A stretch of DNA of 64,000 bases from positions 1-64,000 of the forward strand of contig NZ_JAMPKJ010000008.1 in NCBI RefSeq assembly GCF_039962115.1, read 5' to 3'. Source of the DNA: Funiculus sociatus GB2-C1 (lineage in GTDB: Bacteria; Cyanobacteriota; Cyanobacteriia; Cyanobacteriales; FACHB-T130). The position numbers and the translations under genes were made by a program. Below are positions 1 to 64,000 of this stretch, in pieces (the stretch's first letter is position 1; every line of letters begins with the position of its first letter). The notes below the pieces were generated by a model. That model was not told the DNA's origin. It saw only the letters and a program-made list of their open reading frames with translations, and made no database searches.

Positions 1-236
1 TTGACGAGGTTATTGTGTTACTCTGGCTTTCAAACTATTATTTTTTCTAGGTTCTCTTCGCTCAGTTGAGTCTCGCTTTCGCTCGTCTCTCCCGACCGCT
101 TTATTACTATAGCTACTCTCTCCCCAATGTGTCAACTTTTTGGGAAAAATTTTTTTGTGGTTCAGAAGTCGCTCCTAGAGAGGTATTTGGGCTAAATTAT
201 TTTTGGAAGACTGTAGAAGTTAAGGAAAAAAGGGTT

Positions 237-1151
237 GTGAGCGCGATCGCTACTTTGCCTACATCAATAGTTTTAGACCCGCTGATACGCGGCTGGCTAT
301 TAGAGGATATCGGTCGGGGCGATCGCACGACCCAAGGCTTGTTAAGCGGCGAAGTGCGCGTCGGGCAAGCAGAATGGACTGCTAAGGAGTCGGGAGTTAT
401 TGCAGGATTACCTATTGCAGCACGGGTGTTCCAGCATTTGAGCGACGATGTAAGCTTTGTCCCTATTGTTGCGGAGGGGGAGCAATGCCATCGAGGGCAA
501 GTGGTGGCCCGCCTTCACGGTCAACTAGAGGCGTTACTTATAGGAGAAAGAGTTGCCCTAAACTTGGGAATGCGTCTGAGTGGGATTGCTACCCTTACTC
601 GTAAATACGTTGACCAAATTGCAGATTTGCCAGCGCGACTGGTGGATACTCGCAAAACGACTCCAGGGCTGAGAATACTTGAAAAGTACGCAACGCAGGT
701 GGGAGGAGCGATTAACCACCGCATGGGGCTAGATGACGGTGTGATGATTAAGGATAATCACATCGCTGTGGCTGGGGGCATTGCAGAAGCGATCGCTCAA
801 ATTAGTTCCAGAATCCCCTATCCGCTCACCATCGAAGTTGAAACTGAAACTCTAGAACAAGTACAAGAAGCATTACAGCACGGTGCGGATATTATCATGC
901 TGGACAATATGCCCCTGGATATGATGCAGCAAGCAGTGCAGATGATTCGCCAGAACAACAAGCGGATCAAAATTGAAGCCTCTGGCAACGTTACTTTAGA
1001 AACCATCCGGGCTGTCGCTGAAACTGGCGTAGATTACATTTCCAGCAGCGCCCCTATTACTCGCTCAACTTGGTTGGATTTGAGTATGAACATAGACGTT
1101 AGTACGATGGAGGAAACAAGCATACTGCCTGAGGTTTCGGCAAAACCCTAA
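237..1151 (+). CDS. nadC: Nicotinate-nucleotide pyrophosphorylase (quinolinate phosphoribosyltransferase)
   Basis: Converts quinolinate and PRPP to nicotinate mononucleotide, CO2 and pyrophosphate in de novo NAD synthesis in the cytoplasm. Family hallmarks are visible: [10 protein letters not shown] and KYA, then [20 protein letters not shown] in the active-site barrel, and later [14 protein letters not shown] and EASGN. The frame is open back to a TTG at 66, but the extra 57 residues look like nothing in the family, so the GTG at 237 is preferred; it gives 304 aa, close to the usual 280-300. The stop codon overlaps the argS start by one base (TAATG), which suggests translational coupling. 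Product is certain, start is an inference. Confidence 0.93.
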
Positions 1152-2908
1152 TGAACTCGACTCTTGAACAACTGAAAACTAAATTTGAGCAGGCTTTAAT
1201 CGCCGCCTTTGGGACTGACTATGCTGGAATAGACCCAATGCTGGTAAGTGCTAGCAATCCCAAGTTTGGCGATTTTCAATCGAATGCTCCTTTATCTCTA
1301 ACTAAAAAGTTAGGTCAGCCACCACGAGCGATCGCGGAAAAAATTGTTCAGAATCTAGATGTAAGCGATTTGTCTCAGCCTCCAGTCGTAGCTGGTCCTG
1401 GCTTTATCAATTTCACCCTGAAACCAGAATACTTGGAAGCGCAATTGCGTGAGATTCAGGGAGATCCTCGGCTGGGTGTCAGCAACGCAAAAAATCCTCA
1501 GCGAACAGTCGTGGATTTTTCCGCCCCCAATATTGCCAAAGAAATGCACGTTGGTCATTTGCGCTCCACTATTATTGGGGACTGTATCGCCCGGATTTTA
1601 GAATTTCGTGGTCACGACGTTCTGCGGTTGAACCATGTAGGCGACTGGGGAACTCAGTTCGGGATGCTCATAGCCTATTTGCGGGAAGTTTGCCCAGAAG
1701 CTTTAACTATTGCTAATGCAGTGGATTTGGGGGATTTGGTAGCTTTTTACCGGAAAGCAAAACAGCGGTTTGATGAAGATAAAGAGTTTCAGGAGACGGC
1801 GCGGCAAGAAGTAGTAAAGTTGCAGGGTGGTGCTGAAGACTCTCTACGGGCATGGAATTTGCTGTGTGAACAGTCACGGCGAGAGTTTGAAGTTATCTAC
1901 AAGCTGCTGGATGTTCAGTTGATAGAACGGGGTGAATCTTTCTATAACCCGTTGTTACCTTCAGTAGTAGAAAACCTGAGTAAATTGGATTTGCTAGTTG
2001 AAGACAATGGGGCTAAATGTGTCTTCTTAGAAGGGTTTACTAATAAAGAGGGTGAGCCGCTACCGCTGATTGTGCAAAAGACTGATGGCGGCTACAATTA
2101 CGCTACAACCGACTTGGCGGCTTTACGCTACCGGATTGAACAGGGTCAGGCTGAGCGGATTATCTACGTTACTGATGCTGGACAGGCGAATCACTTTGCT
2201 CAAGTGTTTCAGGTGGCTCGTCGGGCAGGATGGATTCCAGAAAATATTAAAATTGTCCACGTTCCCTTTGGTTTGGTGCTGGGGGAAGATAACAAGAAGC
2301 TAAAAACACGTTCTGGGGAAACAGTGCGATTACGGGATTTGCTGGATGAAGCGATCGCGCGTACTCGTGCCGATCTCGAAACTAGAGTCAAGGAAGAAGG
2401 ACGCTCAGAAACGGAAGAATTCATTACCAACACTGCCAAAGTTGTTGGTATCAGTGCTGTCAAATATGCTGACTTGAGCCAAAACCGCACCAGTAATTAT
2501 GTCTTTAGTTACGACAAAATGCTGGCTCTCCAAGGTAACACGGCTCCTTATATGCTTTACGCCTATGTCCGAATTCAGGGGATTAGCCGTAAAGGTGATA
2601 TTGACTTCCAACAGTTGGGAGCAGATGCCAAAATTCTTTTGCAGGAAGAAGCAGAATTGACTTTAGCAAAACATTTATTACAGTTAAGCGAAGTCCTCAG
2701 TGATGTTGAGCAAGATTTGCTACCTAATCGTCTTTGTCAATACTTATTTGAACTAAGCCAGAAGTTCAATCAGTTTTACGATCAGTGTAACGTGCTAAAA
2801 GCGGAGGAACCTCTACGGACATCTCGGTTATTGCTGTGCGATTTAACTGCTAGAACTCTGAAGCTGGGATTATCGTTGCTGGGGATTCCAGTGTTAGAAA
2901 GAATGTAG
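1151..2908 (+). CDS. argS: Arginyl-tRNA synthetase
   Basis: Class I synthetase charging tRNA-Arg with arginine. The 585 aa length is normal. The N-terminal Add1 domain is followed by the HIGH motif as HVGH at about residues 133-136 ([13 protein letters not shown]). The KMSKS loop is degenerate, as is usual in ArgRS (NKKLKTRSG). The C-terminal third is the DALR-type anticodon-binding helical bundle, ending [14 protein letters not shown]. The ATG shares its A with the nadC stop, so the two genes are probably one transcription unit although the pathways are unrelated. Confidence 0.97.
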
Positions 2909-2947
2909 GAGGAAGCGATCGCGCAAACTTGACATCAACAGCCGCAA

Positions 2948-3484
2948 TTAACTCGGTTGTTGAACAATTTGCTGTTGATACTTCTGCTCAGTGATGATAT
3001 CTCGTGTACTTTCCAGTCGATCTAAAAATACAATTCCATCAAGATGATCGTTTTCATGTTGAAAGATGCGGGCAACAAAATCTGTAAATTCTCGCCGCTG
3101 CAATTTGCCATTCCGGCTGGTGTACTCTACCTCTATCGCCCGATATCTGGGAACTAACCCACGAATCCCCGGAATGCTCAGACAGCCTTCCCAACCTTTC
3201 ACAACCTCATCTGAATGACCAATAACTCTAGGATTGAGGATAGCAGTTGGCTCCATCTCCGGAGCATTAGGATACCTGGGATTGGGACGAGACGCGACAA
3301 TGAACAAGCGATAAGATTGAGCTACCTGGGGTGCTGCAATCCCAACCCCATTAGCTTGAGCAACGGTTGAAATTAGATTGTCAATCAGCTTTTGAATCCG
3401 CTCATCACGAACATTTTCAATATTTTGAGCTTGTTGGCGGAGTATGGCATTGCCTAGCTGAGCGATTTGCAGGATTTCAGTCAT
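2948..3484 (-). CDS. def: Peptide deformylase
   Basis: Removes the formyl group from nascent N-terminal methionine; metal-dependent hydrolase. All three family motifs are intact: GVGIAAPQ (residues 46-53), EGCLS (99-103, Cys metal ligand) and HENDH (143-147, two His ligands and the catalytic Glu). The ATG at 3484 gives 178 aa, the normal size. An upstream ATG at 3544 would add 20 residues crossing a HIP1 site and is less likely. Divergent from dnaA, whose start is 79 bases away, so the promoters share this gap. Confidence 0.95.
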   Translation of the reverse strand: MTEILQIAQLGNAILRQQAQNIENVRDERIQKLIDNLISTVAQANGVGIAAPQVAQSYRLFIVASRPNPRYPNAPEMEPTAILNPRVIGHSDEVVKGWEGCLSIPGIRGLVPRYRAIEVEYTSRNGKLQRREFTDFVARIFQHENDHLDGIVFLDRLESTRDIITEQKYQQQIVQQPS

Positions 3485-3563
3485 GGCTTTTGTTGGTTGA
3501 AAATAGCGATCGCTACAACAAGAATGGATAATACTATTCTGCACAAAGCGGTAGAGGTGAGCC

Positions 3564-4946
3564 GTGGATATTTCTCTTGAACAGCTCTGGAGTCAGGTAC
3601 TGGAGCGTCTACAGCTACAACTGAGCCGTCCTACCTTTGAAACTTGGATCAAAACCGCCAGCGCCCAGGAGCTGGAAAATAACTGCTTGGTGATTTGCAC
3701 TCCTAATCCCTTTGCTCGGAATTGGTTGCAAAAATATTACATCAAAACCATTGCTGATGTCGTGCAAGATATTTTGGGTAAGCCTGTGGAAATTCATATC
3801 ACAGTGAACCCAGGAAATCAAACTTCTAACACTGGGGATGCTGAGATTTCCTGGTCTTTGCCCATTGAAACCAGTATTCCAGAGATTTTACCTGGCAACC
3901 GCCCTAGACCGATACAATTAAATCCCAAGTATGTTTTTTCACGCTTTGTTGTTGGCTCCAATAATCGTATGGCTCACGCTGCTTCTTTAGCAGTAGCTGA
4001 ATCTCCAGGGCGTGAATTTAATCCTCTGTTTTTGTGCGGCGGTGTTGGGTTAGGCAAAACTCACTTAATGCAGGCTATTGGTCATTACCGTTTAGAAATT
4101 TGTCCAGATTCTAAAATATTTTATGTATCTACAGAACAGTTTACTAATGACCTGATTGCAGCTATCCGTAAAGACAGTATGCAAAGCTTTCGAGAACATT
4201 ACCGAGCTGCGGATGTAATATTAGTTGATGATATTCAATTTATTGAAGGTAAAGAATATACTCAGGAAGAATTTTTTCATACTTTTAACACTTTACATGA
4301 AGCTGGAAAGCAAGTAGTTATAGCTTCTGATCGTCCTCCTAATCAAATTCCACGGTTGCAAGAACGCCTTTGTTCTCGTTTTTCTATGGGCTTAATTGCA
4401 GATATTCAACGCCCAGATTTAGAAACTAGAATGGCGATTTTGCAGAAGAAAGCAGAGTATGAAAATATGCGTTTGCCCAGAGTAGTAATTGAATATATTG
4501 CTACAAATTATACTTCAAATATTCGAGAATTAGAAGGTGCTTTAATTCGGGCTGTGGCTTATATTTCAATTTCTGGGTTGCCAATGACAGTTGAAAATAT
4601 TGCGCCAGTTTTGAATCCACCTGCTGAAAAAGTAGCAGTTTCTCCTGAAGCGGTAATGATAGCGATCGCAGAAACTTTTAATGTTTCTATTGAAGACTTA
4701 AAAGGCAATTCTCGTCGTCGAGAAATTAGCTGGGCGCGACAACTTGGGATGTATTTGATGCGCCACCACACGAATCTTAGTTTACCCAGAATTGGTGAGG
4801 AATTTGGGGGTAAAGATCACACGACTGTAATGTATAGCTGCGACAAAATTATTCAGTTGCAAAATACCGATCCCGATGTAGCGAAGACACTACGTCAACT
4901 AAGTGATCGCATCAATATGCTGTGCAGAAACCAGAATCAATCTTAA
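3564..4946 (+). CDS. dnaA: Chromosomal replication initiator protein DnaA
   Basis: AAA+ ATPase that binds DnaA boxes and opens the origin. GTG start; 460 aa. The N-terminal domain I begins [14 protein letters not shown]. Walker A is GGVGLGKTH (residues 159-167) and Walker B is ILVDD (219-223). The C-terminal domain IV carries the box-recognition signature [12 protein letters not shown]. The gene is followed directly by a cluster of DnaA boxes and then dnaN, the classic bacterial origin arrangement. Confidence 0.98.
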
Positions 4947-5026
4947 CTATCTAGCTGACGTTACCCACCTTAGTTAACTGAATTTTTTTAGAAAAATTGT
5001 AAAGATTTATTAAGCTAAAATTTGCC

Positions 5027-5223
5027 TGTGGAAAAACTCCTATTTTCTGTGGAAAACTCTGTGGTAAAGCAGTGAAAAATCCGTGACTGTAGGGGAAAAC
5101 TTTAAATAAGTATAAATACTGTGTGGAAAACCCCTGCTACTTTTCCACAAATTTTCCACAGGCTAGACATAGCTCAAACTAATACAGACAAAAGAATTAG
5201 CAAGGTTTTCCACATTTTCCACA
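5027..5223. other. oriC: Probable chromosomal replication origin (oriC): DnaA-box cluster
   Basis: The gap between dnaA and dnaN holds seven perfect copies of the 9-mer TTTTCCACA. Three are on the minus strand (TGTGGAAAA at 5027-5035, 5048-5056 and 5122-5130). Four are on the plus strand (5141-5149, 5152-5160, 5206-5214 and 5215-5223). A degenerate copy TGTGGTAAA lies at 5060-5068. The AT-rich stretch at about 5236-5262 could be the unwinding element. TTTTCCACA is the box form commonly seen in cyanobacteria. Box density, orientation and the position beside dnaA make an origin the best reading. Confidence 0.9.
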
Positions 5224-5392
5224 GCCCCTACTACTACTCTTCTAAAATTAATTTAATTTAGGATTAGTATTCGCGATCGCTGTTTTTGCAGTTTCAACTG
5301 GATTGCTTAGGGCAGGAATGGTACGATCTGCATCTGTGCCAAGAGTAAGCGAGTTATTGTGTTTGACTCAACAACTCGAAAATCGAACTCCT

Positions 5393-6592
5393 ATGAAACT
5401 GGTTTGCTCCCAAAACGATCTCAGTACCAATCTTTCTATCGTCGGTCGAGTAGTGCCATCACGCCCGACACACCCTGTCTTAGCAAACGTCAAGCTGGAA
5501 GCCAATCAAGAGACTCAGCGTGTATCTCTGACGGCATTTGATCTCAGCCTTGGCATCCAAACAAGCTTTCCGGCACAAGTGGAAGAGGCGGGGATACTCA
5601 CCCTACCCGCAAAGCTGTTAAACGATATTGTTTCCCGTTTGCCCGACGGAACGATTACTCTCGAAGATGAAGGGGCCGGAGAAACGAACAGCGAAGGCAT
5701 TATCGCCACCCTGACTTCTACCTCTGGAAGCTATAAAGTCCGGGGAATGGGAGCAGAAGAGTTTCCAGAACTGCCAGTAATTGAAAATGGCGAAACGGCT
5801 TATTTACCAGCCGCAGCTTTAATTGAGGGATTGCGGGGTTCGTTGTTTGCCACCAGTCCCGACGAAACTAAACAGGTATTGACAGGGGTTCACCTAACAT
5901 TCCAGCAAGAAGCAATTGAATTTGCTGCCACAGATGGTCATCGTTTATCAGTTGTGCAGACGAGTAACCAGAGTGAAGTGGATGAGGATACAGCAGTATC
6001 ATCGGCTGAGGCGAACAAGAGAGAGATAACCATTCCAGCCAGAGCATTGCGGGAACTGGAACGGATGTTAGGGATGCGCCAGTCGGCGGAAGCGGACTCC
6101 AGCGGTAAGGATAGCGCGATCGCTCTCCATCTTGACCAAGGACAGGTCGTTTTTGAGTTAGCAGATCAGCGAATAACCAGCCGAACTTTAGAGGGACAAT
6201 TCCCCGCTTATCGTCAGCTAATTCCGCAAAAATTCGAGCGACAAATAACCATCGAGCGTCGTCAGTTGCTCAATTCTTTGGAGCGAATTGCGGTGCTAGC
6301 CGACCAAAAAAATAATATCGTCAAGTTCACCATAGACAGCAGCAACCAGAAAATTTCCCTATCTGTCGAAGCCCAGGATGTCGGTAGTGGGCGCGAGTCT
6401 CTACCTGCACAGATAGCGGGCAATAGTTTAGAAATTGCCTTTAATGTCACTTATCTGAGAGATGGACTCAAGGCGCTACAATCATCGGAAATTCAAATAC
6501 ACATGAATACAGGCAATAGTCCTGTGATTCTGACACCTCTTGGGGGTTTGAAAATGACTTATTTAGTGATGCCAGTCCAGCTTCGCGTCTAG
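5393..6592 (+). CDS. dnaN: DNA polymerase III beta subunit (sliding clamp)
   Basis: Ring-shaped processivity clamp of the replicative polymerase. The start MKLVCSQNDLSTNLSIVGRVV at the ATG 5393 matches clamp N-termini; the open frame extends to 5303 but those 30 residues do not fit the family. The protein is 399 aa, slightly longer than the roughly 370 of E. coli. It shows the three-fold clamp repeats and the typical end TPLGGLKMTYLVMPVQ. It lies just downstream of the DnaA-box cluster. The gene converges on the protease at 6692-7840 with a hairpin between. Confidence 0.96.
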   Translation: MKLVCSQNDLSTNLSIVGRVVPSRPTHPVLANVKLEANQETQRVSLTAFDLSLGIQTSFPAQVEEAGILTLPAKLLNDIVSRLPDGTITLEDEGAGETNSEGIIATLTSTSGSYKVRGMGAEEFPELPVIENGETAYLPAAALIEGLRGSLFATSPDETKQVLTGVHLTFQQEAIEFAATDGHRLSVVQTSNQSEVDEDTAVSSAEANKREITIPARALRELERMLGMRQSAEADSSGKDSAIALHLDQGQVVFELADQRITSRTLEGQFPAYRQLIPQKFERQITIERRQLLNSLERIAVLADQKNNIVKFTIDSSNQKISLSVEAQDVGSGRESLPAQIAGNSLEIAFNVTYLRDGLKALQSSEIQIHMNTGNSPVILTPLGGLKMTYLVMPVQLRV

Positions 6593-6626
6593 CAGTAGGT
6601 GACTTTAATTAAACGTAAAAATTGCT

Positions 6627-6674
6627 TAAGCTATAGAAACCCGATTTTCTAAAAAACTGGGTTTCTATAGCTTA
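6627..6674. terminator. Bidirectional hairpin terminator between dnaN and the protease gene
   Basis: Perfect 16-bp inverted repeat: arms 6627-6642 and 6659-6674, with a 16-base AT-rich loop. It sits midway between two convergent genes, so it can serve both strands. Confidence 0.7.
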
Positions 6675-6691
6675 GATTTCTTTATCTCTAC

Positions 6692-7840
6692 TTACGGGAT
6701 AATAAATCCTCGTCGCGGCCGTCGCTGTGGAGAAAGACGACCAGATGCTGCGATCGCGCGTAAGCGATAAGCCCCAGCTTCTCCTCCCCCGGAGGAATTG
6801 GCAATCACCAAGTAAGTGCCATTTGCTGGCAGTGTCGCCATAATAGTAGCATTTCCATTACCGCCGCCATCATCGTCTTGAGCAAGCTCATTACCATTCG
6901 GGTCGAGGAGAATCAAGTATGGGTCTAGCTGCTGGCTGATCATGTCAATCCTAATCCGCGTTCCAGCTCTTCCCTGAAAAATGTAGAGATCAAAAAAGCT
7001 ATTATCTACTGGTAAAACATTGTCACCTTTACTGAGTGCAGCGTTGACGAAAGTACCATTTAATGAGATTTGCTGAGGCGGTTTAACAGGGGAAGTTGGT
7101 CGTTGGCGAGTCGAGGTAGTGGAAGCGCGTCCTTGGCGAACTGCGGTCAGAAAAGGTTGCACTCGGTCTACAGGAATAGCAAAACCAATGCCAATGTTGC
7201 CAGCAGTCCGACCGCTAGTGAAAATAGCAGTATTCACGCCAATCAGCTGTCCCTGGCTATTCAGTAGTGGCCCTCCAGAATTACCAGGATTGATGGCTGC
7301 ATCTGTTTGAATTAATCCTCGCTGTTTGTCGATGCGGCTGACAATCCCAACAGTAAAGGTTCCCTGAAATTGCCCAAAGGGATTACCAATAGCATAAGCT
7401 CGTTGTCCTACTTGGACTGAGCCGGGACGAGCTAAGGCGACTGTAGGTAGATTATTCTGTCCGCGAATTTTTAGAACGGCTAAATCTAGACCATTATTAC
7501 CAAAAGCAACAATATCTGCTGGAAGTCTTCTACCATCTGCAAGAATTATGCTCAAGGTGCGACGACGAGCTTGTGCCACGACGTGGGCATTGGTTAAAAC
7601 TAGGCCGTCTCGGCTAATGATGCTGCCACTGCCAGTGCCATCACCCGCGTCAATCGAAACTACAGCAGGACTGGCTTTTTTATAAACCTGAATATTAGTT
7701 CTTTCGTCAACGTCTTGGGCAAAGGCGCTATTTGGGGCAATAAAGTCAAAGGGAGCGATCGCTCCCATCGCATTAGCACCAATGGCAACTGCGGCAGCGA
7801 CGATTCCCGAAGTTGCATTACGCAGGAGTTTGGTACTCAT
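6692..7840 (-). CDS. Exported trypsin-like serine protease with C-terminal PPC domain
   Basis: HtrA/DegP-type (S1C) protease of 382 aa. A signal peptide ends near residue 42 (NSAFAQD), so it acts in the periplasm or outside the cell. The catalytic triad is complete: His86 in LTNAHVV, Asp119 in NNGLDLAVLKI and Ser188 in NPGNSGGPL. There is no PDZ domain. A bacterial pre-peptidase C-terminal (PPC) domain occupies about residues 270-365 (DPYLILLDPNGNELAQDDDGG). The gene lies 93 bases downstream of the lipoprotein triplet on the same strand and may be cotranscribed. Substrate cannot be told from sequence. Confidence 0.9.
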   Translation of the reverse strand: MSTKLLRNATSGIVAAAVAIGANAMGAIAPFDFIAPNSAFAQDVDERTNIQVYKKASPAVVSIDAGDGTGSGSIISRDGLVLTNAHVVAQARRRTLSIILADGRRLPADIVAFGNNGLDLAVLKIRGQNNLPTVALARPGSVQVGQRAYAIGNPFGQFQGTFTVGIVSRIDKQRGLIQTDAAINPGNSGGPLLNSQGQLIGVNTAIFTSGRTAGNIGIGFAIPVDRVQPFLTAVRQGRASTTSTRQRPTSPVKPPQQISLNGTFVNAALSKGDNVLPVDNSFFDLYIFQGRAGTRIRIDMISQQLDPYLILLDPNGNELAQDDDGGGNGNATIMATLPANGTYLVIANSSGGGEAGAYRLRAIAASGRLSPQRRPRRGFIIP

Positions 7841-7933
7841 TCGTTAGTTTTTTTAAGCTTTTTTGATTGTTCTAACATATTTGATAGCGATCGCGTGTAT
7901 CGCTAGCGGCTTCCGGTTTATTTCAATCATCTT

Positions 7934-8590
7934 CTATTGTTGTTGAAATCCGGATGCTGCCTGAGTACCCCGATCGACAATCGCAATATGCCATTGACCC
8001 AACTGACTACTTTCAAAAGCCACATAACGCCCATCTCCGGTAATGGTGGGATGGCGCACTGACCCTCGGATGTTGCTGGTGAGCAATCGCGATCTTTGGA
8101 TTTGGCGATCGTAAACAAAGATATCAGTTTTACCCCGTTCGCTAGAAACATAGGCGATAAATCTACCATCAGCACTAAGAGCAGGTTGATCCTGTCTGGA
8201 GTCGCGGCGATTTAAATTTGGGATAGAAACGAGACGGCGTTCCTGCAAGTCGTAGAGAAAGATGTCTCGATTGTTATTGCGGTCAGAGGCAAAAGCAAGA
8301 TAACGCCCGTCGCTGCTGTAGGCAGGATGTTCATCTGGCGTTTGGCTGTTGATGCCACCCGTGAGTATTTGCGGCTGGTTGAATAGCTGGGTGTCAAGGC
8401 AACCAGTCAGGCTTAAGCCTAACAGAATTGTTAACCAAAGTAGCGAACGACTAAAGCCAAAGGCGAACAGACAAAGCCCGCCTGGGCGGGCTATAAATAT
8501 ATTCACATTTTCTAAACCTGCTAGTCGCGATTTCGTTGGTCTAGCGGGCGAGTTTATTCGTCGGAGGTATTTGCCTAAGTCCTGCATCAT
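7934..8590 (-). CDS. Beta-propeller (PD40/TolB-like) lipoprotein, copy 3 of a tandem triplet
   Basis: 218 aa from the ATG at 8590, which overlaps the stop of the preceding gene by one base (TAATG on the minus strand). A hydrophobic stretch ends in a lipobox (LSLTGC), predicting a lipid-anchored envelope protein. The rest is WD40-like propeller blades of the PD40 type: DEHPAYSSDGRYLAFASDR, DQPALSADGRFIAYVSSERG and VRHPTITGDGRYVAFESSQLG. The region before the lipobox is unusually long (about 55 residues), so the true start could be a later non-ATG codon. Three or four blades are too few for a closed propeller, so it may oligomerise or pair with its paralogs. Function is unknown. Confidence 0.8.
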   Translation of the reverse strand: MMQDLGKYLRRINSPARPTKSRLAGLENVNIFIARPGGLCLFAFGFSRSLLWLTILLGLSLTGCLDTQLFNQPQILTGGINSQTPDEHPAYSSDGRYLAFASDRNNNRDIFLYDLQERRLVSIPNLNRRDSRQDQPALSADGRFIAYVSSERGKTDIFVYDRQIQRSRLLTSNIRGSVRHPTITGDGRYVAFESSQLGQWHIAIVDRGTQAASGFQQQ

Positions 8591-9126
8591 TATGGAGATG
8601 GTGGAATCAGGGGTTCCCCAGAACGGCCGTAAACTGCAATATCCCACTGACCATTTTCACTGGATTCAAAGGCGATAGTACCGCCATCGGCGCTAATTGT
8701 AGGGTTTCGCACTTCTGCTTGTAAGTTTTCTGTAAGATTGCGTAACTGCCGAGTCTCGCGATCGTAGAGGTAGATTCCCGAACGACCTTGACGACTGGCG
8801 GCAAAAACAATGTAACGACCGTCAGCAGATATAGAGGGGTGGGAAGCGATCGCATCCAAGGCATTTAAACCCGGTAAATCAATCAAACGCCGATCCACCG
8901 TATCAAAAAGATAAACGTCTTGAGTGCTACGCCGATCAGAAATAAACACAATGTACCGACTGGCAAGTTGGGGTGTTAACTCTGAAGCAGGACTATTTAA
9001 ACTTCGCCCTGCTGAATCGAAAGGAAAGCTCATCAAACGACCTGAGCCACTACAGCTGCTCAGCAAACCTGGTAAGGTGATAACTGCTGATAGAAAAATG
9101 CAACATTTCATTGACATTTTGCACAT
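8590..9126 (-). CDS. Beta-propeller (PD40/TolB-like) lipoprotein, copy 2 of a tandem triplet
   Basis: 178 aa with a short signal peptide and lipobox (LPGLLSSC). The blades have the PD40 pattern: ASRYIVFISDRRSTQDVYLFD, SHPSISADGRYIVFAASRQG and VRNPTISADGGTIAFESSENG, ending NGQWDIAVYGR. The same closing motif (GQWxIxxxxR) ends both neighbours, so the three genes are duplicates. It is translationally coupled to the next copy by a TAATG overlap. Likely outer-membrane or thylakoid-facing lipoprotein; no enzymatic residues are apparent. Confidence 0.8.
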   Translation of the reverse strand: MCKMSMKCCIFLSAVITLPGLLSSCSGSGRLMSFPFDSAGRSLNSPASELTPQLASRYIVFISDRRSTQDVYLFDTVDRRLIDLPGLNALDAIASHPSISADGRYIVFAASRQGRSGIYLYDRETRQLRNLTENLQAEVRNPTISADGGTIAFESSENGQWDIAVYGRSGEPLIPPSP

Positions 9127-9252
9127 AGCGACTTCTAGTCGCAGCTACACAGAGGAAACCTACCTACAAAGGTTTCACAAGTCTTAATTTAAGCCCGCGC
9201 ACCATCCGGACTTAGTTTTTATAGCCACGATTTTAATCGCTGGGTGACTGTG

Positions 9253-9798
9253 TCAAGGCGAGGTAGATGGGCTGCCATCGGGGATATCTAATTCAATATT
9301 AGATCCCCGGTCTAGCACCTCAACGTCCCACTGACCGCGACTGCTACTTTCAAAGGCAATGTAACGACCATCTGGACTAATACTAGGATTTCTTACCCAG
9401 CTGCGATAGCCAATGGATAAGATTTGTGACGATCTAGTGCTGCGGTCATAGAGTTCTAATTCTGGGCGACCTTGATCGCTGGCGATGTAGGCTATATAAC
9501 GACCGTTATGACTGAGGCTGGGATTTTCTGCGATCGCATCCCTTTTATTCAAGTTCGGCAAATCTATAAATTGGCGAATTTGCAAGTCGTACATCCAAAT
9601 TTGCCGCCCACCATCGCGGTTAGACACAAACGCCAGAAACCGACCATTGCCGCTTAATGTCGGTTGTTCATCTGTATAACGACTGTTCAGGGTAGCTGGC
9701 GTTAGCGTGCGATTGACTGGGGTACAGGCTACGGCTAACAAAGGCATACTTAACCAAATACTCCGCCTTACCCAGGGATGGATTTTCAGGCGGCACAT
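9253..9798 (-). CDS. Beta-propeller (PD40/TolB-like) lipoprotein, copy 1 of a tandem triplet
   Basis: From the ATG at 9798 the product is 181 aa and starts MCRLKIHPWVRRS, a normal positively charged signal-peptide n-region, then a hydrophobic stretch and lipobox (LLAVAC). An earlier ATG at 9936 would overlap ycf66 by 35 bases and bury the signal peptide, so it is less likely. Blades: DEQPTLSGNGRFLAFVSNRDG, ENPSLSHNGRYIAYIASDQG and VRNPSISPDGRYIAFESSSRG, then the shared closing GQWDVEVLDRG. It is the first gene of the triplet after ycf66. Confidence 0.78.
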   Translation of the reverse strand: MCRLKIHPWVRRSIWLSMPLLAVACTPVNRTLTPATLNSRYTDEQPTLSGNGRFLAFVSNRDGGRQIWMYDLQIRQFIDLPNLNKRDAIAENPSLSHNGRYIAYIASDQGRPELELYDRSTRSSQILSIGYRSWVRNPSISPDGRYIAFESSSRGQWDVEVLDRGSNIELDIPDGSPSTSP

Positions 9799-9901
9799 CA
9801 ATCTTTTCACTTCAATGCCTAGTTGCTGGCAAATGTAGTTATACGGGAATATTCTCAGGACTTTGGGCGATCTACTAGCGATCGCCCTTACTAAGTCATT
9901 T

Positions 9902-10879
9902 TCAGGCAAAATTTCCTGAGTTGTCGCCTTCATCATCCGGAAAGTCTATGGGTTTGTATTCCACATAGTCAGCTGGTGTCGCTTCTACATCGCCAGAAGG
10001 CGGTCGTGATGATTCTCTCGGCGGACGAGTTCTTTTTGGCTTAGTTGAATCAGTATCGCGACGTGGCGATCGCGTTGAGCTAGGACGACTGGTACGGATT
10101 GGTTTATCTTCTTCCCAGGTATCTGTTGATTGCCAATCATCAGTTTCTTCTGTCGGACGACTTTCCGGACGGCTGGTACGGATTGGTTTATCTTCTTCCC
10201 AGGTATCTGTTGCTTGCCAATCATCAATCCTTTCTGTCGGACGACCTTCTGGACGGCTAGGACGACTTGGCTTGTCCTCCCAAGTATCTGTAACTTCCCA
10301 ACCACCAGGCTGTTCGGTTGGGCGACTTTCTGGACGGGGGCGACGCGATGTTTTGCGCGTTCTGGATGATATTCCAGTTCCGGTTTCACTAGATCGCTCT
10401 GTTGAACTCGGTCTTTGCGTTCCCCGACTGCTGGGACGACGACGCGGTTCATCCTCATAGGTTTCGCGGCTGCTGCGGGAATCTTGCGTTCCTCTGATGC
10501 GGCGAGTTACAGGTCGCTCTTCCATCGGTTCGATTTCATCGAACTCGGCTCTATACACGCGGCTAACTGGTCGATCGTCTTCTACGATCGGCGTATCCCG
10601 CTTTGCTTGCTCCGTAGCTATTCCGCGCATCCGAACGCTTTCAAATCCGAAAAAGATAGCTGAGCCAGTCAATAGAAACTGACCGAATTGCAAAATCGGA
10701 TCTAGCCGCCATCCCTGAAACAGGAGAATAAAGCCACACAACAGACCGACGGCTGCAAAAAAAATATCGTGGTCTCGCGCTAGCTCTGGGCGCACGGAGC
10801 GCAGGAAGTACAGGGCTGCTCCTGCCACTGCCAGAAAAATACCCAGAATACTGGCTGAATTAAGCCCGAAGTTTACCAT
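9902..10879 (-). CDS. ycf66: Ycf66 family membrane protein with repeat-rich tail
   Basis: The first ~100 residues are the Ycf66 domain found in cyanobacteria and some plastids: SILGIFLAVAGAALYFLRSVRPELARDHDIFF, then hydrophobic segments and GFESVRMRGIATEQAKRD. Membrane association is predicted from three hydrophobic stretches. The remaining ~225 residues are low-complexity, rich in Arg, Ser, Pro, Asp and Glu, with three 28-residue repeats (RPESRPTE...DTWEEDKP). The role of Ycf66 is not established. It lies near psbX on the same strand and before the lipoprotein triplet. Confidence 0.9.
   Translation of the reverse strand: MVNFGLNSASILGIFLAVAGAALYFLRSVRPELARDHDIFFAAVGLLCGFILLFQGWRLDPILQFGQFLLTGSAIFFGFESVRMRGIATEQAKRDTPIVEDDRPVSRVYRAEFDEIEPMEERPVTRRIRGTQDSRSSRETYEDEPRRRPSSRGTQRPSSTERSSETGTGISSRTRKTSRRPRPESRPTEQPGGWEVTDTWEDKPSRPSRPEGRPTERIDDWQATDTWEEDKPIRTSRPESRPTEETDDWQSTDTWEEDKPIRTSRPSSTRSPRRDTDSTKPKRTRPPRESSRPPSGDVEATPADYVEYKPIDFPDDEGDNSGNFA
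10089..10340 (-). repeat. Three 84-bp in-frame tandem repeats inside ycf66
   Basis: The unit beginning CTGGTACGGATT recurs with an exact 84-base period (10089, 10173, and a diverged copy at 10257). Each unit encodes 28 residues with the core TDTWEEDKPIRTSRPESRPT. The first two copies are nearly identical at the DNA level, which implies recent duplication. Confidence 0.8.
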
Positions 10880-11057
10880 TGGTGTTTTCCCAAGACAAAT
10901 CTATGTTAGCTAGTTCACCGAAAAAATTGCTACGCGGGTTGGGAATTCTAATTTTTAGTATCCTGGGTCAGCAGGAGAGCGATCGCGCAGAGATTAACTT
11001 GTCTCCAAGGGCAGCAGTAGCTTCCCTCTAACATATAACATCTCAGTTTTTTTATAT

Positions 11058-11087
11058 GTAGAGAGGCTTTCCAAAAAGCCTCTCTAC
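11058..11087. terminator. Hairpin between psbX and ycf66
   Basis: Perfect 13-bp stem (11058-11070 with 11075-11087) and a 4-base loop, 45 bases beyond the psbX stop. It lacks a clear U-run, so it is a terminator or RNA-stabilising hairpin for the psbX transcript. Confidence 0.5.
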
Positions 11088-11132
11088 AATAATAATTTTC
11101 GCTAAACTGAGGTTTCAGGTTGCTCCCAAAAG

Positions 11133-11252
11133 CTAGGAACGTTGAATTTTATCCTTTTGGCTAATAAAGATCAGGGCTACTGTTGCCGGAATAACCACAA
11201 TTACAGCACCCCAGAGCAGACTGTACAAAAAATTCGCTAATGAAGGTGTCAT
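11133..11252 (-). CDS. psbX: Photosystem II protein PsbX
   Basis: A 39-residue gene: translation begins [16 protein letters not shown], continues through one membrane helix ([14 protein letters not shown]) and ends SQKDKIQRS, matching PsbX throughout. PsbX is a single-helix subunit of photosystem II near cytochrome b559 and influences plastoquinone turnover; it sits in the thylakoid membrane. It is on the same strand as ycf66, and proximity of psbX and ycf66 is familiar in cyanobacteria. A stretch of about 270 bases upstream separates it from the divergent YggT gene. Confidence 0.93.
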
Positions 11253-11371
11253 TATTCTTCGCTCTCTTTTACAACGATTTCTTTTGATCAATTTTAACGA
11301 TATGTTATGACCTTGAGAACCCTTTTGGTCACTTGATTTTCTTGAAGGTCTTTTACAGCCCTTTGGGAATC

Positions 11372-11402
11372 TAACGCAGCACCAGAGGACAGTGCTGCGT
11401 TA
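11372..11402. repeat. 11-bp inverted repeat in the psbX-YggT gap
   Basis: TAACGCAGCAC (11372-11382) pairs perfectly with GTGCTGCGTTA (11392-11402) across a 9-base loop. It lies between divergent genes, so a terminator role is unlikely; it may be an operator, an RNA element or a dispersed repeat. Confidence 0.45.
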
Positions 11403-11522
11403 GAATAATGAGAGACTTAGTTACAAAAGTTTAAATTATCTGTCTTGTCGTACCAATTGCACGACAGGTAGCTAACAAAATAGAAATTTTTACCGTTGGA
11501 AATTTCCAAAGATTAAGAGCCA

Positions 11523-11807
11523 ATGAACGCTGTCACGCTTGCTAGCTGGATACTTGGCCCGCTTGTGGGCTTAATGACCTTTTTGTTTATCTTCCGGATT
11601 GTTCTTACCTGGTATCCCCAGGTAGACCTGAATCGCCTTCCCTTCAATTTGATTGCTTGGCCTACGGAACCTTTTTTAGTGCCGTTGCGTAAAGTTGTAC
11701 CGCCGATTGGGGGAGTGGATATTACCCCGATTATTTGGGTGGGTATTTTTAGCTTGATCCGAGAAATATTCTTGGGGCAACAGGGGCTACTTACAATGCT
11801 GCATTAG
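11523..11807 (+). CDS. YggT family membrane protein
   Basis: 94 aa integral membrane protein with two hydrophobic helices. It has the YggT motif FIFRIVLTWYPQVDLNRLPFN, followed by WPTEPFLVPLRKVVPPIGGVDITPI. Plastid relatives (YCF19/CCB3 group) act in nucleoid distribution or cytochrome b6f haem attachment, but the function of the cyanobacterial protein is not settled. It converges on accC with a hairpin between. Confidence 0.9.
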   Translation: MNAVTLASWILGPLVGLMTFLFIFRIVLTWYPQVDLNRLPFNLIAWPTEPFLVPLRKVVPPIGGVDITPIIWVGIFSLIREIFLGQQGLLTMLH

Positions 11808-11813
11808 GTCTAG

Positions 11814-11842
11814 AGTAGAGTGGGCTTTTTGCCCACCCTACT
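11814..11842. terminator. Bidirectional terminator between the YggT gene and accC
   Basis: Twelve-bp stem with one mismatch (AGTAGAGTGGGC with GCCCACCCTACT) around a TTTTT loop, centred between convergent genes. Confidence 0.7.
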
Positions 11843-11850
11843 AATGTTAT

Positions 11851-13200
11851 TTATTGCCTCTGCATTAACTGCTCGACAAAATTGGTATAAACCTCGCCCT
11901 CTAAAAACTCTGGGGTTTCCATAATTTTTTGATGGAAGGCGATAGTTGTTGGCAGACCTGTGATGGCGCACTCCCGCAAAGCCCGCTTCATGCGCTTAAT
12001 GGCTGTCGGGCGATCGCTTCCCCAAACAATTAACTTACCAATCAGCGAGTCGTAATAGGCCGGAATTTCATAATCAGTATAGACGTGGGAATCCATCCGT
12101 ACGCCAGGGCCACCCGGAGGTAAGTAACCACTGATCCGTCCTGGATGAGGGCGGAAGTTGTGATCCGGGTCTTCCGCGTTAATCCGGCATTCGATAGAAT
12201 GACCCCGGAGAACTACCTGGTCTTGGGTAAGCTGCAATTTCTCACCCTGAGCAATGCGAATTTGTTCTGCAATCAAGTCTAATCCCGTAATCATTTCTGT
12301 AACTGGATGTTCGACTTGAATCCGGGTATTCATTTCCATGAAGTAAAATTCCCCAGAAGGCGCGAGAAGAAACTCTACTGTACCAGCTCCGGTGTAGTTA
12401 ATAGATTTAGCAGCCATAACAGCAGCATTACCCATTTTTTCGCGCATTTGTTGGTCTAGAACTGGGCTGGGAGCTTCTTCTAATAACTTCTGATGGCGGC
12501 GTTGGATGGAGCAGTCGCGTTCCCCCAGGTGAATGACGTTACCGTGGCTATCGGCTAAAATTTGAAATTCAATGTGGCGAGGACGCTCAATAAATTTTTC
12601 CATATAGACACCTGCATTGCCAAACGCAGCTTCGGCTTCTCCCTGTGCAGCTAGGAAGAGTTTGACAAGTTCGCTTTGTTCGCGTACCAGGCGCATTCCT
12701 CGTCCGCCACCTCCAGCGGTGGCTTTGATCATAACGGGATATCCAATTTTATCGGCGATCCCTAGTGCTTCTTTTTCCGAAAGCAACAGTCCTTCACTTC
12801 CCGGTACAGTCGGAACCCCAGCCCGAATCATGGTTTCTTTGGCGGTGGATTTATCGCCCATTGCCCGAATTGCTTCCGGCGTAGGGCCGATGAAAGAAAT
12901 CTGGTGGGCGGCACAAATTTCCGCAAATCTGGCGTTTTCTGCCAAAAAACCGTAGCCTGGGTGAATCGCGATCGCATTGCGCGTTAAAGCCGCCGCAATG
13001 ATATTCGGAATATTCAGATAACTTTTGCTACTGGCAGGTTCGCCAATGCAAACGGCTTCGTCCGCCAACTGGACATGGAGGGCGTGGCGGTCAATCGTTG
13101 AGTGAACCGCAACAGTAGCAATCCCCATCTCTTCACAGGTACGGAGAATACGGAGAGCAATTTCCCCTCGGTTGGCAATCAAAATTTTGGAAAAACGCAT
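11851..13200 (-). CDS. accC: Acetyl-CoA carboxylase, biotin carboxylase subunit
   Basis: Carboxylates the biotin of AccB with ATP and bicarbonate, the first step of fatty-acid synthesis. 449 aa, normal. The biotin carboxylase N-domain begins [16 protein letters not shown]. The ATP-grasp glycine loop is GGGGRGM (residues 163-169), after Lys159. Further motifs are [22 protein letters not shown] and [15 protein letters not shown]. It is not next to accB here, as is usual in cyanobacteria. Confidence 0.97.
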
Positions 13201-13390
13201 CTTCTAACTTTTTATAGAAATGGGGAGAGCTATCATAACCTACGATCCTAATTATTTCAGGATGTCGCCTTTAATCTCAGTAGAATATAGCGATCGCTTC
13301 TTTAACTTTGCATTCTTGGGCGTAAAACTCTCCTTTGCTGTAAGAAGAATGAAATTAGCATAGAAGATGCTACTATAGATAAATCTCCGA

Positions 13391-13471
13391 GCGGATGTGG
13401 CGGAATTGGTATACGCGCACGTTTGAGGGGCGTGTGGCTTTGCCTTGCGAGTTCGAGTCTCGCCATCCGCA
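13391..13471 (+). tRNA. tRNA-Leu (anticodon GAG)
   Basis: The acceptor stem GCGGATG pairs with CATCCGC (discriminator A at 13471). The anticodon stem CACGT/GCGTG encloses the loop TTGAGGG, giving anticodon GAG, which reads CUC and CUU. A long variable arm, as expected for class II tRNA-Leu, precedes GAGTTCGAGTCTC (T arm). The 3' CCA is not encoded. Confidence 0.95.
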
Positions 13472-13486
13472 TTATTGGTTACTGTT

Positions 13487-13517
13487 GAGTGTTGAGTTTT
13501 GATTAAACTCAGCACTC
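13487..13517 (+). terminator. Rho-independent terminator after tRNA-Leu
   Basis: GAGTGTTGAGTTT (13487-13499) pairs with AAACTCAGCACTC (13505-13517), with one G-T pair, followed by ATAATTTTTTA. Confidence 0.75.
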
Positions 13518-13594
13518 ATAATTTTTTATGGGGATGCGCTCCTGAGCAGAATTCTGTATCATTTCATATAGATAATGAAGTTTTGTAAATAAAA

Positions 13595-14206
13595 TTGACT
13601 TCTACTGTTAGACCTACAAATAGTGTTGCGCTGCCGACAGCTTGGTACTCTCTAAACCCGATTTGGCAGGGCGAGGAAGAAGTAGTGCAACAAGGATTGC
13701 CCCACACTCAGCTAGCACCAGCATGGCAAATGCTTTTGCTGGGCGATGGATCTCCTACCCGGCACCTACAACTTCTGACTGGCGAACCAACAGAAGTTGA
13801 CGTAATTGATATGTCCCTAGTTGGCATGGATGCCGATGGCGCACCAGACCAAATCCAAGCGGTGCCGGGGCCAAGGTTGCGACGGCAAGTGTGGCTGCGT
13901 ACCGCTTCTGGGCAACGATTGGCTTATGCTACCTCCTGGTGGGAAGCCAGCCATGTAGATGAATATTTACAAAATCGGTCTTTGCCAATTTGGGCAAGTC
14001 TGGCGCGGTTGCGAACCGAGTTGTATCGGGATGTCCAGGGGATTTATTGCGGTCACTCACCTGCGTTAGAGTCCGCTTTTGAACAAGCTGGCCCGTTTTG
14101 GGGTCGCCATTACCTTTTTTGGCACCACGGAAAGCCCTTAACCCTAATTTACGAAGTTTTTTCCCCTTATTTGACGAAATACTTGGGATTGTCGCAGCCC
14201 ATTTAA
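13595..14206 (+). CDS. Chorismate lyase (chorismate pyruvate-lyase family)
   Basis: 203 aa. It resembles the cyanobacterial chorismate lyases that make 4-hydroxybenzoate plus pyruvate for plastoquinone biosynthesis. Features seen are WQMLLLGDGSPTRHLQLLTG near the N-terminus, RRQVWLRTASGQRLAYATSWW in the core strands, and GRHYLFWHHGKPLTLIYEVFSPYL at the end. The start appears to be TTG at 13595, since no ATG or GTG fits. Substrate assignment follows the family; the product could also feed other benzoate derivatives. Confidence 0.75.
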   Translation: MTSTVRPTNSVALPTAWYSLNPIWQGEEEVVQQGLPHTQLAPAWQMLLLGDGSPTRHLQLLTGEPTEVDVIDMSLVGMDADGAPDQIQAVPGPRLRRQVWLRTASGQRLAYATSWWEASHVDEYLQNRSLPIWASLARLRTELYRDVQGIYCGHSPALESAFEQAGPFWGRHYLFWHHGKPLTLIYEVFSPYLTKYLGLSQPI

Positions 14207-14210
14207 TTAA

Positions 14211-14258
14211 TAGTCATTAGTCATCAGTAAAAAACTAATGACTAATGACTAATGACTA
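14211..14258. repeat. Heptamer repeat (ACTAATG) forming a hairpin terminator
   Basis: Three tandem ACTAATG copies (14234-14254) pair with reverse-complement copies at 14211-14228. The result is an 18-bp stem with one mismatch around an AAAAA loop. It lies between convergent genes and runs into the purF stop codon (14256-14258). This is a cyanobacterial short-tandem-repeat type sequence used as a terminator. Confidence 0.7.
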
Positions 14259-15746
14259 ACAGGTGGCAGATTTTTCCAGCATCAACTTAGAACGCTTTAC
14301 TTGCTCCGGAACGGCTATCGGATAGTCGCCAGTAAAGCAAGCAGAACAGAAACTATTAGTATCTTCGCCTGTCGTCTTCAGCATTCCATCCCAGCTGAGA
14401 TAAGCCAGTGAGTCTACACCAATTTGTTCGGCAATTTCTGCTACTGACTTTGTTGCAGCAATCAACTGATCCTGGTTATCGGTGTCAATGCCGTAGAAAC
14501 AGGGGTGAGTCACTGGCGGGGAAGAAATTCGCATATGAACTTCAGTCGCGCCAGCATCTCGGAGGGCTTTAACAAGTTTGCGGCTGGTGGTTCCCCGCAC
14601 GATGGAGTCATCAACAATTATGATTCGTTTACCAGTTAGGACATCTTTAAGAGGGTTAAGCTTCATCTTGATGCCAGACTCGCGCATTGTCTGAGTCGGC
14701 TGGATGAAGGTACGCCCGACGTAACGATTCTTAATCAAACCCTCGGCGTAGGGGATGCCTGATGCTTGGGAAAAGCCAATAGCAGCTGGAATGCCGGAAT
14801 CTGGTACACCAATGATTACATCGACATCAGCGGGGGATTCTTTTGCCAGTTGACGACCTAGGCGCAGACGGTAGCTATACAGAGTTTCGTCGTGCATAAT
14901 GCTATCTGGGCGGGCAAAGTAAATCATTTCAAAGATGCACAGCTTCCGCTTGGGTTGTTCCGCCCAGAAAAATGAAGCCAAGCCTTCTTCGGTGATCCAA
15001 ACTAATTCGCCCGGTTCAACATCCCGCACGTATTCCGCACCAATAATATCTAACCCACAAGTCTCAGAAGCAAGTACGTAACGTTGGGGGCTGGTACCCA
15101 TGCTGCCAATTACTAGGGGGCGAATGCCATTAGGATCGCGTACCCCCATTAAGCCATCTGGTGTCCCGATTGCTAGGCTAAAAGCGCCTTTGCACTGGCG
15201 AAAGGCGCAGATTGCTCCTTCTAACCAGTCTTTGCCTGCATTAATTTCTGTGGCAATAGACAAAGCGATCGCTTCTGAATCTGTTGTGGTAATTAAGTCC
15301 CAGTTACACCGCAACAACTCTTCGCGCAGTTGAGTTGTGTTGACTAAATTCCCATTATGTGCCAGAGCTAGTTTTCCTAAACGAGTTTCCACAACAGCGG
15401 GCTGAGCGTTCACGACGCGACTAGAGCCAGTGGTGGAATAACGAGTATGACCAACCGCCAAATCTCCAGGCAATTGATTCAAGATTGTTTCATTAAATAC
15501 CTGGGACACCAATCCCATTTCTTTGTGTAAATGCACCTGGTTGCCTTCAAAAGTGGCAATTCCTGCCGATTCCTGTCCTCGGTGTTGTAAGGCGTATAGA
15601 CCAAAGTAGGTCAATTTGGCAACATCTTGTCCGGGTGCGTATACGCCAAAAACACCACAGGCTTCCTCTGGCTTATCCGGGCGCTGTCCATCTGAGTCCG
15701 ACTGGGCGAGATAAGCATTACTATCGAGGGAATGGTTGGGAATCAT
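14256..15746 (-). CDS. purF: Amidophosphoribosyltransferase
   Basis: First committed step of purine synthesis: PRPP plus glutamine to phosphoribosylamine. 496 aa. The catalytic cysteine is Cys30 (EEACGVFGVYAP) after a propeptide that is cleaved in this class. Fe-S cluster cysteines are present (CIFEMIYFARPDS, HPCFYGID and FCSACFTGDYP), so it is the Bacillus-type iron-sulfur enzyme. The PRPP loop is KRIIIVDDSIVRGTT. It lies downstream of purL on the same strand. Confidence 0.97.
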   Translation of the reverse strand: MIPNHSLDSNAYLAQSDSDGQRPDKPEEACGVFGVYAPGQDVAKLTYFGLYALQHRGQESAGIATFEGNQVHLHKEMGLVSQVFNETILNQLPGDLAVGHTRYSTTGSSRVVNAQPAVVETRLGKLALAHNGNLVNTTQLREELLRCNWDLITTTDSEAIALSIATEINAGKDWLEGAICAFRQCKGAFSLAIGTPDGLMGVRDPNGIRPLVIGSMGTSPQRYVLASETCGLDIIGAEYVRDVEPGELVWITEEGLASFFWAEQPKRKLCIFEMIYFARPDSIMHDETLYSYRLRLGRQLAKESPADVDVIIGVPDSGIPAAIGFSQASGIPYAEGLIKNRYVGRTFIQPTQTMRESGIKMKLNPLKDVLTGKRIIIVDDSIVRGTTSRKLVKALRDAGATEVHMRISSPPVTHPCFYGIDTDNQDQLIAATKSVAEIAEQIGVDSLAYLSWDGMLKTTGEDTNSFCSACFTGDYPIAVPEQVKRSKLMLEKSATC

Positions 15747-15790
15747 TTGAGAAGTTGGCTCCTAATTGCAGCACAGAAAGACTAACCAGG

Positions 15791-15863
15791 CTTAATAATC
15801 CTTAATAATCGCATAACCTTAACCTAATGTCGCTCACCTATAACTATAGTTATCAGGTGAGCG
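15791..15863. repeat. Tandem decamer and hairpin between purL and purF
   Basis: CTTAATAATC occurs twice in tandem (15791-15810) just upstream of purF. A hairpin with arms CGCTCACCT and AGGTGAGCG, plus an inner ATAACT/AGTTAT pairing with one bulged C, spans 15831-15863. The hairpin is probably the purL terminator or an attenuator before purF. Confidence 0.5.
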
Positions 15864-15891
15864 GTGCATCGAAGTAAGCAAAGGGCAAGAG

Positions 15892-18234
15892 TTAAATTGC
15901 CAGACGGCGTTGAATAGCATTATGAGTGCGATCGCTCATATCATTCATGCTAACTTCTATTAAGGTTTGGCTTGAGGTCGTAAAAACCCATAAAGAGGAG
16001 TCTGGATTTCCCACCCGACCAAGTTGTTGCCAGTTATCTTCCAGATGCTCCTGTAAATAGGATTCCCAAATTGCTTGGTGTTGTTGCGATACAGAGATTA
16101 AAATTCTTGCTCCCCCTTCGCCAAAAAGAATTTCATCCCAACGTAAGGAAGATTGGGAAGTAAGATTAATCTCGGCTCCTAGATTGCTGGTGATGCAAGA
16201 TTCCGAGAGAGCGATCGCCACCCCTCCCTCAGCACAATCATGCGCCGAACGAACCCAACCGTGACGAATTCCCTCGCGACAAGCAGCTTGCACCCTACGT
16301 TCCAACTCAAAATCTACCACTGGCGGTTTTCCAGCAACAGTACCGTGAACTGTCGCCAAATACTCCGAACCGCCCAGCATTATACCCTCTGATGAATCCA
16401 AACGCCGTCCGATAATATAAATTAAATCTCCCGACTCTTGCCAACCTTGCCCACATATGGTGGTAATATCGGGAATCAACCCCACCATCCCCACAACTGG
16501 AGTCGGGTAAATAGGTTGAGGTTTGCCCTCACTATCCAAAGTTTCATTGTAAAGAGACACGTTGCCGCCAGTGACAGGCGTTTGCAACTCCCGACAAGCT
16601 TCTGCTATTCCCCGACAAGCTTCCGCTAATTGCCAGTAACCTATCGGCTTTTCTGGACTAGGGAAATTCAGATTATCTGTCACTGCCAGGGGTTCTGCTC
16701 CCACACAACTCAGATTACGCGCAGCTTCCGCCACCACTGCCTTAGCGCCTTCGTAGGGGTCGAGATACACATAGCGGGCATTACAATCTACCGTTGCAGC
16801 AACACCTATATTGCCCCCTTTGTTAGCTTCCACCGAGCGGACTCGTACTACTGCTGCATCAGCACCCCCAGGCACAATCACAGTATTATTCTGCACCTGA
16901 TGGTCATACTGGCGATAAACCCAACGCTTAGAGGCAATGCTAGGTGTATCCAACAACTGAAGCAAGATATCATTCCAAGTTTTGAAGTTGCCTTGGATTT
17001 CAATGCCATCTGGCGTGCAAGTGGGCAAAGATTCGCTTGTCCACTTCCAAGCCTTTTGTGCATACTCTGGTGCTTCTGTCAATAATTCGCGATGATAAAT
17101 TGGCGTATTATCAGCCAACGCCGTTGCTGGGATTTCAGCCGCCACGTCGCCTCGGAAGAGAATCCGCACAATCGGTTTCTCAATTACCGTTCCGGCGACT
17201 ACAGCTTGCAACCCCCAACGGTGGAAAATATCAATTAACTCTTGTTCCCGCCCCTTGTGAGATACAAACAGCATCCGTTCTTGGGATTCTGACAGCAGAT
17301 ACTCATAAGGCACCATCTCAGTTTCCCGCACTGGAATCTTATCTAAATCCAGTTCAATCCCAACGCCACCTTTAGCTGCCATTTCTGAGGTAGAACAAGT
17401 AATCCCAGCCGCACCCATATCCTGTGCTGCTACCACTGCGCCAGTTTTGAACGCCTCCAAACAAGCTTCAATCAGGGATTTTTCTAAAAAAGGATCGCCT
17501 ACCTGCACTGCTGGACGGTCATCCATCGATTCATCACTGAGTTCGGCACTTGCAAAACTTGCGCCACCCATACCATCGCGTCCAGTGGTAGAACCGACAT
17601 AAAGCACTGGATTACCTATTCCAGCAGCACCAGACATCACAATTTCCGGGGTTTCCATCAACCCCAGAGCCATAACATTGACTAAAGGATTCTCGCTGTA
17701 AGCTGGGTCAAAGTAAACTTCGCCGCCAACTGTGGGGACTCCGACACAATTACCATAATGTGAGATTCCCGATACCACGCCGCTGAAGAGTCGTCGTGTT
17801 TTGGCATCTTCTAGAGAACCGAAGCGGAGGGAGTTTAACAAAGCAATGGGACGCGCACCCATTGTAAAGATATCCCGGAGGATACCACCTACTCCTGTTG
17901 CTGCTCCTTGAAATGGTTCAATAGCTGAGGGGTGATTGTGGGATTCTATTTTAAACGCCAGTTGCAGCCCGTCGCCCAAGTCTACAACACCAGCATTTTC
18001 TCCTGGCCCGACGAGAATGCGATCGCCTTCTGTGGGAAATTGCTTTAATAGCGGTCGTGAGTTCTTATAGCAGCAATGTTCCGACCACATTACACCGAAC
18101 ATTCCCAACTCAGCTTTATTAGGATGACGGCCTAGCCGTTGGACAATTTCTGTGTATTCTTCCGGCTTTATACCTTCAGCGGCGATTTCTTCAGGGGAAA
18201 AGGGAGCAGAGGAGATTGTAGACATAGAACCCAT
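15892..18234 (-). CDS. purL: Phosphoribosylformylglycinamidine synthase subunit II
   Basis: ATP-dependent amidation of FGAR to FGAM in purine synthesis; works with PurQ and PurS, which are not in this window. 780 aa, the size of the small PurL type. Motifs are [14 protein letters not shown] near the N-terminus, [19 protein letters not shown] (ATP site), [10 protein letters not shown], and a second half beginning [20 protein letters not shown] that mirrors the first. The start could be the first or fourth codon (MGSM). Confidence 0.97.
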
Positions 18235-18663
18235 GAAAGGCGTAACACGCTTAATTGTATCGATATTTTCCCATTACTTTTGCTCTAGGTTCGCTACTCT
18301 ATACGCGAATGGCGCTGAACTAAAGTTTTAGCTAAGAGCTAAAGTCAGTTTCAACTGGCTTAAATGCTGGTATATCAAGGGTGCCTCTTACTTGGTAGAA
18401 GCTTGGGGGCAGAAATACACTATTGAAGGTGCGAGACAGTTTTTTGATTCCTTGTAAGGAAAATTGGTAGTTTTGAACTTATGTTGGTAGCTCCCCGATA
18501 AGTTCAAATAAGAGACTAGGTAAGGTTTTAAATAGTTGATAGAAAATTGTATCTGTTCTCACAATATTCGATTCTTATGAGAACCAATATGAATATTATT
18601 TTTTTACTAATTAAGACAATCTAATGATTATTAACTATTATGTAGAAGCAGCAATTATTAGAA
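18235..18663. other. Gene-free gap between purL and pdhA
   Basis: No convincing gene on either strand. The one structured element is an 11-bp inverted repeat, TTTGAACTTAT (18472-18482) and ATAAGTTCAAA (18498-18508), with a 15-base loop. This region must hold the purL promoter. Confidence 0.5.
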
Positions 18664-18696
18664 AAAAATAAGGTAGACATTGCCTACCTTATTTTT
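18664..18696 (-). terminator. Rho-independent terminator of pdhA
   Basis: Thirteen-bp perfect stem (18664-18676 with 18684-18696) with a 7-base loop. Read on the minus strand, it is 24 bases past the pdhA stop and ends in a run of T. Confidence 0.85.
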
Positions 18697-18720
18697 AATT
18701 AAAAGTTGTTAACTCAAGCG

Positions 18721-19752
18721 TTAATCTTCGGCAAAAATGTAGCGGTATAACTCGCTGGGGTCGGGTTCTGGGCTGCTTTCGGCAAATTTAACCGCATCGT
18801 CGATAACGGCTTGGATTTTCCGATCAATTTCTTTGAGTTCTTCTTGAGTTGCCAGGTTTTGCTCTGTGAGATGCGCCGCCAACTTTTTGATTGGGTCGCG
18901 GGCGAACCAAAATTCCTTCTCATTTTTAGAACGAAGTTCATCAGGGTCGGCAAGAGAGTGACCGCGAAAACGGTAGGTAAGGGCTTCAATTAGAGTTGGG
19001 CCTTCACCAGCACGGGCGCGGGCAACAGCTTCTTTGGCAACAGCCCGCACAGCCAAGACATCCATGCCATCAACCTCGACCCCCGCCATGCCAAAGGCAT
19101 GAGCTTTCTTGTAAATTTCTGGTACAGAGGTCGCTCGTTCGTGCGCCATGCCAATTGCCCACTTGTTGTTCTCCACAACATACAAAATCGGCAATTTCCA
19201 CAGCGCTGCCATATTCAAACATTCAAAAAACTGGCCGTTATTTGCAGCACCATCGCCGAAAAAGCAAGCAGTTACTTGATCTGAACCCGCATAGCCCAAG
19301 GCTTCGCGACGGTATTTGCTGGCAAAAGCCGCACCAGTAGCCACAGGAATTCCTTCGGCAACAAAGGCATAACCTCCCAGTAGCTTATGCTCAGATGAGA
19401 ACATATGCATTGAGCCGCCGCGCCCTTTGCTACAACCAGTAGCTTTACCGAATAACTCAGCCATCACCTCTTTTGCTGGAACCCCAGCACTCAAGGCATG
19501 AACGTGGTCGCGATAGGTGCTGGAAACATAATCCTCACCGGGACGCATCGCCTGGATAACACCAGTTGACACAGCCTCTTGACCGTTATATAGATGGACA
19601 AACCCGAACATTTTGCCCCGGTAGTACATCTCGGCGCACTTGTCCTCAAACGACCGCCCCAAGACCATATCCTCGTAAAGGAGCAATCCTTCCTCTTTGG
19701 TGATTTGAGTTTGAGCGGTATCAAAGACGGGTAAAATGCGTTCCTGAACCAT
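18721..19752 (-). CDS. pdhA: Pyruvate dehydrogenase E1 component, alpha subunit
   Basis: Thiamine-diphosphate enzyme that decarboxylates pyruvate and passes acetyl groups to the E2 lipoyl domain. 343 aa. The ThDP/Mg motif is GDGAANN (residues 166-172) followed by NKWAIG. The phosphoacceptor-loop region [16 protein letters not shown] is present. The beta subunit is not in the window, so the complex genes are scattered. Divergent from ftn2 across a 162-base gap. Confidence 0.96.
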
Positions 19753-19914
19753 TGATTTTAGGGATAAACTTAACTTGATTGGTTGAAGGGCGGTTTTTAT
19801 GTACCAAGATACGCTTCTACTATAGAAGCTAAGGGGTATAATTATCGCACTATTCTATAGTTTATGTTTGATTATAGATATTAATTTAGTCGCTTGGGGC
19901 TGAGGAAGTAGACT

Positions 19915-22245
19915 GTGAGAATTCCGCTCGATTACTACCGGATTCTGGGCCTGCCAATTCAGGCTACAGCTGAACAGTTGCAGCAAGCTTATCGCGATCG
20001 CGCTCTGCAACTTCCTCGGCGCGAATATTCCGAGATTACGATCGCCGCCAGGAAACAACTGTTAGACGAAGCTTACACTGTTCTGTGCGATCCAGAACAG
20101 CGTGCCGCCTACGATGCCACCTTTCTTGGCAATGTGGAGCCTCGTACCGAAATAAACGAAGCACCAGCAAAAGCTGATGTTGACCCCTATACCCCCAGCG
20201 TCGAAATTCAAAGCGAGCAGTTTGTGGGGGCGCTGCTGATTTTGCAAGAGCTGGGAGAATACGAACTGGTGCTGAAGTTGGGACGACCCTTTCTCAGCCG
20301 CGCCAGCATCAGTTTAGAAAAAGGTCGTTTGGGCGACCCGGAACTGGTGCAGCCAGATATTGTTTTGACTCTGGCGCTGGCTTGTCTGGAACTAGGTAGA
20401 GAGCAATGGCAGCAAGGTCAATATGAAAATGCTGCTACCTCTCTGGAAACTGGTCAAGAATTACTGTTGCGAGAGGGGTTATTTGCCAGCGTGAGAGGTG
20501 AAATTCAAGCGGATCTCTATAAGTTGCGTCCCTATCGCATCTTGGAATTACTCTCGGCTAGTGAGGAAAAGGTTGCCGAACGCCGCAAAGGATTGCAGCA
20601 TCTGCAAGAAATGCTGCAAGAACGCGGCGGAATTGATGGCACAGGCGAAGATCAATCTGGGCTAAGTATTGATGACTTTCTCCGCTTCATCCAGCAGCTG
20701 CGTAGTTACTTAACTGCATCTGAACAGCAGAACCTATTTGAAGCAGAAGCTCGTCGTCCTTCGGCAGTTGCCACTTATTTAGCAGTTTATGCCCTATTAG
20801 GGCGGGGTTTTGCCGAACGACAGCCCGCCCTGATTAGACAAGCCAAGCAGATGCTGATGCGTTTGGGCAAGCGTCAGGATGTACATCTGGAACAGGCAGT
20901 GTGTGCGCTGCTACTAGGTCAAACAGAAGAAGCCAGTCGCGCTCTGGAACTCAGCCAAGAGTATGAACCTCTGGCCTTTATTCGAGAACATTCTCAGGGT
21001 GCGCCAGATTTATTACCAGGATTGTGTCTCTACGGAGAGCGCTGGTTGCAAACAGAAGTGTTTCCCCACTTCCGAGACTTGGCTTCAGTGCGGGCTTCTT
21101 TGAAGGATTATTTTGCAGATGACCAAGTTCAGGCTTACTTAGAAGAGTTGCCAGTAGAAGAAGATGTGACCAACGAGTGGGCGGTAATGCCGACTCAGCA
21201 AGTATCTTACGCGGCTGCTCCACCTGGACGGAGTGTGAGCGACCCGCCAGGATTCCGGAAACCTGTGGGGGCAGAAAGTTCCAATAACGGAGCTTCGAGG
21301 GAAGAGACAAGAGAAAATGCCGAAGATTCTTATATATCACCTCCCTTGGAACCTACTGCTGCCTCTCGACTGGCAAGTATGACTGCTACAATCGATCGTC
21401 CGCAGGCAAATGGTGGTTCTCCTCTACCGACGGCAGAGCGAATTGTTATACCGTCGCCGGAAACCGACAGGAAAGATATAGGCTTGGGTGGCGATTCTTC
21501 AGTGCGGCGCAATAATGGCAAAGCAGAAGCCAGAAACGCCACTTTCGCCAGTCGCTTACGTAGAAACGATTCTGGCTCAAAAGCATCGCCAAGTGGGGGA
21601 GATTTATCGACTCGTCGCGCCAGCAGAACATCGAAGTTGCGATCGCCAAAATCGGGACGGTTGATTTTACTCTTAATTGCCGGAATCCTAGGCGCGGGAG
21701 TTTTATTAATGCTCTTAGTCGCTACTTTCAATTGGCTACAAAAAACCCTCGGCAGTTTCTCGGAACCCGAATTAGTGGGAGAGCAACCTTGGGTACAACT
21801 GGCTGCTCCTCCTATACCTATTCCGCAACCTGGTAGTCAATTAATGGCTCCAAGTGGCCCTCTAAACGAGGAAACTGCTCGACAAGTAATTCAGATTTGG
21901 CTATCAAGTAAAGCAGATGCTTTTGGTTCAGAGCATAACGTTGATAAGTTACAGCAAATCTTAGTTAATCCAGCTTTGTCTCGCTGGCAGAGAAACGCCC
22001 AAACCGTTAAAAACAGCAACTCCTATCGGAAGTACCAGCACAAGGTCGAAGTAACATCTGTTCAGACAAGGGATACTAACCCAGATCAAGCTAGCGTAGA
22101 TGCACAGGTGAATGAAGCCGTAGATAGTTATCGAGCCGGTGAGCAAAATAAAGTCAATTCTTCCGATGAAAGTCTGCGTGTCCGTTATGACTTGGTACGC
22201 AAAGATGGTCAGTGGCTGATTAAGGATATGACTGTGCTGAAATAG
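19915..22245 (+). CDS. ftn2: Cell division protein Ftn2/ZipN (ARC6 homolog)
   Basis: Membrane anchor for the FtsZ ring in cyanobacteria and counterpart of plastid ARC6. 776 aa. The N-terminal J-like domain (DYYRILGLPIQATAEQLQQAYRDR) lacks the HPD motif needed to stimulate Hsp70, as in its relatives. A long alpha-helical region follows, then a Ser/Arg-rich linker, one membrane helix at about 580-607 (LILLLIAGILGAGVLLMLLV) and the C-terminal IMS-like domain ending RKDGQWLIKDMTVLK. GTG start with a good ribosome site (GAGGAAG, 19902-19908). Confidence 0.93.
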   Translation: MRIPLDYYRILGLPIQATAEQLQQAYRDRALQLPRREYSEITIAARKQLLDEAYTVLCDPEQRAAYDATFLGNVEPRTEINEAPAKADVDPYTPSVEIQSEQFVGALLILQELGEYELVLKLGRPFLSRASISLEKGRLGDPELVQPDIVLTLALACLELGREQWQQGQYENAATSLETGQELLLREGLFASVRGEIQADLYKLRPYRILELLSASEEKVAERRKGLQHLQEMLQERGGIDGTGEDQSGLSIDDFLRFIQQLRSYLTASEQQNLFEAEARRPSAVATYLAVYALLGRGFAERQPALIRQAKQMLMRLGKRQDVHLEQAVCALLLGQTEEASRALELSQEYEPLAFIREHSQGAPDLLPGLCLYGERWLQTEVFPHFRDLASVRASLKDYFADDQVQAYLEELPVEEDVTNEWAVMPTQQVSYAAAPPGRSVSDPPGFRKPVGAESSNNGASREETRENAEDSYISPPLEPTAASRLASMTATIDRPQANGGSPLPTAERIVIPSPETDRKDIGLGGDSSVRRNNGKAEARNATFASRLRRNDSGSKASPSGGDLSTRRASRTSKLRSPKSGRLILLLIAGILGAGVLLMLLVATFNWLQKTLGSFSEPELVGEQPWVQLAAPPIPIPQPGSQLMAPSGPLNEETARQVIQIWLSSKADAFGSEHNVDKLQQILVNPALSRWQRNAQTVKNSNSYRKYQHKVEVTSVQTRDTNPDQASVDAQVNEAVDSYRAGEQNKVNSSDESLRVRYDLVRKDGQWLIKDMTVLK

Positions 22246-22332
22246 TCACTTGTCCGTTGAAGGATTGTTAACTGCTAAGGCGAAACTGGCTAATTGTTCA
22301 AACATTAGCTATTAACTCGTGATTAATAACTA

Positions 22333-23295
22333 ATGACGGAAACCCTGTTTCACGCTTATACACCTTTAATCCTGTGGACAGGGCTGGGCCTAATCTTATT
22401 TAGATTTCTTCCCACCGCTTTGCCTAGGTTTCTGGGTCGTACTCTCTATTGGGTTGGGGTGCCGTTAGAAATTCTAGCGCTGGTTCGTCGCACCAATTTC
22501 TCTCAAAATGTTGGACTGGCACCAAGTATTACAGTGGGAGCTTTAATATTGGGTTTCACTTTGGCATGGCTGAGTTTGCGGGTTTGGAAAAAATTAGTTG
22601 CACCAGAAAGCGAACATAAAAAATATTTTTTACCTGATTTAGATCGGTCTACTCAGGGCAGTTTTATCCTAGCGGCAATGTTAGGAAATACAAGTTTTGT
22701 AGGGTTAGCGATCGCTCCCACTCTGGTTGGTACTCAAGCTGTTGGTCTGGCTGTCTTCTACAGCGTCACTCAAAACATCTTTGGGACTTACGGGCTAGGC
22801 TTATTCTTAGCCAGTTACTTTGGGCGACTATCTGTAGGTAATAGTTGGTGGATTCAAATTCGAGACGTTTTAACTGTTCCTTCCCTGTGGGCTTTCATAA
22901 CAGGATGTGTCACTCACTCAATTAAACTGCCTTCCTCCATTGAATCAGGACTACAAAGTTCTGTAGGGTTTGTCATTTCTGGAGCCTTTGTACTGATGGG
23001 TATGCGACTGGCTCAGATTCAGGGATGGAAGAGTTTTCAGACGGCTGTGCTACCTGCCATTTTAAAAGTAGTCGTTCTGCCAACACTGATCGGAATTGTG
23101 ACAACACTTTGCGGCTTGTCGGGCGAACCCCGCTTAGCAATGGTGCTGATGTCGGGTATGCCTACAGCATTTGCTGGTCTGATCCTGGCAGAGGAGTACA
23201 ACCTTAACCGAGATTTAATCGCCAGCAGTATTGTCGTGAGTACAGGATTGATGCTGCTGATGATTCCTGTATGGGTAGTTTTGTTTGGACAGTAA
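22333..23295 (+). CDS. AEC family transporter (auxin efflux carrier superfamily)
   Basis: 320 aa polytopic membrane protein with about ten hydrophobic helices arranged as two similar halves, typical of AEC permeases. Motifs include AAMLGNTSFVGLAIAPTLVG in the central helices and LMSGMPTAFAGLILAEEYNLNRDLIASSIVVSTGLM near the C-terminus. Substrates of bacterial members are usually organic acids or unknown; none can be named here. It follows ftn2 by 87 bases on the same strand. Confidence 0.85.
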   Translation: MTETLFHAYTPLILWTGLGLILFRFLPTALPRFLGRTLYWVGVPLEILALVRRTNFSQNVGLAPSITVGALILGFTLAWLSLRVWKKLVAPESEHKKYFLPDLDRSTQGSFILAAMLGNTSFVGLAIAPTLVGTQAVGLAVFYSVTQNIFGTYGLGLFLASYFGRLSVGNSWWIQIRDVLTVPSLWAFITGCVTHSIKLPSSIESGLQSSVGFVISGAFVLMGMRLAQIQGWKSFQTAVLPAILKVVVLPTLIGIVTTLCGLSGEPRLAMVLMSGMPTAFAGLILAEEYNLNRDLIASSIVVSTGLMLLMIPVWVVLFGQ

Positions 23296-23948
23296 ATCCA
23301 GCTACCCGTTACGCCAAAGCCAATATCTCAGAATTGTTAACCTCCTTTTCCCTTTAAGCGAAAGAGTTGGGGGTTAGGTTTGTCTTAATCGAATAAATAT
23401 TAACGCCAAAGCTAGAAACCCGGTTGCTCGGTTATTTGTCAGGCAATCGTGACATTTCTGCCTTACCTAGAAAGTATTTAGGCAAATGCCCCCTTGTAGT
23501 TGATCCCAGATCCCGCCAATTGTCATAAATCTATGACAATTCGATCCCCAGGTTGCCCATAACTTCGTAGATATACCTATAATCGGCCCAGAAACCCCTT
23601 GATTTAACCAGGGATTTTTTACAACATAAGATTAACAAAGCGATCCCGCGATCCCAAAGAAATGTGGAAAGCACATTTCTGAAAACATTGGCGGCCAGTT
23701 CGCTTCTCAATTCAGATGGAAAGCAAGTAAGTCTTCAAGGTGTCGTTTGAAAATCCTGCTACTTAAAAGGAAAAATCGACTCGCTCAAGACCGGAACCAA
23801 CTAAAAGACGTTACGGATTTCAGTAAGAGGCAAAATTGCCCAGCTTTCCGAAGTTGAAGAGACGCGAAACTGCACTTTGTGCGCTTCGTTAACCAGTCTC
23901 TAGAGGAGTAACCTACCTGCCGAAAGAAACTACCGGAGACAATACGTT
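23296..23948 (+). other. Long gene-free leader with several hairpins before the DUF4912 gene
   Basis: 653 bases with no credible ORF. Structured elements: a perfect 9-bp hairpin AGAAATGTG/CACATTTCT (23658-23680) with a GAAAG loop; a short GGCAA/TTGCC hairpin near 23829-23840; and a nested hairpin at 23859-23900 (outer GAGAC/GTCTC, inner GCAC/GTGC). A strong ribosome site (TAGAGGAG) follows near 23901. It does not show the conserved cores of RNase P RNA or tmRNA. It is either a long 5' leader or hosts a small RNA. Confidence 0.4.
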
Positions 23949-25202
23949 ATGGCAAAAGAACGCCCACCCCTAGAAGAGATGACATTGCGGCAACTCCGCA
24001 AAGTTGCCAGTGAATGCAGCATCTCTCGATACAGCAGGATGCGGAAAGACCAACTGCTGGCATCAATTCAAGAAGTTCAACGCACCAAGATTTCTCTCAG
24101 TCCATCTCGCACACTGGAGGCACAAGAAGAAGTGGAAGCAGCAAAATTTGAACTTGGTCAGGAAGACCGGACTGGCGGTACGCTGGCATCCGTAGACGAA
24201 GGATTAGGAGATTTACCTGGTGGTTACGGTGAAAGCCGCGTTGTCTTGATGCCTCGCGATCCGCAATGGGCTTACACGTACTGGGATATCCCCAACGAGC
24301 ATAAAGAAGACTTGCGCCGTCAGGGGGGACAACAACTAGCTCTGCGACTGTACGATGTCACAGACATGAGCCTCGAATACCAAAGCCCACACAGCATTCA
24401 GGAATATCCTTGCGACGAGTTAGCGCGGGAATGGTATTTGCCGATGCCCGTGAGCGATCGCGACTACGTTGTAGACATCGGCTACCGCTGTGCAGATGGT
24501 CGCTTTTTAGTCTTAGCTCGTTCCGCTCCCGTGCGCGTTCCTCCCGTTTATCCTAGCGACTGGATTGAAGACCAATTCATCACTCTGGACTGGGAAGAAG
24601 ATCTGCGCGGCAAAACCTTCCTCGAATTGGTTCCTCCAGCCAAGAAAATGTCAATGGCAGCAACTGGCTACGGTGCCGCCCCCGCCACTGGCAACCCAAT
24701 CTACGACGAAATCTTCGGCATGGCTCAGACCACCGAAGCTCAGCGCGTAGCAGGTTCGCTGTACGGTTCCATGCAGCAAGTATCCCTCGCAGAACAAGCC
24801 ATCAGCTCCTACGTCTTCCCCTCTGGCGTTGGTATGTGGGCAGTTCCCACCACCTCTGGTCTTACCATGTCCGGTGTTGGAATGTCGGGTGCTGGCTTCT
24901 CTGCTTCCGCAATACCTATGCGTCCGCGTCAGTTCTGGTTAATTGCCGATGCTGAGCTAATTGTTTACGGTGCTACCGAGCCTGATGCTACCGTTACCAT
25001 TGGCGGTCGTCCAATTAAGCTGAATTCAGATGGTACTTTCCGCTTCCAAATGTCCTTCCAAGATGGGTTGATTGACTATCCGATCATGGCTGTCGCGGCT
25101 GATGGCGAGCAAACCCGCTCGGTTCACATGAAGTTCACCCGCGAAACTCCTAGCCGGAATACTAACACTAAAGAAGAAGCCGTTCCCGAATGGTTGACTT
25201 AA
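23949..25202 (+). CDS. DUF4912 domain protein with N-terminal Rho-N/SAP-like helix pair
   Basis: 417 aa. Residues ~10-45 (LRQLRKVASECSISRYSRMRKDQLLASI) have the Rho-N/SAP fold seen in nucleic-acid-binding proteins. The DUF4912 core follows (RVVLMPRDPQWAYTYWDIPNEHKEDLRRQGG), then a Gly/Met-rich linker (MSGVGMSGAGFSASAIPMRP) and a C-terminal segment that looks like a second beta domain. Conserved in cyanobacteria, function unknown. Carbohydrate or surface binding has been suggested for the fold, but nothing here proves it. A long structured leader precedes it. Confidence 0.8.
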   Translation: MAKERPPLEEMTLRQLRKVASECSISRYSRMRKDQLLASIQEVQRTKISLSPSRTLEAQEEVEAAKFELGQEDRTGGTLASVDEGLGDLPGGYGESRVVLMPRDPQWAYTYWDIPNEHKEDLRRQGGQQLALRLYDVTDMSLEYQSPHSIQEYPCDELAREWYLPMPVSDRDYVVDIGYRCADGRFLVLARSAPVRVPPVYPSDWIEDQFITLDWEEDLRGKTFLELVPPAKKMSMAATGYGAAPATGNPIYDEIFGMAQTTEAQRVAGSLYGSMQQVSLAEQAISSYVFPSGVGMWAVPTTSGLTMSGVGMSGAGFSASAIPMRPRQFWLIADAELIVYGATEPDATVTIGGRPIKLNSDGTFRFQMSFQDGLIDYPIMAVAADGEQTRSVHMKFTRETPSRNTNTKEEAVPEWLT

Positions 25203-25270
25203 AAGGATGAGGGATGAACAAAAATGAATTAATTCTCCCTTCCTTCTTCAGTTCTATGTCTTGAGAAGTT

Positions 25271-25292
25271 TCCCCCGACGCAAGTTGGGGGA
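25271..25292 (+). terminator. Hairpin after the DUF4912 gene
   Basis: TCCCCC (25271-25276) pairs with GGGGGA (25287-25292), followed by TTATTATT; it lies just before the next ORF. Confidence 0.5.
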
Positions 25293-25308
25293 TTATTATT
25301 AGAAAATT

Positions 25309-25878
25309 ATGAAACCTGAACAAATCAACGCTAACCTTACAGAAATATTTGGTGCAGAAGCTATTGAGGCAACCGCACCCGGATTGTGGCAAGTAGAAAC
25401 GCCCCAAATGCGGCTGTTGGTGCTACTATCCGACGATGGATCTTGGTTGCGAGTTCTTGTACCAATCGCACCCGCTCAAGAAGCTCAACCGTTTTTGGAA
25501 CAGCTCTTAGAAGCCAACTTTGATAATACCCAGGAAAGCCGCTATGCCCTGCATCAAGAGGTGTTATGGGGCGTGTTTCAGCACAATCTCGATACTTTAA
25601 GTGGAGAGGATTTTTCAGGAGCGATCGCGCGACTGGTCTCTCTGCATCAAACAGGTTTATCTGACTGCTTTAACCAGCTCATTGAAACTCGCATCAGTCA
25701 AATTATCCTTGCTGCCAAACAACAGGGACAAACTCTGGAAGCAACACTCCAAACCTTAGATCGGTTTTATGAAGAAGGTTTAATGGGTGAAATGGATCTA
25801 GGCGCTGAAGCTCGTGAACAAGTGCTGGCAGCTTGGCGACGTCAATTAGAACGCCTGTGGCCAGAAGTGGAACCTTAA
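25309..25878 (+). CDS. CesT/YbjN-like small cytoplasmic protein
   Basis: 189 aa, acidic, no signal or membrane segment. The first ~130 residues alternate helices and strands in the manner of the type III chaperone (CesT/YbjN) fold: ATAPGLWQVETPQMRLLVLLSDDGSWLRVLVPIAP, then FLEQLLEANFDNTQ. The C-terminal ~60 residues are helical and charged. Conserved in cyanobacteria with no known role; there is no type III secretion system here, so chaperone activity would be for some other partner. Confidence 0.6.
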   Translation: MKPEQINANLTEIFGAEAIEATAPGLWQVETPQMRLLVLLSDDGSWLRVLVPIAPAQEAQPFLEQLLEANFDNTQESRYALHQEVLWGVFQHNLDTLSGEDFSGAIARLVSLHQTGLSDCFNQLIETRISQIILAAKQQGQTLEATLQTLDRFYEEGLMGEMDLGAEAREQVLAAWRRQLERLWPEVEP

Positions 25879-25899
25879 CACCATTTTAGATTTTGGAAT

Positions 25900-25921
25900 T
25901 CCCCCTAAAAATGTAGGGGGA
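25900..25921. terminator. Hairpin between the CesT-like and DUF2358 genes
   Basis: TCCCCCTA (25900-25907) pairs with TAGGGGGA (25914-25921) around a 6-base loop, 22 bases past the upstream stop. Confidence 0.55.
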
Positions 25922-26001
25922 GCGGATTTTGGATTGTCAAACCCTATCCTCTAGAGAGTTTTAGCAAACTAGGTATAACTTCTAATCATACTTTTTATCT
26001 T

Positions 26002-26406
26002 ATGGGCATCCTTCAAATTCTTAAAGAAGACTATCAGAGATTCCCAGAAAACCAGACCTTCAGCATCTATGCAAAAGATATCTTTTTCCAAGATCCCCTC
26101 AGCAAATTTCGTGGTCTTGGGAAGTATAAAGCCATGATTGGCTTTATCAACACCTTTTTTATTGCCGTCAAGATGGATTTACACGACATTCGCCAGTCAG
26201 GAGACACAATAAACATGGAGTGGACATTAAGTTGGAACACCCCGCTTCCCTGGAAACCACGCATTGCTGTTCCCGGCTGGAGCGAATTAAAAGTCAACTC
26301 CGATGGGTTAATTAATTCTCATATTGACTACTGGAAATGTTCCCGCCTCGATGTCCTAAAGCAGCATATCCCCGGTTTATCCCTTAAAGGGAATAAAAAT
26401 GAATAA
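26002..26406 (+). CDS. DUF2358 family protein
   Basis: 134 aa, cytoplasmic. It shows the NTF2/SnoaL-like layout of DUF2358: an N-terminal helix (LQILKEDYQRFPENQTFSIYAKDIFFQDPLSKFRGLGKY), then strands ending INSHIDYWKCSRLDVLKQHIPGL. Found in cyanobacteria and plants, with no assigned reaction. Confidence 0.75.
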   Translation: MGILQILKEDYQRFPENQTFSIYAKDIFFQDPLSKFRGLGKYKAMIGFINTFFIAVKMDLHDIRQSGDTINMEWTLSWNTPLPWKPRIAVPGWSELKVNSDGLINSHIDYWKCSRLDVLKQHIPGLSLKGNKNE

Positions 26407-26446
26407 TTTTTAGAGTAAATTTACTATAACGGCTTATAGAAGGTAG

Positions 26447-26563
26447 TAAAGTAAATAAATTTCATTTAGCATTTAAACTAAGGAATCAAAATCTTCAAGA
26501 ATACCTGTACTTAGAGAAAACCCGCTAAAGTAAATAAATATAAGCAATTTTCAAGCGGGGTTT
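26447..26563 (+). promoter_or_regulatory. Direct repeat and hairpin in the leader of the ArsA-like gene
   Basis: TAAAGTAAATAAAT occurs twice (26447-26460 and 26526-26539). The second copy lies in the loop of a hairpin whose arms are AAACCCGCT (26518-26526) and AGCGGGGTTT (26554-26563, one bulged G). The hairpin ends 8 bases before the ATG and could limit ribosome access. Confidence 0.4.
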
Positions 26564-26571
26564 AATTATCA

Positions 26572-27762
26572 ATGCGTGTAATTTTAATGACAGGGAAAGG
26601 GGGCGTTGGCAAAACGTCTGTAGCAGCTGCAACGGGCTTGCGTTGTGCTGAACTCGGCTATAAAACCTTAGTTCTTAGCACCGACCCCGCCCACTCTCTT
26701 GCCGACAGTTTTGACCTAGAATTAGGACACGATCCGCGTTTAGTTCGCCCCAACTTGTGGGGAGCAGAACTAGACGCGCTGATGGAATTGGAAGGCAACT
26801 GGGGTGCTGTCAAGCGCTATATCACCCAGGTTTTGCAGGCGCGGGGATTGGATGGCGTACAGGCGGAAGAATTAGCCATTCTACCTGGGATGGATGAAAT
26901 TTTCGGTTTAGTTCGCATGAAGCGCCACTACGATGAAGGCGAATTTGATGTACTCATTATTGACTCAGCTCCCACTGGAACTGCGCTAAGACTGCTAAGT
27001 TTACCGGAAGTTAGCGGTTGGTATATGAGACGTTTTTATAAGCCATTACAAGGAATATCAGTTGCTCTAAGACCTTTGGTTGAACCCATTTTTAGACCAC
27101 TTGCAGGTTTTTCTTTACCAGATAAAGAGGTTATGGATGCTCCCTATGAATTTTACGAGCAAATTGAAGCGTTGGAAAAAGTATTAACTGACAATACTCA
27201 AACTTCGGTGCGCTTAGTCACCAATCCAGAAAAAATGGTGATTAAAGAGTCTCTTCGGGCCCATGCTTATTTAAGTTTGTACAACGTTGCTACAGATTTG
27301 GTGGTGGCAAATCGGATTATACCAGAGCAAGTGACTGACCCCTTCTTTCAACGTTGGAAGGAGAATCAGCAGCAATATCGGCAGGATATTCACCAAAATT
27401 TCCATCCATTGCCTGTGAAGGAAGTTCCACTTTACTCTGAGGAAATGTGCGGTTTGGATGCCTTAGAACGGCTGAAGGAAACGCTATATAAGGACGAAGA
27501 CCCGACTCAGGTATATTACAAGGAAACGACTCTGAGAGTTGTCCAAGAAAAAAACCAGTACAGTTTGGAACTGTATTTACCTGGTATTGCCAAGGATCAA
27601 GTTCAATTGAGTAAAACTGGGGATGAATTAAATATTACCATTGGCAACCATCGGCGAAATTTGGTATTGCCGCAAGCACTGGCGGCTTTACAACCATCCG
27701 GGGCCAAGATGGAGAATGATTATCTGAAAATCCGGTTTGCGGATGCGGTTAAGGTAAGCTGA
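26572..27762 (+). CDS. ArsA/Get3-like ATPase with C-terminal Hsp20-like domain
   Basis: 396 aa. The P-loop is the deviant Walker A of the ArsA/Get3/MinD group, GKGGVGKT (residues 8-15). Switch regions follow: [13 protein letters not shown] and [17 protein letters not shown]. Residues ~325-396 form a small Hsp20/alpha-crystallin-like sandwich ([26 protein letters not shown]), an arrangement typical of the phototroph ArsA-like proteins. No CXXC zinc motif or arsenite-binding cysteines are evident and no arsenic genes are nearby, so arsenite transport is unlikely. A chaperone role for membrane proteins is a reasonable guess. Confidence 0.85.
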
Positions 27763-27791
27763 GAAAATTAATCTAGGCAAATTTAGGGATG

Positions 27792-27826
27792 GAGGCAGAT
27801 ACTCTAGATTCTAGAGTATCTGCCTC
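27792..27826. terminator. Bidirectional terminator between the ArsA-like gene and hli
   Basis: Perfect 16-bp stem (27792-27807 with 27811-27826) and a 3-base loop between two convergent genes. Confidence 0.85.
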
Positions 27827-27858
27827 GATTTGCTATTTGCTACTTTACGAGTAAGCTA

Positions 27859-28050
27859 TTAGCGCAGTCCTAGCCAGGTGAAAAAGTCCTGATGGGTGAA
27901 AAATTCCAGTATTAACAAAGCAACAAACCCTACCATAGCGAAGCGTCCGTTAAGTTGCTCGGCGTAGGGTGAAAAGCCAAAAGCAGGTTCTGGACTGTTA
28001 TAATCTTCTGCTGGCGTTTGTTTTGGTGTCGGAGTAGTTTCAGGATTCAT
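27859..28050 (-). CDS. High-light-inducible protein (one-helix Hlip/Scp)
   Basis: 62 aa from the ATG at 28050. It has the chlorophyll-binding helix motif of the Lhc superfamily: YAEQLNGRFAMVGFVALLILEFF, with the ELNGR-type Glu/Asn/Arg set (here EQLNGR). Hlips bind chlorophyll and carotenoid in the thylakoid and protect photosystem assembly under stress. The gene starts only 10 bases after the sdhB stop, so it is probably read from the sdhB transcript as well as from its own signals. An upstream in-frame ATG at 28110 would overlap sdhB and is rejected. Confidence 0.92.
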   Translation of the reverse strand: MNPETTPTPKQTPAEDYNSPEPAFGFSPYAEQLNGRFAMVGFVALLILEFFTHQDFFTWLGLR

Positions 28051-28060
28051 CGCTTTTAGT

Positions 28061-29101
28061 TTAATATTGGTCAGATGTTGGTTGAGATTCCAGACTTTGA
28101 ACAGATTCAATAAGCGATCGCACTACCAACGCCCCCTCGGACGGCTCAAATCCCAAAGGGAACTTACCCCGAACCAGCATTCTTAAACCCAGTGGCCCCA
28201 AGCTGATTAACCCCTTAATATCTCGAAAAGAGTTACCCACCACTTGCAGCCCAAATCGGCGTTCATCAATCCAACCGCCTTCCTTAACCAAATCAATTAA
28301 TACTTTCCGGTGGCGAACTTGGCGGCTGTCTTGGGCATCCTTCCGGTCAAGAATTTCCTGTTTAATTTTACCGATTTGATCCATTGGGGCAACATCCATC
28401 GGACAAACCGTATTGCACATAAAACAACGGGTACAGCCCCAAACGCCCTGAGTCCCCTGATTATATTTTTCCAAACGAGATTCTGTTTCAAAGTCGCGAG
28501 AATCCGTCACCATCCGGTAAGCTTTAGCTAAAGCGTGGGGGCCTACAAAATCTGGGTTCACTTCACGGGCATTGCATTCAGAATAGCAGGCACCGCATAA
28601 AATACAATTGCCTGTTTGATTCAGTTTCTCTCGCTCTTCGGGTGTTTGCAGAAACTCTCGTTCCGGGACTTGCCTTGCACCAGTGCTGACATAGGGTTCA
28701 ACAGCTTCAAGGTGATCCCAAAAGCTGTGCATATCTACCACCAAATCCTTAATTACAGGCATATTGCCCATTGGGGCAATGGTAATTTCTGGGATGGTAT
28801 CTGAGGTATTTCTCGTCGTATCTGAGGTTGTAGCACTTGCCGCTATCTGTTGCAGCCTTTGCAGTTCACTGCCCACATTTTCCTTGCAAGCTAGCGCAGA
28901 ACGACCATTGATTCGCATTCCGCAGCTGCCGCAAATTGTGTTGCGACAATTCTTGCGAAAAGCTAAACTTCCATCCTGCTCCCACTTAATACGATTTAAG
29001 CAATCCAGAATTGTGTTGCCGGGATCAACATCCAGTGTGTAAGTCTGAACTTGAGGAGGAGAATTTTGCTCCTGCCTAATGACCTTAAAAAGGACTTGCA
29101 T
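28061..29101 (-). CDS. sdhB: Succinate dehydrogenase / fumarate reductase iron-sulfur subunit
   Basis: 346 aa electron-transfer subunit. The [2Fe-2S] cysteines are Cys52, Cys57, Cys60 and Cys72 (CRNTICGSCG and SALAC). The C-terminal ferredoxin-like part has CILCGACYSEC and CTRCFMCNTVCP for the [4Fe-4S] and [3Fe-4S] clusters. It is ~100 residues longer than the E. coli subunit, as in other cyanobacteria. No sdhA or membrane-anchor gene is adjacent. In cyanobacteria SDH feeds electrons into the thylakoid plastoquinone pool. Confidence 0.92.
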   Translation of the reverse strand: MQVLFKVIRQEQNSPPQVQTYTLDVDPGNTILDCLNRIKWEQDGSLAFRKNCRNTICGSCGMRINGRSALACKENVGSELQRLQQIAASATTSDTTRNTSDTIPEITIAPMGNMPVIKDLVVDMHSFWDHLEAVEPYVSTGARQVPEREFLQTPEEREKLNQTGNCILCGACYSECNAREVNPDFVGPHALAKAYRMVTDSRDFETESRLEKYNQGTQGVWGCTRCFMCNTVCPMDVAPMDQIGKIKQEILDRKDAQDSRQVRHRKVLIDLVKEGGWIDERRFGLQVVGNSFRDIKGLISLGPLGLRMLVRGKFPLGFEPSEGALVVRSLIESVQSLESQPTSDQY

Positions 29102-29552
29102 GATTAAAGGCTCTTCATTCTCTCATCTTCTAGTCTAAGACTGAAATCAGCACTGTGTAGGCAAGCACAACTTTGTTTTACATAGGTTGACTTAGGTGTG
29201 CAGCTCTTATTTTTTATGTCCAGAGCAATGAAGACAAAACAGATCAATCCCCGCTTTGTCATCCCAAAGATAGATTTCCGGTAATAGTATACTTTACACT
29301 TTAGACTTTATAAAATTATAGAGTCTTTAGTCTCTCGTCTCTAGTCGCTCCTTAAATGACTTGACAAGTGGTAGTAAGAACCTCAACTGTTACCGAACAA
29401 CCAAATTTTGCAGCAAGACATGAACTTGAGGACTCACCTTGTAAAAATCGTTTGTTGGGCTGAGTAAGTTAAATATATATTTTTTATGTACTCAAATATT
29501 GGCAGAAGACTCTCTTTACTATACTGTAGATTGAAGTGTATTTTGTAAGACG
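29102..29552. other. Divergent promoter region between sdhB and the cyAbrB gene
   Basis: 451 bases with no credible gene. AT-rich stretches (for example around 29281-29320, and 29461-29530 just before the cyAbrB gene) are suitable for promoters. No consensus NtcA site was seen. Confidence 0.4.
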
Positions 29553-29984
29553 ATGACTGAAACCGCAACATCTCCATTGACAGGGAAAGCACTGCTTCAA
29601 AAAGTAAAAGAGCTTTCAAACTTACCACGGCGAGAAACAGCAAAACGCTGTGGCTATTACACCGTGACTAAGAACAACCAGACTCGTGTCAACTTAACAG
29701 ACTTTTATGACGCAGTTTTGGGTGCTAAAGGTGTTCCTCTCGATCCAGAAGGAACAAAAGATGGTCGCGGACGCGAACCAACCTATCGTGTAAGCGTACA
29801 CAAAAACGGTCAAATTGTTATTGGTGCAACCTACACTGAGGCAATGGGATTAAAGCCTGGTGATGAGTTTGAAATTAAGCTGGGCTACAAGCATATTCAC
29901 TTAATTCAGGTGGATGGCGATAAAGCCCGGGCAGCGGAAGATATGGAGGAAGATACTGAAGACGAGGAAGATGAGGAATCTTAG
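29553..29984 (+). CDS. cyAbrB-type transcriptional regulator
   Basis: 143 aa. It matches the cyanobacteria-specific AbrB family, in which the AbrB swapped-hairpin domain is C-terminal: TYRVSVHKNGQIVIGATYTEAMGLKPGDEFEIKLGYKHIHL. The N-terminal half (LLQKVKELSNLPRRETAKRCGYYTVTKNNQTRVN) is the conserved cyAbrB extension. The tail is highly acidic (EDMEEDTEDEEDEES). Known members regulate carbon and nitrogen genes and bind DNA with low specificity. It lies alone, divergent from sdhB. Confidence 0.92.
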   Translation: MTETATSPLTGKALLQKVKELSNLPRRETAKRCGYYTVTKNNQTRVNLTDFYDAVLGAKGVPLDPEGTKDGRGREPTYRVSVHKNGQIVIGATYTEAMGLKPGDEFEIKLGYKHIHLIQVDGDKARAAEDMEEDTEDEEDEES

Positions 29985-30095
29985 GCAGTAATAGTTACTG
30001 GTCTAGGGGTGCTTTTGACAAAACAAGCTATTTCATCTGAAAGAAAATTAACTGGCTTTCCTTAAAGGGGATTGTCTAGTGTTTTGCTAATACAT

Positions 30096-30142
30096 CGGAG
30101 GGCTATTGCATAGTAGCTGCGTGGGTTTATGCTCGCCCTCCG
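30096..30142. terminator. Hairpin downstream of the cyAbrB gene
   Basis: CGGAGGGC (30096-30103) pairs with GCCCTCCG (30135-30142) across a 31-base loop; GC-rich but loop-heavy, so only a possible terminator. Confidence 0.35.
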
Positions 30143-30188
30143 AAAGTATACAAGGCAGTGTTTTCGCTTTCCTTAAGATGTTAAGCTT

Positions 30189-31094
30189 GTGCCAATAAAA
30201 GCTGTCTTGACAATGGTTATTTTTGACCAAATAAAGCGGTTGCTGGCGTTACTTGCAGAAGCAGCCGCTGTGTGGAAAGCGATCGCTTTTTTCCTTGTTT
30301 GGCTAGTTCTTTGGTTGCCAGTGGCGATTCCTCTGGCAAAATTTCTGAAATGGCAACCCCCTAAGCCATTGGCAGTAGAGCAAAAGCTACCTTTATTAGC
30401 TTCGCTTTACTTAATTGCTCCACTGATTGTGTGGGGTGCTTCTTTGGTGGAGGGGATGCCTTTTTCAGATTACGGCTTGAATTGGAAAGCTTCAGTTTTA
30501 GTTTCACTGGGACAAGGCTTAGGCTTGGCTGTGCTAAGCCTGGTGGTGGTGTTTGGCATAGAAAAAGCCTTAGGCTGGATAAATTGGCACTGGGAAGAAG
30601 ATCAAAGCTCTCCAGAGGTAGAGATTCAGTCGCCCAAAATTGGATCGGTAGTGGGATCTATCGTGCTACCGACACTATTAATAGGATTGTTGGTAAGTGG
30701 AATTGAAGAGTTAATTTTTCGGGGATTTTTGCTTACTTCCCTTGAGCAAGATTATTCAGTTTGGGTAGCGGCAGTAATTTCCAGCTTAATTTTTGCTCTG
30801 CTACATCTGGTTTGGGAACAGCAAGAAACTCTACCCCAGCTGCCGGGATTGTGGCTGATGGGGATGGTATTAGTATTAGCTCGTGCTTGTGATGGTGGTA
30901 GTCTGGGGTTGCCTTGGGGACTACACGCGGGTTGGATTTGGGTTATAGCTAGTTTGGATACCGTTGGGTTGATTACTTACACGGGTAAAGTTCCAGCTTG
31001 GATGACTGGTTTAGGAGAAAAACCCTTAGCTGGTGGGATGGGAATTCTGTGTGTATTGGGAACTGGAGGCCTTCTCTGGGTGTTATTTAACTGA
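30189..31094 (+). CDS. CPBP family intramembrane glutamic protease
   Basis: 301 aa integral membrane protein with about eight hydrophobic segments. The Abi/CPBP motifs are present: EE at 173-174 with Arg178 (GIEELIFRGF) and His206 (FALLH). The third motif (GLHAGWIW) carries a His. Bacterial relatives process prenylated or bacteriocin-related peptides, but cyanobacterial substrates are unknown. GTG start at 30189; an in-frame ATG at codon 9 is an alternative. Confidence 0.85.
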   Translation: MPIKAVLTMVIFDQIKRLLALLAEAAAVWKAIAFFLVWLVLWLPVAIPLAKFLKWQPPKPLAVEQKLPLLASLYLIAPLIVWGASLVEGMPFSDYGLNWKASVLVSLGQGLGLAVLSLVVVFGIEKALGWINWHWEEDQSSPEVEIQSPKIGSVVGSIVLPTLLIGLLVSGIEELIFRGFLLTSLEQDYSVWVAAVISSLIFALLHLVWEQQETLPQLPGLWLMGMVLVLARACDGGSLGLPWGLHAGWIWVIASLDTVGLITYTGKVPAWMTGLGEKPLAGGMGILCVLGTGGLLWVLFN

Positions 31095-31204
31095 GCCGAC
31101 AAGCTGAAATAATCTAGAGTAAACAAAGTCTGAGATTGAAGTTTTAGGGGAAGCGATCGCAAGTCAGCCACAATTTATGATTCAGCTTCGGCAGTTGAAA
31201 ACGT

Positions 31205-31391
31205 ATGACCGAGCAATCTACTGATTACGATAGTCTCTAGAAAGAAGTCATAGAGGAATATTTTCCCGATTGTCGAGAGGATTAACGGGATAAACGATCC
31301 ATCCGTGCTGAAAACGCTTTTCACACGGGCGATTCTTATTGGTTCTGTGGAAGAATTCCAGCAAGTCTTGGATGAAGTGCTTTCTGGATGA
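31205..31391 (+). pseudogene. Decayed remnant resembling an Rpn/PD-(D/E)XK nuclease gene
   Basis: From the ATG at 31205 the frame reads MTEQSTDYDSL, a stop (TAG), then KEVIEEYFPDC. This matches the N-terminus of the cyanobacterial Rpn-type nuclease/transposase-like family, where the stop replaces the usual Trp (DSxWKE). A second short frame (31305-31391) reads VLKTLFTRAILIGSVEEFQQ and ends at 31391; it may be the C-terminal end after a large deletion. About 185 bases remain of a gene normally near 900. The first part is moderately convincing, the second is a guess. Confidence 0.45.
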
Positions 31392-31403
31392 GCGATCGCG
31401 CCT

Positions 31404-32642
31404 TCAACGAGTTGCAGTTAAAATCGTCACTGGATTAAGAGGCGAAAACCGCGTCAAGTTTCCCACAGGTACGGAACGCGATAGCTGCACTTGCAACAAC
31501 TGGTAATCCCAACTGTGACGGGAAAGCCAATCCAAAGCTGTATTAAGATGTTCTAAAGTTGCTAGTGCCAGCACCAAAACACCACTATAAGTTAGCTGAT
31601 TATTACAGGTATCGAGAATTTCAGTTAAATTGCCGCCGCTACCACCGACAAAGATGCGATTGGGCGGTGGAAGTTGAGATAAAGCTTCTGGTGCATCGCC
31701 ATGAATAGAAATTACGTTTTCTACTTGGAAGCGATCGCAATTTTTCTGGATTAAACTGGTGCCAGGAGAGGTTTTCTCAATCGCATACACGCGAGACGTG
31801 GGGAACAAACGGGCAATTTCGATAGAAACCGATCCGGTTCCGGCACCGATATCCCAGATAATTTGCTTTGGCTGTAGTGCTAGTTCTCCTAATACGAGAA
31901 TACGCACTTCGCGCTTAGTCATCAAACCTGGGCGATCGCTAAAACTCAAAAAACTCCGATCTGGTAATCCCAGCATCGGCAAGGATTCTAAATTTAGAGG
32001 CAATTCATCCGCCTCTACACGTAGTAATACCACCACATTCAGGGGTGCAAAAGTTTTATCCAGCAGGCTGTCTATCGCAAAACATTGAACCTGTTCATCG
32101 ACACCGCCGAGATTTTCACATACCCAGAATTGGTAATTGCTGGGTAAATCTAAGGCAAGTAACAGATGTGCGACCGCATTTGGCGTATTCGTCCCATCTG
32201 TCAGCACCGCAATCTTCTCCACGCCTTGTTGCAGTGCTACAGTTAACTCGTCAAGCGATCGCCCGTGAGCGCTAATTACCCGCGCATCCTGCCAAGGCAC
32301 TTTTATTTTATTGAAAGCCAGTTGAATCGAACTCAGATGCGGGTAAAAAGTTAATTGTTCTGCTGGAAGTTCTACAAGTAGCAGCCGTCCCAATCCAAAA
32401 AATAGCGGATCGCCGCTGACTAATACCACAATTATTTCTGAAGCACTGTACAAGCAATTGCGAATTTTGTCAATTGCTGCTTTTAAATCTCCTAGTAGCA
32501 AACGTTGGGCTGGATGGTGGGGAAAGTAACAGAGGTGGCGATCGCTTCCAATTAGCAGCGTAGCCCGATCCACAATCTGCCGCACAGTTTGTGTTAGTCC
32601 TGCTGTGCCATCCAAGCCAATTCCAACAACGTGTACAGTCAT
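31404..32642 (-). CDS. cobL: Precorrin-6Y C5,15-methyltransferase (decarboxylating), CbiE-CbiT fusion
   Basis: Methylates precorrin-6Y at C5 and C15 and decarboxylates it in cobalamin synthesis. About 412 aa from MTVHVVGIGLDG. The N-terminal half is the CbiE methylase domain (VVLVSGDPLFFGLGRLLL). The C-terminal half is CbiT with its SAM loop WDIGAGTGSVSIEIAR, preceded by GLMTKREVRILVLGELAL. A codon four residues upstream (32654) is possible. It follows cobH on the same strand, 114 bases away. Confidence 0.93.
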   Translation of the reverse strand: MTVHVVGIGLDGTAGLTQTVRQIVDRATLLIGSDRHLCYFPHHPAQRLLLGDLKAAIDKIRNCLYSASEIIVVLVSGDPLFFGLGRLLLVELPAEQLTFYPHLSSIQLAFNKIKVPWQDARVISAHGRSLDELTVALQQGVEKIAVLTDGTNTPNAVAHLLLALDLPSNYQFWVCENLGGVDEQVQCFAIDSLLDKTFAPLNVVVLLRVEADELPLNLESLPMLGLPDRSFLSFSDRPGLMTKREVRILVLGELALQPKQIIWDIGAGTGSVSIEIARLFPTSRVYAIEKTSPGTSLIQKNCDRFQVENVISIHGDAPEALSQLPPPNRIFVGGSGGNLTEILDTCNNQLTYSGVLVLALATLEHLNTALDWLSRHSWDYQLLQVQLSRSVPVGNLTRFSPLNPVTILTATR

Positions 32643-32660
32643 AGAAAAGCACAAGGCGAT

Positions 32661-32756
32661 CCCCTATGTCCCCCTTCAAAAGGGGGTCGGCAAAAACTAA
32701 AAAAAGAAATACAGAGCTTATATTCCTTCCCCCTGGGTTCTCCACGTCTCTGTGCG
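32661..32756 (-). repeat. Short repeat elements in the cobH-cobL gap
   Basis: A 7-bp hairpin CCCCCTT/AAGGGGG (32670-32686) and, next to cobH, TCTGTGCGTTAACTCTCAT-type sequence. The latter resembles the degenerate repeats found in the urt and ure operon gaps. Confidence 0.35.
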
Positions 32757-33374
32757 TTAACTCTCATAACCCTCCCAAGCTAAGATGAGCAGAGCATTAA
32801 CGATAGCAGCAGCGACTGGTGAACCGCCCTTGCGCCCTTCGATGCGAATTTGGGGTACGGGAGTGTTAGCGAGTGCCGCTTTTGACTCTAGCACGGAGAT
32901 AAAGCCCACAGGTGCGCCGATTACCAAAGCTGGTTGTACTGCTGCTTTTGGCAACTCAGTACAAAGAGCTAGTAAAGCGGTGGGAGCATTCCCGATAGCA
33001 AAAATCGCGTTGGGAAATAACTCAAAGCAGTGCATCAAACCAGTTTCAGTGCGCGTCTTACCGGGAAGTGGGACGGGTGCTTCTTCAACTGCGGCAATTA
33101 GCGGGGTGCCAAAAGTTTTCGATACCATCCCAGCAACTCCCTGTTTTACCATGCCTACGTCTGTGATAATAGGCACGCGATGCTGGAGAGATGCGATCGC
33201 ATTCTCAATTGCCCCAGGGCTAAATCGAATCAATGTTGCAAACTCAAAATCAGCTGTAGTATGAATCACCCGCCGGACAATCGCATACTCCGCGGGGCTA
33301 AAGTTATGTTCGCCGATTTCTCGGTCAATAACTGCGAAACTCTGCTCCAAAATAGGATGATTTAAAAGGCTCAT
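32757..33374 (-). CDS. cobH: Precorrin-8X methylmutase
   Basis: Moves a methyl group from C11 to C12, giving hydrogenobyrinate or cobyrinate in cobalamin synthesis. 205 aa, normal. The active-site histidine is His38 in VIHTTADFE. The family signatures GAPVGFISVLESKAAL and RIEGRKGGSPVAAAIVNALL are complete. It is upstream of cobL, so the pair forms a small cobalamin unit. Confidence 0.95.
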   Translation of the reverse strand: MSLLNHPILEQSFAVIDREIGEHNFSPAEYAIVRRVIHTTADFEFATLIRFSPGAIENAIASLQHRVPIITDVGMVKQGVAGMVSKTFGTPLIAAVEEAPVPLPGKTRTETGLMHCFELFPNAIFAIGNAPTALLALCTELPKAAVQPALVIGAPVGFISVLESKAALANTPVPQIRIEGRKGGSPVAAAIVNALLILAWEGYES

Positions 33375-33377
33375 TCA

Positions 33378-33438
33378 GGGGCGGGTCTAAGGAAGATTTG
33401 CTGTTGCCAGATGCTAAGGTTATCTTAAAACCCGCCCC
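33378..33438 (-). terminator. GC-rich hairpin between the 2H phosphoesterase gene and cobH
   Basis: GGGGCGGGT (33378-33386) pairs perfectly with ACCCGCCCC (33430-33438). The 43-base loop can fold further through AAGAT/ATCTT. It occupies almost the whole gap, so it may end the upstream transcript or act as a leader for cobH. Confidence 0.5.
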
Positions 33439-33444
33439 GACAAC

Positions 33445-34227
33445 TTAAAATTCTAAAACAGGCCAGTCAGGGCCGCGGTAATAGTGGGTCATATCGTCAA
33501 ACTTCCTCAGTTCTGCGCGGTGTGCCAACAGTTCTTGGTAATTTTCTACCCATTGATCGTTAAATTCCGAAAGCTTATTGCATAAAGCTTGGCGATCCAA
33601 ATCGGGTGAAATATTCCCAAAATATCCTAGTGTAATATGGGCAGTAAAACGGTATTGCTGTTCAACCCTCAAAGCAATCAGACCGGGATTTTGATAAATA
33701 CAGCGGCGAAACTGCAAAATTCTTTCGTAGGTTTCCTCGTCCTTGGGTAGTAAACCCACAGCGATCGCGCGAGGCATCACTATCAACCCCAGCAATTGCC
33801 AGCGTAAAGGATGCCCTAAACTGATTGACGGCTTAGACTGCTCAAAGATTTTACCAATTGCAGAGCGCAAATGTTCCTCAAACGCTGGCTTCTGATTCGC
33901 GTGTCTGTAAGCACTGTCCCAAATCAAATCCGCTAAAGTTAAGTGAAAGCTTTCCGGAGGTACTGGTACCAAGAAACCGGAGTCAAACTGCTGCAATAGT
34001 TGGTCTTGGCATACCTTCAAGGTTTCGTAAAACGTAGAATTTTCCGAATCATCCCCCCAAGGTGGCGTGATTACCGTATAGCCTGGGAAAGGCACTGGCT
34101 GTCTTTCGCCAGATTCATCAGGCTTAAACTTCGGAGACTCCTGTATATGTTGTACTTGGGACTGGTAGGTAGCAGGTAGCGGTAGTCGGGCTACCCGATT
34201 TAAATAAATTTGATAACTCTCGTCCAA
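33445..34227 (-). CDS. DUF1868-type 2H phosphoesterase superfamily protein
   Basis: 260 aa, cytoplasmic. It carries the two HxT motifs of 2H phosphoesterases: His95-x-Thr97 (SFHLTLADL) and His197-x-Thr199 (FTAHITLGYF), about 100 residues apart as in the superfamily. Members act on cyclic phosphates or nucleotides, but the DUF1868 substrate is unknown. Divergent from holA with only 34 bases between starts. Confidence 0.8.
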   Translation of the reverse strand: MDESYQIYLNRVARLPLPATYQSQVQHIQESPKFKPDESGERQPVPFPGYTVITPPWGDDSENSTFYETLKVCQDQLLQQFDSGFLVPVPPESFHLTLADLIWDSAYRHANQKPAFEEHLRSAIGKIFEQSKPSISLGHPLRWQLLGLIVMPRAIAVGLLPKDEETYERILQFRRCIYQNPGLIALRVEQQYRFTAHITLGYFGNISPDLDRQALCNKLSEFNDQWVENYQELLAHRAELRKFDDMTHYYRGPDWPVLEF

Positions 34228-34261
34228 TTTTGATATCCTCGCTCTTTTAAAAGATGCTGTA

Positions 34262-35242
34262 ATGCCAATTTACCTTTACTGGGGAGAAGATGATTTTGCC
34301 TTAGAAAAAGCCGTTAATCTCCTTTTGCATCGATTTGTCGATCCGCAATGGGCTAGCTTTAACTATGACAAAATTTCCCCCGATCAAGCCAATGCTGCCA
34401 TCACCGGACTGAACCAGGCGATGACCCCTCCTATGCTCACCGGTTCGCGTCTGGTATGGTTGACTGATACAACTATATTCCAGCAATGTTCTGAAGACCT
34501 GCTGACTGAGTTGGAGCGGACTATACCAGTGCTTCCTGAGTCGTCAGTATTATTACTGACAACGCGAACTAAACCTGATGGTCGTCTCAGATCCACCAAG
34601 TTGCTGCAACAGTATGCTGAGATTAGAGAATTTTCTCTCATTCCACCTTGGAAAACAGAAGAGTTGCTAAAACGAGTGCGGCAAGTTTCCCAAGAAGTCG
34701 ATGTAAAACTGACTCAGGCTGGTGCCGAACTTTTAGCACAGTCTGTGGGAAATGATACCAGGCAGCTTTGGAATGAGCTGGAAAAGTTAAGTTGCTATGC
34801 TGGGACAGATGCAAAAGCACTTGATGCTGATGTTATTGCTGCTCTGGTAACATCAACCACCCATAATAGCTTGAAGTTGGCAGAGGCAATTATTCAGGGA
34901 AATGCGGCTAAAGCTTCCGGTTTGGTTGCTGACTTGATCGGTCGCAATGAACCAGCTTTGAAGATTGTAGCTACTTTGATTGGTCAATTTCGCACCTGGT
35001 TATGGGTCAAACTTATGATAGAGGATGGGGAGCGAGATGAAAGAGTGATCGCTACTGCGGTAGAGATAGGCAACCCAAATCGAGTTTACATTCTGCGAAA
35101 AGAAGTCAACCCCTTATCAAGTCGGCAACTTAGTTTAACATTACCCTTACTGCTGGATCTTGAAGTTAGCCTAAAGCGAGGCGCAGATCCCCTCTCGACT
35201 CTACAAACTAAAATCATAGAACTCTGCCTGGTGTATCAGTGA
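34262..35242 (+). CDS. holA: DNA polymerase III delta subunit
   Basis: Clamp-loader subunit that opens the beta clamp. 326 aa. It begins MPIYLYWGEDDFALEKAVN, the typical delta N-terminus with an AAA-like domain that lacks a functional P-loop. The C-terminal collar domain includes SLKLAEAIIQGNAAKASGLVADLI and LIGQFRTWLWVKLM. Its partner clamp dnaN is 28 kb away in this window. Confidence 0.92.
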   Translation: MPIYLYWGEDDFALEKAVNLLLHRFVDPQWASFNYDKISPDQANAAITGLNQAMTPPMLTGSRLVWLTDTTIFQQCSEDLLTELERTIPVLPESSVLLLTTRTKPDGRLRSTKLLQQYAEIREFSLIPPWKTEELLKRVRQVSQEVDVKLTQAGAELLAQSVGNDTRQLWNELEKLSCYAGTDAKALDADVIAALVTSTTHNSLKLAEAIIQGNAAKASGLVADLIGRNEPALKIVATLIGQFRTWLWVKLMIEDGERDERVIATAVEIGNPNRVYILRKEVNPLSSRQLSLTLPLLLDLEVSLKRGADPLSTLQTKIIELCLVYQ

Positions 35243-35460
35243 AACGTAACGCACCAAAACCCTTAAAATATCTCTCCATAAACGTGTGTTACAGCTTTGG
35301 ACTCACACACCCTAAATCTGGCATCTGAAAGTGCATCTGTGAAATTTAGGAAATAATTTATAAATGCTTCCTCTTTACCTGGAACTTCTCACCCTTAAAA
35401 TAGTTCAGAAAATGTAATGCACGTACTGCTTTAGTTTCCTATTTTTGGCTGCACTAGATC

Positions 35461-35943
35461 ATGATGACTTCCTTCTGTTCCCGCCGTTACGTGAATCGAG
35501 TCTTATCCCAATGCCTAAGTGTGGGAACTTTCGCCACCCTAAGCCTGCTATTGGGAATCGCACCGGGTATCTCCGGGGGCTACCATACTGTAGAGTTTAA
35601 TTCTGTGGCATACGCTCAAGCTTCTAATGTTACTAATGAGGAAGTAACTAAAGTTGCCAGAGCTATCTTGGCGATGGAGCCTGGTCGCCAATCTGCCTAT
35701 AATGACATTAAGAAACTTGTGGGCAGCCCTCCGAATATTATCTGCGGCAGACCTAATACATTGCGATCGCTGCCTCGAAATGCTCAGGCAATTGCCAGAA
35801 ATTACTGTCAGCAGTCGCAAAAGATTATCCAGAGCAATGGTCTGACAAATGAACGATTCAACCAAGTTACCATTGCAGCGCAGAGCGATAAGGATCTACA
35901 AACACGGATTCAAAATGAAATGCTTCGTCTGCAATCTAACTAA
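35461..35943 (+). CDS. Exported DUF4168 protein
   Basis: 160 aa with a signal peptide (hydrophobic stretch FATLSLLLGIAPGIS, cleavage probably near VAYAQA). The mature part has the DUF4168 helices: VTNEEVTKVARAILAMEPGRQSAYNDIKKL and LPRNAQAIARNYCQQSQKIIQSNGLTNERFN. Two cysteines (in NIICGR and NYCQQ) could form a disulfide. Periplasmic, function unknown. Confidence 0.8.
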   Translation: MMTSFCSRRYVNRVLSQCLSVGTFATLSLLLGIAPGISGGYHTVEFNSVAYAQASNVTNEEVTKVARAILAMEPGRQSAYNDIKKLVGSPPNIICGRPNTLRSLPRNAQAIARNYCQQSQKIIQSNGLTNERFNQVTIAAQSDKDLQTRIQNEMLRLQSN

Positions 35944-35990
35944 GGGCGATATTTGAGAATCTCTTTCTTTTGTCATTATCTTTTTAAGCG

Positions 35991-36422
35991 ATGCTAAATA
36001 TAACGCAACGCTTGAGTGCCGAGCCTGATGTAGAAGTTAGTTTTACTCTGGCTCTGACAGCCGAGGAGCGTACCCGCAGCCGCTATCGCTTTGAAACGCC
36101 TTCAGGTGAAGCTTTGTATCTACGCTTACCTAGAGGGACTGTGCTGCGCGATCGCGATCTCCTCCAATCTGAAACCTGTGATGTTGTGGTGAGAATTGCT
36201 GCTAAACCGGAACCAGTTCTCACGGTGACAGCTAAACACCCCCTAGATTTGCTGCGTGCGGCTTATCATCTGGGGAATCGGCACGTACCGATAGAAATTG
36301 CTCTCACCTATTTAAGACTATCTCCTGACCCAGTTTTGCAGGCAATGCTGGAACATATAGGGGTGGAGGTACGAGAGGAAATCGCACCTTTTCAACCTGA
36401 ACCAGGTGCTTACGGGCATTAA
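35991..36422 (+). CDS. ureE: Urease accessory protein UreE
   Basis: Nickel metallochaperone that delivers Ni to the UreDFG-apo-urease complex. 143 aa. It has the UreE N-terminal beta domain ([30 protein letters not shown]) and the C-terminal ferredoxin-like domain ([14 protein letters not shown], containing the conserved nickel-binding His). The tail ends GAYGH and has no His-rich extension. First gene of the left-hand urease accessory group; ureF follows. Confidence 0.95.
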
Positions 36423-36492
36423 AAAGGAACTGAGGATTGGGGGCTGGGGACTAGGTAAGACTTTTTTCCAATTCCCAATTTTCCAATTTCCA

Positions 36493-37158
36493 ATGAGCAA
36501 TTTACTGTGTCTGTTACAGCTTGCTAGTCCAGCATTGCCAGTGGGTGCCTATAGCTATTCCGAAGGTTTGGAAACGCTAGTTGAGGCTGGTGTAATTGAT
36601 AATCGGCATCTGGGAGACTGGCTAAAGCAGGAACTCCGCTATGGGGCAATTCGGTTGGAGGCGGCGATAGCGATCCGCGCCTATCGAGGTGCAGAAGCTG
36701 GCGATTTGGAGGCTTTAAGTTACTGGAATGCTTGGTTATCTGCTGCTAAAGAAACCCAAGAATTGCGAGAGCAAAGTTGGCAGATGGGGCGATCGCTTTT
36801 AAAATTATTTCTGGAACTACAGCCGCAGGTGCAGTTAATGGCCGATGCTGTGGGAAATCCTTGTAATTATGCGATCGCTTTCGGTATCGCCGCACAAGAG
36901 TGGCAAATTGAGCTAAAGCAAGCAATGTTGGGATATTTACACAGTTGGGCGACGAATGCGATCGCATCTGGAGTGAAACTGATTCCCCTGGGACAAACCG
37001 CTGGGCAACAGCTACTCTTTGAACTGCATCCCACTATAGGTGATGCTACCAATGAAATTTTAGCTTTAGAGGATGACGATCTCAGTAGTTGTGGCTGGGG
37101 ATTAGCGCTGGCGAGTATGGCACACGAAACCCAGTACACGCGACTATTTCGCAGTTAA
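36493..37158 (+). CDS. ureF: Urease accessory protein UreF
   Basis: Part of the UreDFG activation complex; acts as a GTPase-regulating scaffold. 221 aa from the ATG at 36493 ([27 protein letters not shown]), which is the conserved UreF N-terminus. The frame is open to 36406, but the added residues ([13 protein letters not shown]) come from a repeated TTCCCAATTTTCC-type spacer and are not family-like. All-helical, ending [13 protein letters not shown]. Confidence 0.95.
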
Positions 37159-37268
37159 CGTAAATGGCACTGACTTAACGGTAATTGAGTTCTATCGTAG
37201 CTTCGGGAGCCAGAGTTGTGCGCGGGGCGTGGCGTTTGAGGTATGCAATAGCTAATTGCCTTGGTAAA

Positions 37269-37296
37269 ATTAGCCATTAGCCATTAGCGATTAGCA
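37269..37296. repeat. Tandem heptamer repeat (ATTAGCC) before ureG
   Basis: Four heptamers: ATTAGCC, ATTAGCC, ATTAGCG and ATTAGCA, ending 5 bases before the ureG ATG. A cyanobacterial short-tandem-repeat type; it fills the place where a ribosome site would be. Confidence 0.7.
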
Positions 37297-37301
37297 ATCC
37301 C

Positions 37302-37919
37302 ATGAGTGCATTTCGGGTTGGCGTAGCAGGGCCAGTGGGTTCGGGAAAAACTGCCTTAGTTGAGGCGATGTGTAAGGCGATGCGGCAGAGATACCACATT
37401 GCTGTCGTCACCAATGATATTTATACCCAGGAAGATGCACAGTTTTTAGTGAAAAGTCAAGCATTGGAAAGCGATCGCATCCTCGGCGTAGAAACTGGCG
37501 GTTGTCCCCACACCGCCATCCGCGAAGACGCTTCCATGAACATAGCCGCCATCGAACAGATGGAACAGCGATTTCCAGATTTAGACCTAGTATTTTTAGA
37601 AAGTGGCGGCGACAACTTAGCTGCAACCTTTAGTCCCGAACTTGTAGACTTGACAATTTACGTAATTGATGTTGCAGCAGGTGACAAAATTCCCCGCAAA
37701 GGAGGCCCCGGCATCACCAAGTCAGATTTGCTGGTAATTAACAAAATTGACCTTGCCCCTTTAGTGGGAGCTGATTTGGGCATCATGGAACGAGACACCA
37801 AGAGAATGCGCGGGGAAAAACACTTTATATTTACAAATTTGAAGACTCAGCAAGGATTAGACGCTGTTTTAAAGTTTATCCGTTTGAATATGGGAGAAAT
37901 TCCCCAAACAGCAACCTGA
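37302..37919 (+). CDS. ureG: Urease accessory GTPase UreG
   Basis: GTPase that drives nickel insertion into urease. 205 aa. The P-loop is GPVGSGKT (residues 10-17). Conserved motifs are [30 protein letters not shown] (the CPH metal site), [15 protein letters not shown] and [13 protein letters not shown]. It lies between ureF and the urt transporter genes. Confidence 0.97.
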
Positions 37920-37955
37920 ACTTACCCTTCAATGATTGTTAAAAATCTGGATTTT

Positions 37956-37998
37956 GTATCCAAGACTACAATGTTTTCCTAGACCATCGCTCTAATAT
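37956..37998 (+). promoter_or_regulatory. NtcA-activated promoter of urtA
   Basis: A consensus NtcA palindrome GTA-N8-TAC (37956-37969, GTAtccaagacTAC) is followed 23 bases later by a -10 box TAATAT (37993-37998, TAN3T form). This is the canonical class II NtcA layout, 63 bases before the urtA start, and predicts induction under nitrogen limitation. Confidence 0.8.
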
Positions 37999-38060
37999 CA
38001 CTCCTTAGCTGTGTATGTTCTCTATCATTGGGCTGATGAAGCCAGGAGTACAGGATTGGT

Positions 38061-39389
38061 ATGGCAAAGCGATTAGGGCGACGTAAATTTCTTCTATACG
38101 GTTCTGCCACTCTAGGAACCAGTATTCTTCTCAAGGCTTGCAGTGGGACTTCCACCACTAATCCCAGCAGTCCAACAGCTGCTTCTCCCTCTCCCGGCGC
38201 GACTACCGTAGCCGCTGCTGGTGGAGGAGACACCATTAAAGTCGGGATTTTACACTCCCTCAGCGGTACGATGGCAATTAGCGAAAAAAGTGTCGTCGAT
38301 GCCGAAATGTTAGCAATTGACGAGATTAATAAAGCTGGCGGCGTACTAGGCAAACAAATTCAACCTATTCAAGAAGATGGTGCCTCCGACTGGCCTACTT
38401 TTGCAGAAAAAGCCAGAAAATTAATTGATCAAGATAAAGTTGTTACCGTTTTTGGGTGTTGGACTTCTGCAAGTCGTAAAGCTGTACTGCCAGTATTTGA
38501 AGAGAAAAAACATATGCTCTGGTATCCCGTACAATACGAGGGACAAGAGTGTTCTAATAATATCTTCTACACTGGCGCTGCCCCAAATCAACAAATTGAG
38601 CCTGCGGTTGATTGGTTGTTGCAAAATAAAGGTAAAAGGTTCTTCCTCATAGGCTCCGACTACGTTTTCCCTCGCACCGCCAATACCGTCATTAAAGAGC
38701 AATTAAAAGCCAAAGGCGGCGAAACCGCAGGTGAAGACTACTTACCTTTGGGTAATACAGAAGTTACGCCTATCATCACCAAAATAAAAGCAGCACTGCC
38801 AGAGGGCGGAGTAATTTTCAATACTCTTAATGGTGATAGTAACGTCGCTTTCTTCAAGCAGATGCAAGGTGCAGGATTGAACCCAGATAAATATCCGGTA
38901 ATGTCTGTAAGTATTGCCGAAGAAGAAGTTAAAGCAATCGGTACAGAATATCTCAAAGGTCATTACGCTGCTTGGAATTACTTCCAAACTGTGGACACTC
39001 CTGCTAATAAAAAGTTTGTCGAAGCCTTTAAAGCGAAATATGGGTCCGATCGGGTAACAAATGACCCGATGGAAGCAGCGTACATTGCTGTTTATTTATG
39101 GAAGCAGTCTGTTGAGAAAGCAAAAACGGCTGACGATATAGAAGCGGTTAAAAAGGCTGCTGTAGGTCAAACCTTCGATGCTCCAGAAGGCAGAGTGACA
39201 CTGGAAAATAACCATCACTTAGCCAAGTTTGTGCGGCTTGGTGAAGTTGCGGATGACGGTCTATTTAAGATTGTCTACGAGTCACCGAAAGCAGTATCTC
39301 CTGTTCCCTGGAACCAGTTTGTCGCTGAAACTAAGGGATATGCCTGTGACTGGACTGATTTGAAAAAAGGTGGTAAATATAAAGCCTAA
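38061..39389 (+). CDS. urtA: Urea ABC transporter substrate-binding lipoprotein
   Basis: Periplasmic urea receptor of the UrtABCDE importer (branched-chain amino-acid type). 442 aa. The N-terminus has a twin-arginine-like RRKFLLYGS followed by a lipobox (LLKAC), then a Ser/Thr/Pro-rich linker. The binding domain starts [20 protein letters not shown] and contains [17 protein letters not shown]. It is driven by an NtcA-type promoter and separated from urtB by a hairpin and a 410-base gap, which would favour higher receptor levels. Confidence 0.96.
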
Positions 39390-39401
39390 GCTGTCCAATT
39401 A

Positions 39402-39461
39402 TTAGCTTGTTGTCCTTTATTCTTATCTATTGCTTTCAGTAAAAGGATAAAGGACAGCTAA
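39402..39461 (+). terminator. Hairpin (partial terminator) between urtA and urtB
   Basis: TGTCCTTTAT (39411-39420) pairs with ATAAAGGACA (39447-39456); outer TTAGC/GCTAA pairing (39402-39406, 39457-39461) extends it across a small bulge. It begins 12 bases past the urtA stop and could attenuate transcription into the rest of the operon. Confidence 0.6.
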
Positions 39462-39799
39462 AAAAGCTAATAAATTTAAGCAGAGGTAGTAATTGCGTTT
39501 TTTTTCATGGGAATAGGTGATTGTTTAATCTCCATGTATTACCCGCTGAAATTTGCATCTGGAATAATATGCTTTATGCAATAGGCTATATGCAATGCAG
39601 TTTTAATTAGTAAGTGTACATCCAAGAAAAACTATTCAGCGGTGAAAATAGCTGTAAGTCTTTCAGGCTGGTAATGAGTATAGTCCGCTGATTCTTTATT
39701 ACCAATTACCAGAAGTGAAGTTAGATACCTATCACCTGCTTATGTAAAAAGGTAAGCTGCAACAAAGGCGATGCAAATCAATTAATTGGGAGAAAGCTA
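39462..39799 (+). other. Gene-free gap upstream of urtB
   Basis: No ORF of note. It contains a TATGC-rich stretch (39568-39597) and the urtB ribosome site GGGAGA (39788-39793). No consensus NtcA site is present here, so urtB-E probably rely on readthrough from urtA. Confidence 0.4.
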
Positions 39800-40960
39800 G
39801 TGCTGCAAGTAGTGTTAGATGCCATATTTAACGGGATTAGCATTGGTGCTGTTTTACTAATTGCGGCGCTGGGTTTAGCCATTGTATTTGGGCTGATGGG
39901 TGTCATAAACTTAGCTCACGGCGAGTTAATAATGCTGGGAGCATACACAACTTATATTGTGCAAAATGGGTTCAAGATGTTGGGAAAACCTTGGTTTGAA
40001 CTTTATATCTTTTTTGCCCTAATTTTGGCTTTTTTGGTAGCAGCTGCTGTGGGATTAATTCTGGAGCGTGGGGTAATTCGTTATCTTTACGGACGACCTC
40101 TAGAAACACTGTTGGCAACTTGGGGTGTTAGCCTGATTTTGCAACAGTTTGTCCGCAGCGTTAACTGGGTGCTGATAATTGAAATTAGTGTATTTTGTAT
40201 TTTGTTTTTCGGCGCTTTGAAGGTTCTGTCTCGTCGCGCAGATTTTGAAAGAATTCGCCCTTGGGTAATAGTGGTAATGTTACCTGTTTCGTGGGAAATT
40301 GCTGCGAGAATAGGTAAACTTTTGGGAGAAAGTTATAAACTGGCTGTGACTAAGGCATGGTTCGGCGCTCAAAATGTTGATGTAACGGCTCCTAGTTGGC
40401 TGCGAGGTGGGTTGCCGTTAGGTAGCTTTCAGTTGCAATATGCGCGGCTTTTTATTATCGTGCTAACGATTCTTTGTATTGCCGGAATTTACTTGTTTTT
40501 ACAACGTTCGTCTTGGGGTTTGAGAATTCGGGCAGTGACGCAAAATCGCAGTATGAGTGCTTGTTTAGGAATTCCTACAGAGAAAGTGGATGCACTGACT
40601 TTTGCGTTGGGTTCGGGATTAGCTGGTGTTGCTGGTTGTGCGATTAGTTTGCTGGGTTCTGTGGGGCCAAATACTGGGCAGAATTATATTGTCGATACGT
40701 TTATGGTCGTAGTTGTGGGCGGTGTTGGTAAGTTGGTGGGTAGTATTGTTGCTGCGATCGCGATCGGTATGGCAAACTATCTCATCGGTTCTAATACTCT
40801 GGCGCTGTGGCTTGCTCCCATTAAACCGCTTTCGGATTTCTTTTCATTTTTCGCTACGACAAGTATGGCGAAGGTGATGGTTTTTGCTTTGATTATTGCT
40901 TTTCTTCAAGTGCGTCCGGGGGGAATTTTTCCCCAGAAGGGACGCACGGTTGATGCTTAG
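39800..40960 (+). CDS. urtB: Urea ABC transporter permease UrtB
   Basis: LivH-type inner-membrane permease subunit; 386 aa, many hydrophobic helices. GTG start with ribosome site GGGAGA. Motifs are GLMGVINLAHGELIMLGAYTTY near the N-terminus and GSGLAGVAGCAISLLGSVGPNTGQNYIVDTFMVVVVGGVGKLVGS in the C-terminal half. It forms the channel with UrtC. Confidence 0.95.
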   Translation: MLQVVLDAIFNGISIGAVLLIAALGLAIVFGLMGVINLAHGELIMLGAYTTYIVQNGFKMLGKPWFELYIFFALILAFLVAAAVGLILERGVIRYLYGRPLETLLATWGVSLILQQFVRSVNWVLIIEISVFCILFFGALKVLSRRADFERIRPWVIVVMLPVSWEIAARIGKLLGESYKLAVTKAWFGAQNVDVTAPSWLRGGLPLGSFQLQYARLFIIVLTILCIAGIYLFLQRSSWGLRIRAVTQNRSMSACLGIPTEKVDALTFALGSGLAGVAGCAISLLGSVGPNTGQNYIVDTFMVVVVGGVGKLVGSIVAAIAIGMANYLIGSNTLALWLAPIKPLSDFFSFFATTSMAKVMVFALIIAFLQVRPGGIFPQKGRTVDA

Positions 40961-40970
40961 AAAAATCTAA

Positions 40971-41000
40971 AAAACCGCGAAGGCGCGAAGGACGCGAAGA
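40971..41000 (+). repeat. Short repeat in the urtB-urtC gap
   Basis: ACCGCGAAGG is followed by CGCGAAGG and CGCGAAG, fragments of a degenerate dispersed repeat that fills the 40-base gap up to the urtC ATG. Confidence 0.5.
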
Positions 41001-42119
41001 ATGAGAAAGAAAGGAGGCCAGTTAGTATTAATAGAGGTAGGAGTGGTCGTGGCGATCGCTCTTATCTTAATCTTGGTGATGCCAGCGGTTCTTTCTGGGT
41101 TTCGTCTCACTTTGCTGGGGCGTTTTTTGGCGTTAGCGATCGCTGCTTTGGGTATTGATTTAATCTGGGGCTACACTGGTATGCTCAGTTTGGGGCATGG
41201 GGTGTTTTTTGCCCTTGGCGGTTACGCTTTGGGGATGCATTTGCAATTAGCGCCTTTGAATGGCGGTTTACCAGAATTTATGTCACTTTATGGGGTGACG
41301 GAGTTGCCTTGGTTTTGGCAGCCGTTTTACTCGCTTGGCTTGACTGCTTCGGCTGTAGTAATAATCCCAGCTATATTAGCCGCAATTTTAGGATATTTGG
41401 TATTTCGCAACCGCATTCGCGGCGTATACTTTTCGATTTTAACTCAAGCAGCAACAATTGTTTTTTTCAATTTCTTCAACGGGCAGCAAAAACTTTTTAA
41501 CGGCACCAATGGTTTAACTAACTTCAAAACTATTTTGGGGTCAACTGTCAGTGATAGTAAGACACAGCTGGTTTTATACACTCTCACAGTTTTGTTTTTA
41601 GTGGCATCTTACGTCCTGTGTCGGTGGTTGACAAAGGATCGTTTTGGACGCTTGCTAATTGCTATTCGAGATGATGAAAGCCGAGTGCGTTTTTCTGGCT
41701 ATAACCCTACCGGATACAAAGTGATTGTATTTGCAATTTCCGCTGCTTTAGCAGGAATTTCTGGTGCCTTGTTTACTATCCAAACAGGTTTAATTTCACC
41801 GAAAGCGATGGATATTGCTTTTTCGATTGAAATGGTAATTTGGGTAGCAGTGGGAGGTCGTGCCACTTTGGTAGGCGCAATATTAGGAACGCTGGTGGTC
41901 AACTTCGGCAAGACTTTCTTGAGCGAAGAATATCCGGATAGTTGGCTATTTTTCCAAGGTGCCTTATTCCTAATTGTGGTGACAGTTCTTCCCGATGGTT
42001 TGATTGGCTGGCTCCGTTATCAAGGTTTAGATAGAATGCGATCGCTCTTGGGATTCCGTAAACAAGTCGCCACATATCCTAGCCTGGAAGCAGAAATTAG
42101 CACTCAGAATGATGAGTAA
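41001..42119 (+). CDS. urtC: Urea ABC transporter permease UrtC
   Basis: LivM-type permease; 372 aa, about ten hydrophobic helices. Motifs are DLIWGYTGMLSLGHGVFFALGGYALGM and, near the end, FAISAALAGISGALFTIQTG with EMVIWVAVGGRATLVGAILG. The ATG directly follows a repeat-derived spacer. Confidence 0.95.
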   Translation: MRKKGGQLVLIEVGVVVAIALILILVMPAVLSGFRLTLLGRFLALAIAALGIDLIWGYTGMLSLGHGVFFALGGYALGMHLQLAPLNGGLPEFMSLYGVTELPWFWQPFYSLGLTASAVVIIPAILAAILGYLVFRNRIRGVYFSILTQAATIVFFNFFNGQQKLFNGTNGLTNFKTILGSTVSDSKTQLVLYTLTVLFLVASYVLCRWLTKDRFGRLLIAIRDDESRVRFSGYNPTGYKVIVFAISAALAGISGALFTIQTGLISPKAMDIAFSIEMVIWVAVGGRATLVGAILGTLVVNFGKTFLSEEYPDSWLFFQGALFLIVVTVLPDGLIGWLRYQGLDRMRSLLGFRKQVATYPSLEAEISTQNDE

Positions 42120-42217
42120 ATTTTTTACCGCAAAGGACAACAGAGGTAAGTGCAAAGTTATTGCTTATTCCCTGTCAACCTCTGCACCTTCCTTTGCATC
42201 AATTTGCGTTAAAAAAT

Positions 42218-42967
42218 ATGAACAATAAAATACTAGAAACTGAAAATGTAACTGTTAGTTTTGATGGATTTAAAGCACTAAACAACCTCAATTTCAACAT
42301 GGATGTTGGAGAATTGCGAGTGGTAATTGGCCCCAATGGTGCAGGTAAAACAACATTTCTGGATGTCATCACTGGCAAGGTAAAACCGACAGAAGGGCGA
42401 GTGCTATTCAAGGGGAGAAATGTTAAAGCTTTCTCAGAATATCAAATCGCCCGTTTGGGAATTGGCCGCAAATTCCAAACCCCCCGCATTTACTTGAATC
42501 TAACACCACGCGAAAATTTAGAAATCGCTTGCAATCACAATAAAAATGCTCTCTTTACCCTATTTAGTCGTCCCTCTAGTGCTGAACATAGCAAAGCGAT
42601 CGCGTTGCTAGAAACCATTGGGTTGACGGCTAAATCAGATATTCTTGCTGGGTTACTTTCTCACGGAGAAAAGCAACGTCTGGAAATTGGGATGTTAGTC
42701 GCTCAATCTCCTGATTTGTTGCTTGTTGATGAACCTGTGGCTGGGTTAACTGATGAAGAAACCGAAAACATTGGTAATTTACTTCTAGCTCTAGCTCAAA
42801 GTCATTCTATTCTTGTGATTGAGCATGATATGGAATTTGTCCGCCAAATTGCTCGTAAAGTTACGGTACTGCACGAGGGTTCAGTCTTGTGTGAAGGAAG
42901 CATTGAGGAAGTGCAGAATGATCCTCGCGTGATTGAAGTTTATTTGGGACAGCAATTAGTGTCTTGA
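42218..42967 (+). CDS. urtD: Urea ABC transporter ATP-binding protein UrtD
   Basis: LivG-type ATPase. 249 aa from the ATG at 42218 (MNNKILETENVTVSFDGFKAL). The Walker A is GPNGAGKT (residues 38-45), the signature LLSHGEKQRLEIG, and Walker B LLLVDEPVAGLT, followed by the H-loop LVIEHDMEFV. An open frame back to 42161 adds 19 non-family residues read from a repeat-like spacer and is rejected. Confidence 0.95.
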   Translation: MNNKILETENVTVSFDGFKALNNLNFNMDVGELRVVIGPNGAGKTTFLDVITGKVKPTEGRVLFKGRNVKAFSEYQIARLGIGRKFQTPRIYLNLTPRENLEIACNHNKNALFTLFSRPSSAEHSKAIALLETIGLTAKSDILAGLLSHGEKQRLEIGMLVAQSPDLLLVDEPVAGLTDEETENIGNLLLALAQSHSILVIEHDMEFVRQIARKVTVLHEGSVLCEGSIEEVQNDPRVIEVYLGQQLVS

Positions 42968-42985
42968 TGTTGAATTAAAATTCAA

Positions 42986-43684
42986 ATGCTGCAAATTACT
43001 GGTTTAAATGTTTACTACGGTGAAAGTCACATTCTCTGGGATGTAGATTTGAGCGTACCTGCGGGACAAATGGTTTGTCTAATTGGCCGCAATGGCGTTG
43101 GTAAAACTACTTTGCTCAAGACAATTATGGGGTTGATAAAGCCCCGCACAGGCACGATTACTTTTGCAGGTAATTTGATAAATGCCAACTCGACCGATCA
43201 AAGAGCAAAGCTGGGGATTGGCTATGTTCCCCAAGGACGGGAAATTATTCCGCGTTTGACAGTGAAGGAAAATCTATTGCTAGGTTTGGAAGCTAGACGC
43301 GATCGCGCACGCAGTCAAGAAATTCCAGAGGAAATCTTTGCCCTTTTTCCAGTCTTAAAATCCATGCTTTCGCGCATGGGTGGCGACTTGAGTGGAGGAC
43401 AACAACAACAACTAGCGATCGCACGCGCTTTGATGGGAAAACCGCAGTTACTCGTATTAGACGAACCCACCGAAGGCATCCAACCATCTATCATTTTGGA
43501 GATAGAAGCCGCAGTGCGCCGGATTGTTGAATCTACAGGAATTTCTGTTTTATTAGTAGAACAACACTTGCATTTTGTGCGCCAAGCAGATCGTTATTAT
43601 GCAATGCAAAAAGGCGGCATTGTTGCCTCTGGTTCTACTAGCGAATTGAGCCAAGATGTAATTGAGAGATTTCTCGCAGTGTAA
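42986..43684 (+). CDS. urtE: Urea ABC transporter ATP-binding protein UrtE
   Basis: LivF-type ATPase, 232 aa. Walker A GRNGVGKT (residues 34-41), the signature LSGGQQQQLAIARAL, Walker B LLVLDEPTEGIQ, and H-loop VLLVEQHLHFV. Last gene of the urtABCDE unit, 18 bases after urtD. Confidence 0.96.
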   Translation: MLQITGLNVYYGESHILWDVDLSVPAGQMVCLIGRNGVGKTTLLKTIMGLIKPRTGTITFAGNLINANSTDQRAKLGIGYVPQGREIIPRLTVKENLLLGLEARRDRARSQEIPEEIFALFPVLKSMLSRMGGDLSGGQQQQLAIARALMGKPQLLVLDEPTEGIQPSIILEIEAAVRRIVESTGISVLLVEQHLHFVRQADRYYAMQKGGIVASGSTSELSQDVIERFLAV

Positions 43685-43700
43685 TGGCGCGGTTAGCTTT

Positions 43701-43730
43701 GCACAGAATAGGACAGCACAGAATAGGACA
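43701..43730. repeat. Tandem 15-bp repeat after urtE
   Basis: GCACAGAATAGGACA occurs twice back to back (43701-43715 and 43716-43730), in the gap before the first Uma2 gene. Confidence 0.8.
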
Positions 43731-43787
43731 GCTAGACTGTCTAAAAACGATACCATTGACTTGTAACAGGCAATCTTACGAATCTTG

Positions 43788-44330
43788 ATGGCTACCACTA
43801 CGCAACGCCTCGCACTGCAAGACTTCCTAAAGCTGCCGAATATTGAGGAGTCACCAGCTTGGGAGTTTGTGGACGGACAAGCCAATCAAAAACCTATGCC
43901 CACAGCCTTCCACAGCATCTTGCAAAAACGCCTGACGGCTGCAATTGACCAAGCGGACTCATCCTACAAAGCTTTTCCAGAGTTACGCTGTATCCTAAGC
44001 AGCAATTCTGTCGTCCCTGACATTACAGTTATTCACCAAGACCGAGTCCCTTCTGAGAATATCGCTGTTGAAGGTGCGCCTGATTGGATGATTGAAATCC
44101 TCTCTCCCGACCAAAGCACTACTAAATTGATTGTCAAGATTCAAACTTGCTTGCAGGAGGGGACACAGCTAGGGTGGCTGATCGATCCGACAGAACGGGT
44201 AATTATCATCCTATGGCCCGATAATCGGATTGCTCTGTTGAGAAATAGCGATCGCTTGCCTTTCCCCCAGGATATCCCATTAGAATTGACGGTTGATCAA
44301 GTGTTTGCCTGGTTACGTCGGGCAAGCTGA
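43788..44330 (+). CDS. Uma2 family (DUF820) endonuclease-fold protein, copy A
   Basis: 180 aa. PD-(D/E)XK-like core of the Uma2 family, very abundant in cyanobacteria: WEFVDGQANQKPMPTAFHS, SVVPDITVIHQDRVP and APDWMIEILSPDQSTTK, with the acidic and Lys residues in the expected order. Whether these proteins cut DNA is not established. A TTG one codon upstream is possible; the ATG at 43788 is preferred. A second copy follows 92 bases later. Confidence 0.85.
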   Translation: MATTTQRLALQDFLKLPNIEESPAWEFVDGQANQKPMPTAFHSILQKRLTAAIDQADSSYKAFPELRCILSSNSVVPDITVIHQDRVPSENIAVEGAPDWMIEILSPDQSTTKLIVKIQTCLQEGTQLGWLIDPTERVIIILWPDNRIALLRNSDRLPFPQDIPLELTVDQVFAWLRRAS

Positions 44331-44422
44331 GGGTATGTAATGATAAGTCTCAATAGTTGCGGTGGGTAATGCTCACCCTGGATAGCTACACTTGCATTCA
44401 GCATAAATCGAAGTAACCTCAA

Positions 44423-44986
44423 ATGGTACAAACACCCGCTAAACCTCTTAGTTTAGAAGAGTTTCTGAAGCTACCAGAAACCGAACCAGCCAGCGAGTAC
44501 ATTGACAGTCAAATTATACAAAAGCCAATGCCGCAGGGAGAACATAGCACCATCCAAGGTGAACTAATTATTGCTGTTAATGCTGTTGTTAAGCCCCAGA
44601 AAGTTGCACGGGCATTTCCAGAACTGCGGTATACGTTTGGTGGACGGTCAATTGTGCCAGATGTAGCAATATTCACTTGGGATAGAATTCCCCGCAAGGA
44701 AAATGGCGGTGTAGCAAACGTATTTCAAGCGGCTCCTGATTGGATAATTGAAATCTTATCTCCCGACCAAAGCGCTACAAAAGTTATCAAAAAAATTATG
44801 CATTCTCTCAAACATGAAACACAGATGGGTTGGCTAATTGACCCAAATGAACAAACTATCTTTGTTTATCAACCTAAGCAACAGCCAGAAGTGTTTGACC
44901 AACCAGAACAGCAGCTTCGCGTCCCTTCATTTGCCAATGAACTCTGTTTGACGATAGGTGAAGTATTTAGCTGGCTATTAGAGTAA
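44423..44986 (+). CDS. Uma2 family (DUF820) endonuclease-fold protein, copy B
   Basis: 187 aa paralog of the preceding gene. It shares LxLEEFLKLPETEP, IIQKPMPQGEHS, RSIVPDVAIFTWDRIPR and APDWIIEILSPDQSATKV in the same order, so the pair arose by tandem duplication and then diverged. The longer tail is Gln-rich (QPKQQPEVFDQPEQQ). No partner toxin or antitoxin is evident. Confidence 0.85.
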   Translation: MVQTPAKPLSLEEFLKLPETEPASEYIDSQIIQKPMPQGEHSTIQGELIIAVNAVVKPQKVARAFPELRYTFGGRSIVPDVAIFTWDRIPRKENGGVANVFQAAPDWIIEILSPDQSATKVIKKIMHSLKHETQMGWLIDPNEQTIFVYQPKQQPEVFDQPEQQLRVPSFANELCLTIGEVFSWLLE

Positions 44987-45130
44987 GAGTACCTGATTTA
45001 GTAGTCGGAAAAATGGGGATGATGTGTGATACTAAACGGGAACAATGTGTTTTTAGGAAAGCATACAGCGATTACCTCATGGGCGAAGTCTTCTATACAT
45101 TGCAAGCGAAACTTTCCTTAGAGGATTGAA

Positions 45131-46468
45131 ATGTCATTAAAAGACTTTAACTTGTCTGACCTGCCATTTGTTTATTTGTTAGAAAAAAGTAATCTACCTA
45201 ATTGTGCAGCAATCTATTTCGTATCTGACAGTAAAGGCCAAGTCATTTACATTGGTAGAACAGTTAACTTAGTTGCTCGATGGCGAGAACACCATAGATT
45301 TAATCAGCTAAAAAGGTTTAATCGAAAAAATCGCATTAGTATTAGCTGGATGGTTTGCAGTAATGATATAAACACTCTTTCAAATCTTGAAAATGAGTTT
45401 ATAAATTTATACAAGCCACCACTGAATTGGTCGAAAGTAGTATCACCAGTTAGAAGAATAACTCCAGCGGAGATAGCATTACAGCAGAGCCTTCAGCAGC
45501 TAGCCAAATTGAACACAATGATATTTGGGTTTGACCCCATCGCTGACGAAGAACCGCCAACAATATACTTGGTTTACCCTGTCTTGGGTAAGCGTGGAAT
45601 ATCAGGCAGCATACGGAGTACATTAAAAAACATCAACAAAAAAGCTAGTGTGTTGAAGTGGAAAGAGTACCACACAGACTCTAAGAGTTCAGGTAAATTC
45701 GGATACTGGGAAACCGAGTATAACGGTATAAAAATAGACCTAGCTCCAGCTCAAGGCTTAATTAGCTTTATGGATGATTCGACTCGTAGGACTGTTGCTG
45801 GTGTAGAGCTTATGGCTTTTAGTCATCAACAGCTAGAAATACTTCTAGCAGATGTACCAGAGTCGAAAAAGGAAACTTCAGCTTTAGGTGCATTAGAAGA
45901 TGATCCTATTCCTATAGAACTGACTAATCACCCTCAAACTGTTAAACCACAGCGTAAAGATGTTGTCGAAGTCGAACTCTGGGAGGAATTAGAACCAATG
46001 CCTGAAGGTGAAGCTAGAGTAATGACCCGTCAGTTCTTGGATGTGGATGGTATAGAAATAGAGGTGTGTACTAATGCAAACGGTAAGCATTTTGTTAGGC
46101 ATAATGTTTACTGGTGGATAACTTATGGGCAAAAAAATCCCGATCCACAGCGGGATAACATAATACTCAACTTACAGAATGCGGTAGATAGACTTCCTAC
46201 TATCAGATGGTCTGGCTATAGGTTTAGATTAGAAACTATTTTGTTCAGCGAGGATGATGTAGAAGTTGAGAGTATATTACTTCCAGTGGGTATGTTTGAA
46301 GACCTAATGAAAGACACATCAAAGTTTAGTGGTCTGAGTGAGAAGGTTAGAGAAGAAATCAAAAGCGGTGAATATAAATTCCAGCCAAACGAGAATGCCA
46401 ATATAAAACTATGTGTGTGGTTACAGCGTAATTCCTTATACTCGCTCCTCCAAACCAACAACAGTTAA
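45131..46468 (+). CDS. GIY-YIG domain protein with a large uncharacterised C-terminal region
   Basis: 445 aa. Residues ~15-100 form a GIY-YIG nuclease domain: NCAAIYFVSDSKGQVIYIGRT, then the Arg-containing VARWREHHR, and LENEFINLYKPPLNW supplying the Glu. The remaining ~340 residues match no family I recognise. They contain a GKRGISGSIRSTL segment, a FGYWETEYNGIKIDLAPAQG segment and a final third around EVCTNANGKHFVRHNVYWWITYG. Base composition is more AT-rich than the neighbours, and it sits among accessory genes, so it may be acquired. Confidence 0.65.
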   Translation: MSLKDFNLSDLPFVYLLEKSNLPNCAAIYFVSDSKGQVIYIGRTVNLVARWREHHRFNQLKRFNRKNRISISWMVCSNDINTLSNLENEFINLYKPPLNWSKVVSPVRRITPAEIALQQSLQQLAKLNTMIFGFDPIADEEPPTIYLVYPVLGKRGISGSIRSTLKNINKKASVLKWKEYHTDSKSSGKFGYWETEYNGIKIDLAPAQGLISFMDDSTRRTVAGVELMAFSHQQLEILLADVPESKKETSALGALEDDPIPIELTNHPQTVKPQRKDVVEVELWEELEPMPEGEARVMTRQFLDVDGIEIEVCTNANGKHFVRHNVYWWITYGQKNPDPQRDNIILNLQNAVDRLPTIRWSGYRFRLETILFSEDDVEVESILLPVGMFEDLMKDTSKFSGLSEKVREEIKSGEYKFQPNENANIKLCVWLQRNSLYSLLQTNNS

Positions 46469-46680
46469 ACAAACACAGCCAGAGCAAGTGAATTGTGACT
46501 CAAGTCGTTTGCAAGCTTGACGATACGATCGCTTCCATGAATTGACGGAAAAATGCGATTGCATATATCAGCAGGTAGAGCTTGATATAGCAGAGTGGTC
46601 TACCTTAAGGCTCTACCCGGTTCTTAAGAAATTTTCTAGCGTGAAGGTATAGCCCACTCAAGCATAGAAAAAAGATTTTT

Positions 46681-47250
46681 ATGACAACCGACGTTTCTAC
46701 TGACATCAACAAGAACAAAAATATTAATGGATCGCTCTTAACTGGCGCTCTCTTGATTGTTTTGGGGATAGTTGCGATCGCTGTGCCTAACGTCTCGACA
46801 ATTGTCGCTGAGACTTGGATTGCTTTGATCCTATCTAGCGCAGGAGTTGCCAAGGCAGTCTATGCCTTTCAAACCCGCGATCAAGGAGCTTTCATTTGGA
46901 AACTCTTATTGAGCGTCCTCTACATTGCCACAGGCGTGATGCTATTCTTTTACCCCTTAACAGGTGTCCTGACACTGACCCTGTTGCTAGCTAGCTTTTT
47001 GCTGACAGAAGGTGTATTCAACCTAATCCTGGCATTCCGGGTGCGCCCGCAACAGAATTGGACATGGGTGCTGACAGACGGGATTATTACGCTGGTGCTG
47101 GGTGCAATGATTTGGTTCCAGTGGCCCTTCAATGCGCCTTGGCTGATTGGGACGCTAGTTGGTGCAAGCGTTCTCTCCACAGGGGTTTCCCGCGTGATGC
47201 TGTCGTTTAATGCGCGTTCTGCCTTGAATCAGTCTAACCAAGCTGCTTGA
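46681..47250 (+). CDS. HdeD family (DUF308) membrane protein
   Basis: 189 aa with six short hydrophobic segments in three repeated pairs, as in the HdeD/DUF308 family (ALLIVLGIVAIAVPNVSTIVAETWIALIL; VLYIATGVMLFFYPLTGVLTLTLLL; ITLVLGAMIWFQWPFNAPWLIGTLVGASV). HdeD helps E. coli survive acid stress; other members have no proven role. Confidence 0.85.
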   Translation: MTTDVSTDINKNKNINGSLLTGALLIVLGIVAIAVPNVSTIVAETWIALILSSAGVAKAVYAFQTRDQGAFIWKLLLSVLYIATGVMLFFYPLTGVLTLTLLLASFLLTEGVFNLILAFRVRPQQNWTWVLTDGIITLVLGAMIWFQWPFNAPWLIGTLVGASVLSTGVSRVMLSFNARSALNQSNQAA

Positions 47251-47276
47251 GTCTAAAGCTCTGGAATCTGGCGTAA

Positions 47277-47309
47277 GGCGGGTAATGCACTGCAAGAAAA
47301 TTACCCGCC
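47277..47309 (+). terminator. Terminator hairpin after the HdeD-like gene
   Basis: Perfect 10-bp stem GGCGGGTAAT (47277-47286) and ATTACCCGCC (47300-47309) with a 13-base loop, 26 bases past the stop. The rest of the gap to 47548 shows only HIP1 sites. Confidence 0.6.
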
Positions 47310-47548
47310 ATCTCGACACAAGCGATCGCATCCTGATTAACTTCTCATTCTCAACCAGCCAAAAATTTGGTCGGCTGTAAATTGAAAAGAAATTGTCTAA
47401 CACAGCTAAACGATTGCTTCCTTGACACAATTCTGGTTGTTGGTTTAGTAGGAAAATTAGTACAGAGCGATCGCCTGCGCCGCAAATACCGCCGATGAGT
47501 AGCGCCTATATGCCAAGATCAACAGAGTAGCGATCGCAAACCTGATCA

Positions 47549-47962
47549 ATGTCTTCAACTCATCCTCCTCTCAATATTCGATTCCAACGCTTGCGCGAGG
47601 TACGTACTGCACTACTGCGCCTTCATAAAAGACTACTCGATTCCGAACGTGAGGGTTACGAGCAGTCTCACGGACGCATTCGGTCAAACGGAGAGTTTCT
47701 TCGGCTTGTTCTCGAAGATGAATGGTTTACCTGGCTGCGTCCGTTCTCTCAATTTATCGTCAAGATTGACGAAGCCTTAAGTCCAAAAGAATCTATAACA
47801 TTACAAAAAGCTGACGAGCTGTTAAAGGAAGCTAGTTCCTTGCTTACTCCTTCAGAAGAGGGAAGCGACCGAGAGCAGCGTTACTATCAAGCCATTCAAC
47901 GCGATCCAGACATTGCATTCATGCACGCACAAATATCAAGGCTATTAGCGACTGAGAGTTAA
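47549..47962 (+). CDS. Conserved small helical protein, unknown function
   Basis: 137 aa, predicted all-helical and cytoplasmic: RFQRLREVRTALLRLHKRLLDSEREGYEQ, then EFLRLVLEDEWFTWLRPFSQFIVKIDEAL. The C-terminal helix ends FMHAQISRLLATES. I do not recognise the family. It converges on fmdB with 25 bases between, with no obvious terminator. Confidence 0.65.
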   Translation: MSSTHPPLNIRFQRLREVRTALLRLHKRLLDSEREGYEQSHGRIRSNGEFLRLVLEDEWFTWLRPFSQFIVKIDEALSPKESITLQKADELLKEASSLLTPSEEGSDREQRYYQAIQRDPDIAFMHAQISRLLATES

Positions 47963-47987
47963 CTGAGCTGCTTGCCTTTTGTCTAAA

Positions 47988-48263
47988 TTAATGACCTATC
48001 ATCCAAGGGCGTGCATGATGATGATTGTGGTACTTAGAGGATGATGGTTCTGTTGCTTGCGATCGCTTCGCTATCGTTGGTTCTGCACTTTGCTCCACCC
48101 GCCGCCGTAAAGCCGAAGGTGTTGTAATCAGTCCTGGTGCTGAGTAAACCCGTTTGGAGATGCGATCGCAAGTAGGACACAGCTTAGGATTAAGCGCTTC
48201 ACTCATCTTCAACCATTCCTCAAAAACACCGCAGCTTTCACATCGAAATTCGTAAAGTGGCAT
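47988..48263 (-). CDS. fmdB: FmdB-like zinc-ribbon protein
   Basis: 91 aa. The N-terminal half is the FmdB/CxxC zinc ribbon: MPLYEFRCESCGVFEEW with Cys8, Cys11, Cys29 and Cys32 (LCPTC). The tail is Ser/His-rich (KYHNHHHARPW). FmdB was first described as a putative regulator of formamidase, and here it lies 105 bases downstream of fmdA on the same strand, which supports that link. The biochemical role is unproven. Confidence 0.85.
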   Translation of the reverse strand: MPLYEFRCESCGVFEEWLKMSEALNPKLCPTCDRISKRVYSAPGLITTPSALRRRVEQSAEPTIAKRSQATEPSSSKYHNHHHARPWMIGH

Positions 48264-48312
48264 AACTTTATAATCTCCGTATTAGACATTTTTAGCGGAT
48301 TGAAACAGCGCT

Positions 48313-48351
48313 GGAAAGTTGGAGGTTAAAAATTCTAACCTTCAACCTTCC
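48313..48351 (-). terminator. Hairpin between fmdA and fmdB
   Basis: Sixteen-base arms (48313-48328 and 48336-48351) pair with one mismatch and one G-T pair around a 7-base loop, 17 bases past the fmdA stop. It could attenuate readthrough into fmdB. Confidence 0.55.
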
Positions 48352-48368
48352 AATTTTCTAACCTTCAA

Positions 48369-49556
48369 CTAAGTTGGCAGAACATTCCGTTCAAAAATTG
48401 CCGTTGGAACCGCAATCGTACAACAAGCATTTGGAATATCTACAATCCCACTAATTCGACCTTCACAGGGTGCCGAACCCAACAACAAATACATCTGTTC
48501 GCCCGTGTAACCAAACTTTTTGAAGTACTCAATAGCATTTAAACAAGCCCGCCTATAAGCAACGTGAGCATCCAGGTAATATTGTTTACCTGTAAATTCG
48601 TCAACTGAAATTCCCTCAAACACTAAATACTCTGAGTAACGAGGTTCAACTGGCCCCGGCTTAAAAATAGGGTTAGTTAGCGCGTACTTTTCTACACCAC
48701 CCTTAATTAATTCCACATGAAGATCGATGTACCCAGCCATCTCAATTGCGCCACAAAATGAGATTTCGCCGTCACCTTGGGAAAAATGAATATCTCCCAT
48801 TGAAAGTTTCGCGCCTTCAACATAAACGGGGAAGTAAATCCGCGAACCTTTTGACAAATTTTTGATATCGCAGTTTCCACCATGTTCGCGGGGTGGAACA
48901 GTGCGTGCTGCTTCTTTCGCCACTCGGTCATATTCTGCACCTTTCAACGATCCAAGAATGGCATTTTTCGGGTTTGGTAATTCTGCCAAAGCAGGAATTT
49001 CCGGTTTCCAAACCGGGCCCCCACTTGCTACCAGTTCAGCTTCTCGTTTGTTCCACTTCGCTAACAGTTCGTGGGAGGGGGCGCAACCAATCAAACCAGG
49101 GTGTGGAATTCCCGCAAATTTCACATCGGGAATATGACGGGATTTTGTATAAATTCCTTGAATATCCCAGATTGCTTTCTGTGCTGTTGGATAGTGATCT
49201 GTGAGGAAACCGCCGCCATTTTCTCTGGCAAAAATACCAGTAAAACCCCATTCGTAATCGGGAAGTGTTCCCACGTCCAACAGGTCAACTACAAGAATAT
49301 CTCCCGGTTCGGCACCATTAACATGAATTGGCCCGCTCAAAACATGAACAACTGACAAATCTACATCTCGAACATCGTCAGAACTATCATTGTTTCCAAT
49401 TTGTCCGTCTGTCCAATCTTTGCATTCTATGCGGAATACATCGCCAGGATTAACAGAAACTACTGCCGGAATATCAGGATGCCAGCGATTATGACCAACG
49501 ATATCCTGTTCTGTAAATGGCTTTTTTAGGTCTACTTTGAAGAGAACTTCAGGCAT
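48369..49556 (-). CDS. fmdA: Formamidase (acetamidase/formamidase family)
   Basis: Hydrolyses formamide to formate and ammonia. 395 aa. Motifs of the family: MPEVLFKVDLKKPFTEQ at the start, HNRWHPDIPAVVSVNPGDVFRIECKDWTDGQIGNNDSSDDVRD, IHVNGAEPGDILVVDLLDVG, and SMGDIHFSQGDGEISFCGAIEMAG, which contains the conserved Asp/His and Glu-x-x-x-Cys region. Cytoplasmic, ammonia-yielding. The gene is preceded by a perfect 40-base palindrome and two overlapping NtcA-type sites, fitting nitrogen control. Confidence 0.92.
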   Translation of the reverse strand: MPEVLFKVDLKKPFTEQDIVGHNRWHPDIPAVVSVNPGDVFRIECKDWTDGQIGNNDSSDDVRDVDLSVVHVLSGPIHVNGAEPGDILVVDLLDVGTLPDYEWGFTGIFARENGGGFLTDHYPTAQKAIWDIQGIYTKSRHIPDVKFAGIPHPGLIGCAPSHELLAKWNKREAELVASGGPVWKPEIPALAELPNPKNAILGSLKGAEYDRVAKEAARTVPPREHGGNCDIKNLSKGSRIYFPVYVEGAKLSMGDIHFSQGDGEISFCGAIEMAGYIDLHVELIKGGVEKYALTNPIFKPGPVEPRYSEYLVFEGISVDEFTGKQYYLDAHVAYRRACLNAIEYFKKFGYTGEQMYLLLGSAPCEGRISGIVDIPNACCTIAVPTAIFERNVLPT

Positions 49557-49629
49557 TGTCTTTCCCTTTTGTTTTGTATGGGTTTAACCTGAGAGAGTTA
49601 ACGGTTTTGGAGCTTATATCATGTTTGAG

Positions 49630-49669
49630 ATATTTTTTGTGCTTTTTTGTAAAAAAGCACAAAAAATAT
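49630..49669. promoter_or_regulatory. Perfect 40-base palindrome upstream of fmdA
   Basis: The arms are 19 bases (49630-49648 and 49651-49669) with a 2-base centre, perfectly complementary and AT-rich with a GTGC/GCAC core. It starts 74 bases before the fmdA ATG. Read on the minus strand it is not followed by a T run, so an operator or a 5'-leader hairpin is more likely than a terminator. Confidence 0.6.
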
Positions 49670-49754
49670 AAAACTATGTATTGCATCAATTTTTATTAAT
49701 GCTTAGCTGGTAAGCTGACAGAAAATATTTAAAAATAAAATTTTTTATCTGGCT

Positions 49755-49776
49755 GTAGTAAAGTATACAAATGTAC
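49755..49776. promoter_or_regulatory. Two overlapping NtcA-type palindromes in the fmdA-kinase gap
   Basis: GTA-N8-TAC at 49755-49768 and again at 49763-49776, overlapping by 6 bases. On the minus strand a TAN3T-type -10 lies at 49722-49727 (27 bases away) or 49732-49737 (17 from the nearer site and 25 from the farther one), so neither spacing is exactly canonical. The sites could act on fmdA, on the divergent kinase-ureD unit, or on both. Confidence 0.5.
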
Positions 49777-50180
49777 TTTATACTTTTTATATTAATAAAA
49801 GTAAACAAACTGAGTAAAAATATAAAGAAAAGGTTGTTTTTTCGCTAGTATGCAGGAAAATAGTTTAATAGAAAAAGGATTTTCGGTTAAAGTTAGTTTG
49901 CAGGGAGCCATAGTCCCAGTATTTTTGAAACCTTAATAAGAATATTTTTTGGCTAAACCTTGAGTTGGTATTAGGAAATCCGGATACTCAAGAGTATTGG
50001 CCGAAAAATTTTACCTAGTATGGCATAGAGAAACAAGATGGTTCACAATCGAGGAATCAGCGATCGCCATCGTTCGTTAAAATGCTATAACCACTTCACC
50101 CCTACAGAAGCTAAACTGTGGAAAGCCTTCAAAGATATTACCCCTCGTGCGACATCACGCGGCACCCAGTTAAATCGAAA
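49777..50180. other. AT-rich upstream region of the kinase-ureD unit
   Basis: No credible gene apart from an alternative upstream start of the kinase. AT-rich to about 49860, followed by mixed sequence. No further GTA-N8-TAC site was found. Confidence 0.4.
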
Positions 50181-52292
50181 ATGTTACAGCGGCTGCAAAA
50201 GCTTAAACCAAAGCTGCTAATTTTTACCTTTGGAGCATCATTACTGCCAGTCATGTTCCTGAGTGCTGTGGCGTGGCGATTTGTGCAGCAGCCGCTTGTT
50301 GACTTAGAAAAAACCAGGCTCGACGATCAAGTATTAGCCTTTCGCGGATACACAGCTGCTACTGAGAAAGGGTTACAAAATTTATCCTCAGGCTATGCGC
50401 TTTGGAGCGATCTGTTTAATGCCATTAGGCAGAAAGATCGGAATTGGATCAAAAAAGAGGTATCAGATCAACTCCTGCTGTCTACCGATGTAGATGCGGT
50501 GGAAGTGATTAGTAGTTCTGGAGAGGTTTTGGGAGAGCGGGGTGACGCTTTGCGGATTCCTACTGTGGTTGAACGAGTCAGAGCCTTAACCACAACTGGC
50601 AAGTTTGAGGCGGAATTGATTGATACTAGATCGAATCAAATGTTGCTGCTATCAGTAGCGCCCATCTACCGCAGCGACGCTACAGGTAAATCACCCGGAA
50701 CTTTGATTTTGGGTCAGAATTTAGATGAAGTGTGGTTGCGTAAATTTCTCAATTTCTCCCAACCAACTACTAAGCTAAAAATCATTTCTTTAGATGGTAA
50801 GCCGCTAGTTTCTAGCTATGCCCAAGCCAACATCGACTCTTGGGAAACGACTAATTTAAAGTCGCAGGTATTACCGCAAATTAAAAAAGGCGAACCAGTT
50901 TATCGAATTGAACCGGGGTCTGGTTTGAATACAATTTATGCTCCCATCACTTCGGGAGATAAACCTATAGCAATTGCCAAAATTCAGATTGTCTCCAAGT
51001 ATTTTAATCAAGCATCCATCAACCTCAGCCGCGCGATCGCGGTTGGGTTGGTTTTAGCTATTATGCTTTCAGTAGCGATCGCGCATCTACTTTACAAACA
51101 AATCGGCCAACCGATTATCCAACTAGCAGAACGTAGCAAAACCCTAGCTGCTGGCGATTTGAGTTCCCCAATTCCCGGTATTCATGCAGGTGGAGAACTC
51201 AGTCAACTTGCTAATGCCTATCAAGAAATGGCCCAAGCGCTCAAAACTCTAATTGACAACCTAGAGCATCGAGTTGCAGAACGCACTCAGGAACTAGAGC
51301 AAGCGCGTCAAACATTAGAAGACCGAGTGCATAAGCGAACGCACGAGCTTTGGAAAAAGAATTACCAATTGCAGCAAACTCAGGATCGACTAGAGCATCT
51401 TAACAAGGAATTAACTATCAAAGCTGAACAATTGAGCCAAGCCTTATCTCAGTTAAAAACAGCACAATCTCAACTGATTCAAACTGAAAAAATGTCTGGT
51501 TTAGGTCAATTAGTTGCGGGAATTGCTCACGAGTTTAACAATCCTATTAATTTTATCTACGCCAACCTAGTTTATGTCAATGGTTACACAGAAGAGTTAC
51601 TTGAACTCATAAACCTATACGAAAAACGCTACCCAGATCCGGAAATTAAAGAACATACAGAAGCAATTGATCTGGATTTTTTAACCACCGATCTGCCTAA
51701 AGTAATAGGTTCAATGAGGTCAGGCGCTGACCGAGTTCGGGAGATTGTCCAGTGCTTGCAAAACTTCTCCCGCCTCGACCAATCCGGTATCAAGCGTGTT
51801 AATATTCACGAGGGAATTGATAACACATTGCTGATTTTGCAGCATCGCTTACATTCTTCAGGCGACAGCATAGAAGGCGACAGTCTCAATATTGAAGTGA
51901 TTAAGCAATACGGTAACTTGCCATTAGTGGAATGTTATCCGGCGCAGCTAAATCAGGTCTTTATGAATATCCTTGTCAATGCCATTGATGAATTAAAAAA
52001 TCTCAAACCCCACCCTAATAAACAAATTACTATTAATACGGAAGTTGGGGAAAGAAACCAAATCTTAATTACAATCAAAGATAACGGTTCTGGTATTCCT
52101 TTAAAAATTCAGTCGAAGGTGTTTGACCCATTCTTCACAACAAAACCTGTTGGCAAAGGCGTAGGTTTAGGATTAACGGTTTCCTATGAGATTATCGAAC
52201 AGCATCAAGGAAAAATTAAAATAATTTCTGAACCAGGACAGGGAACAGAAGTAGTAATTGAGTTACCGCAGGAAATTAAACAATACAGTTGA
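50181..52292 (+). CDS. Sensor histidine kinase with extracytoplasmic CHASE4-like domain and HAMP
   Basis: 703 aa from ATG 50181 (an in-frame ATG at 50118 would add 21 residues). Membrane helix ~12-30, then an extracellular CHASE4-like sensor (FRGYTAATEKGLQNLSSGYALWSDLFNAI). A second membrane helix (AIAVGLVLAIMLSVAIAHLL), a HAMP domain, a coiled coil and the kinase core follow: phospho-His at 450 (AGIAHEFNNP), N box FMNILVNAIDEL, G1 DNGSGIP and G2 GKGVGLGLTVSY. No receiver domain. It ends 34 bases before ureD, so kinase and ureD are likely cotranscribed. Close paralog of the kinase at 54926-56617. Confidence 0.88.
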   Translation: MLQRLQKLKPKLLIFTFGASLLPVMFLSAVAWRFVQQPLVDLEKTRLDDQVLAFRGYTAATEKGLQNLSSGYALWSDLFNAIRQKDRNWIKKEVSDQLLLSTDVDAVEVISSSGEVLGERGDALRIPTVVERVRALTTTGKFEAELIDTRSNQMLLLSVAPIYRSDATGKSPGTLILGQNLDEVWLRKFLNFSQPTTKLKIISLDGKPLVSSYAQANIDSWETTNLKSQVLPQIKKGEPVYRIEPGSGLNTIYAPITSGDKPIAIAKIQIVSKYFNQASINLSRAIAVGLVLAIMLSVAIAHLLYKQIGQPIIQLAERSKTLAAGDLSSPIPGIHAGGELSQLANAYQEMAQALKTLIDNLEHRVAERTQELEQARQTLEDRVHKRTHELWKKNYQLQQTQDRLEHLNKELTIKAEQLSQALSQLKTAQSQLIQTEKMSGLGQLVAGIAHEFNNPINFIYANLVYVNGYTEELLELINLYEKRYPDPEIKEHTEAIDLDFLTTDLPKVIGSMRSGADRVREIVQCLQNFSRLDQSGIKRVNIHEGIDNTLLILQHRLHSSGDSIEGDSLNIEVIKQYGNLPLVECYPAQLNQVFMNILVNAIDELKNLKPHPNKQITINTEVGERNQILITIKDNGSGIPLKIQSKVFDPFFTTKPVGKGVGLGLTVSYEIIEQHQGKIKIISEPGQGTEVVIELPQEIKQYS

Positions 52293-52326
52293 TAATATTA
52301 AATCTATCAGCAATCAGCAATTAACA

Positions 52327-53151
52327 ATGAACGCTGGATGGCATGGCAAACTTAACTTAGTGTACGCTCAACGGGGAGGTACTACCCAGCTAATCCACTC
52401 TCAACATCAAGCGCCCCTGAAGGTGCAGCGACCGTTTTATCCTGAAGGAGAAGAGGTTTGTCATAGTGTGATTTTGCATACAGCTGGGGGAGTTGTGGGA
52501 GGCGATCGCTTATCCATCAACTTGCACCTCGAAGACAATGCACGAACCTTAATCACCACAGCAGCCGCAGGTAAAATTTATCGCAGTAATGGGCTACAGG
52601 CAAGACAAAATATTGAAATTGAGGTAAATGCTGGTGCTGGTGTGGAGTGGCTACCGCAGGAAACTATTATTTTTGATGGTGCGATTTATCGACAAGACTT
52701 GAGAGTAGAATTAGCTCTAGGAGCAACCTGGCTCGGTTGGGAGATTACGCGGTTTGGTCGCAGTGCTAGGGGAGAAAGATTTTGCTCTGGAGAGTGGCGA
52801 TCGCATACCGAAATCTGGCAGCAAGGACACCCCCTCTGGATCGAACGGCTTTGGCTACCCGCAAGCGAAGAAATCTTCAACAGTCCTCACGGCTTGGCAG
52901 GACAGCCAGTTGTCGCCAGTCTCGCTTGGGTGGGACAATCGGTGTCATCGGAAATTGTAGAAAAGGCGCGAAACTTGTGGCAAGGACAACCCCACCAAGC
53001 AGGTGTCACCCGGCTACCGCTTGGATTATTGTGTCGCTATCGTGGTAGTTCTACCGCCCAGGTGCGAAAATGGTTTACAGACATCTGGCATTTGCTGCGT
53101 CTATCTTTTAGCGAACGTCCTGCCTGTATACCTAGAGTTTGGCAGATTTGA
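52327..53151 (+). CDS. ureD: Urease accessory protein UreD (UreH)
   Basis: Scaffold that binds apo-urease and receives nickel from UreE and UreG. 274 aa from ATG 52327 (MNAGWHGKLNLVYAQRGGTTQL), the UreD N-terminus. The open frame back to 52258 overlaps the kinase end and is rejected. Motifs seen: PFYPEGEEVCHSVILHTAGGVVGGDRLSI, KIYRSNGLQARQNIEIEV and WLPQETIIFDGA. It is far from ureEFG (52 kb versus 36 kb). Confidence 0.95.
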   Translation: MNAGWHGKLNLVYAQRGGTTQLIHSQHQAPLKVQRPFYPEGEEVCHSVILHTAGGVVGGDRLSINLHLEDNARTLITTAAAGKIYRSNGLQARQNIEIEVNAGAGVEWLPQETIIFDGAIYRQDLRVELALGATWLGWEITRFGRSARGERFCSGEWRSHTEIWQQGHPLWIERLWLPASEEIFNSPHGLAGQPVVASLAWVGQSVSSEIVEKARNLWQGQPHQAGVTRLPLGLLCRYRGSSTAQVRKWFTDIWHLLRLSFSERPACIPRVWQI

Positions 53152-53199
53152 ACGAACCACTTCAGGCATAGAGAACGCAGAGGAGTTTGAGGGAAATTA

Positions 53200-53502
53200 A
53201 TGCAACTCACGCCACAGGAAAAGGACAAGTTATTGATTTTTACGGCTGCCTTGTTAGCAGAACGCCGCAAGGAAAGAGGCTTAAAGTTGAATTATCCGGA
53301 AGCTATTGCCTATATTTCTGCGGCAATTTTGGAAGGTGCCAGAGATGGACGCACTGTTGCAGATTTAATGAGTTATGGCACAACGCTGCTAACGCGAGAA
53401 GATGTGATGGAAGGTGTATCAGAAATGGTGCATGAAGTGCAGGTGGAAGCAACATTTCCTGATGGCACAAAACTGGTTACAGTTCACAATCCAATTTCTT
53501 AG
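53200..53502 (+). CDS. ureA: Urease gamma subunit
   Basis: 100 aa structural subunit of nickel urease: [50 protein letters not shown], then the strongly conserved [30 protein letters not shown]. The TAG is followed at once by the AGAAGG ribosome site of the next gene. A gap of 48 bases from ureD contains a repeat-like AACGCAGAGG sequence. Confidence 0.98.
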
Positions 53503-53511
53503 AAGGTGTCT

Positions 53512-54294
53512 GTGAGTAATTTAAGAAGCGATTTATATTCAGCCTTCTACTATACAGATCCGGCTCCCATAGTTGAGTTTCTGCAATGGCTAGCTGTTTC
53601 CTATAATGTATCAAATCCGCCACAAATTCTAGATATCGGCTGTGGCCCAGGCCGAATGCTGCCTGAGTTTGCCAAATTAGGCTGGGAAACAACAGGAATG
53701 GAACCCGATCCAGATTATTTTTTCCAAGCTACTCAAGTAGCAGAATCTTGGGAAAACGTAACCGTACAGCCTGGTGGATTTGGTGATATTGATGCAGAAA
53801 AAAAATTCGATATTATTGCCGCCATTAATGGCCCTTTTTACTACTTGCTAAAGCTTGAAGACAGAATTGATGCCTTACAGCGAATGTTTCAATCGCTGAA
53901 ACCTGGGGGTATTATGTTCCTGGCTATGGCTAATTTTTTGTGGATTCTTAAGAATTTTAAACCACAAATTAAGAGGACAACAACTGTCAACGGCAAAAAA
54001 ATTCAACTAGTCGTGAATCACTCTATAGACTTTCATAATAGCATTTTTATTGCTGAAGATATTTTCAGCAATGATATAGAAGAAGAAACGTTTAACATTT
54101 TTAACGACAATCCTGAAGAAATAGTTGACCTTGTTGAAGTTAGTAAGTTTGCCATAATTCAACCTTCTGAGTTGCTGTATTTTGTTCAAAAGACAGGTTT
54201 TAAAAATATCCAAACTTATAACAGTTACAAGGCTAGAAAAAGCGAAAAATTAACGAGTTCGCATATGATGCTTTCTGCTCAAAAACCGATATAG
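53512..54294 (+). CDS. SAM-dependent class I methyltransferase inserted between ureA and ureB
   Basis: 260 aa, predicted Rossmann methyltransferase. Motif I is LDIGCGPGRMLPEF, followed by GMEPDP (acidic loop) and IAAINGPFYYLLKLEDRIDALQRMFQSLKPGGIMFLAM. The GTG at 53512 is preferred to the GTG at 53506 because AGAAGG (53501-53506) sits at ideal spacing. It follows ureA by 9 bases, so it is cotranscribed. Substrate unknown; such genes are not part of the usual urease set. Confidence 0.85.
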   Translation: MSNLRSDLYSAFYYTDPAPIVEFLQWLAVSYNVSNPPQILDIGCGPGRMLPEFAKLGWETTGMEPDPDYFFQATQVAESWENVTVQPGGFGDIDAEKKFDIIAAINGPFYYLLKLEDRIDALQRMFQSLKPGGIMFLAMANFLWILKNFKPQIKRTTTVNGKKIQLVVNHSIDFHNSIFIAEDIFSNDIEEETFNIFNDNPEEIVDLVEVSKFAIIQPSELLYFVQKTGFKNIQTYNSYKARKSEKLTSSHMMLSAQKPI

Positions 54295-54925
54295 AAAATT
54301 TGTAGCGGTAAGTTGAGGGCGTGGCGTTTGAGCAAAAAAAACATGCCAGCTATTTTTCAGTAAATTATATTAGTTAAATTCACCTTTGTGATGTCTACGC
54401 ATAACATACCTCCAACCTGCTGAAAAGGGGGTAATCAACTGACTTTTGTAGACATAAACTGGAACCGTTTCAGGGGTAATGCTTTGTCTTGAATTTCATA
54501 TTATTTAAGAACTGTTTTTTAGAAGTTATTGCTAACAAATAAATTAGCCTTGCTATAGTAAATTGACGCGATTTCAAGGGGAATATTTGTAAAAAAAGGG
54601 TAAATGGAAATTAATGCGCCTTATGAGACGGTAGAAATAAGCGTAGCAAATACGAGTAATGCTCTCACCCCAGAGATTTGAAAAAAATCCGGAATAATCT
54701 GCTGACGGAGGAATATCTGATAAAAGTGTTACAGAAATGATACATAGGGTAAACGCATAAGCAACATTCACCGCTAAACTAAATTAGTCAGAACACATAT
54801 AATACCTATTTGCTAGAAATCTTCTAGCGTTACATCTGTGCAGGGTGCTAGGAAAGTTTCTAATAGGGAAGGCAATTTTTTGTATTGTTCTTTACGTATC
54901 GAATACTGCACCGGAATAATTACCC
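54295..54925. other. Gene-free gap between the methyltransferase and the second kinase
   Basis: 631 bases without a credible gene; the only ORFs are short and unlike known proteins. It contains a 16-base sequence also found before ureG (54317-54332) and inverted ATGTCTAC/GTAGACAT (54391-54398 and 54448-54455). The gap is large for an operon, so ureB-C and the kinase probably have their own promoter here. Confidence 0.4.
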
Positions 54926-56617
54926 ATGAATTTTTTTCTAATTAGAGGGTTGCGCTCTGTCTGGCTCAATTTGCCAATTCGCTGCCGAGGAACTATCATC
55001 CTGGCTATTCCCGTGAGCTGTCTGCTTTTTTCGCTTGGCCCGTTGTCATGGCTGCAAAAGAATACAGTGCAGGCTCATTACCATGTCCAACAAGCGCAGC
55101 AGATACGTTTTGAAACTCATCGCCTGCTCAATGCTTTGGTGGATGCAGAAACAGGTATTCGAGGATACAGTCTCACTCGTCAGCCGGAATTTTTAGAACC
55201 TTATTCAGCAGCGATCGCAACTATTCCTAAATCATTGGACAAACTAAGCGATCGCGTTAAGTATAAAGAGCAGCGTCAACGACTCCAGAAGATTGAAATT
55301 CAGGCGCAGCAACGGATGGAGATGTTAAAGAACACTCTTAACGCTATCAACGATGAAACAACCTCCCCATCTACCCTGAAGAACTTGCTTTTCCAAGGCA
55401 AATCCTTAATGGATGAGACTCGTCGGCAAATCAGTATTTTTCAGGAAGAGGAAGAGCGTCTGCTAAAAGAACGCAACCAGCTTTTAAAGCGCCAGCAGAG
55501 CCTCACTCAGATGACACTGGGTTTATCCGCCATCATTGGCATTATTGGCGCAATTACAGCAGCTTTTCTGTTTGACCGTCTCGATCGAGAACTAAAATTT
55601 CGGGAAGCTGATTTACGCGAACGAGCGATCGCATCTCAAAACCAAGCCGAACAGCTTAATATAACTTTGCAAGAACTACAAGAGGCTCAAGCTCGACTGC
55701 TTCAAACCGACCAACTAATTCAGACAGAAAAGATGTCCAGCCTCGGTCAAATGATTGCAGGCGTTGCTCATGAAATCAACAACCCAGTTACATTTATTCA
55801 CGGCAATTTATCCCACGTCGCTCAATACACCCAAGATTTACTCGACCTTTTGGAACTCTACCAGCGCTATTATGACCAATCAAATCCTGAGATTATCGAG
55901 CTGGCAGAGGCAATTGATTTAGAATTCCTTGCCGAGGATTTACCCAAAATTCTCATATCAATGAAAGTTGGTGCTAATCGTATCCGACAAATCGTTTTGT
56001 CATTGCAAAGCTTCTCCCGGCGAAATGAAACTATTCGGAGAGTTGTTGATATCCACCAAGGCATTGACAGCACCCTACTAATTTTGCAGCATCGTTTGAA
56101 CGCTACCGCCTCGCGTCCCTCTATTGAAATTGTTAAAGAGTATGGCACACTCCCCTTTGTAGAGTGTTACGCCGGATACTTAAACCAAGCGTTTATGAAT
56201 ATTTTAAGTAATGCGATTGATGCTGTTGAGCAATACGAGGTGGAGTTTTCCCCAGACCAAATGAAGCAGCATCCCAGGCGAATCGTGATTCATACACAAT
56301 TGAATCAGGCTAATAGAGACCCTGATGGCGATCGCGTAGCGATTCGGATTATTGATAATGGGCCTGGAATACCAGAAGAGATTAGAGGACGCATATTTGA
56401 CCCGTTTTTCACAACCAAAGCAGTAGGACAGGGGGTGGGATTGGGGCTATCCACTAGCTACCAAATTGTGGTAAATAAGCATGGCGGGGAGCTAAAGTGT
56501 TTTAGCAAACCTGGACAAGGTACAGAATTCTGGATTGAAATCCCAGTGACACCTCCGGCAAATTTATCTGTTGACGATATTAGCTCGTTACATCATTTAC
56601 AAACGTCGTCCATGTAG
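54926..56617 (+). CDS. Sensor histidine kinase with CHASE3 domain
   Basis: 563 aa. Membrane helix ~25-42, then a CHASE3 sensor (RFETHRLLNALVDAETGIRGYSLTRQPEFLEPYSAA), a second helix (SAIIGIIGAITAAFLF), a coiled coil (LREAD...LQEAQARLLQ) and the kinase core: phospho-His 282 in AGVAHEINNP, N box FMNILSNAIDAV, G1 DNGPGIP and G2 GQGVGLGLSTSYQI. The core is closely similar to that of the kinase before ureD (shared QLIQTEKMS and DSTLLILQHRL type segments). No receiver domain. It ends 38 bases before ureB, implying cotranscription with ureBC. Confidence 0.9.
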   Translation: MNFFLIRGLRSVWLNLPIRCRGTIILAIPVSCLLFSLGPLSWLQKNTVQAHYHVQQAQQIRFETHRLLNALVDAETGIRGYSLTRQPEFLEPYSAAIATIPKSLDKLSDRVKYKEQRQRLQKIEIQAQQRMEMLKNTLNAINDETTSPSTLKNLLFQGKSLMDETRRQISIFQEEEERLLKERNQLLKRQQSLTQMTLGLSAIIGIIGAITAAFLFDRLDRELKFREADLRERAIASQNQAEQLNITLQELQEAQARLLQTDQLIQTEKMSSLGQMIAGVAHEINNPVTFIHGNLSHVAQYTQDLLDLLELYQRYYDQSNPEIIELAEAIDLEFLAEDLPKILISMKVGANRIRQIVLSLQSFSRRNETIRRVVDIHQGIDSTLLILQHRLNATASRPSIEIVKEYGTLPFVECYAGYLNQAFMNILSNAIDAVEQYEVEFSPDQMKQHPRRIVIHTQLNQANRDPDGDRVAIRIIDNGPGIPEEIRGRIFDPFFTTKAVGQGVGLGLSTSYQIVVNKHGGELKCFSKPGQGTEFWIEIPVTPPANLSVDDISSLHHLQTSSM

Positions 56618-56655
56618 CTTTGCAAATAAAAAACCTTAAGTGATTGGAGTTTAAT

Positions 56656-56961
56656 ATGATTCCAGGTGAAATCATTGTACAAGACGGAGAAATTGAACTC
56701 AATGCAGGCCGTCCCACCTTCAGAGTAATAATTGCTAATTCAGGCGATCGCCCGATTCAAATTGGTTCCCATTATCACTTTTTTGAAGTAAATGAAGCCT
56801 TAGAATTTGATAGAGAACAAACCAAAGGAATGCGGCTTAATATCCCAGCCGGGACAGCAGTACGCTTTGAACCAGGAGATGAAAAAGAAGTAGAATTAGT
56901 ACCCTTTGCAGGTAGCCGTCAAGTCTACGGCTTCAATGCCAGAATCAACGGTTCGCTATAA
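56656..56961 (+). CDS. ureB: Urease beta subunit
   Basis: 101 aa: [19 protein letters not shown], then [25 protein letters not shown] and the typical [21 protein letters not shown] ribosome site GGAG (56646-56649) with 6-base spacing supports the ATG at 56656; the TTG at 56644 is rejected. Separated from ureA by the methyltransferase and the kinase. Confidence 0.97.
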
Positions 56962-57066
56962 ACTTATAAAACGCTTTCGTAACGCCAAAGATATCGGTAA
57001 GAAACTCCGCGTACCTTTGCGTTAACCTCCCTTGTACCTTTGTGTTAAAAATAAAAGGAGTGAAGC

Positions 57067-58797
57067 ATGAGTTACCGCATGGATCGCCGCGCCTACGCCG
57101 AAACCTTTGGCCCCACAGTAGGCGATCGCGTTCGTCTCGCTGACACAGAATTATTTATCGAAGTCGAACAAGACTTCACCACCTACGGGGATGAAGTGAA
57201 ATTTGGCGGCGGCAAAGTTATCAGAGACGGGATGGGACAATCCCCAATTTCTAACGCTGCTGGTGCTGTAGATTTAGTAATAACCAACGCCTTAATTCTA
57301 GATTGGTGGGGAATTGTTAAAGCCGATATTGGCATTAAAGACGGGCGAATTTTCAAAATTGGTAAAGCGGGAAATCCCTATATTCAAGACAACATAGATA
57401 TTATTATTGGCCCCGGAACCGAAGCACTTGCTGGCGAGGGGATGATTCTCACGGCTGGCGGAATTGACAGCCACATTCACTTTATTTGTCCGCAACAAAT
57501 TGAGGTAGCGATCGCATCCGGCATCACCACCATGATCGGCGGCGGTACTGGCCCCGCTACGGGTACAAATGCTACCACCTGCACCCCTGGCCCCTGGAAC
57601 ATTTACAGGATGTTACAAGCCGCCGATGCCTTTCCAATTAACCTGGGTTTCTTGGGCAAAGGGAACAGCAGCCAGCCGGAAGGATTGGTAGAGCAAGTTT
57701 TAGCGGGAGCGATGGGCTTGAAGCTGCACGAAGACTGGGGAACCACACCAGCAACAATTGATACCTGCTTAAGCGTTGCTGATGAATATGATGTACAAGT
57801 AGCAATTCATACTGACACCTTAAACGAAGCTGGTTTTGTGGAAACTACCATCAATGCTTTTAAAAATCGCGTTATCCACACATACCACACGGAAGGAGCT
57901 GGGGGAGGTCACGCCCCGGACATCATCAAAGTTTGCGGCGAAGCCAACGTACTACCTTCTTCCACCAATCCTACACGTCCTTACACCGTCAACACCCTAA
58001 ATGAACACCTAGATATGCTGATGGTCTGCCATCACCTCGATCCAAGCATTCCCGAAGATGTCGCCTTTGCCGAGTCCCGAATTCGGCGCGAGACGATTGC
58101 GGCTGAGGATATTCTGCACGATTTAGGCGCATTTAGCATGATTGCCTCAGATTCACAGGCGATGGGACGAGTGGGTGAGGTGATTATTCGCACATGGCAG
58201 ACGGCGCACAAGATGAAAGTACAGCGGGGAAACCTCTCTCCAACCCCCCTTCTACAAGGAGAAGCTCAAGAAAGGGCAGATAATTTTCGGGCAAAGAGAT
58301 ATGTAGCAAAGTACACTATAAACCCGGCGATCGCTCACGGAATTTCTCAGCACGTCGGTTCAGTAGAAGTGGGGAAACTGGCTGATTTGTGCCTCTGGCG
58401 ACCAGCATTTTTTGGTGTGAAACCAGAGATGGTGATTAAAGGGGGAGCGATCGCATACTCGCAGATGGGAGATGCCAATGCTAGTATCCCCACCCCGCAA
58501 CCAGTGCATATGCGTCCGATGTTTGCCAGTTTTGGGGGTGCGATCGCTGCTACCTCCCTCACCTTTATTTCCCAAGCTGCCTTAGAAAAAAACATCCCCA
58601 CTCAACTTGGTTTACAAAAGCCAGCAGTTGCGGTAAGTGGTACGCGGCAATTGAGCAAGCGGGACATGAAGCTTAATGATGCTCTCCCTCGTATAGAAGT
58701 AGACCCTGAAACCTACGAAGTTAGAGCCGATGGAGAATTACTCACTTGCGAACCCGCAACCATCCTACCCTTAGCGCAACGCTACTTTTTATTTTGA
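57067..58797 (+). CDS. ureC: Urease alpha (catalytic) subunit
   Basis: Catalytic subunit hydrolysing urea to ammonia and carbamate at a two-nickel centre. All residues are present: His136 and His138 (DSHIHF), carbamylated Lys219 ([10 protein letters not shown]), His248 and His274 as nickel ligands, His322 or His323 (MVCHHLD) in the flap, and Asp362 (SDSQAMG). 576 aa, about 8 more than usual: residues ~389-404 ([16 protein letters not shown]) form an extra loop before DNFRAKRY, encoded by a repeat-like DNA segment (58231-58278). The catalytic core is untouched, so it should be active. Confidence 0.98.
58231..58278 (+). repeat. Repeat-like in-frame insertion in ureC
   Basis: The DNA reads AACCTCTCTCCAACCCCCCT followed by a CCTT-CTAC-AAGG mini-hairpin, resembling the palindromic CCTCTCC...AAGGAG repeats common between cyanobacterial genes. 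It encodes about 9-10 residues beyond the usual loop length. Confidence 0.5.
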
Positions 58798-58849
58798 TTT
58801 TTTGTCTGTTGTGCGTTGTCACCCAATGGTCAAGCGCCAAGACAACCGA

Positions 58850-59281
58850 TCAATCTTTCAATACCAAAAACCCTTGTGCGTTTACACGATATTGTTCACC
58901 CACATAGCCAGTGCGTTCATAAAGAATTTGGTGAATGTGCTGGTCTAGCTTTGCTTCGTCAGGAATCTGGGGGCGATAAAAGTTTTTTATTTGTTCTTCA
59001 ATGCCCATATCATCAAGGCGATCGTGGAGTTTAGTTTTTTTCCCTGAAAAGTAAGCATCTCGCGCAGTTTGATCGTTCAAAAAGCTGATAACAATCGGTA
59101 ACGGAACGCCACCAATAGTCATTCTACCGCTGCTAAGCATTACTAACCCAATCGTGGTACAAATAAGCACAGAAAAGTAGATGCCCGTTACAAGTTTTAC
59201 AGGGCCTTTGGGGGAAGGACGGCGATTTGGAGCTTTTTTGTTGCCGATGGTTGGGCTTGATGGAGAAGCAGATCGACCCAT
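58850..59281 (-). CDS. Small single-pass membrane protein conserved in cyanobacteria
   Basis: 143 aa. The N-terminus is Ser/Pro/Lys-rich, followed by one membrane helix (~29-50, VKLVTGIYFSVLICTTIGLVML), then a soluble C-terminal part (LHDRLDDMGIEEQIKNFYRPQIPDEAKLDQHIHQILYERTGYVGEQYRV). I recognise it only as a cyanobacterial hypothetical family. It converges on ureC with 52 bases and no clear hairpin between. Confidence 0.7.
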   Translation of the reverse strand: MGRSASPSSPTIGNKKAPNRRPSPKGPVKLVTGIYFSVLICTTIGLVMLSSGRMTIGGVPLPIVISFLNDQTARDAYFSGKKTKLHDRLDDMGIEEQIKNFYRPQIPDEAKLDQHIHQILYERTGYVGEQYRVNAQGFLVLKD

Positions 59282-59404
59282 ACAGATTAACTTTGAATTT
59301 TGCTTAAATCTACAACACCGAGTTATGCTGTCAATCTATCGATAGTTATATACAGATTTAATTTGGCGGATGTGTCAAGCCGAATAAGGCATATTAATAC
59401 TTAG

Positions 59405-59662
59405 CTACTTACTGGGAATTATGCAAGATGGCAGAGAAACTTATTTGCCGCTGATGGTTGCAATCGCTTTTCAAACAACTTTTACAAAACTGATGACAAT
59501 CTACAGTTCACGAAAATTGAAATCCCCAGAGGGCAAAAGATTGTATTCTTCGAGTTTTATCTTTATAGAATTGGAAATACAGCATCGTTTGGCGGCTTTT
59601 TCCCAGTTAACAGCCAGATGTATAGGACTCAGAAAAATTTACTGGAGATTGATAATTGGTGA
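59405..59662 (+). pseudogene. Start-less open frame, possible gene remnant
   Basis: A frame of 85 codons between TAG (59402) and TGA (59660) reads LFAADGCNRFSNNFYKTDDNLQF then IEIPRGQKIVFFEFYLYRIGN. It has no ATG, GTG or TTG start. The GCNRF segment weakly resembles a META (HslJ-like) domain. An overlapping ATG-started frame (59421-59714) has an improbable composition and is probably a shadow. Either a degraded gene or chance. Confidence 0.25.
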
Positions 59663-59978
59663 GGAAGAAGAGAAAAAAGTTGCATTACTCTGTTTCCCAG
59701 TCCCCAGTTCATAGCATAGGTGGGAACCTGTGAATCCCATGTTGCTTCATCAAACATACGTAAGCTTTTCAGCTATGTCACGGTAGTAAAAATTACTAAT
59801 CTATTACAGTCTTTAGGTAAAAGCTAAAAAAGCTCAGACTACTTGGTTAAACGGATTCTTAAGAATCCTTCCTGGGAATGAGGCAAAATGATACCTTAGG
59901 CGTAAAGAATGATACTTGATAGCTGAAAATTTGAGAAGATTGAATTTTTGATAAGTTTTGTTGTAAACCTACCGTTTC
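59663..59978 (+). promoter_or_regulatory. Upstream region of the receiver-kinase gene with a 16-base palindrome
   Basis: A perfect palindrome GGATTCTTAAGAATCC lies at 59853-59868, 111 bases before the ATG. Such a dyad could be an operator. Nothing else stands out in the gap. Confidence 0.4.
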
Positions 59979-61118
59979 ATGAAGAATCATTCGAGTATCA
60001 CTCAAGCCTCTAAAACTGACCGTATTCTAGTTGTGGATGATTCTCCGGATAATTTGTTTCTCGTTCAAACCATTCTGGAAGAAGAGGGATATCAAATTAC
60101 ATTAGCGGAGAATGGTCGTTCTGCCCTAGCTGAAATCGAACAAGGCCCACCAGACTTAGTATTGTTGGACGTGATGATGCCAGGGATGGATGGCTATGAA
60201 GTCACCAAACGAGTACGAGACAATACTAAGTTGCCGTTTATTCCGATTTTACTAATCACCGCTCACGATCACGCCAGTGTCGTAGAGGGATTAGATACAG
60301 GCGCAGATGATTTTATTCGTAAACCAGTGCAAGTAGATGAATTGCTGGCACGGGTGCGATCGCTACTGCGGCTAAAACACAGTGTAGACGAACGCGACCA
60401 AATTGCTCGTCAGCGAGAAGATTTTGTCTCCTGGCTCACCCATGACTTGCGGACACCGATAGTCGCAGCTGAGAGGATGCTGGCTTTATTTCAGCAAGGA
60501 GCATTGGGAGAACTCGCGCCAGGGATGCAGGAAGCAGTCGTTACAATGGCTCGTAGCAACCGCAACTTACTGGCAATGGTCAACACCTTGCTAGAAGTTT
60601 ATCGCTATGAAGCAGGTCGTAAGACCCTGACTTTTTCCCCCATTGATCTAAAGCAACTGCTTCAGGAAGTTATTGAAGAACTTACTCCCTTAGCTGGGGA
60701 AAAAAATTTGTCTTTGGTGCTAGATGTAGGAGATAAGGACGCTCATAATAAACTTAATAGCAAAGTGGTAGGAGATCGCCTGGAACTTCACCGAGTTTTT
60801 ACCAACTTAATTGGAAATGCCATCAAGTTTACAGATAAAGGCTCAGTCGTTGTCCGAATGGTGCCAGATACTAACATTGTTGACTCCGATACTCCTTCCC
60901 TCATTATGGAAGTCCAAGACACTGGCCCTGGTATCCCAGCAGAAGACCAAGCAGTATTATTTGAGCGATTTCGTCAAGGAAACCACAAGCGTTCCGGTAG
61001 TGGTTTAGGGCTACATTTATCTCGTCGGATTGTGGAAGCTCATCAAGGTGCAATTGAGGTTAAATCAGAGTTGGGGAAAGGTAGTTTATTTAGGATTCGC
61101 CTTCCTGTTCAACACTGA
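59979..61118 (+). CDS. Response-regulator/histidine-kinase fusion (receiver N-terminal)
   Basis: 379 aa, soluble. The N-terminal receiver has Asp64 (VLLDVMMPGMDG), the acidic pair in VVDDS and Lys115 (IRKP). The HisKA helix has His155 in SWLTHDLRTP, and the HATPase domain has N box FTNLIGNAIKFTD, G1 DTGPGIP and G2 GSGLGLHLSRRI. No membrane helices. This order (REC-HisKA-HATPase) is a common cyanobacterial design in which the receiver takes phosphate from another kinase. The nearby membrane kinases without receivers are possible partners. Confidence 0.9.
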   Translation: MKNHSSITQASKTDRILVVDDSPDNLFLVQTILEEEGYQITLAENGRSALAEIEQGPPDLVLLDVMMPGMDGYEVTKRVRDNTKLPFIPILLITAHDHASVVEGLDTGADDFIRKPVQVDELLARVRSLLRLKHSVDERDQIARQREDFVSWLTHDLRTPIVAAERMLALFQQGALGELAPGMQEAVVTMARSNRNLLAMVNTLLEVYRYEAGRKTLTFSPIDLKQLLQEVIEELTPLAGEKNLSLVLDVGDKDAHNKLNSKVVGDRLELHRVFTNLIGNAIKFTDKGSVVVRMVPDTNIVDSDTPSLIMEVQDTGPGIPAEDQAVLFERFRQGNHKRSGSGLGLHLSRRIVEAHQGAIEVKSELGKGSLFRIRLPVQH

Positions 61119-61271
61119 CATGAGAGCCTATTGCGGGGGCAAAGGAGTTTCTTCGCCTCCGTTGGCGATCGCATGGCTTATACTGTTGCTATAGCCAGCG
61201 CGTAAGCGTTAGCCCTATTGATTTTATAGTAACTAAAATCAAAAATATAAAATCAACTACAAGAAACCAAA

Positions 61272-62651
61272 ATGCTAAAAGTACCAAAATTTAGTGATGT
61301 CATAGATAAACAGCGCAATTTTTTTGGGACAGGTAAAACCAAAGATATATCTTTTCGGATTGGGCAATTAAAACTATTAAAGAAAGCGATTGTAGATAAT
61401 AAAGAAGCTATATTGAAGGCTTTGCAATCTGACTTAAACAAACCAGAATTTGAAGCTTATGGCTTGGAGATAGCATTTTGCTTAGAAGAAATAAATAATG
61501 TTCTAAAAAATATTAATAACTGGACAAAGCCAAAAAAAATAAAGGCACCAATTACCCAGTTTTTATCCACAGCAAAGATATATTCTGAGCCTTTGGGCGT
61601 GGTTCTGATCATTGGCCCCTGGAACTATCCATTTCAACTGGTAATTGCTCCTTTAGTAGCAGCGATCGCATCTGGGAATTGTGCAATTTTAAAACCTTCC
61701 GAAATTTCCCTAAACACATCCCATCTGCTAGCTGAAATTATCCTAAAATACTTTAATCCAGAGTTTGTTGCTGTAGTTGAAGGCGGCGTAGACACCAGTC
61801 AGCAGCTACTAGAAGAAAAATTTGACCATATCTTCTTCACGGGTAGCGGTGAAATTGGAAGAATTGTCATGGCGGCGGCGGCAAAACATTTGACACCAGT
61901 AACGCTAGAACTAGGTGGAAAAACTCCTTGTATTGTTGATGCAAAAACTCACCTGGAATATACAGCTAGAAGAATAGTTTGGGGTAAGTTTATGAATGCA
62001 GGTCAAACCTGTGTAGCTCCAGATTACCTTTTAGTAGATAGAAAAATTAAAAAAGATTTATTAGAGCAAATTAAAAAATGTATTAGCGAATTTTATGGAG
62101 AGAACCCGGAAAAAAGTCCTGATTATGCCAGAATTATTAATCAAAAACACTTTAATCGTCTTTGCAAATTTTTAGACAACGGGGAAATTGTAATTGGTGG
62201 ATATACAAATCCATCTGAGAAATACATTGCTCCCACACTGATCGAAGGGGTTGACTGGCAAGATGCAGTGATGCAAGAAGAAATTTTTGGCCCCATTTTA
62301 CCAGTAATCGAATATACAGAATTATCGGAAGCGATCGCGCTTGTCAACGCCAAACCCAAACCTCTAGCCCTCTACTTCTTCTCAACAGATAAACAAAAGC
62401 AACAGAGAGTCTTACACCAGACATCATCAGGAGGTGCCTGCATCAATGATACAGTCATGCACCTTGCTGTCCTAGATTTACCATTTGGCGGTGTCGGGGA
62501 GAGCGGTATCGGTCGTTATCACGGCAAAGCAGGTTTTGATACATTTTCCCATCAAAAAAGCGTTCTCAACAAATCTTTTTTGGTGGACGTGAAGTTAAGA
62601 TACGCTCCCTACCTTGGCAAGCTCAAGTTACTCAAGTCGCTGATTAAATAG
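61272..62651 (+). CDS. Aldehyde dehydrogenase (ALDH3-like)
   Basis: 459 aa NAD(P)-dependent aldehyde oxidation. Catalytic Cys247 (NAGQTCVAPDY) and general-base Glu213 (VTLELGGKTPCIV); the cofactor site includes IIGPWNYPFQL and FFTGSGEIGRIV. Size and the C-terminal GVGESGIGRYHGKAGFDTFSH pattern fit the ALDH3 class, which in cyanobacteria oxidises fatty aldehydes or apocarotenals. Substrate is an inference. The N-terminus is slightly AT-rich. Confidence 0.92.
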   Translation: MLKVPKFSDVIDKQRNFFGTGKTKDISFRIGQLKLLKKAIVDNKEAILKALQSDLNKPEFEAYGLEIAFCLEEINNVLKNINNWTKPKKIKAPITQFLSTAKIYSEPLGVVLIIGPWNYPFQLVIAPLVAAIASGNCAILKPSEISLNTSHLLAEIILKYFNPEFVAVVEGGVDTSQQLLEEKFDHIFFTGSGEIGRIVMAAAAKHLTPVTLELGGKTPCIVDAKTHLEYTARRIVWGKFMNAGQTCVAPDYLLVDRKIKKDLLEQIKKCISEFYGENPEKSPDYARIINQKHFNRLCKFLDNGEIVIGGYTNPSEKYIAPTLIEGVDWQDAVMQEEIFGPILPVIEYTELSEAIALVNAKPKPLALYFFSTDKQKQQRVLHQTSSGGACINDTVMHLAVLDLPFGGVGESGIGRYHGKAGFDTFSHQKSVLNKSFLVDVKLRYAPYLGKLKLLKSLIK

Positions 62652-62685
62652 TTATCCGTTGTCCGTTGGCGTTTGAGAGTTCTCA

Positions 62686-62719
62686 AGTTGTCAGGTTGGA
62701 TTGTTATAACCTGACAACT
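62686..62719 (+). terminator. Hairpin after the aldehyde dehydrogenase gene
   Basis: AGTTGTCAGGTT (62686-62697) pairs perfectly with AACCTGACAACT (62708-62719) with a 10-base loop, 35 bases past the stop; no U-run. Confidence 0.55.
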
Positions 62720-62885
62720 CCTTGCTGACTGCTGACAGCAGACAAGTTGTGATTTAGCTCACTCAAAAAGTAACCACTCCATCACGAAAGTTTCCCATAG
62801 AACATCACAAATTTCCAGCCGAAGCATCACCAGAAGTTATACAGCCAGACTGAATACTACTTATAACGCCCAAAAGGTAGATTCT

Positions 62886-63092
62886 ATGACCCAAATCTGT
62901 GAAGTAGTTAAACGAGTGATTCAAAATGGCTGTTTGACAATTGAAGCCGAAGACCAACTGCGGCAGCTTTTAGCTATTGACTATGACTTAGAAGACATAG
63001 AAGCTTTGACAAAATTGCAGCGCGCAGCAATAGCTGGATTTGTCAAGCAAGAGTCACGACAATTAATGAGTACGGCAAAAAAGCTTGCGTAG
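62886..63092 (+). CDS. Small conserved cyanobacterial protein
   Basis: 68 aa, helical: CEVVKRVIQNGCLTIEAEDQLRQLL, then LEDIEALTKLQRAAIAGFVKQESR. It resembles a family of short cyanobacterial hypothetical proteins. No signal or membrane segment. Isolated between two terminator-like hairpins. Confidence 0.7.
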   Translation: MTQICEVVKRVIQNGCLTIEAEDQLRQLLAIDYDLEDIEALTKLQRAAIAGFVKQESRQLMSTAKKLA

Positions 63093-63210
63093 AGAGGTTA
63101 TCTGTAACGTCTCTACTCAGTGAGCGAACATACCCGGCGACTGTTGGCGCACCCTGCGCGTTAGAGCTTATTCAAGGGCGAGCAAAAAAAGTTCGGATCG
63201 TGTGCCAACA

Positions 63211-63243
63211 TAAATAAAGCCTGCTTGAAGCAGGCTTTATTTA
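63211..63243. terminator. Bidirectional terminator before the sulfite-oxidase-like gene
   Basis: Perfect 15-bp stem (63211-63225 with 63229-63243), 3-base loop, flanked by A/T-rich arms; it lies between convergent genes. Confidence 0.85.
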
Positions 63244-63340
63244 TATAACGCAAGGCTGAAGTTATGTTAAGGAAGTGGCACGAAGTGCGCTTTTTAGTTT
63301 CTAGCCCTTCGCCTCTAACTAATGACTAATCACCAAGGGC

Positions 63341-63934
63341 TTAATAGCTATATCTCTCTTCCGCCCACGGCTCCCCCCGGCGATGGTAGCCATTCCGCTC
63401 CCAAAAACCCAACTCTTCCTGACTGAGAAATTCCAAACCATTAATCCATTTAGCGCTTTTCCAGGCATAGATGTGAGGGACAACAAGCCGCATCGGGCCA
63501 CCATGTTCGGCAGGTAATGGTTCTCCAAATAGGGTGTGAGCAAAAAAGTTTTCTTCCCGCACAAAGTCGTCCATAGAGATATTGGTGGTGTAGCCGCCAT
63601 AGCAGTGTTCCATGATATAGGCAGCTTTCGGGTCAACCTCCACCAGCTTCATAAAGTCTGTAACCTTAACGCCAGTCCACTGCACATCGAGTTTAGACCA
63701 GCGAGTAACGCAGTGGAAATCAGCAGTAAAGTCATGTTGGGGCATAGCCATAAAGTCTGCCCAACTGAAAGTTTTTTCTTTTGCCAAACCCCAGACGCGA
63801 AATTGCCAGGTATCAGCATTGACGCGGGGAGTATTGCCGTAAGTTAGCACTGGGAAGCCTTTTGTCAGATATTGACCCGGAGGAGTGCGATCGCTATCTG
63901 GCGATTCTGGTTTTTTGAAAAATTTTCCTAGCAT
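63341..63934 (-). CDS. Sulfite-oxidase-like molybdopterin enzyme
   Basis: 197 aa, the sulfite oxidase/MsrP (YedY)-type molybdopterin domain in short form: VWGLAKEKTFSWADFMAMPQ, the molybdenum-ligating Cys75 in DFHCVTRWSKLDVQWTGV, then HGGPMRLVVPHIYAWKSAKWINGLEF. No signal peptide is evident, so it is likely cytoplasmic, unlike exported MsrP. It lacks the dimerisation domain of true sulfite oxidase. Substrate unknown. Stop lies beside ACTAATG-type heptamers. Confidence 0.85.
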   Translation of the reverse strand: MLGKFFKKPESPDSDRTPPGQYLTKGFPVLTYGNTPRVNADTWQFRVWGLAKEKTFSWADFMAMPQHDFTADFHCVTRWSKLDVQWTGVKVTDFMKLVEVDPKAAYIMEHCYGGYTTNISMDDFVREENFFAHTLFGEPLPAEHGGPMRLVVPHIYAWKSAKWINGLEFLSQEELGFWERNGYHRRGEPWAEERYSY

Positions 63935-64000
63935 GAGTCAAGTAGAAAAGCGTTTTAGGTACTATATCTACTATGCACAACAGCTAAAAAAATAGCGCCC

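Follow-up and report, generated by a model that had tools for sequence, protein, structure and literature searches.

The urease genes in the window, the whole stretch of 64,000 nucleotides analysed here, are best explained by two histories taken jointly, and we regard this joint explanation as probable: unrelated genes have repeatedly landed in the ure structural operon in this cyanobacterial order, and the sensor kinase HK1 is a separate kinase linked to the urea-transporter (urt) genes. The window would then hold one lineage's passenger set, with a methyltransferase (MT) and a second kinase (HK2) between ureA and ureB, and HK1 would belong to a conserved kinase group behind urt that in the window species now stands directly before ureD. 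The features concerned are the following.

40980..43681, + strand: urtC, urtD and urtE, the end of the urea ABC transporter operon and upstream neighbours of HK1 (tblastn)
48369..49556, − strand: FmdA/AmdA formamidase-acetamidase, divergent (PF03069, 629 bits)
50181..52292, + strand: HK1, CHASE4-HAMP-HisKA-HATPase sensor kinase (Pfam; urt-linked ortholog group)
52327..53151, + strand: ureD, urease accessory protein (PF01774)
53200..53502, + strand: ureA, urease gamma subunit (PF00547)
53512..54294, + strand: MT, class I SAM methyltransferase of a ure-linked passenger family (PF13649)
54557..54660, + strand: decayed ureB 5' fragment, the scar (profile and DNA alignment)
54722..54769, + strand: possible decayed ureA 3' fragment (weak profile match)
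54926..56617, + strand: HK2, CHASE3-HisKA-HATPase sensor kinase, apparently a single-species passenger (Pfam)
56656..56961, + strand: ureB, urease beta subunit (PF00699)
56744-56751: HIP1 octamer GCGATCGC inside ureB (HIP1 position scan)
57067..58797, + strand: ureC, urease alpha subunit (PF00449 and PF01979)
59979..61118, + strand: RRHK, Response_reg+HisKA+HATPase protein, widespread in the order (Pfam)

The order HK1-ureD-ureA-MT-HK2-ureB-ureC, with all seven genes on the + strand, was confirmed from the coordinates, as were the gaps of 34, 48, 9 and 38 bp given in an earlier note on this DNA, the first of which separates HK1 from ureD in the window species. The two gaps that the note did not number are 631 bp (MT-HK2) and 105 bp (ureB-ureC). 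With ~3.15 kb between ureA and ureB, the adjacency of the standard ureDABC operon is absent from the window. Pfam searches likewise bore out that the sensors differ (CHASE4 in HK1, CHASE3 in HK2), that both kinases lack a receiver domain and that a receiver-kinase fusion, RRHK, lies beyond ureC. A possible alternative GTG start of HK1 is located at 50118. The urtC, urtD and urtE regions are 73, 85 and 86% identical to UrtC, UrtD and UrtE of genome G003 by tblastn, and these queries pass the TIGR03408, TIGR03411 and TIGR03410 cut-offs, respectively. Synteny shows the FmdA/AmdA gene repeatedly beside ureD in relatives.

The earlier note took ureDABC to be normally contiguous, which does not hold in this order, where gaps are frequent: the ureA|ureB gap exceeds 300 bp in 23 of 53 loci and the ureB|ureC gap in 27 of 51, the loci sharing genera and so not being independent. 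The survey comprised 65 loci from the 256 genomes with a ureB match among 291 (60 loci hand-picked from the listed ureB matches for contig margin and five of the window's family); 12 had no usable ureA-ureB pair and 14 no usable ureB-ureC pair, which gives the two denominators. For named cyanobacterial loci the corresponding counts are 0/5 and 4/6. The gap ORFs of 75 loci, including the named cyanobacterial ones, numbered 101 and were grouped into 48 clusters; the representatives of 30 clusters were scanned with Pfam, a few more were scanned later, and the other 18 clusters are mostly small. Several passengers appear repeatedly, in ure loci from more than one family (MT, DJ-1/PfpI, DUF1349, Coq4 and an AAA-DUF4276 pair), and for some of them a functional link to urease is therefore possible. 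MT matches at E ≤ 1e-40 were found in 5/291 genomes, each near ureB. Since both HK2 (dN/dS 0.13) and MT (dN/dS 0.06) are under purifying selection, they are predicted to be functional passengers between ureA and ureB.

HK2 has CHASE3 and HATPase domains by Pfam, with HisKA slightly below the curated cut-off. Nine candidates were scored per genome, and among the matches listed in 148 genomes HK2 is present at full length only in G000 and G001, which are of one species; the next near-full-length matches in that list are 44-46% identical, with none above 46%. Surveying for a kinase between ureA and ureB, as the earlier note had proposed, returned only the two genomes of this species among the 53 loci. 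The kinases had been described as paralogues with a shared core. Their cores are indeed 52% identical, but they are not a sister pair, other kinases being closer to each. Eight of ten comparison kinases are 55-59% identical to HK1 and 60-63% identical to HK2, and the other two 48-49%; the ten had been selected for matching HK2 best, and this bias favours HK2 but not HK1. HK2 also falls outside the HK1 clade, and it looks like a late, single-species arrival. Sigma-70 and terminator scans gave 17 and 8 matches against 16.7 and 9.1 by chance and, at chance level, say nothing on separate transcription of HK2.

The product of an insertion at ureB is seen in the conspecific genome G001. Here, a gene of 595 amino acids (GT595) lies between HK2 and ureB together with a truncated ureB stub, and the first ~31 codons of ureB differ from those of the window while the remainder nearly matches, so that this ureB is a chimera. 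The route was presumably homologous exchange at ureB, with a circle or linear DNA as donor: recombination between the ureB already in place and donor DNA that carries a passenger beside a ureB 5' end would sever the former's own 5' end, which would stay behind and decay as a stub, and a complete, chimeric ureB would be rebuilt downstream. A decayed ureB fragment lies in the MT-HK2 gap of the window, which makes the interleaving of kinase and methyltransferase look like insertion history, and from this older stub we infer that HK2 may have entered by the same route. The scar scores 12.5 bits with a profile built excluding this species (0/2000 shuffles gave a ureB match) and its DNA aligns to the start of ureB of G005; the G001 copy is weak at 0.5 bits. 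The possible ureA 3' fragment scores 3.1 bits (3.7 in G001), and the one shuffle in 2000 that gave a ureA match scored higher, at 5.5 bits. By itself the ureB scar is weak evidence, and the ureA fragment is weaker still.

The record at ureB consists of one clear event (G001) and one decayed stub breaking near the same codon; a fresh insertion was caught once only. A search of 203 stretches from the gaps and flanks of 75 loci, 328 kb in all, found no further ureB stub: its six matches were four real ure genes (at L018 and L171) and the two reported stubs, and three shuffled sets gave none. Fourteen survey genomes, including G001, have two ureB matches, and none of the other 13 has an isolated ureB 5' stub. 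In this set ureB is split in G020, frameshifted in G047 and accompanied by a tandem partial copy in G031; the second copy of G237 has a stop and is on another contig. GT595 is the only ORF of the G001 insert; it has no Pfam match, and no integrase, transposase or other recombinase was found there. GT595 was considered as a known mobile gene and rejected: besides lacking a Pfam match, it has matches in 16/291 genomes including G001, the best other being 44% identical, and among the matches listed with both positions only that of G001 is less than 20 kb from ureB. From the conspecific pair it can be seen how a single foreign gene can join a functioning operon that survives the event, the target being rebuilt as a chimera and a stub remaining, and the pair offers a test of how operons gain members.

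HK1 has a different distribution. The full sensor, HAMP, HisKA and HATPase set is present: CHASE4, HAMP and HATPase are called by Pfam and HisKA falls slightly below the curated cut-off (25.3 versus 26.9 bits), which the G003 ortholog passes with 29.8 bits. Orthologs were found in 10/291 genomes of seven genera and two families. In all ten, urtE lies upstream on the same strand (within 0.5 kb in six), and in the stretches retrieved from G003, G124, G138 and G151 HK1 is near urt with no ure gene. HK1 is under purifying selection (dN/dS 0.16). A kinase directly follows urtE in 8 of 30 urtE loci, these being the best 30 of 224 genomes by the family f1 query, with at least three shortened by contig ends. 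Another kinase fills this position behind urtE in families f14 and f32, and its sensor type is unrelated to that of HK1 (1% probability with hhalign; the best blastp E value is 0.04). At locus L248 (G177) an HK1-like gene below the ortholog threshold follows urtE (60% over residues 13-375). The HK1 orthologs are limited to two families and may reflect one ancestral arrangement. From its gene context, HK1 is a candidate urea- or amide-linked sensor kinase, tied to urt rather than to ure. Most likely it would act in the membrane as a sensor that tunes the use of nitrogen from urea or amides and signals to some response regulator, and HK2 and RRHK would need no part in this signalling. A kinase group kept beside urtE in two families makes HK1 a specific gene to knock out. 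Among the literature matches listed, no paper describes an HK1-type kinase linked to urt or a kinase beside urease, and in the main text of PMC6737895 the word kinase occurs once, for another gene.

A narrower account, possible and tentatively entertained, is that HK1 alone is a urea or amide sensor coupled to Urt, sensing UrtA or the transport state, and that the other kinases are irrelevant. The constant position of HK1 downstream of urtE and the use of this position by another sensor type in f14 and f32 argue for it, as do overlapping NtcA-like sites at 49755-49776, upstream of HK1 and FmdA. However, the ligand role is a predicted one and the NtcA-like sites may be chance; the GTAN8TAC pattern occurs 16 times in the window against 8.3 expected, with 16 or more in 2 of 100 shuffles, and is a lead only. 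According to PMC6737895, urea transport is already under NtcA and PII control, so an extra urea sensor is not required. It is rather doubtful that a broader scheme applies, in which a urtE-linked kinase family with two unrelated sensor types senses urea or amides via Urt, HK1 was captured into the urease transcription unit and HK2 was later spliced into ureA|ureB by ureB exchange. If true, urea sensing would come on top of the control that NtcA and PII are already known to exert over urea uptake.

The earlier note had instead suggested that the two kinases, with their different sensors, may both pass phosphate to RRHK and so form, within the urease locus, a phosphorelay that answers to urea or nickel. 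The three genes are close together, point the same way, have complete domains and are under purifying selection; in at least 19 genomes (counted by eye) RRHK is no more than 15 kb away from ureB, and the tie of HK1 to urea genes stands. The parts are not conserved together, however: HK2 was found in 2 of 148 genomes (matches listed) and HK1 in 10/291, whereas RRHK, the only receiver examined near HK1, occurs in 162/291 at E ≤ 1e-130 and often far from ure. With HK1 found near urt in stretches that hold no ure gene, and with HK1 and HK2 not sisters, a single ure-embedded phosphorelay is not supported and is very unlikely.

We also consider it highly improbable that a site-specific system uses the HIP1 palindrome (GGCGATCGCC) in ureB to integrate gene cassettes. 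The left junction of the fresh insertion falls within a 12-bp interval holding HIP1 and the right junction between HIP1 and ~45 bp beyond, HIP1 is at ureB nucleotide 89 in 43 of 72 ureB genes, and reports cited in PMC4390886 link GGCGATCGCC to plasmid recombination. Yet HIP1 may be no more than the longest stretch that diverged ureB genes have in common, the G001 insert, as a single ORF without a Pfam match, holds no recognised recombinase, and the 75 loci and the 13 other genomes with two ureB matches gave no other isolated stub. Between the two genomes, HIP1 lies within 20 bp of any boundary in only 3 of 11 other discontinuities (hand-chosen from the HSP list, with a small C1 break and the tandem-repeat stretch on C48 set aside), which leaves HIP1 unsupported as a general breakpoint. 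An assembly artefact misjoining kinase and stub is exceedingly improbable: the window genome and G001 are both draft assemblies with many contigs, but they share the HK1-ureD-ureA-MT-HK2 order at 96-99% protein identity, with reading frames under purifying selection.

The preferred reading, of passengers at ure and a separate urt-linked HK1, was compared with known systems. Literature on kinases and interrupted ure operons included PMC6737895 and PMC3720943, and among the literature matches listed (in which ureA was matched as urea) an interrupted ure operon of the window type is undescribed. In PMC6737895, cyanobacterial ure genes are often scattered and urt genes clustered, and the interrupted clusters resemble the window in having a passenger gene within the structural genes; unlike them, the window has two passengers in ureA|ureB, one a sensor kinase, as well as a ureB scar, and a conspecific genome carries yet another insertion. 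In proteobacterial ure operons (Pseudomonas, Rhizobium and others, the set including one Sericytochromatia record) ureA|ureB exceeds 300 bp in 13/56 loci, at least ten of them from Pseudomonas, and ureB|ureC in 5/57. The Pseudomonas gaps listed are uniform (1.07-1.2 kb), whereas those of the cyanobacterial order are varied. HK1 and HK2 have the same standard domains as CHASE4-HAMP and CHASE3 sensor histidine kinases, and HK1 differs from standard CHASE4-HAMP kinases in that its orthologs are linked to urea-transporter genes. In homology-facilitated illegitimate recombination, one homologous anchor is used, foreign DNA enters beside it and the recipient end is duplicated or truncated. The ureB event matches this in its anchor, adjoining foreign gene and altered recipient end, but both junctions here lie within ureB sequence, so that a single crossover of the Campbell type, with a circular donor, would account for it just as well.

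The gene order and coordinates described in the earlier note are correct, as are its junction gaps of 34, 48, 9 and 38 bp. Every gene of the locus is backed by a Pfam match:

50181–52292: HK1, a CHASE4-HAMP-kinase
between HK1 and HK2: ureD, then ureA, then MT, a SAM methyltransferase
54926–56617: HK2, a CHASE3-kinase
between HK2 and RRHK: ureB, then ureC
59979–61118: RRHK, a receiver-kinase

The MT–HK2 gap is 631 bp and the ureB–ureC gap is 105 bp. Within its genome (G000, 6.47 Mb), the window is contig C8. Another genome from this species (G001) shares the gene order, with one extra gene in the HK2–ureB interval, and the HK1, ureD, ureA, MT, HK2, ureC and RRHK proteins of the two genomes are 96–99% identical. 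dN/dS between them is low (HK1, 0.16; MT, 0.06; HK2, 0.13; RRHK, 0.13; ureC, 0.04); the passenger genes are functional and not debris. Two overlapping NtcA-like sites (GTAN8TAC) are located at 49755–49776, between HK1 and the divergent formamidase-acetamidase gene FmdA; a single NtcA-like site ~30 bp upstream of the HK2 start codon (54882–54895) may be due to chance.

The extra gene of G001 encodes 595 amino acids, in which a Pfam scan identified no family. A truncated ureB (positions 8664–8798 of fetched locus L005) lies immediately 3′ of HK2, and a complete ureB follows the extra gene, with its first ~31 codons strongly unlike the window ureB and the remainder near-identical. In a seven-row alignment, the truncated copy tracks the window ureB to a 12 bp interval with the HIP1 palindrome GCGATCGC, beyond which it is a different, degenerate ureB-like sequence; in the complete ureB the switch from foreign to resident sequence falls between HIP1 and ~45 bp beyond it. 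The simplest account would be that incoming DNA carried the 595-residue gene beside its own ureB 5′ end and that an exchange took place at ureB between the incoming and resident DNA.

The MT–HK2 gap looks to hold a comparable, older ureB remnant. This 5′ fragment of ureB (54557–54660) scored 12.5 bits using a profile built without the window species (2000 shuffles gave no ureB match) and matches the start of the G005 ureB at the DNA level; the G001 copy of this remnant is weak (0.5 bits). A putative ureA 3′ fragment at 54722–54769 is also weak, with 3.1 bits (3.7 in G001) compared with 5.5 for the single matching shuffle of 2000. Divergence between the two genomes is 14% in the MT–HK2 gap versus 2.9% in the ureB–ureC gap and 6.7% in the FmdA–HK1 gap. 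We infer that HK2 arrived via the same kind of event as the G001 extra gene. Elsewhere in the order, ureB of G020 (contig C1, ~1101038–1103874) is split into profile positions 1–69 and 70–97 with ~2.5 kb between the two parts, suggestive of an interrupting insertion, and in G031 (contig C60, 2970–3877) a complete ureB is followed on the same strand by a partial copy (profile positions 26–93).

HIP1 octamers number 80 in the window versus 0.6 expected from base composition, and one is present at nucleotide 89 in 43 of 72 ureB genes. A passage of Elhai (2015; PMC4390886) cites work tying GGCGATCGCC to recombination. Across ~190 kb aligned between the two genomes, three of 11 other discontinuities (a small, hand-picked sample) had HIP1 no more than 20 bp from at least one of their boundaries; a 40 bp stretch contains HIP1 by chance with probability 0.044. 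A general role as a breakpoint has no clear support from these. HIP1 at the junction may simply be the longest shared block of the diverged ureB genes.

Contiguity of ureDABC, taken as normal in the earlier note, is not the norm in this order. Among 65 ure loci drawn from 256 ureB-bearing genomes (291 surveyed), gaps of more than 300 bp separate ureA from ureB in 23/53 loci and ureB from ureC in 27/51, and at least one interruption occurs in 32 of the 40 loci with all three genes inside the fetched piece; the loci share genera, so these counts are not independent events. Records from outside the photosynthetic cyanobacteria have such gaps in 13/56 (ureA/ureB) and 5/57 (ureB/ureC) cases. The corresponding counts are 0/8 and 0/8 for picocyanobacterial-type records and 0/5 and 4/6 for the remaining named cyanobacterial loci. 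Given 0/8 and 0/5 in these other cyanobacterial records, a large ureA/ureB gap is a trait of part of the order and not of all cyanobacteria. A kinase in this gap is present in both genomes of the window species but nowhere else among the 53 loci whose fetched piece contains both ureA and ureB.

The passengers are varied: an AAA ATPase with a DUF4276 partner (PADLOC HEC-01A/B), glycosyltransferase 61, DJ-1/PfpI, DUF1349, Coq4, several methyltransferases, Uma2, PDDEXK_3, P450, an MNT/HepT-type pair, GST and cupin. Four clusters (AAA-DUF4276, DJ-1/PfpI, MT and a Uma2-like protein) were found at both junctions, in different genomes. The AAA ATPase and then the DUF4276-type protein lie between ureB and ureC in L131, L135 and L137 and between ureA and ureB in L143, L146 and L148, the junction differing between families; the pairs of L137 and L146, which were those scanned, match HEC-01A/B, a candidate defence pair. 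Loci L124 and L139 carry an MNT-type nucleotidyltransferase and a HepT-like protein (toxin–antitoxin like) between ureD and ureA. In L166 and L167 a receiver-domain match (9625–10014) lies ~0.3 kb past ureB, on fetched pieces without ureC.

MT has matches at E ≤ 1e-40 in five of the 291 genomes. Both genomes of the window species carry it between ureA and ureB; it is located between ureB and ureC in G024 and G071 and ~1.4 kb downstream of ureB in G088. A remnant of 29 residues is found immediately upstream of ureB in G004 and G005; the remnants in L119 (8884–8970) and L120 (8929–9015) directly precede ureB, beside an intact DJ-1/PfpI gene. As its matches recur near ureB, MT is counted as a ure-linked passenger; the linkage may reflect function or shared history.

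The two kinases, previously described as paralogous, do both belong to one very large family, but the core tree and core identities indicate that neither is the closest relative of the other. The tree places HK2 apart from HK1, and their cores are 52% identical; to the same eight of the ten comparison kinases (the best HK2 matches), HK2 is 60–63% and HK1 55–59% identical. The HK2 core has very many kinase matches, with 153 first-look candidates in its own genome. In a search of 148 genomes, with nine candidates scored per genome, the matches listed include a full-length HK2 only from the window species (both genomes); the next ones spanning most of the protein are 44–46% identical.

HK1 orthologues (E ≤ 1e-170) were identified in ten of the 291 genomes, from seven genera and two families, and the core tree unites them in a single, moderately supported clade (81/91). 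In all ten, HK1 lies downstream of the urea ABC transporter gene urtE on the same strand, at ~0.2–0.45 kb (G004, G005, G058, G124, G138 and G151), 2.1 kb with another kinase in between (G036), 4.3 kb (G003), 6.1 kb (G001) or 6.5 kb (G000). The UrtC, UrtD and UrtE assignments come from NCBIfam models matched by the queries from G003 and G005. No ure genes were found near HK1 in the fetched stretches of G003, G124, G138 and G151; in G003, whose contig ends ~230 bp past HK1, neither ureB nor ureC was matched genome-wide. The next gene after urtE is a kinase in eight of 30 urtE loci with flanks (the best 30 of 224 genomes), three being HK1-type and five of a second type. The latter are HAMP kinases whose sensor, ~220 residues long, is different; eight loci of family f2 also have such kinases 2.6–5 kb upstream of ureD in the opposite orientation. 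A Pfam scan of five identified no sensor domain. The second-type sensors of families f2, f14 and f32 are mutually related, with no detectable relation to that of HK1. Tandem kinases in L158 (640–2433 and 2454–4568) have one sensor of each type, with urtE upstream in the same G036 stretch.

RRHK was matched in 162 of the 291 genomes at E ≤ 1e-130. In at least 19 genomes (by eye, among the matches listed) RRHK and ureB share a contig and are no more than 15 kb apart, but in several (e.g. G067, G099, G102, G273 and G280) they are far from each other on a shared contig; RRHK is not specific to the urease locus.

HK1, HK2 and RRHK had been proposed to form a urea- or nickel-responsive phosphorelay built into the urease locus. 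The tie to urea genes survives in that a kinase recurs beside the urea importer, but the partner is urt and not ure; these urt-linked sensor kinases are a real lead. A single built-in phosphorelay is unlikely, with HK2 seen whole in one species among the matches listed and RRHK not locus-specific. The urease locus is ordinary in kind, reflecting gene insertion into a permissive operon, and the G001 insertion provides one instructive fresh case of gene entry. A review (PMC6737895) describes cyanobacterial ure genes as frequently scattered, with ureDAB and ureC of Nostoc PCC 7120 split by an unknown gene.
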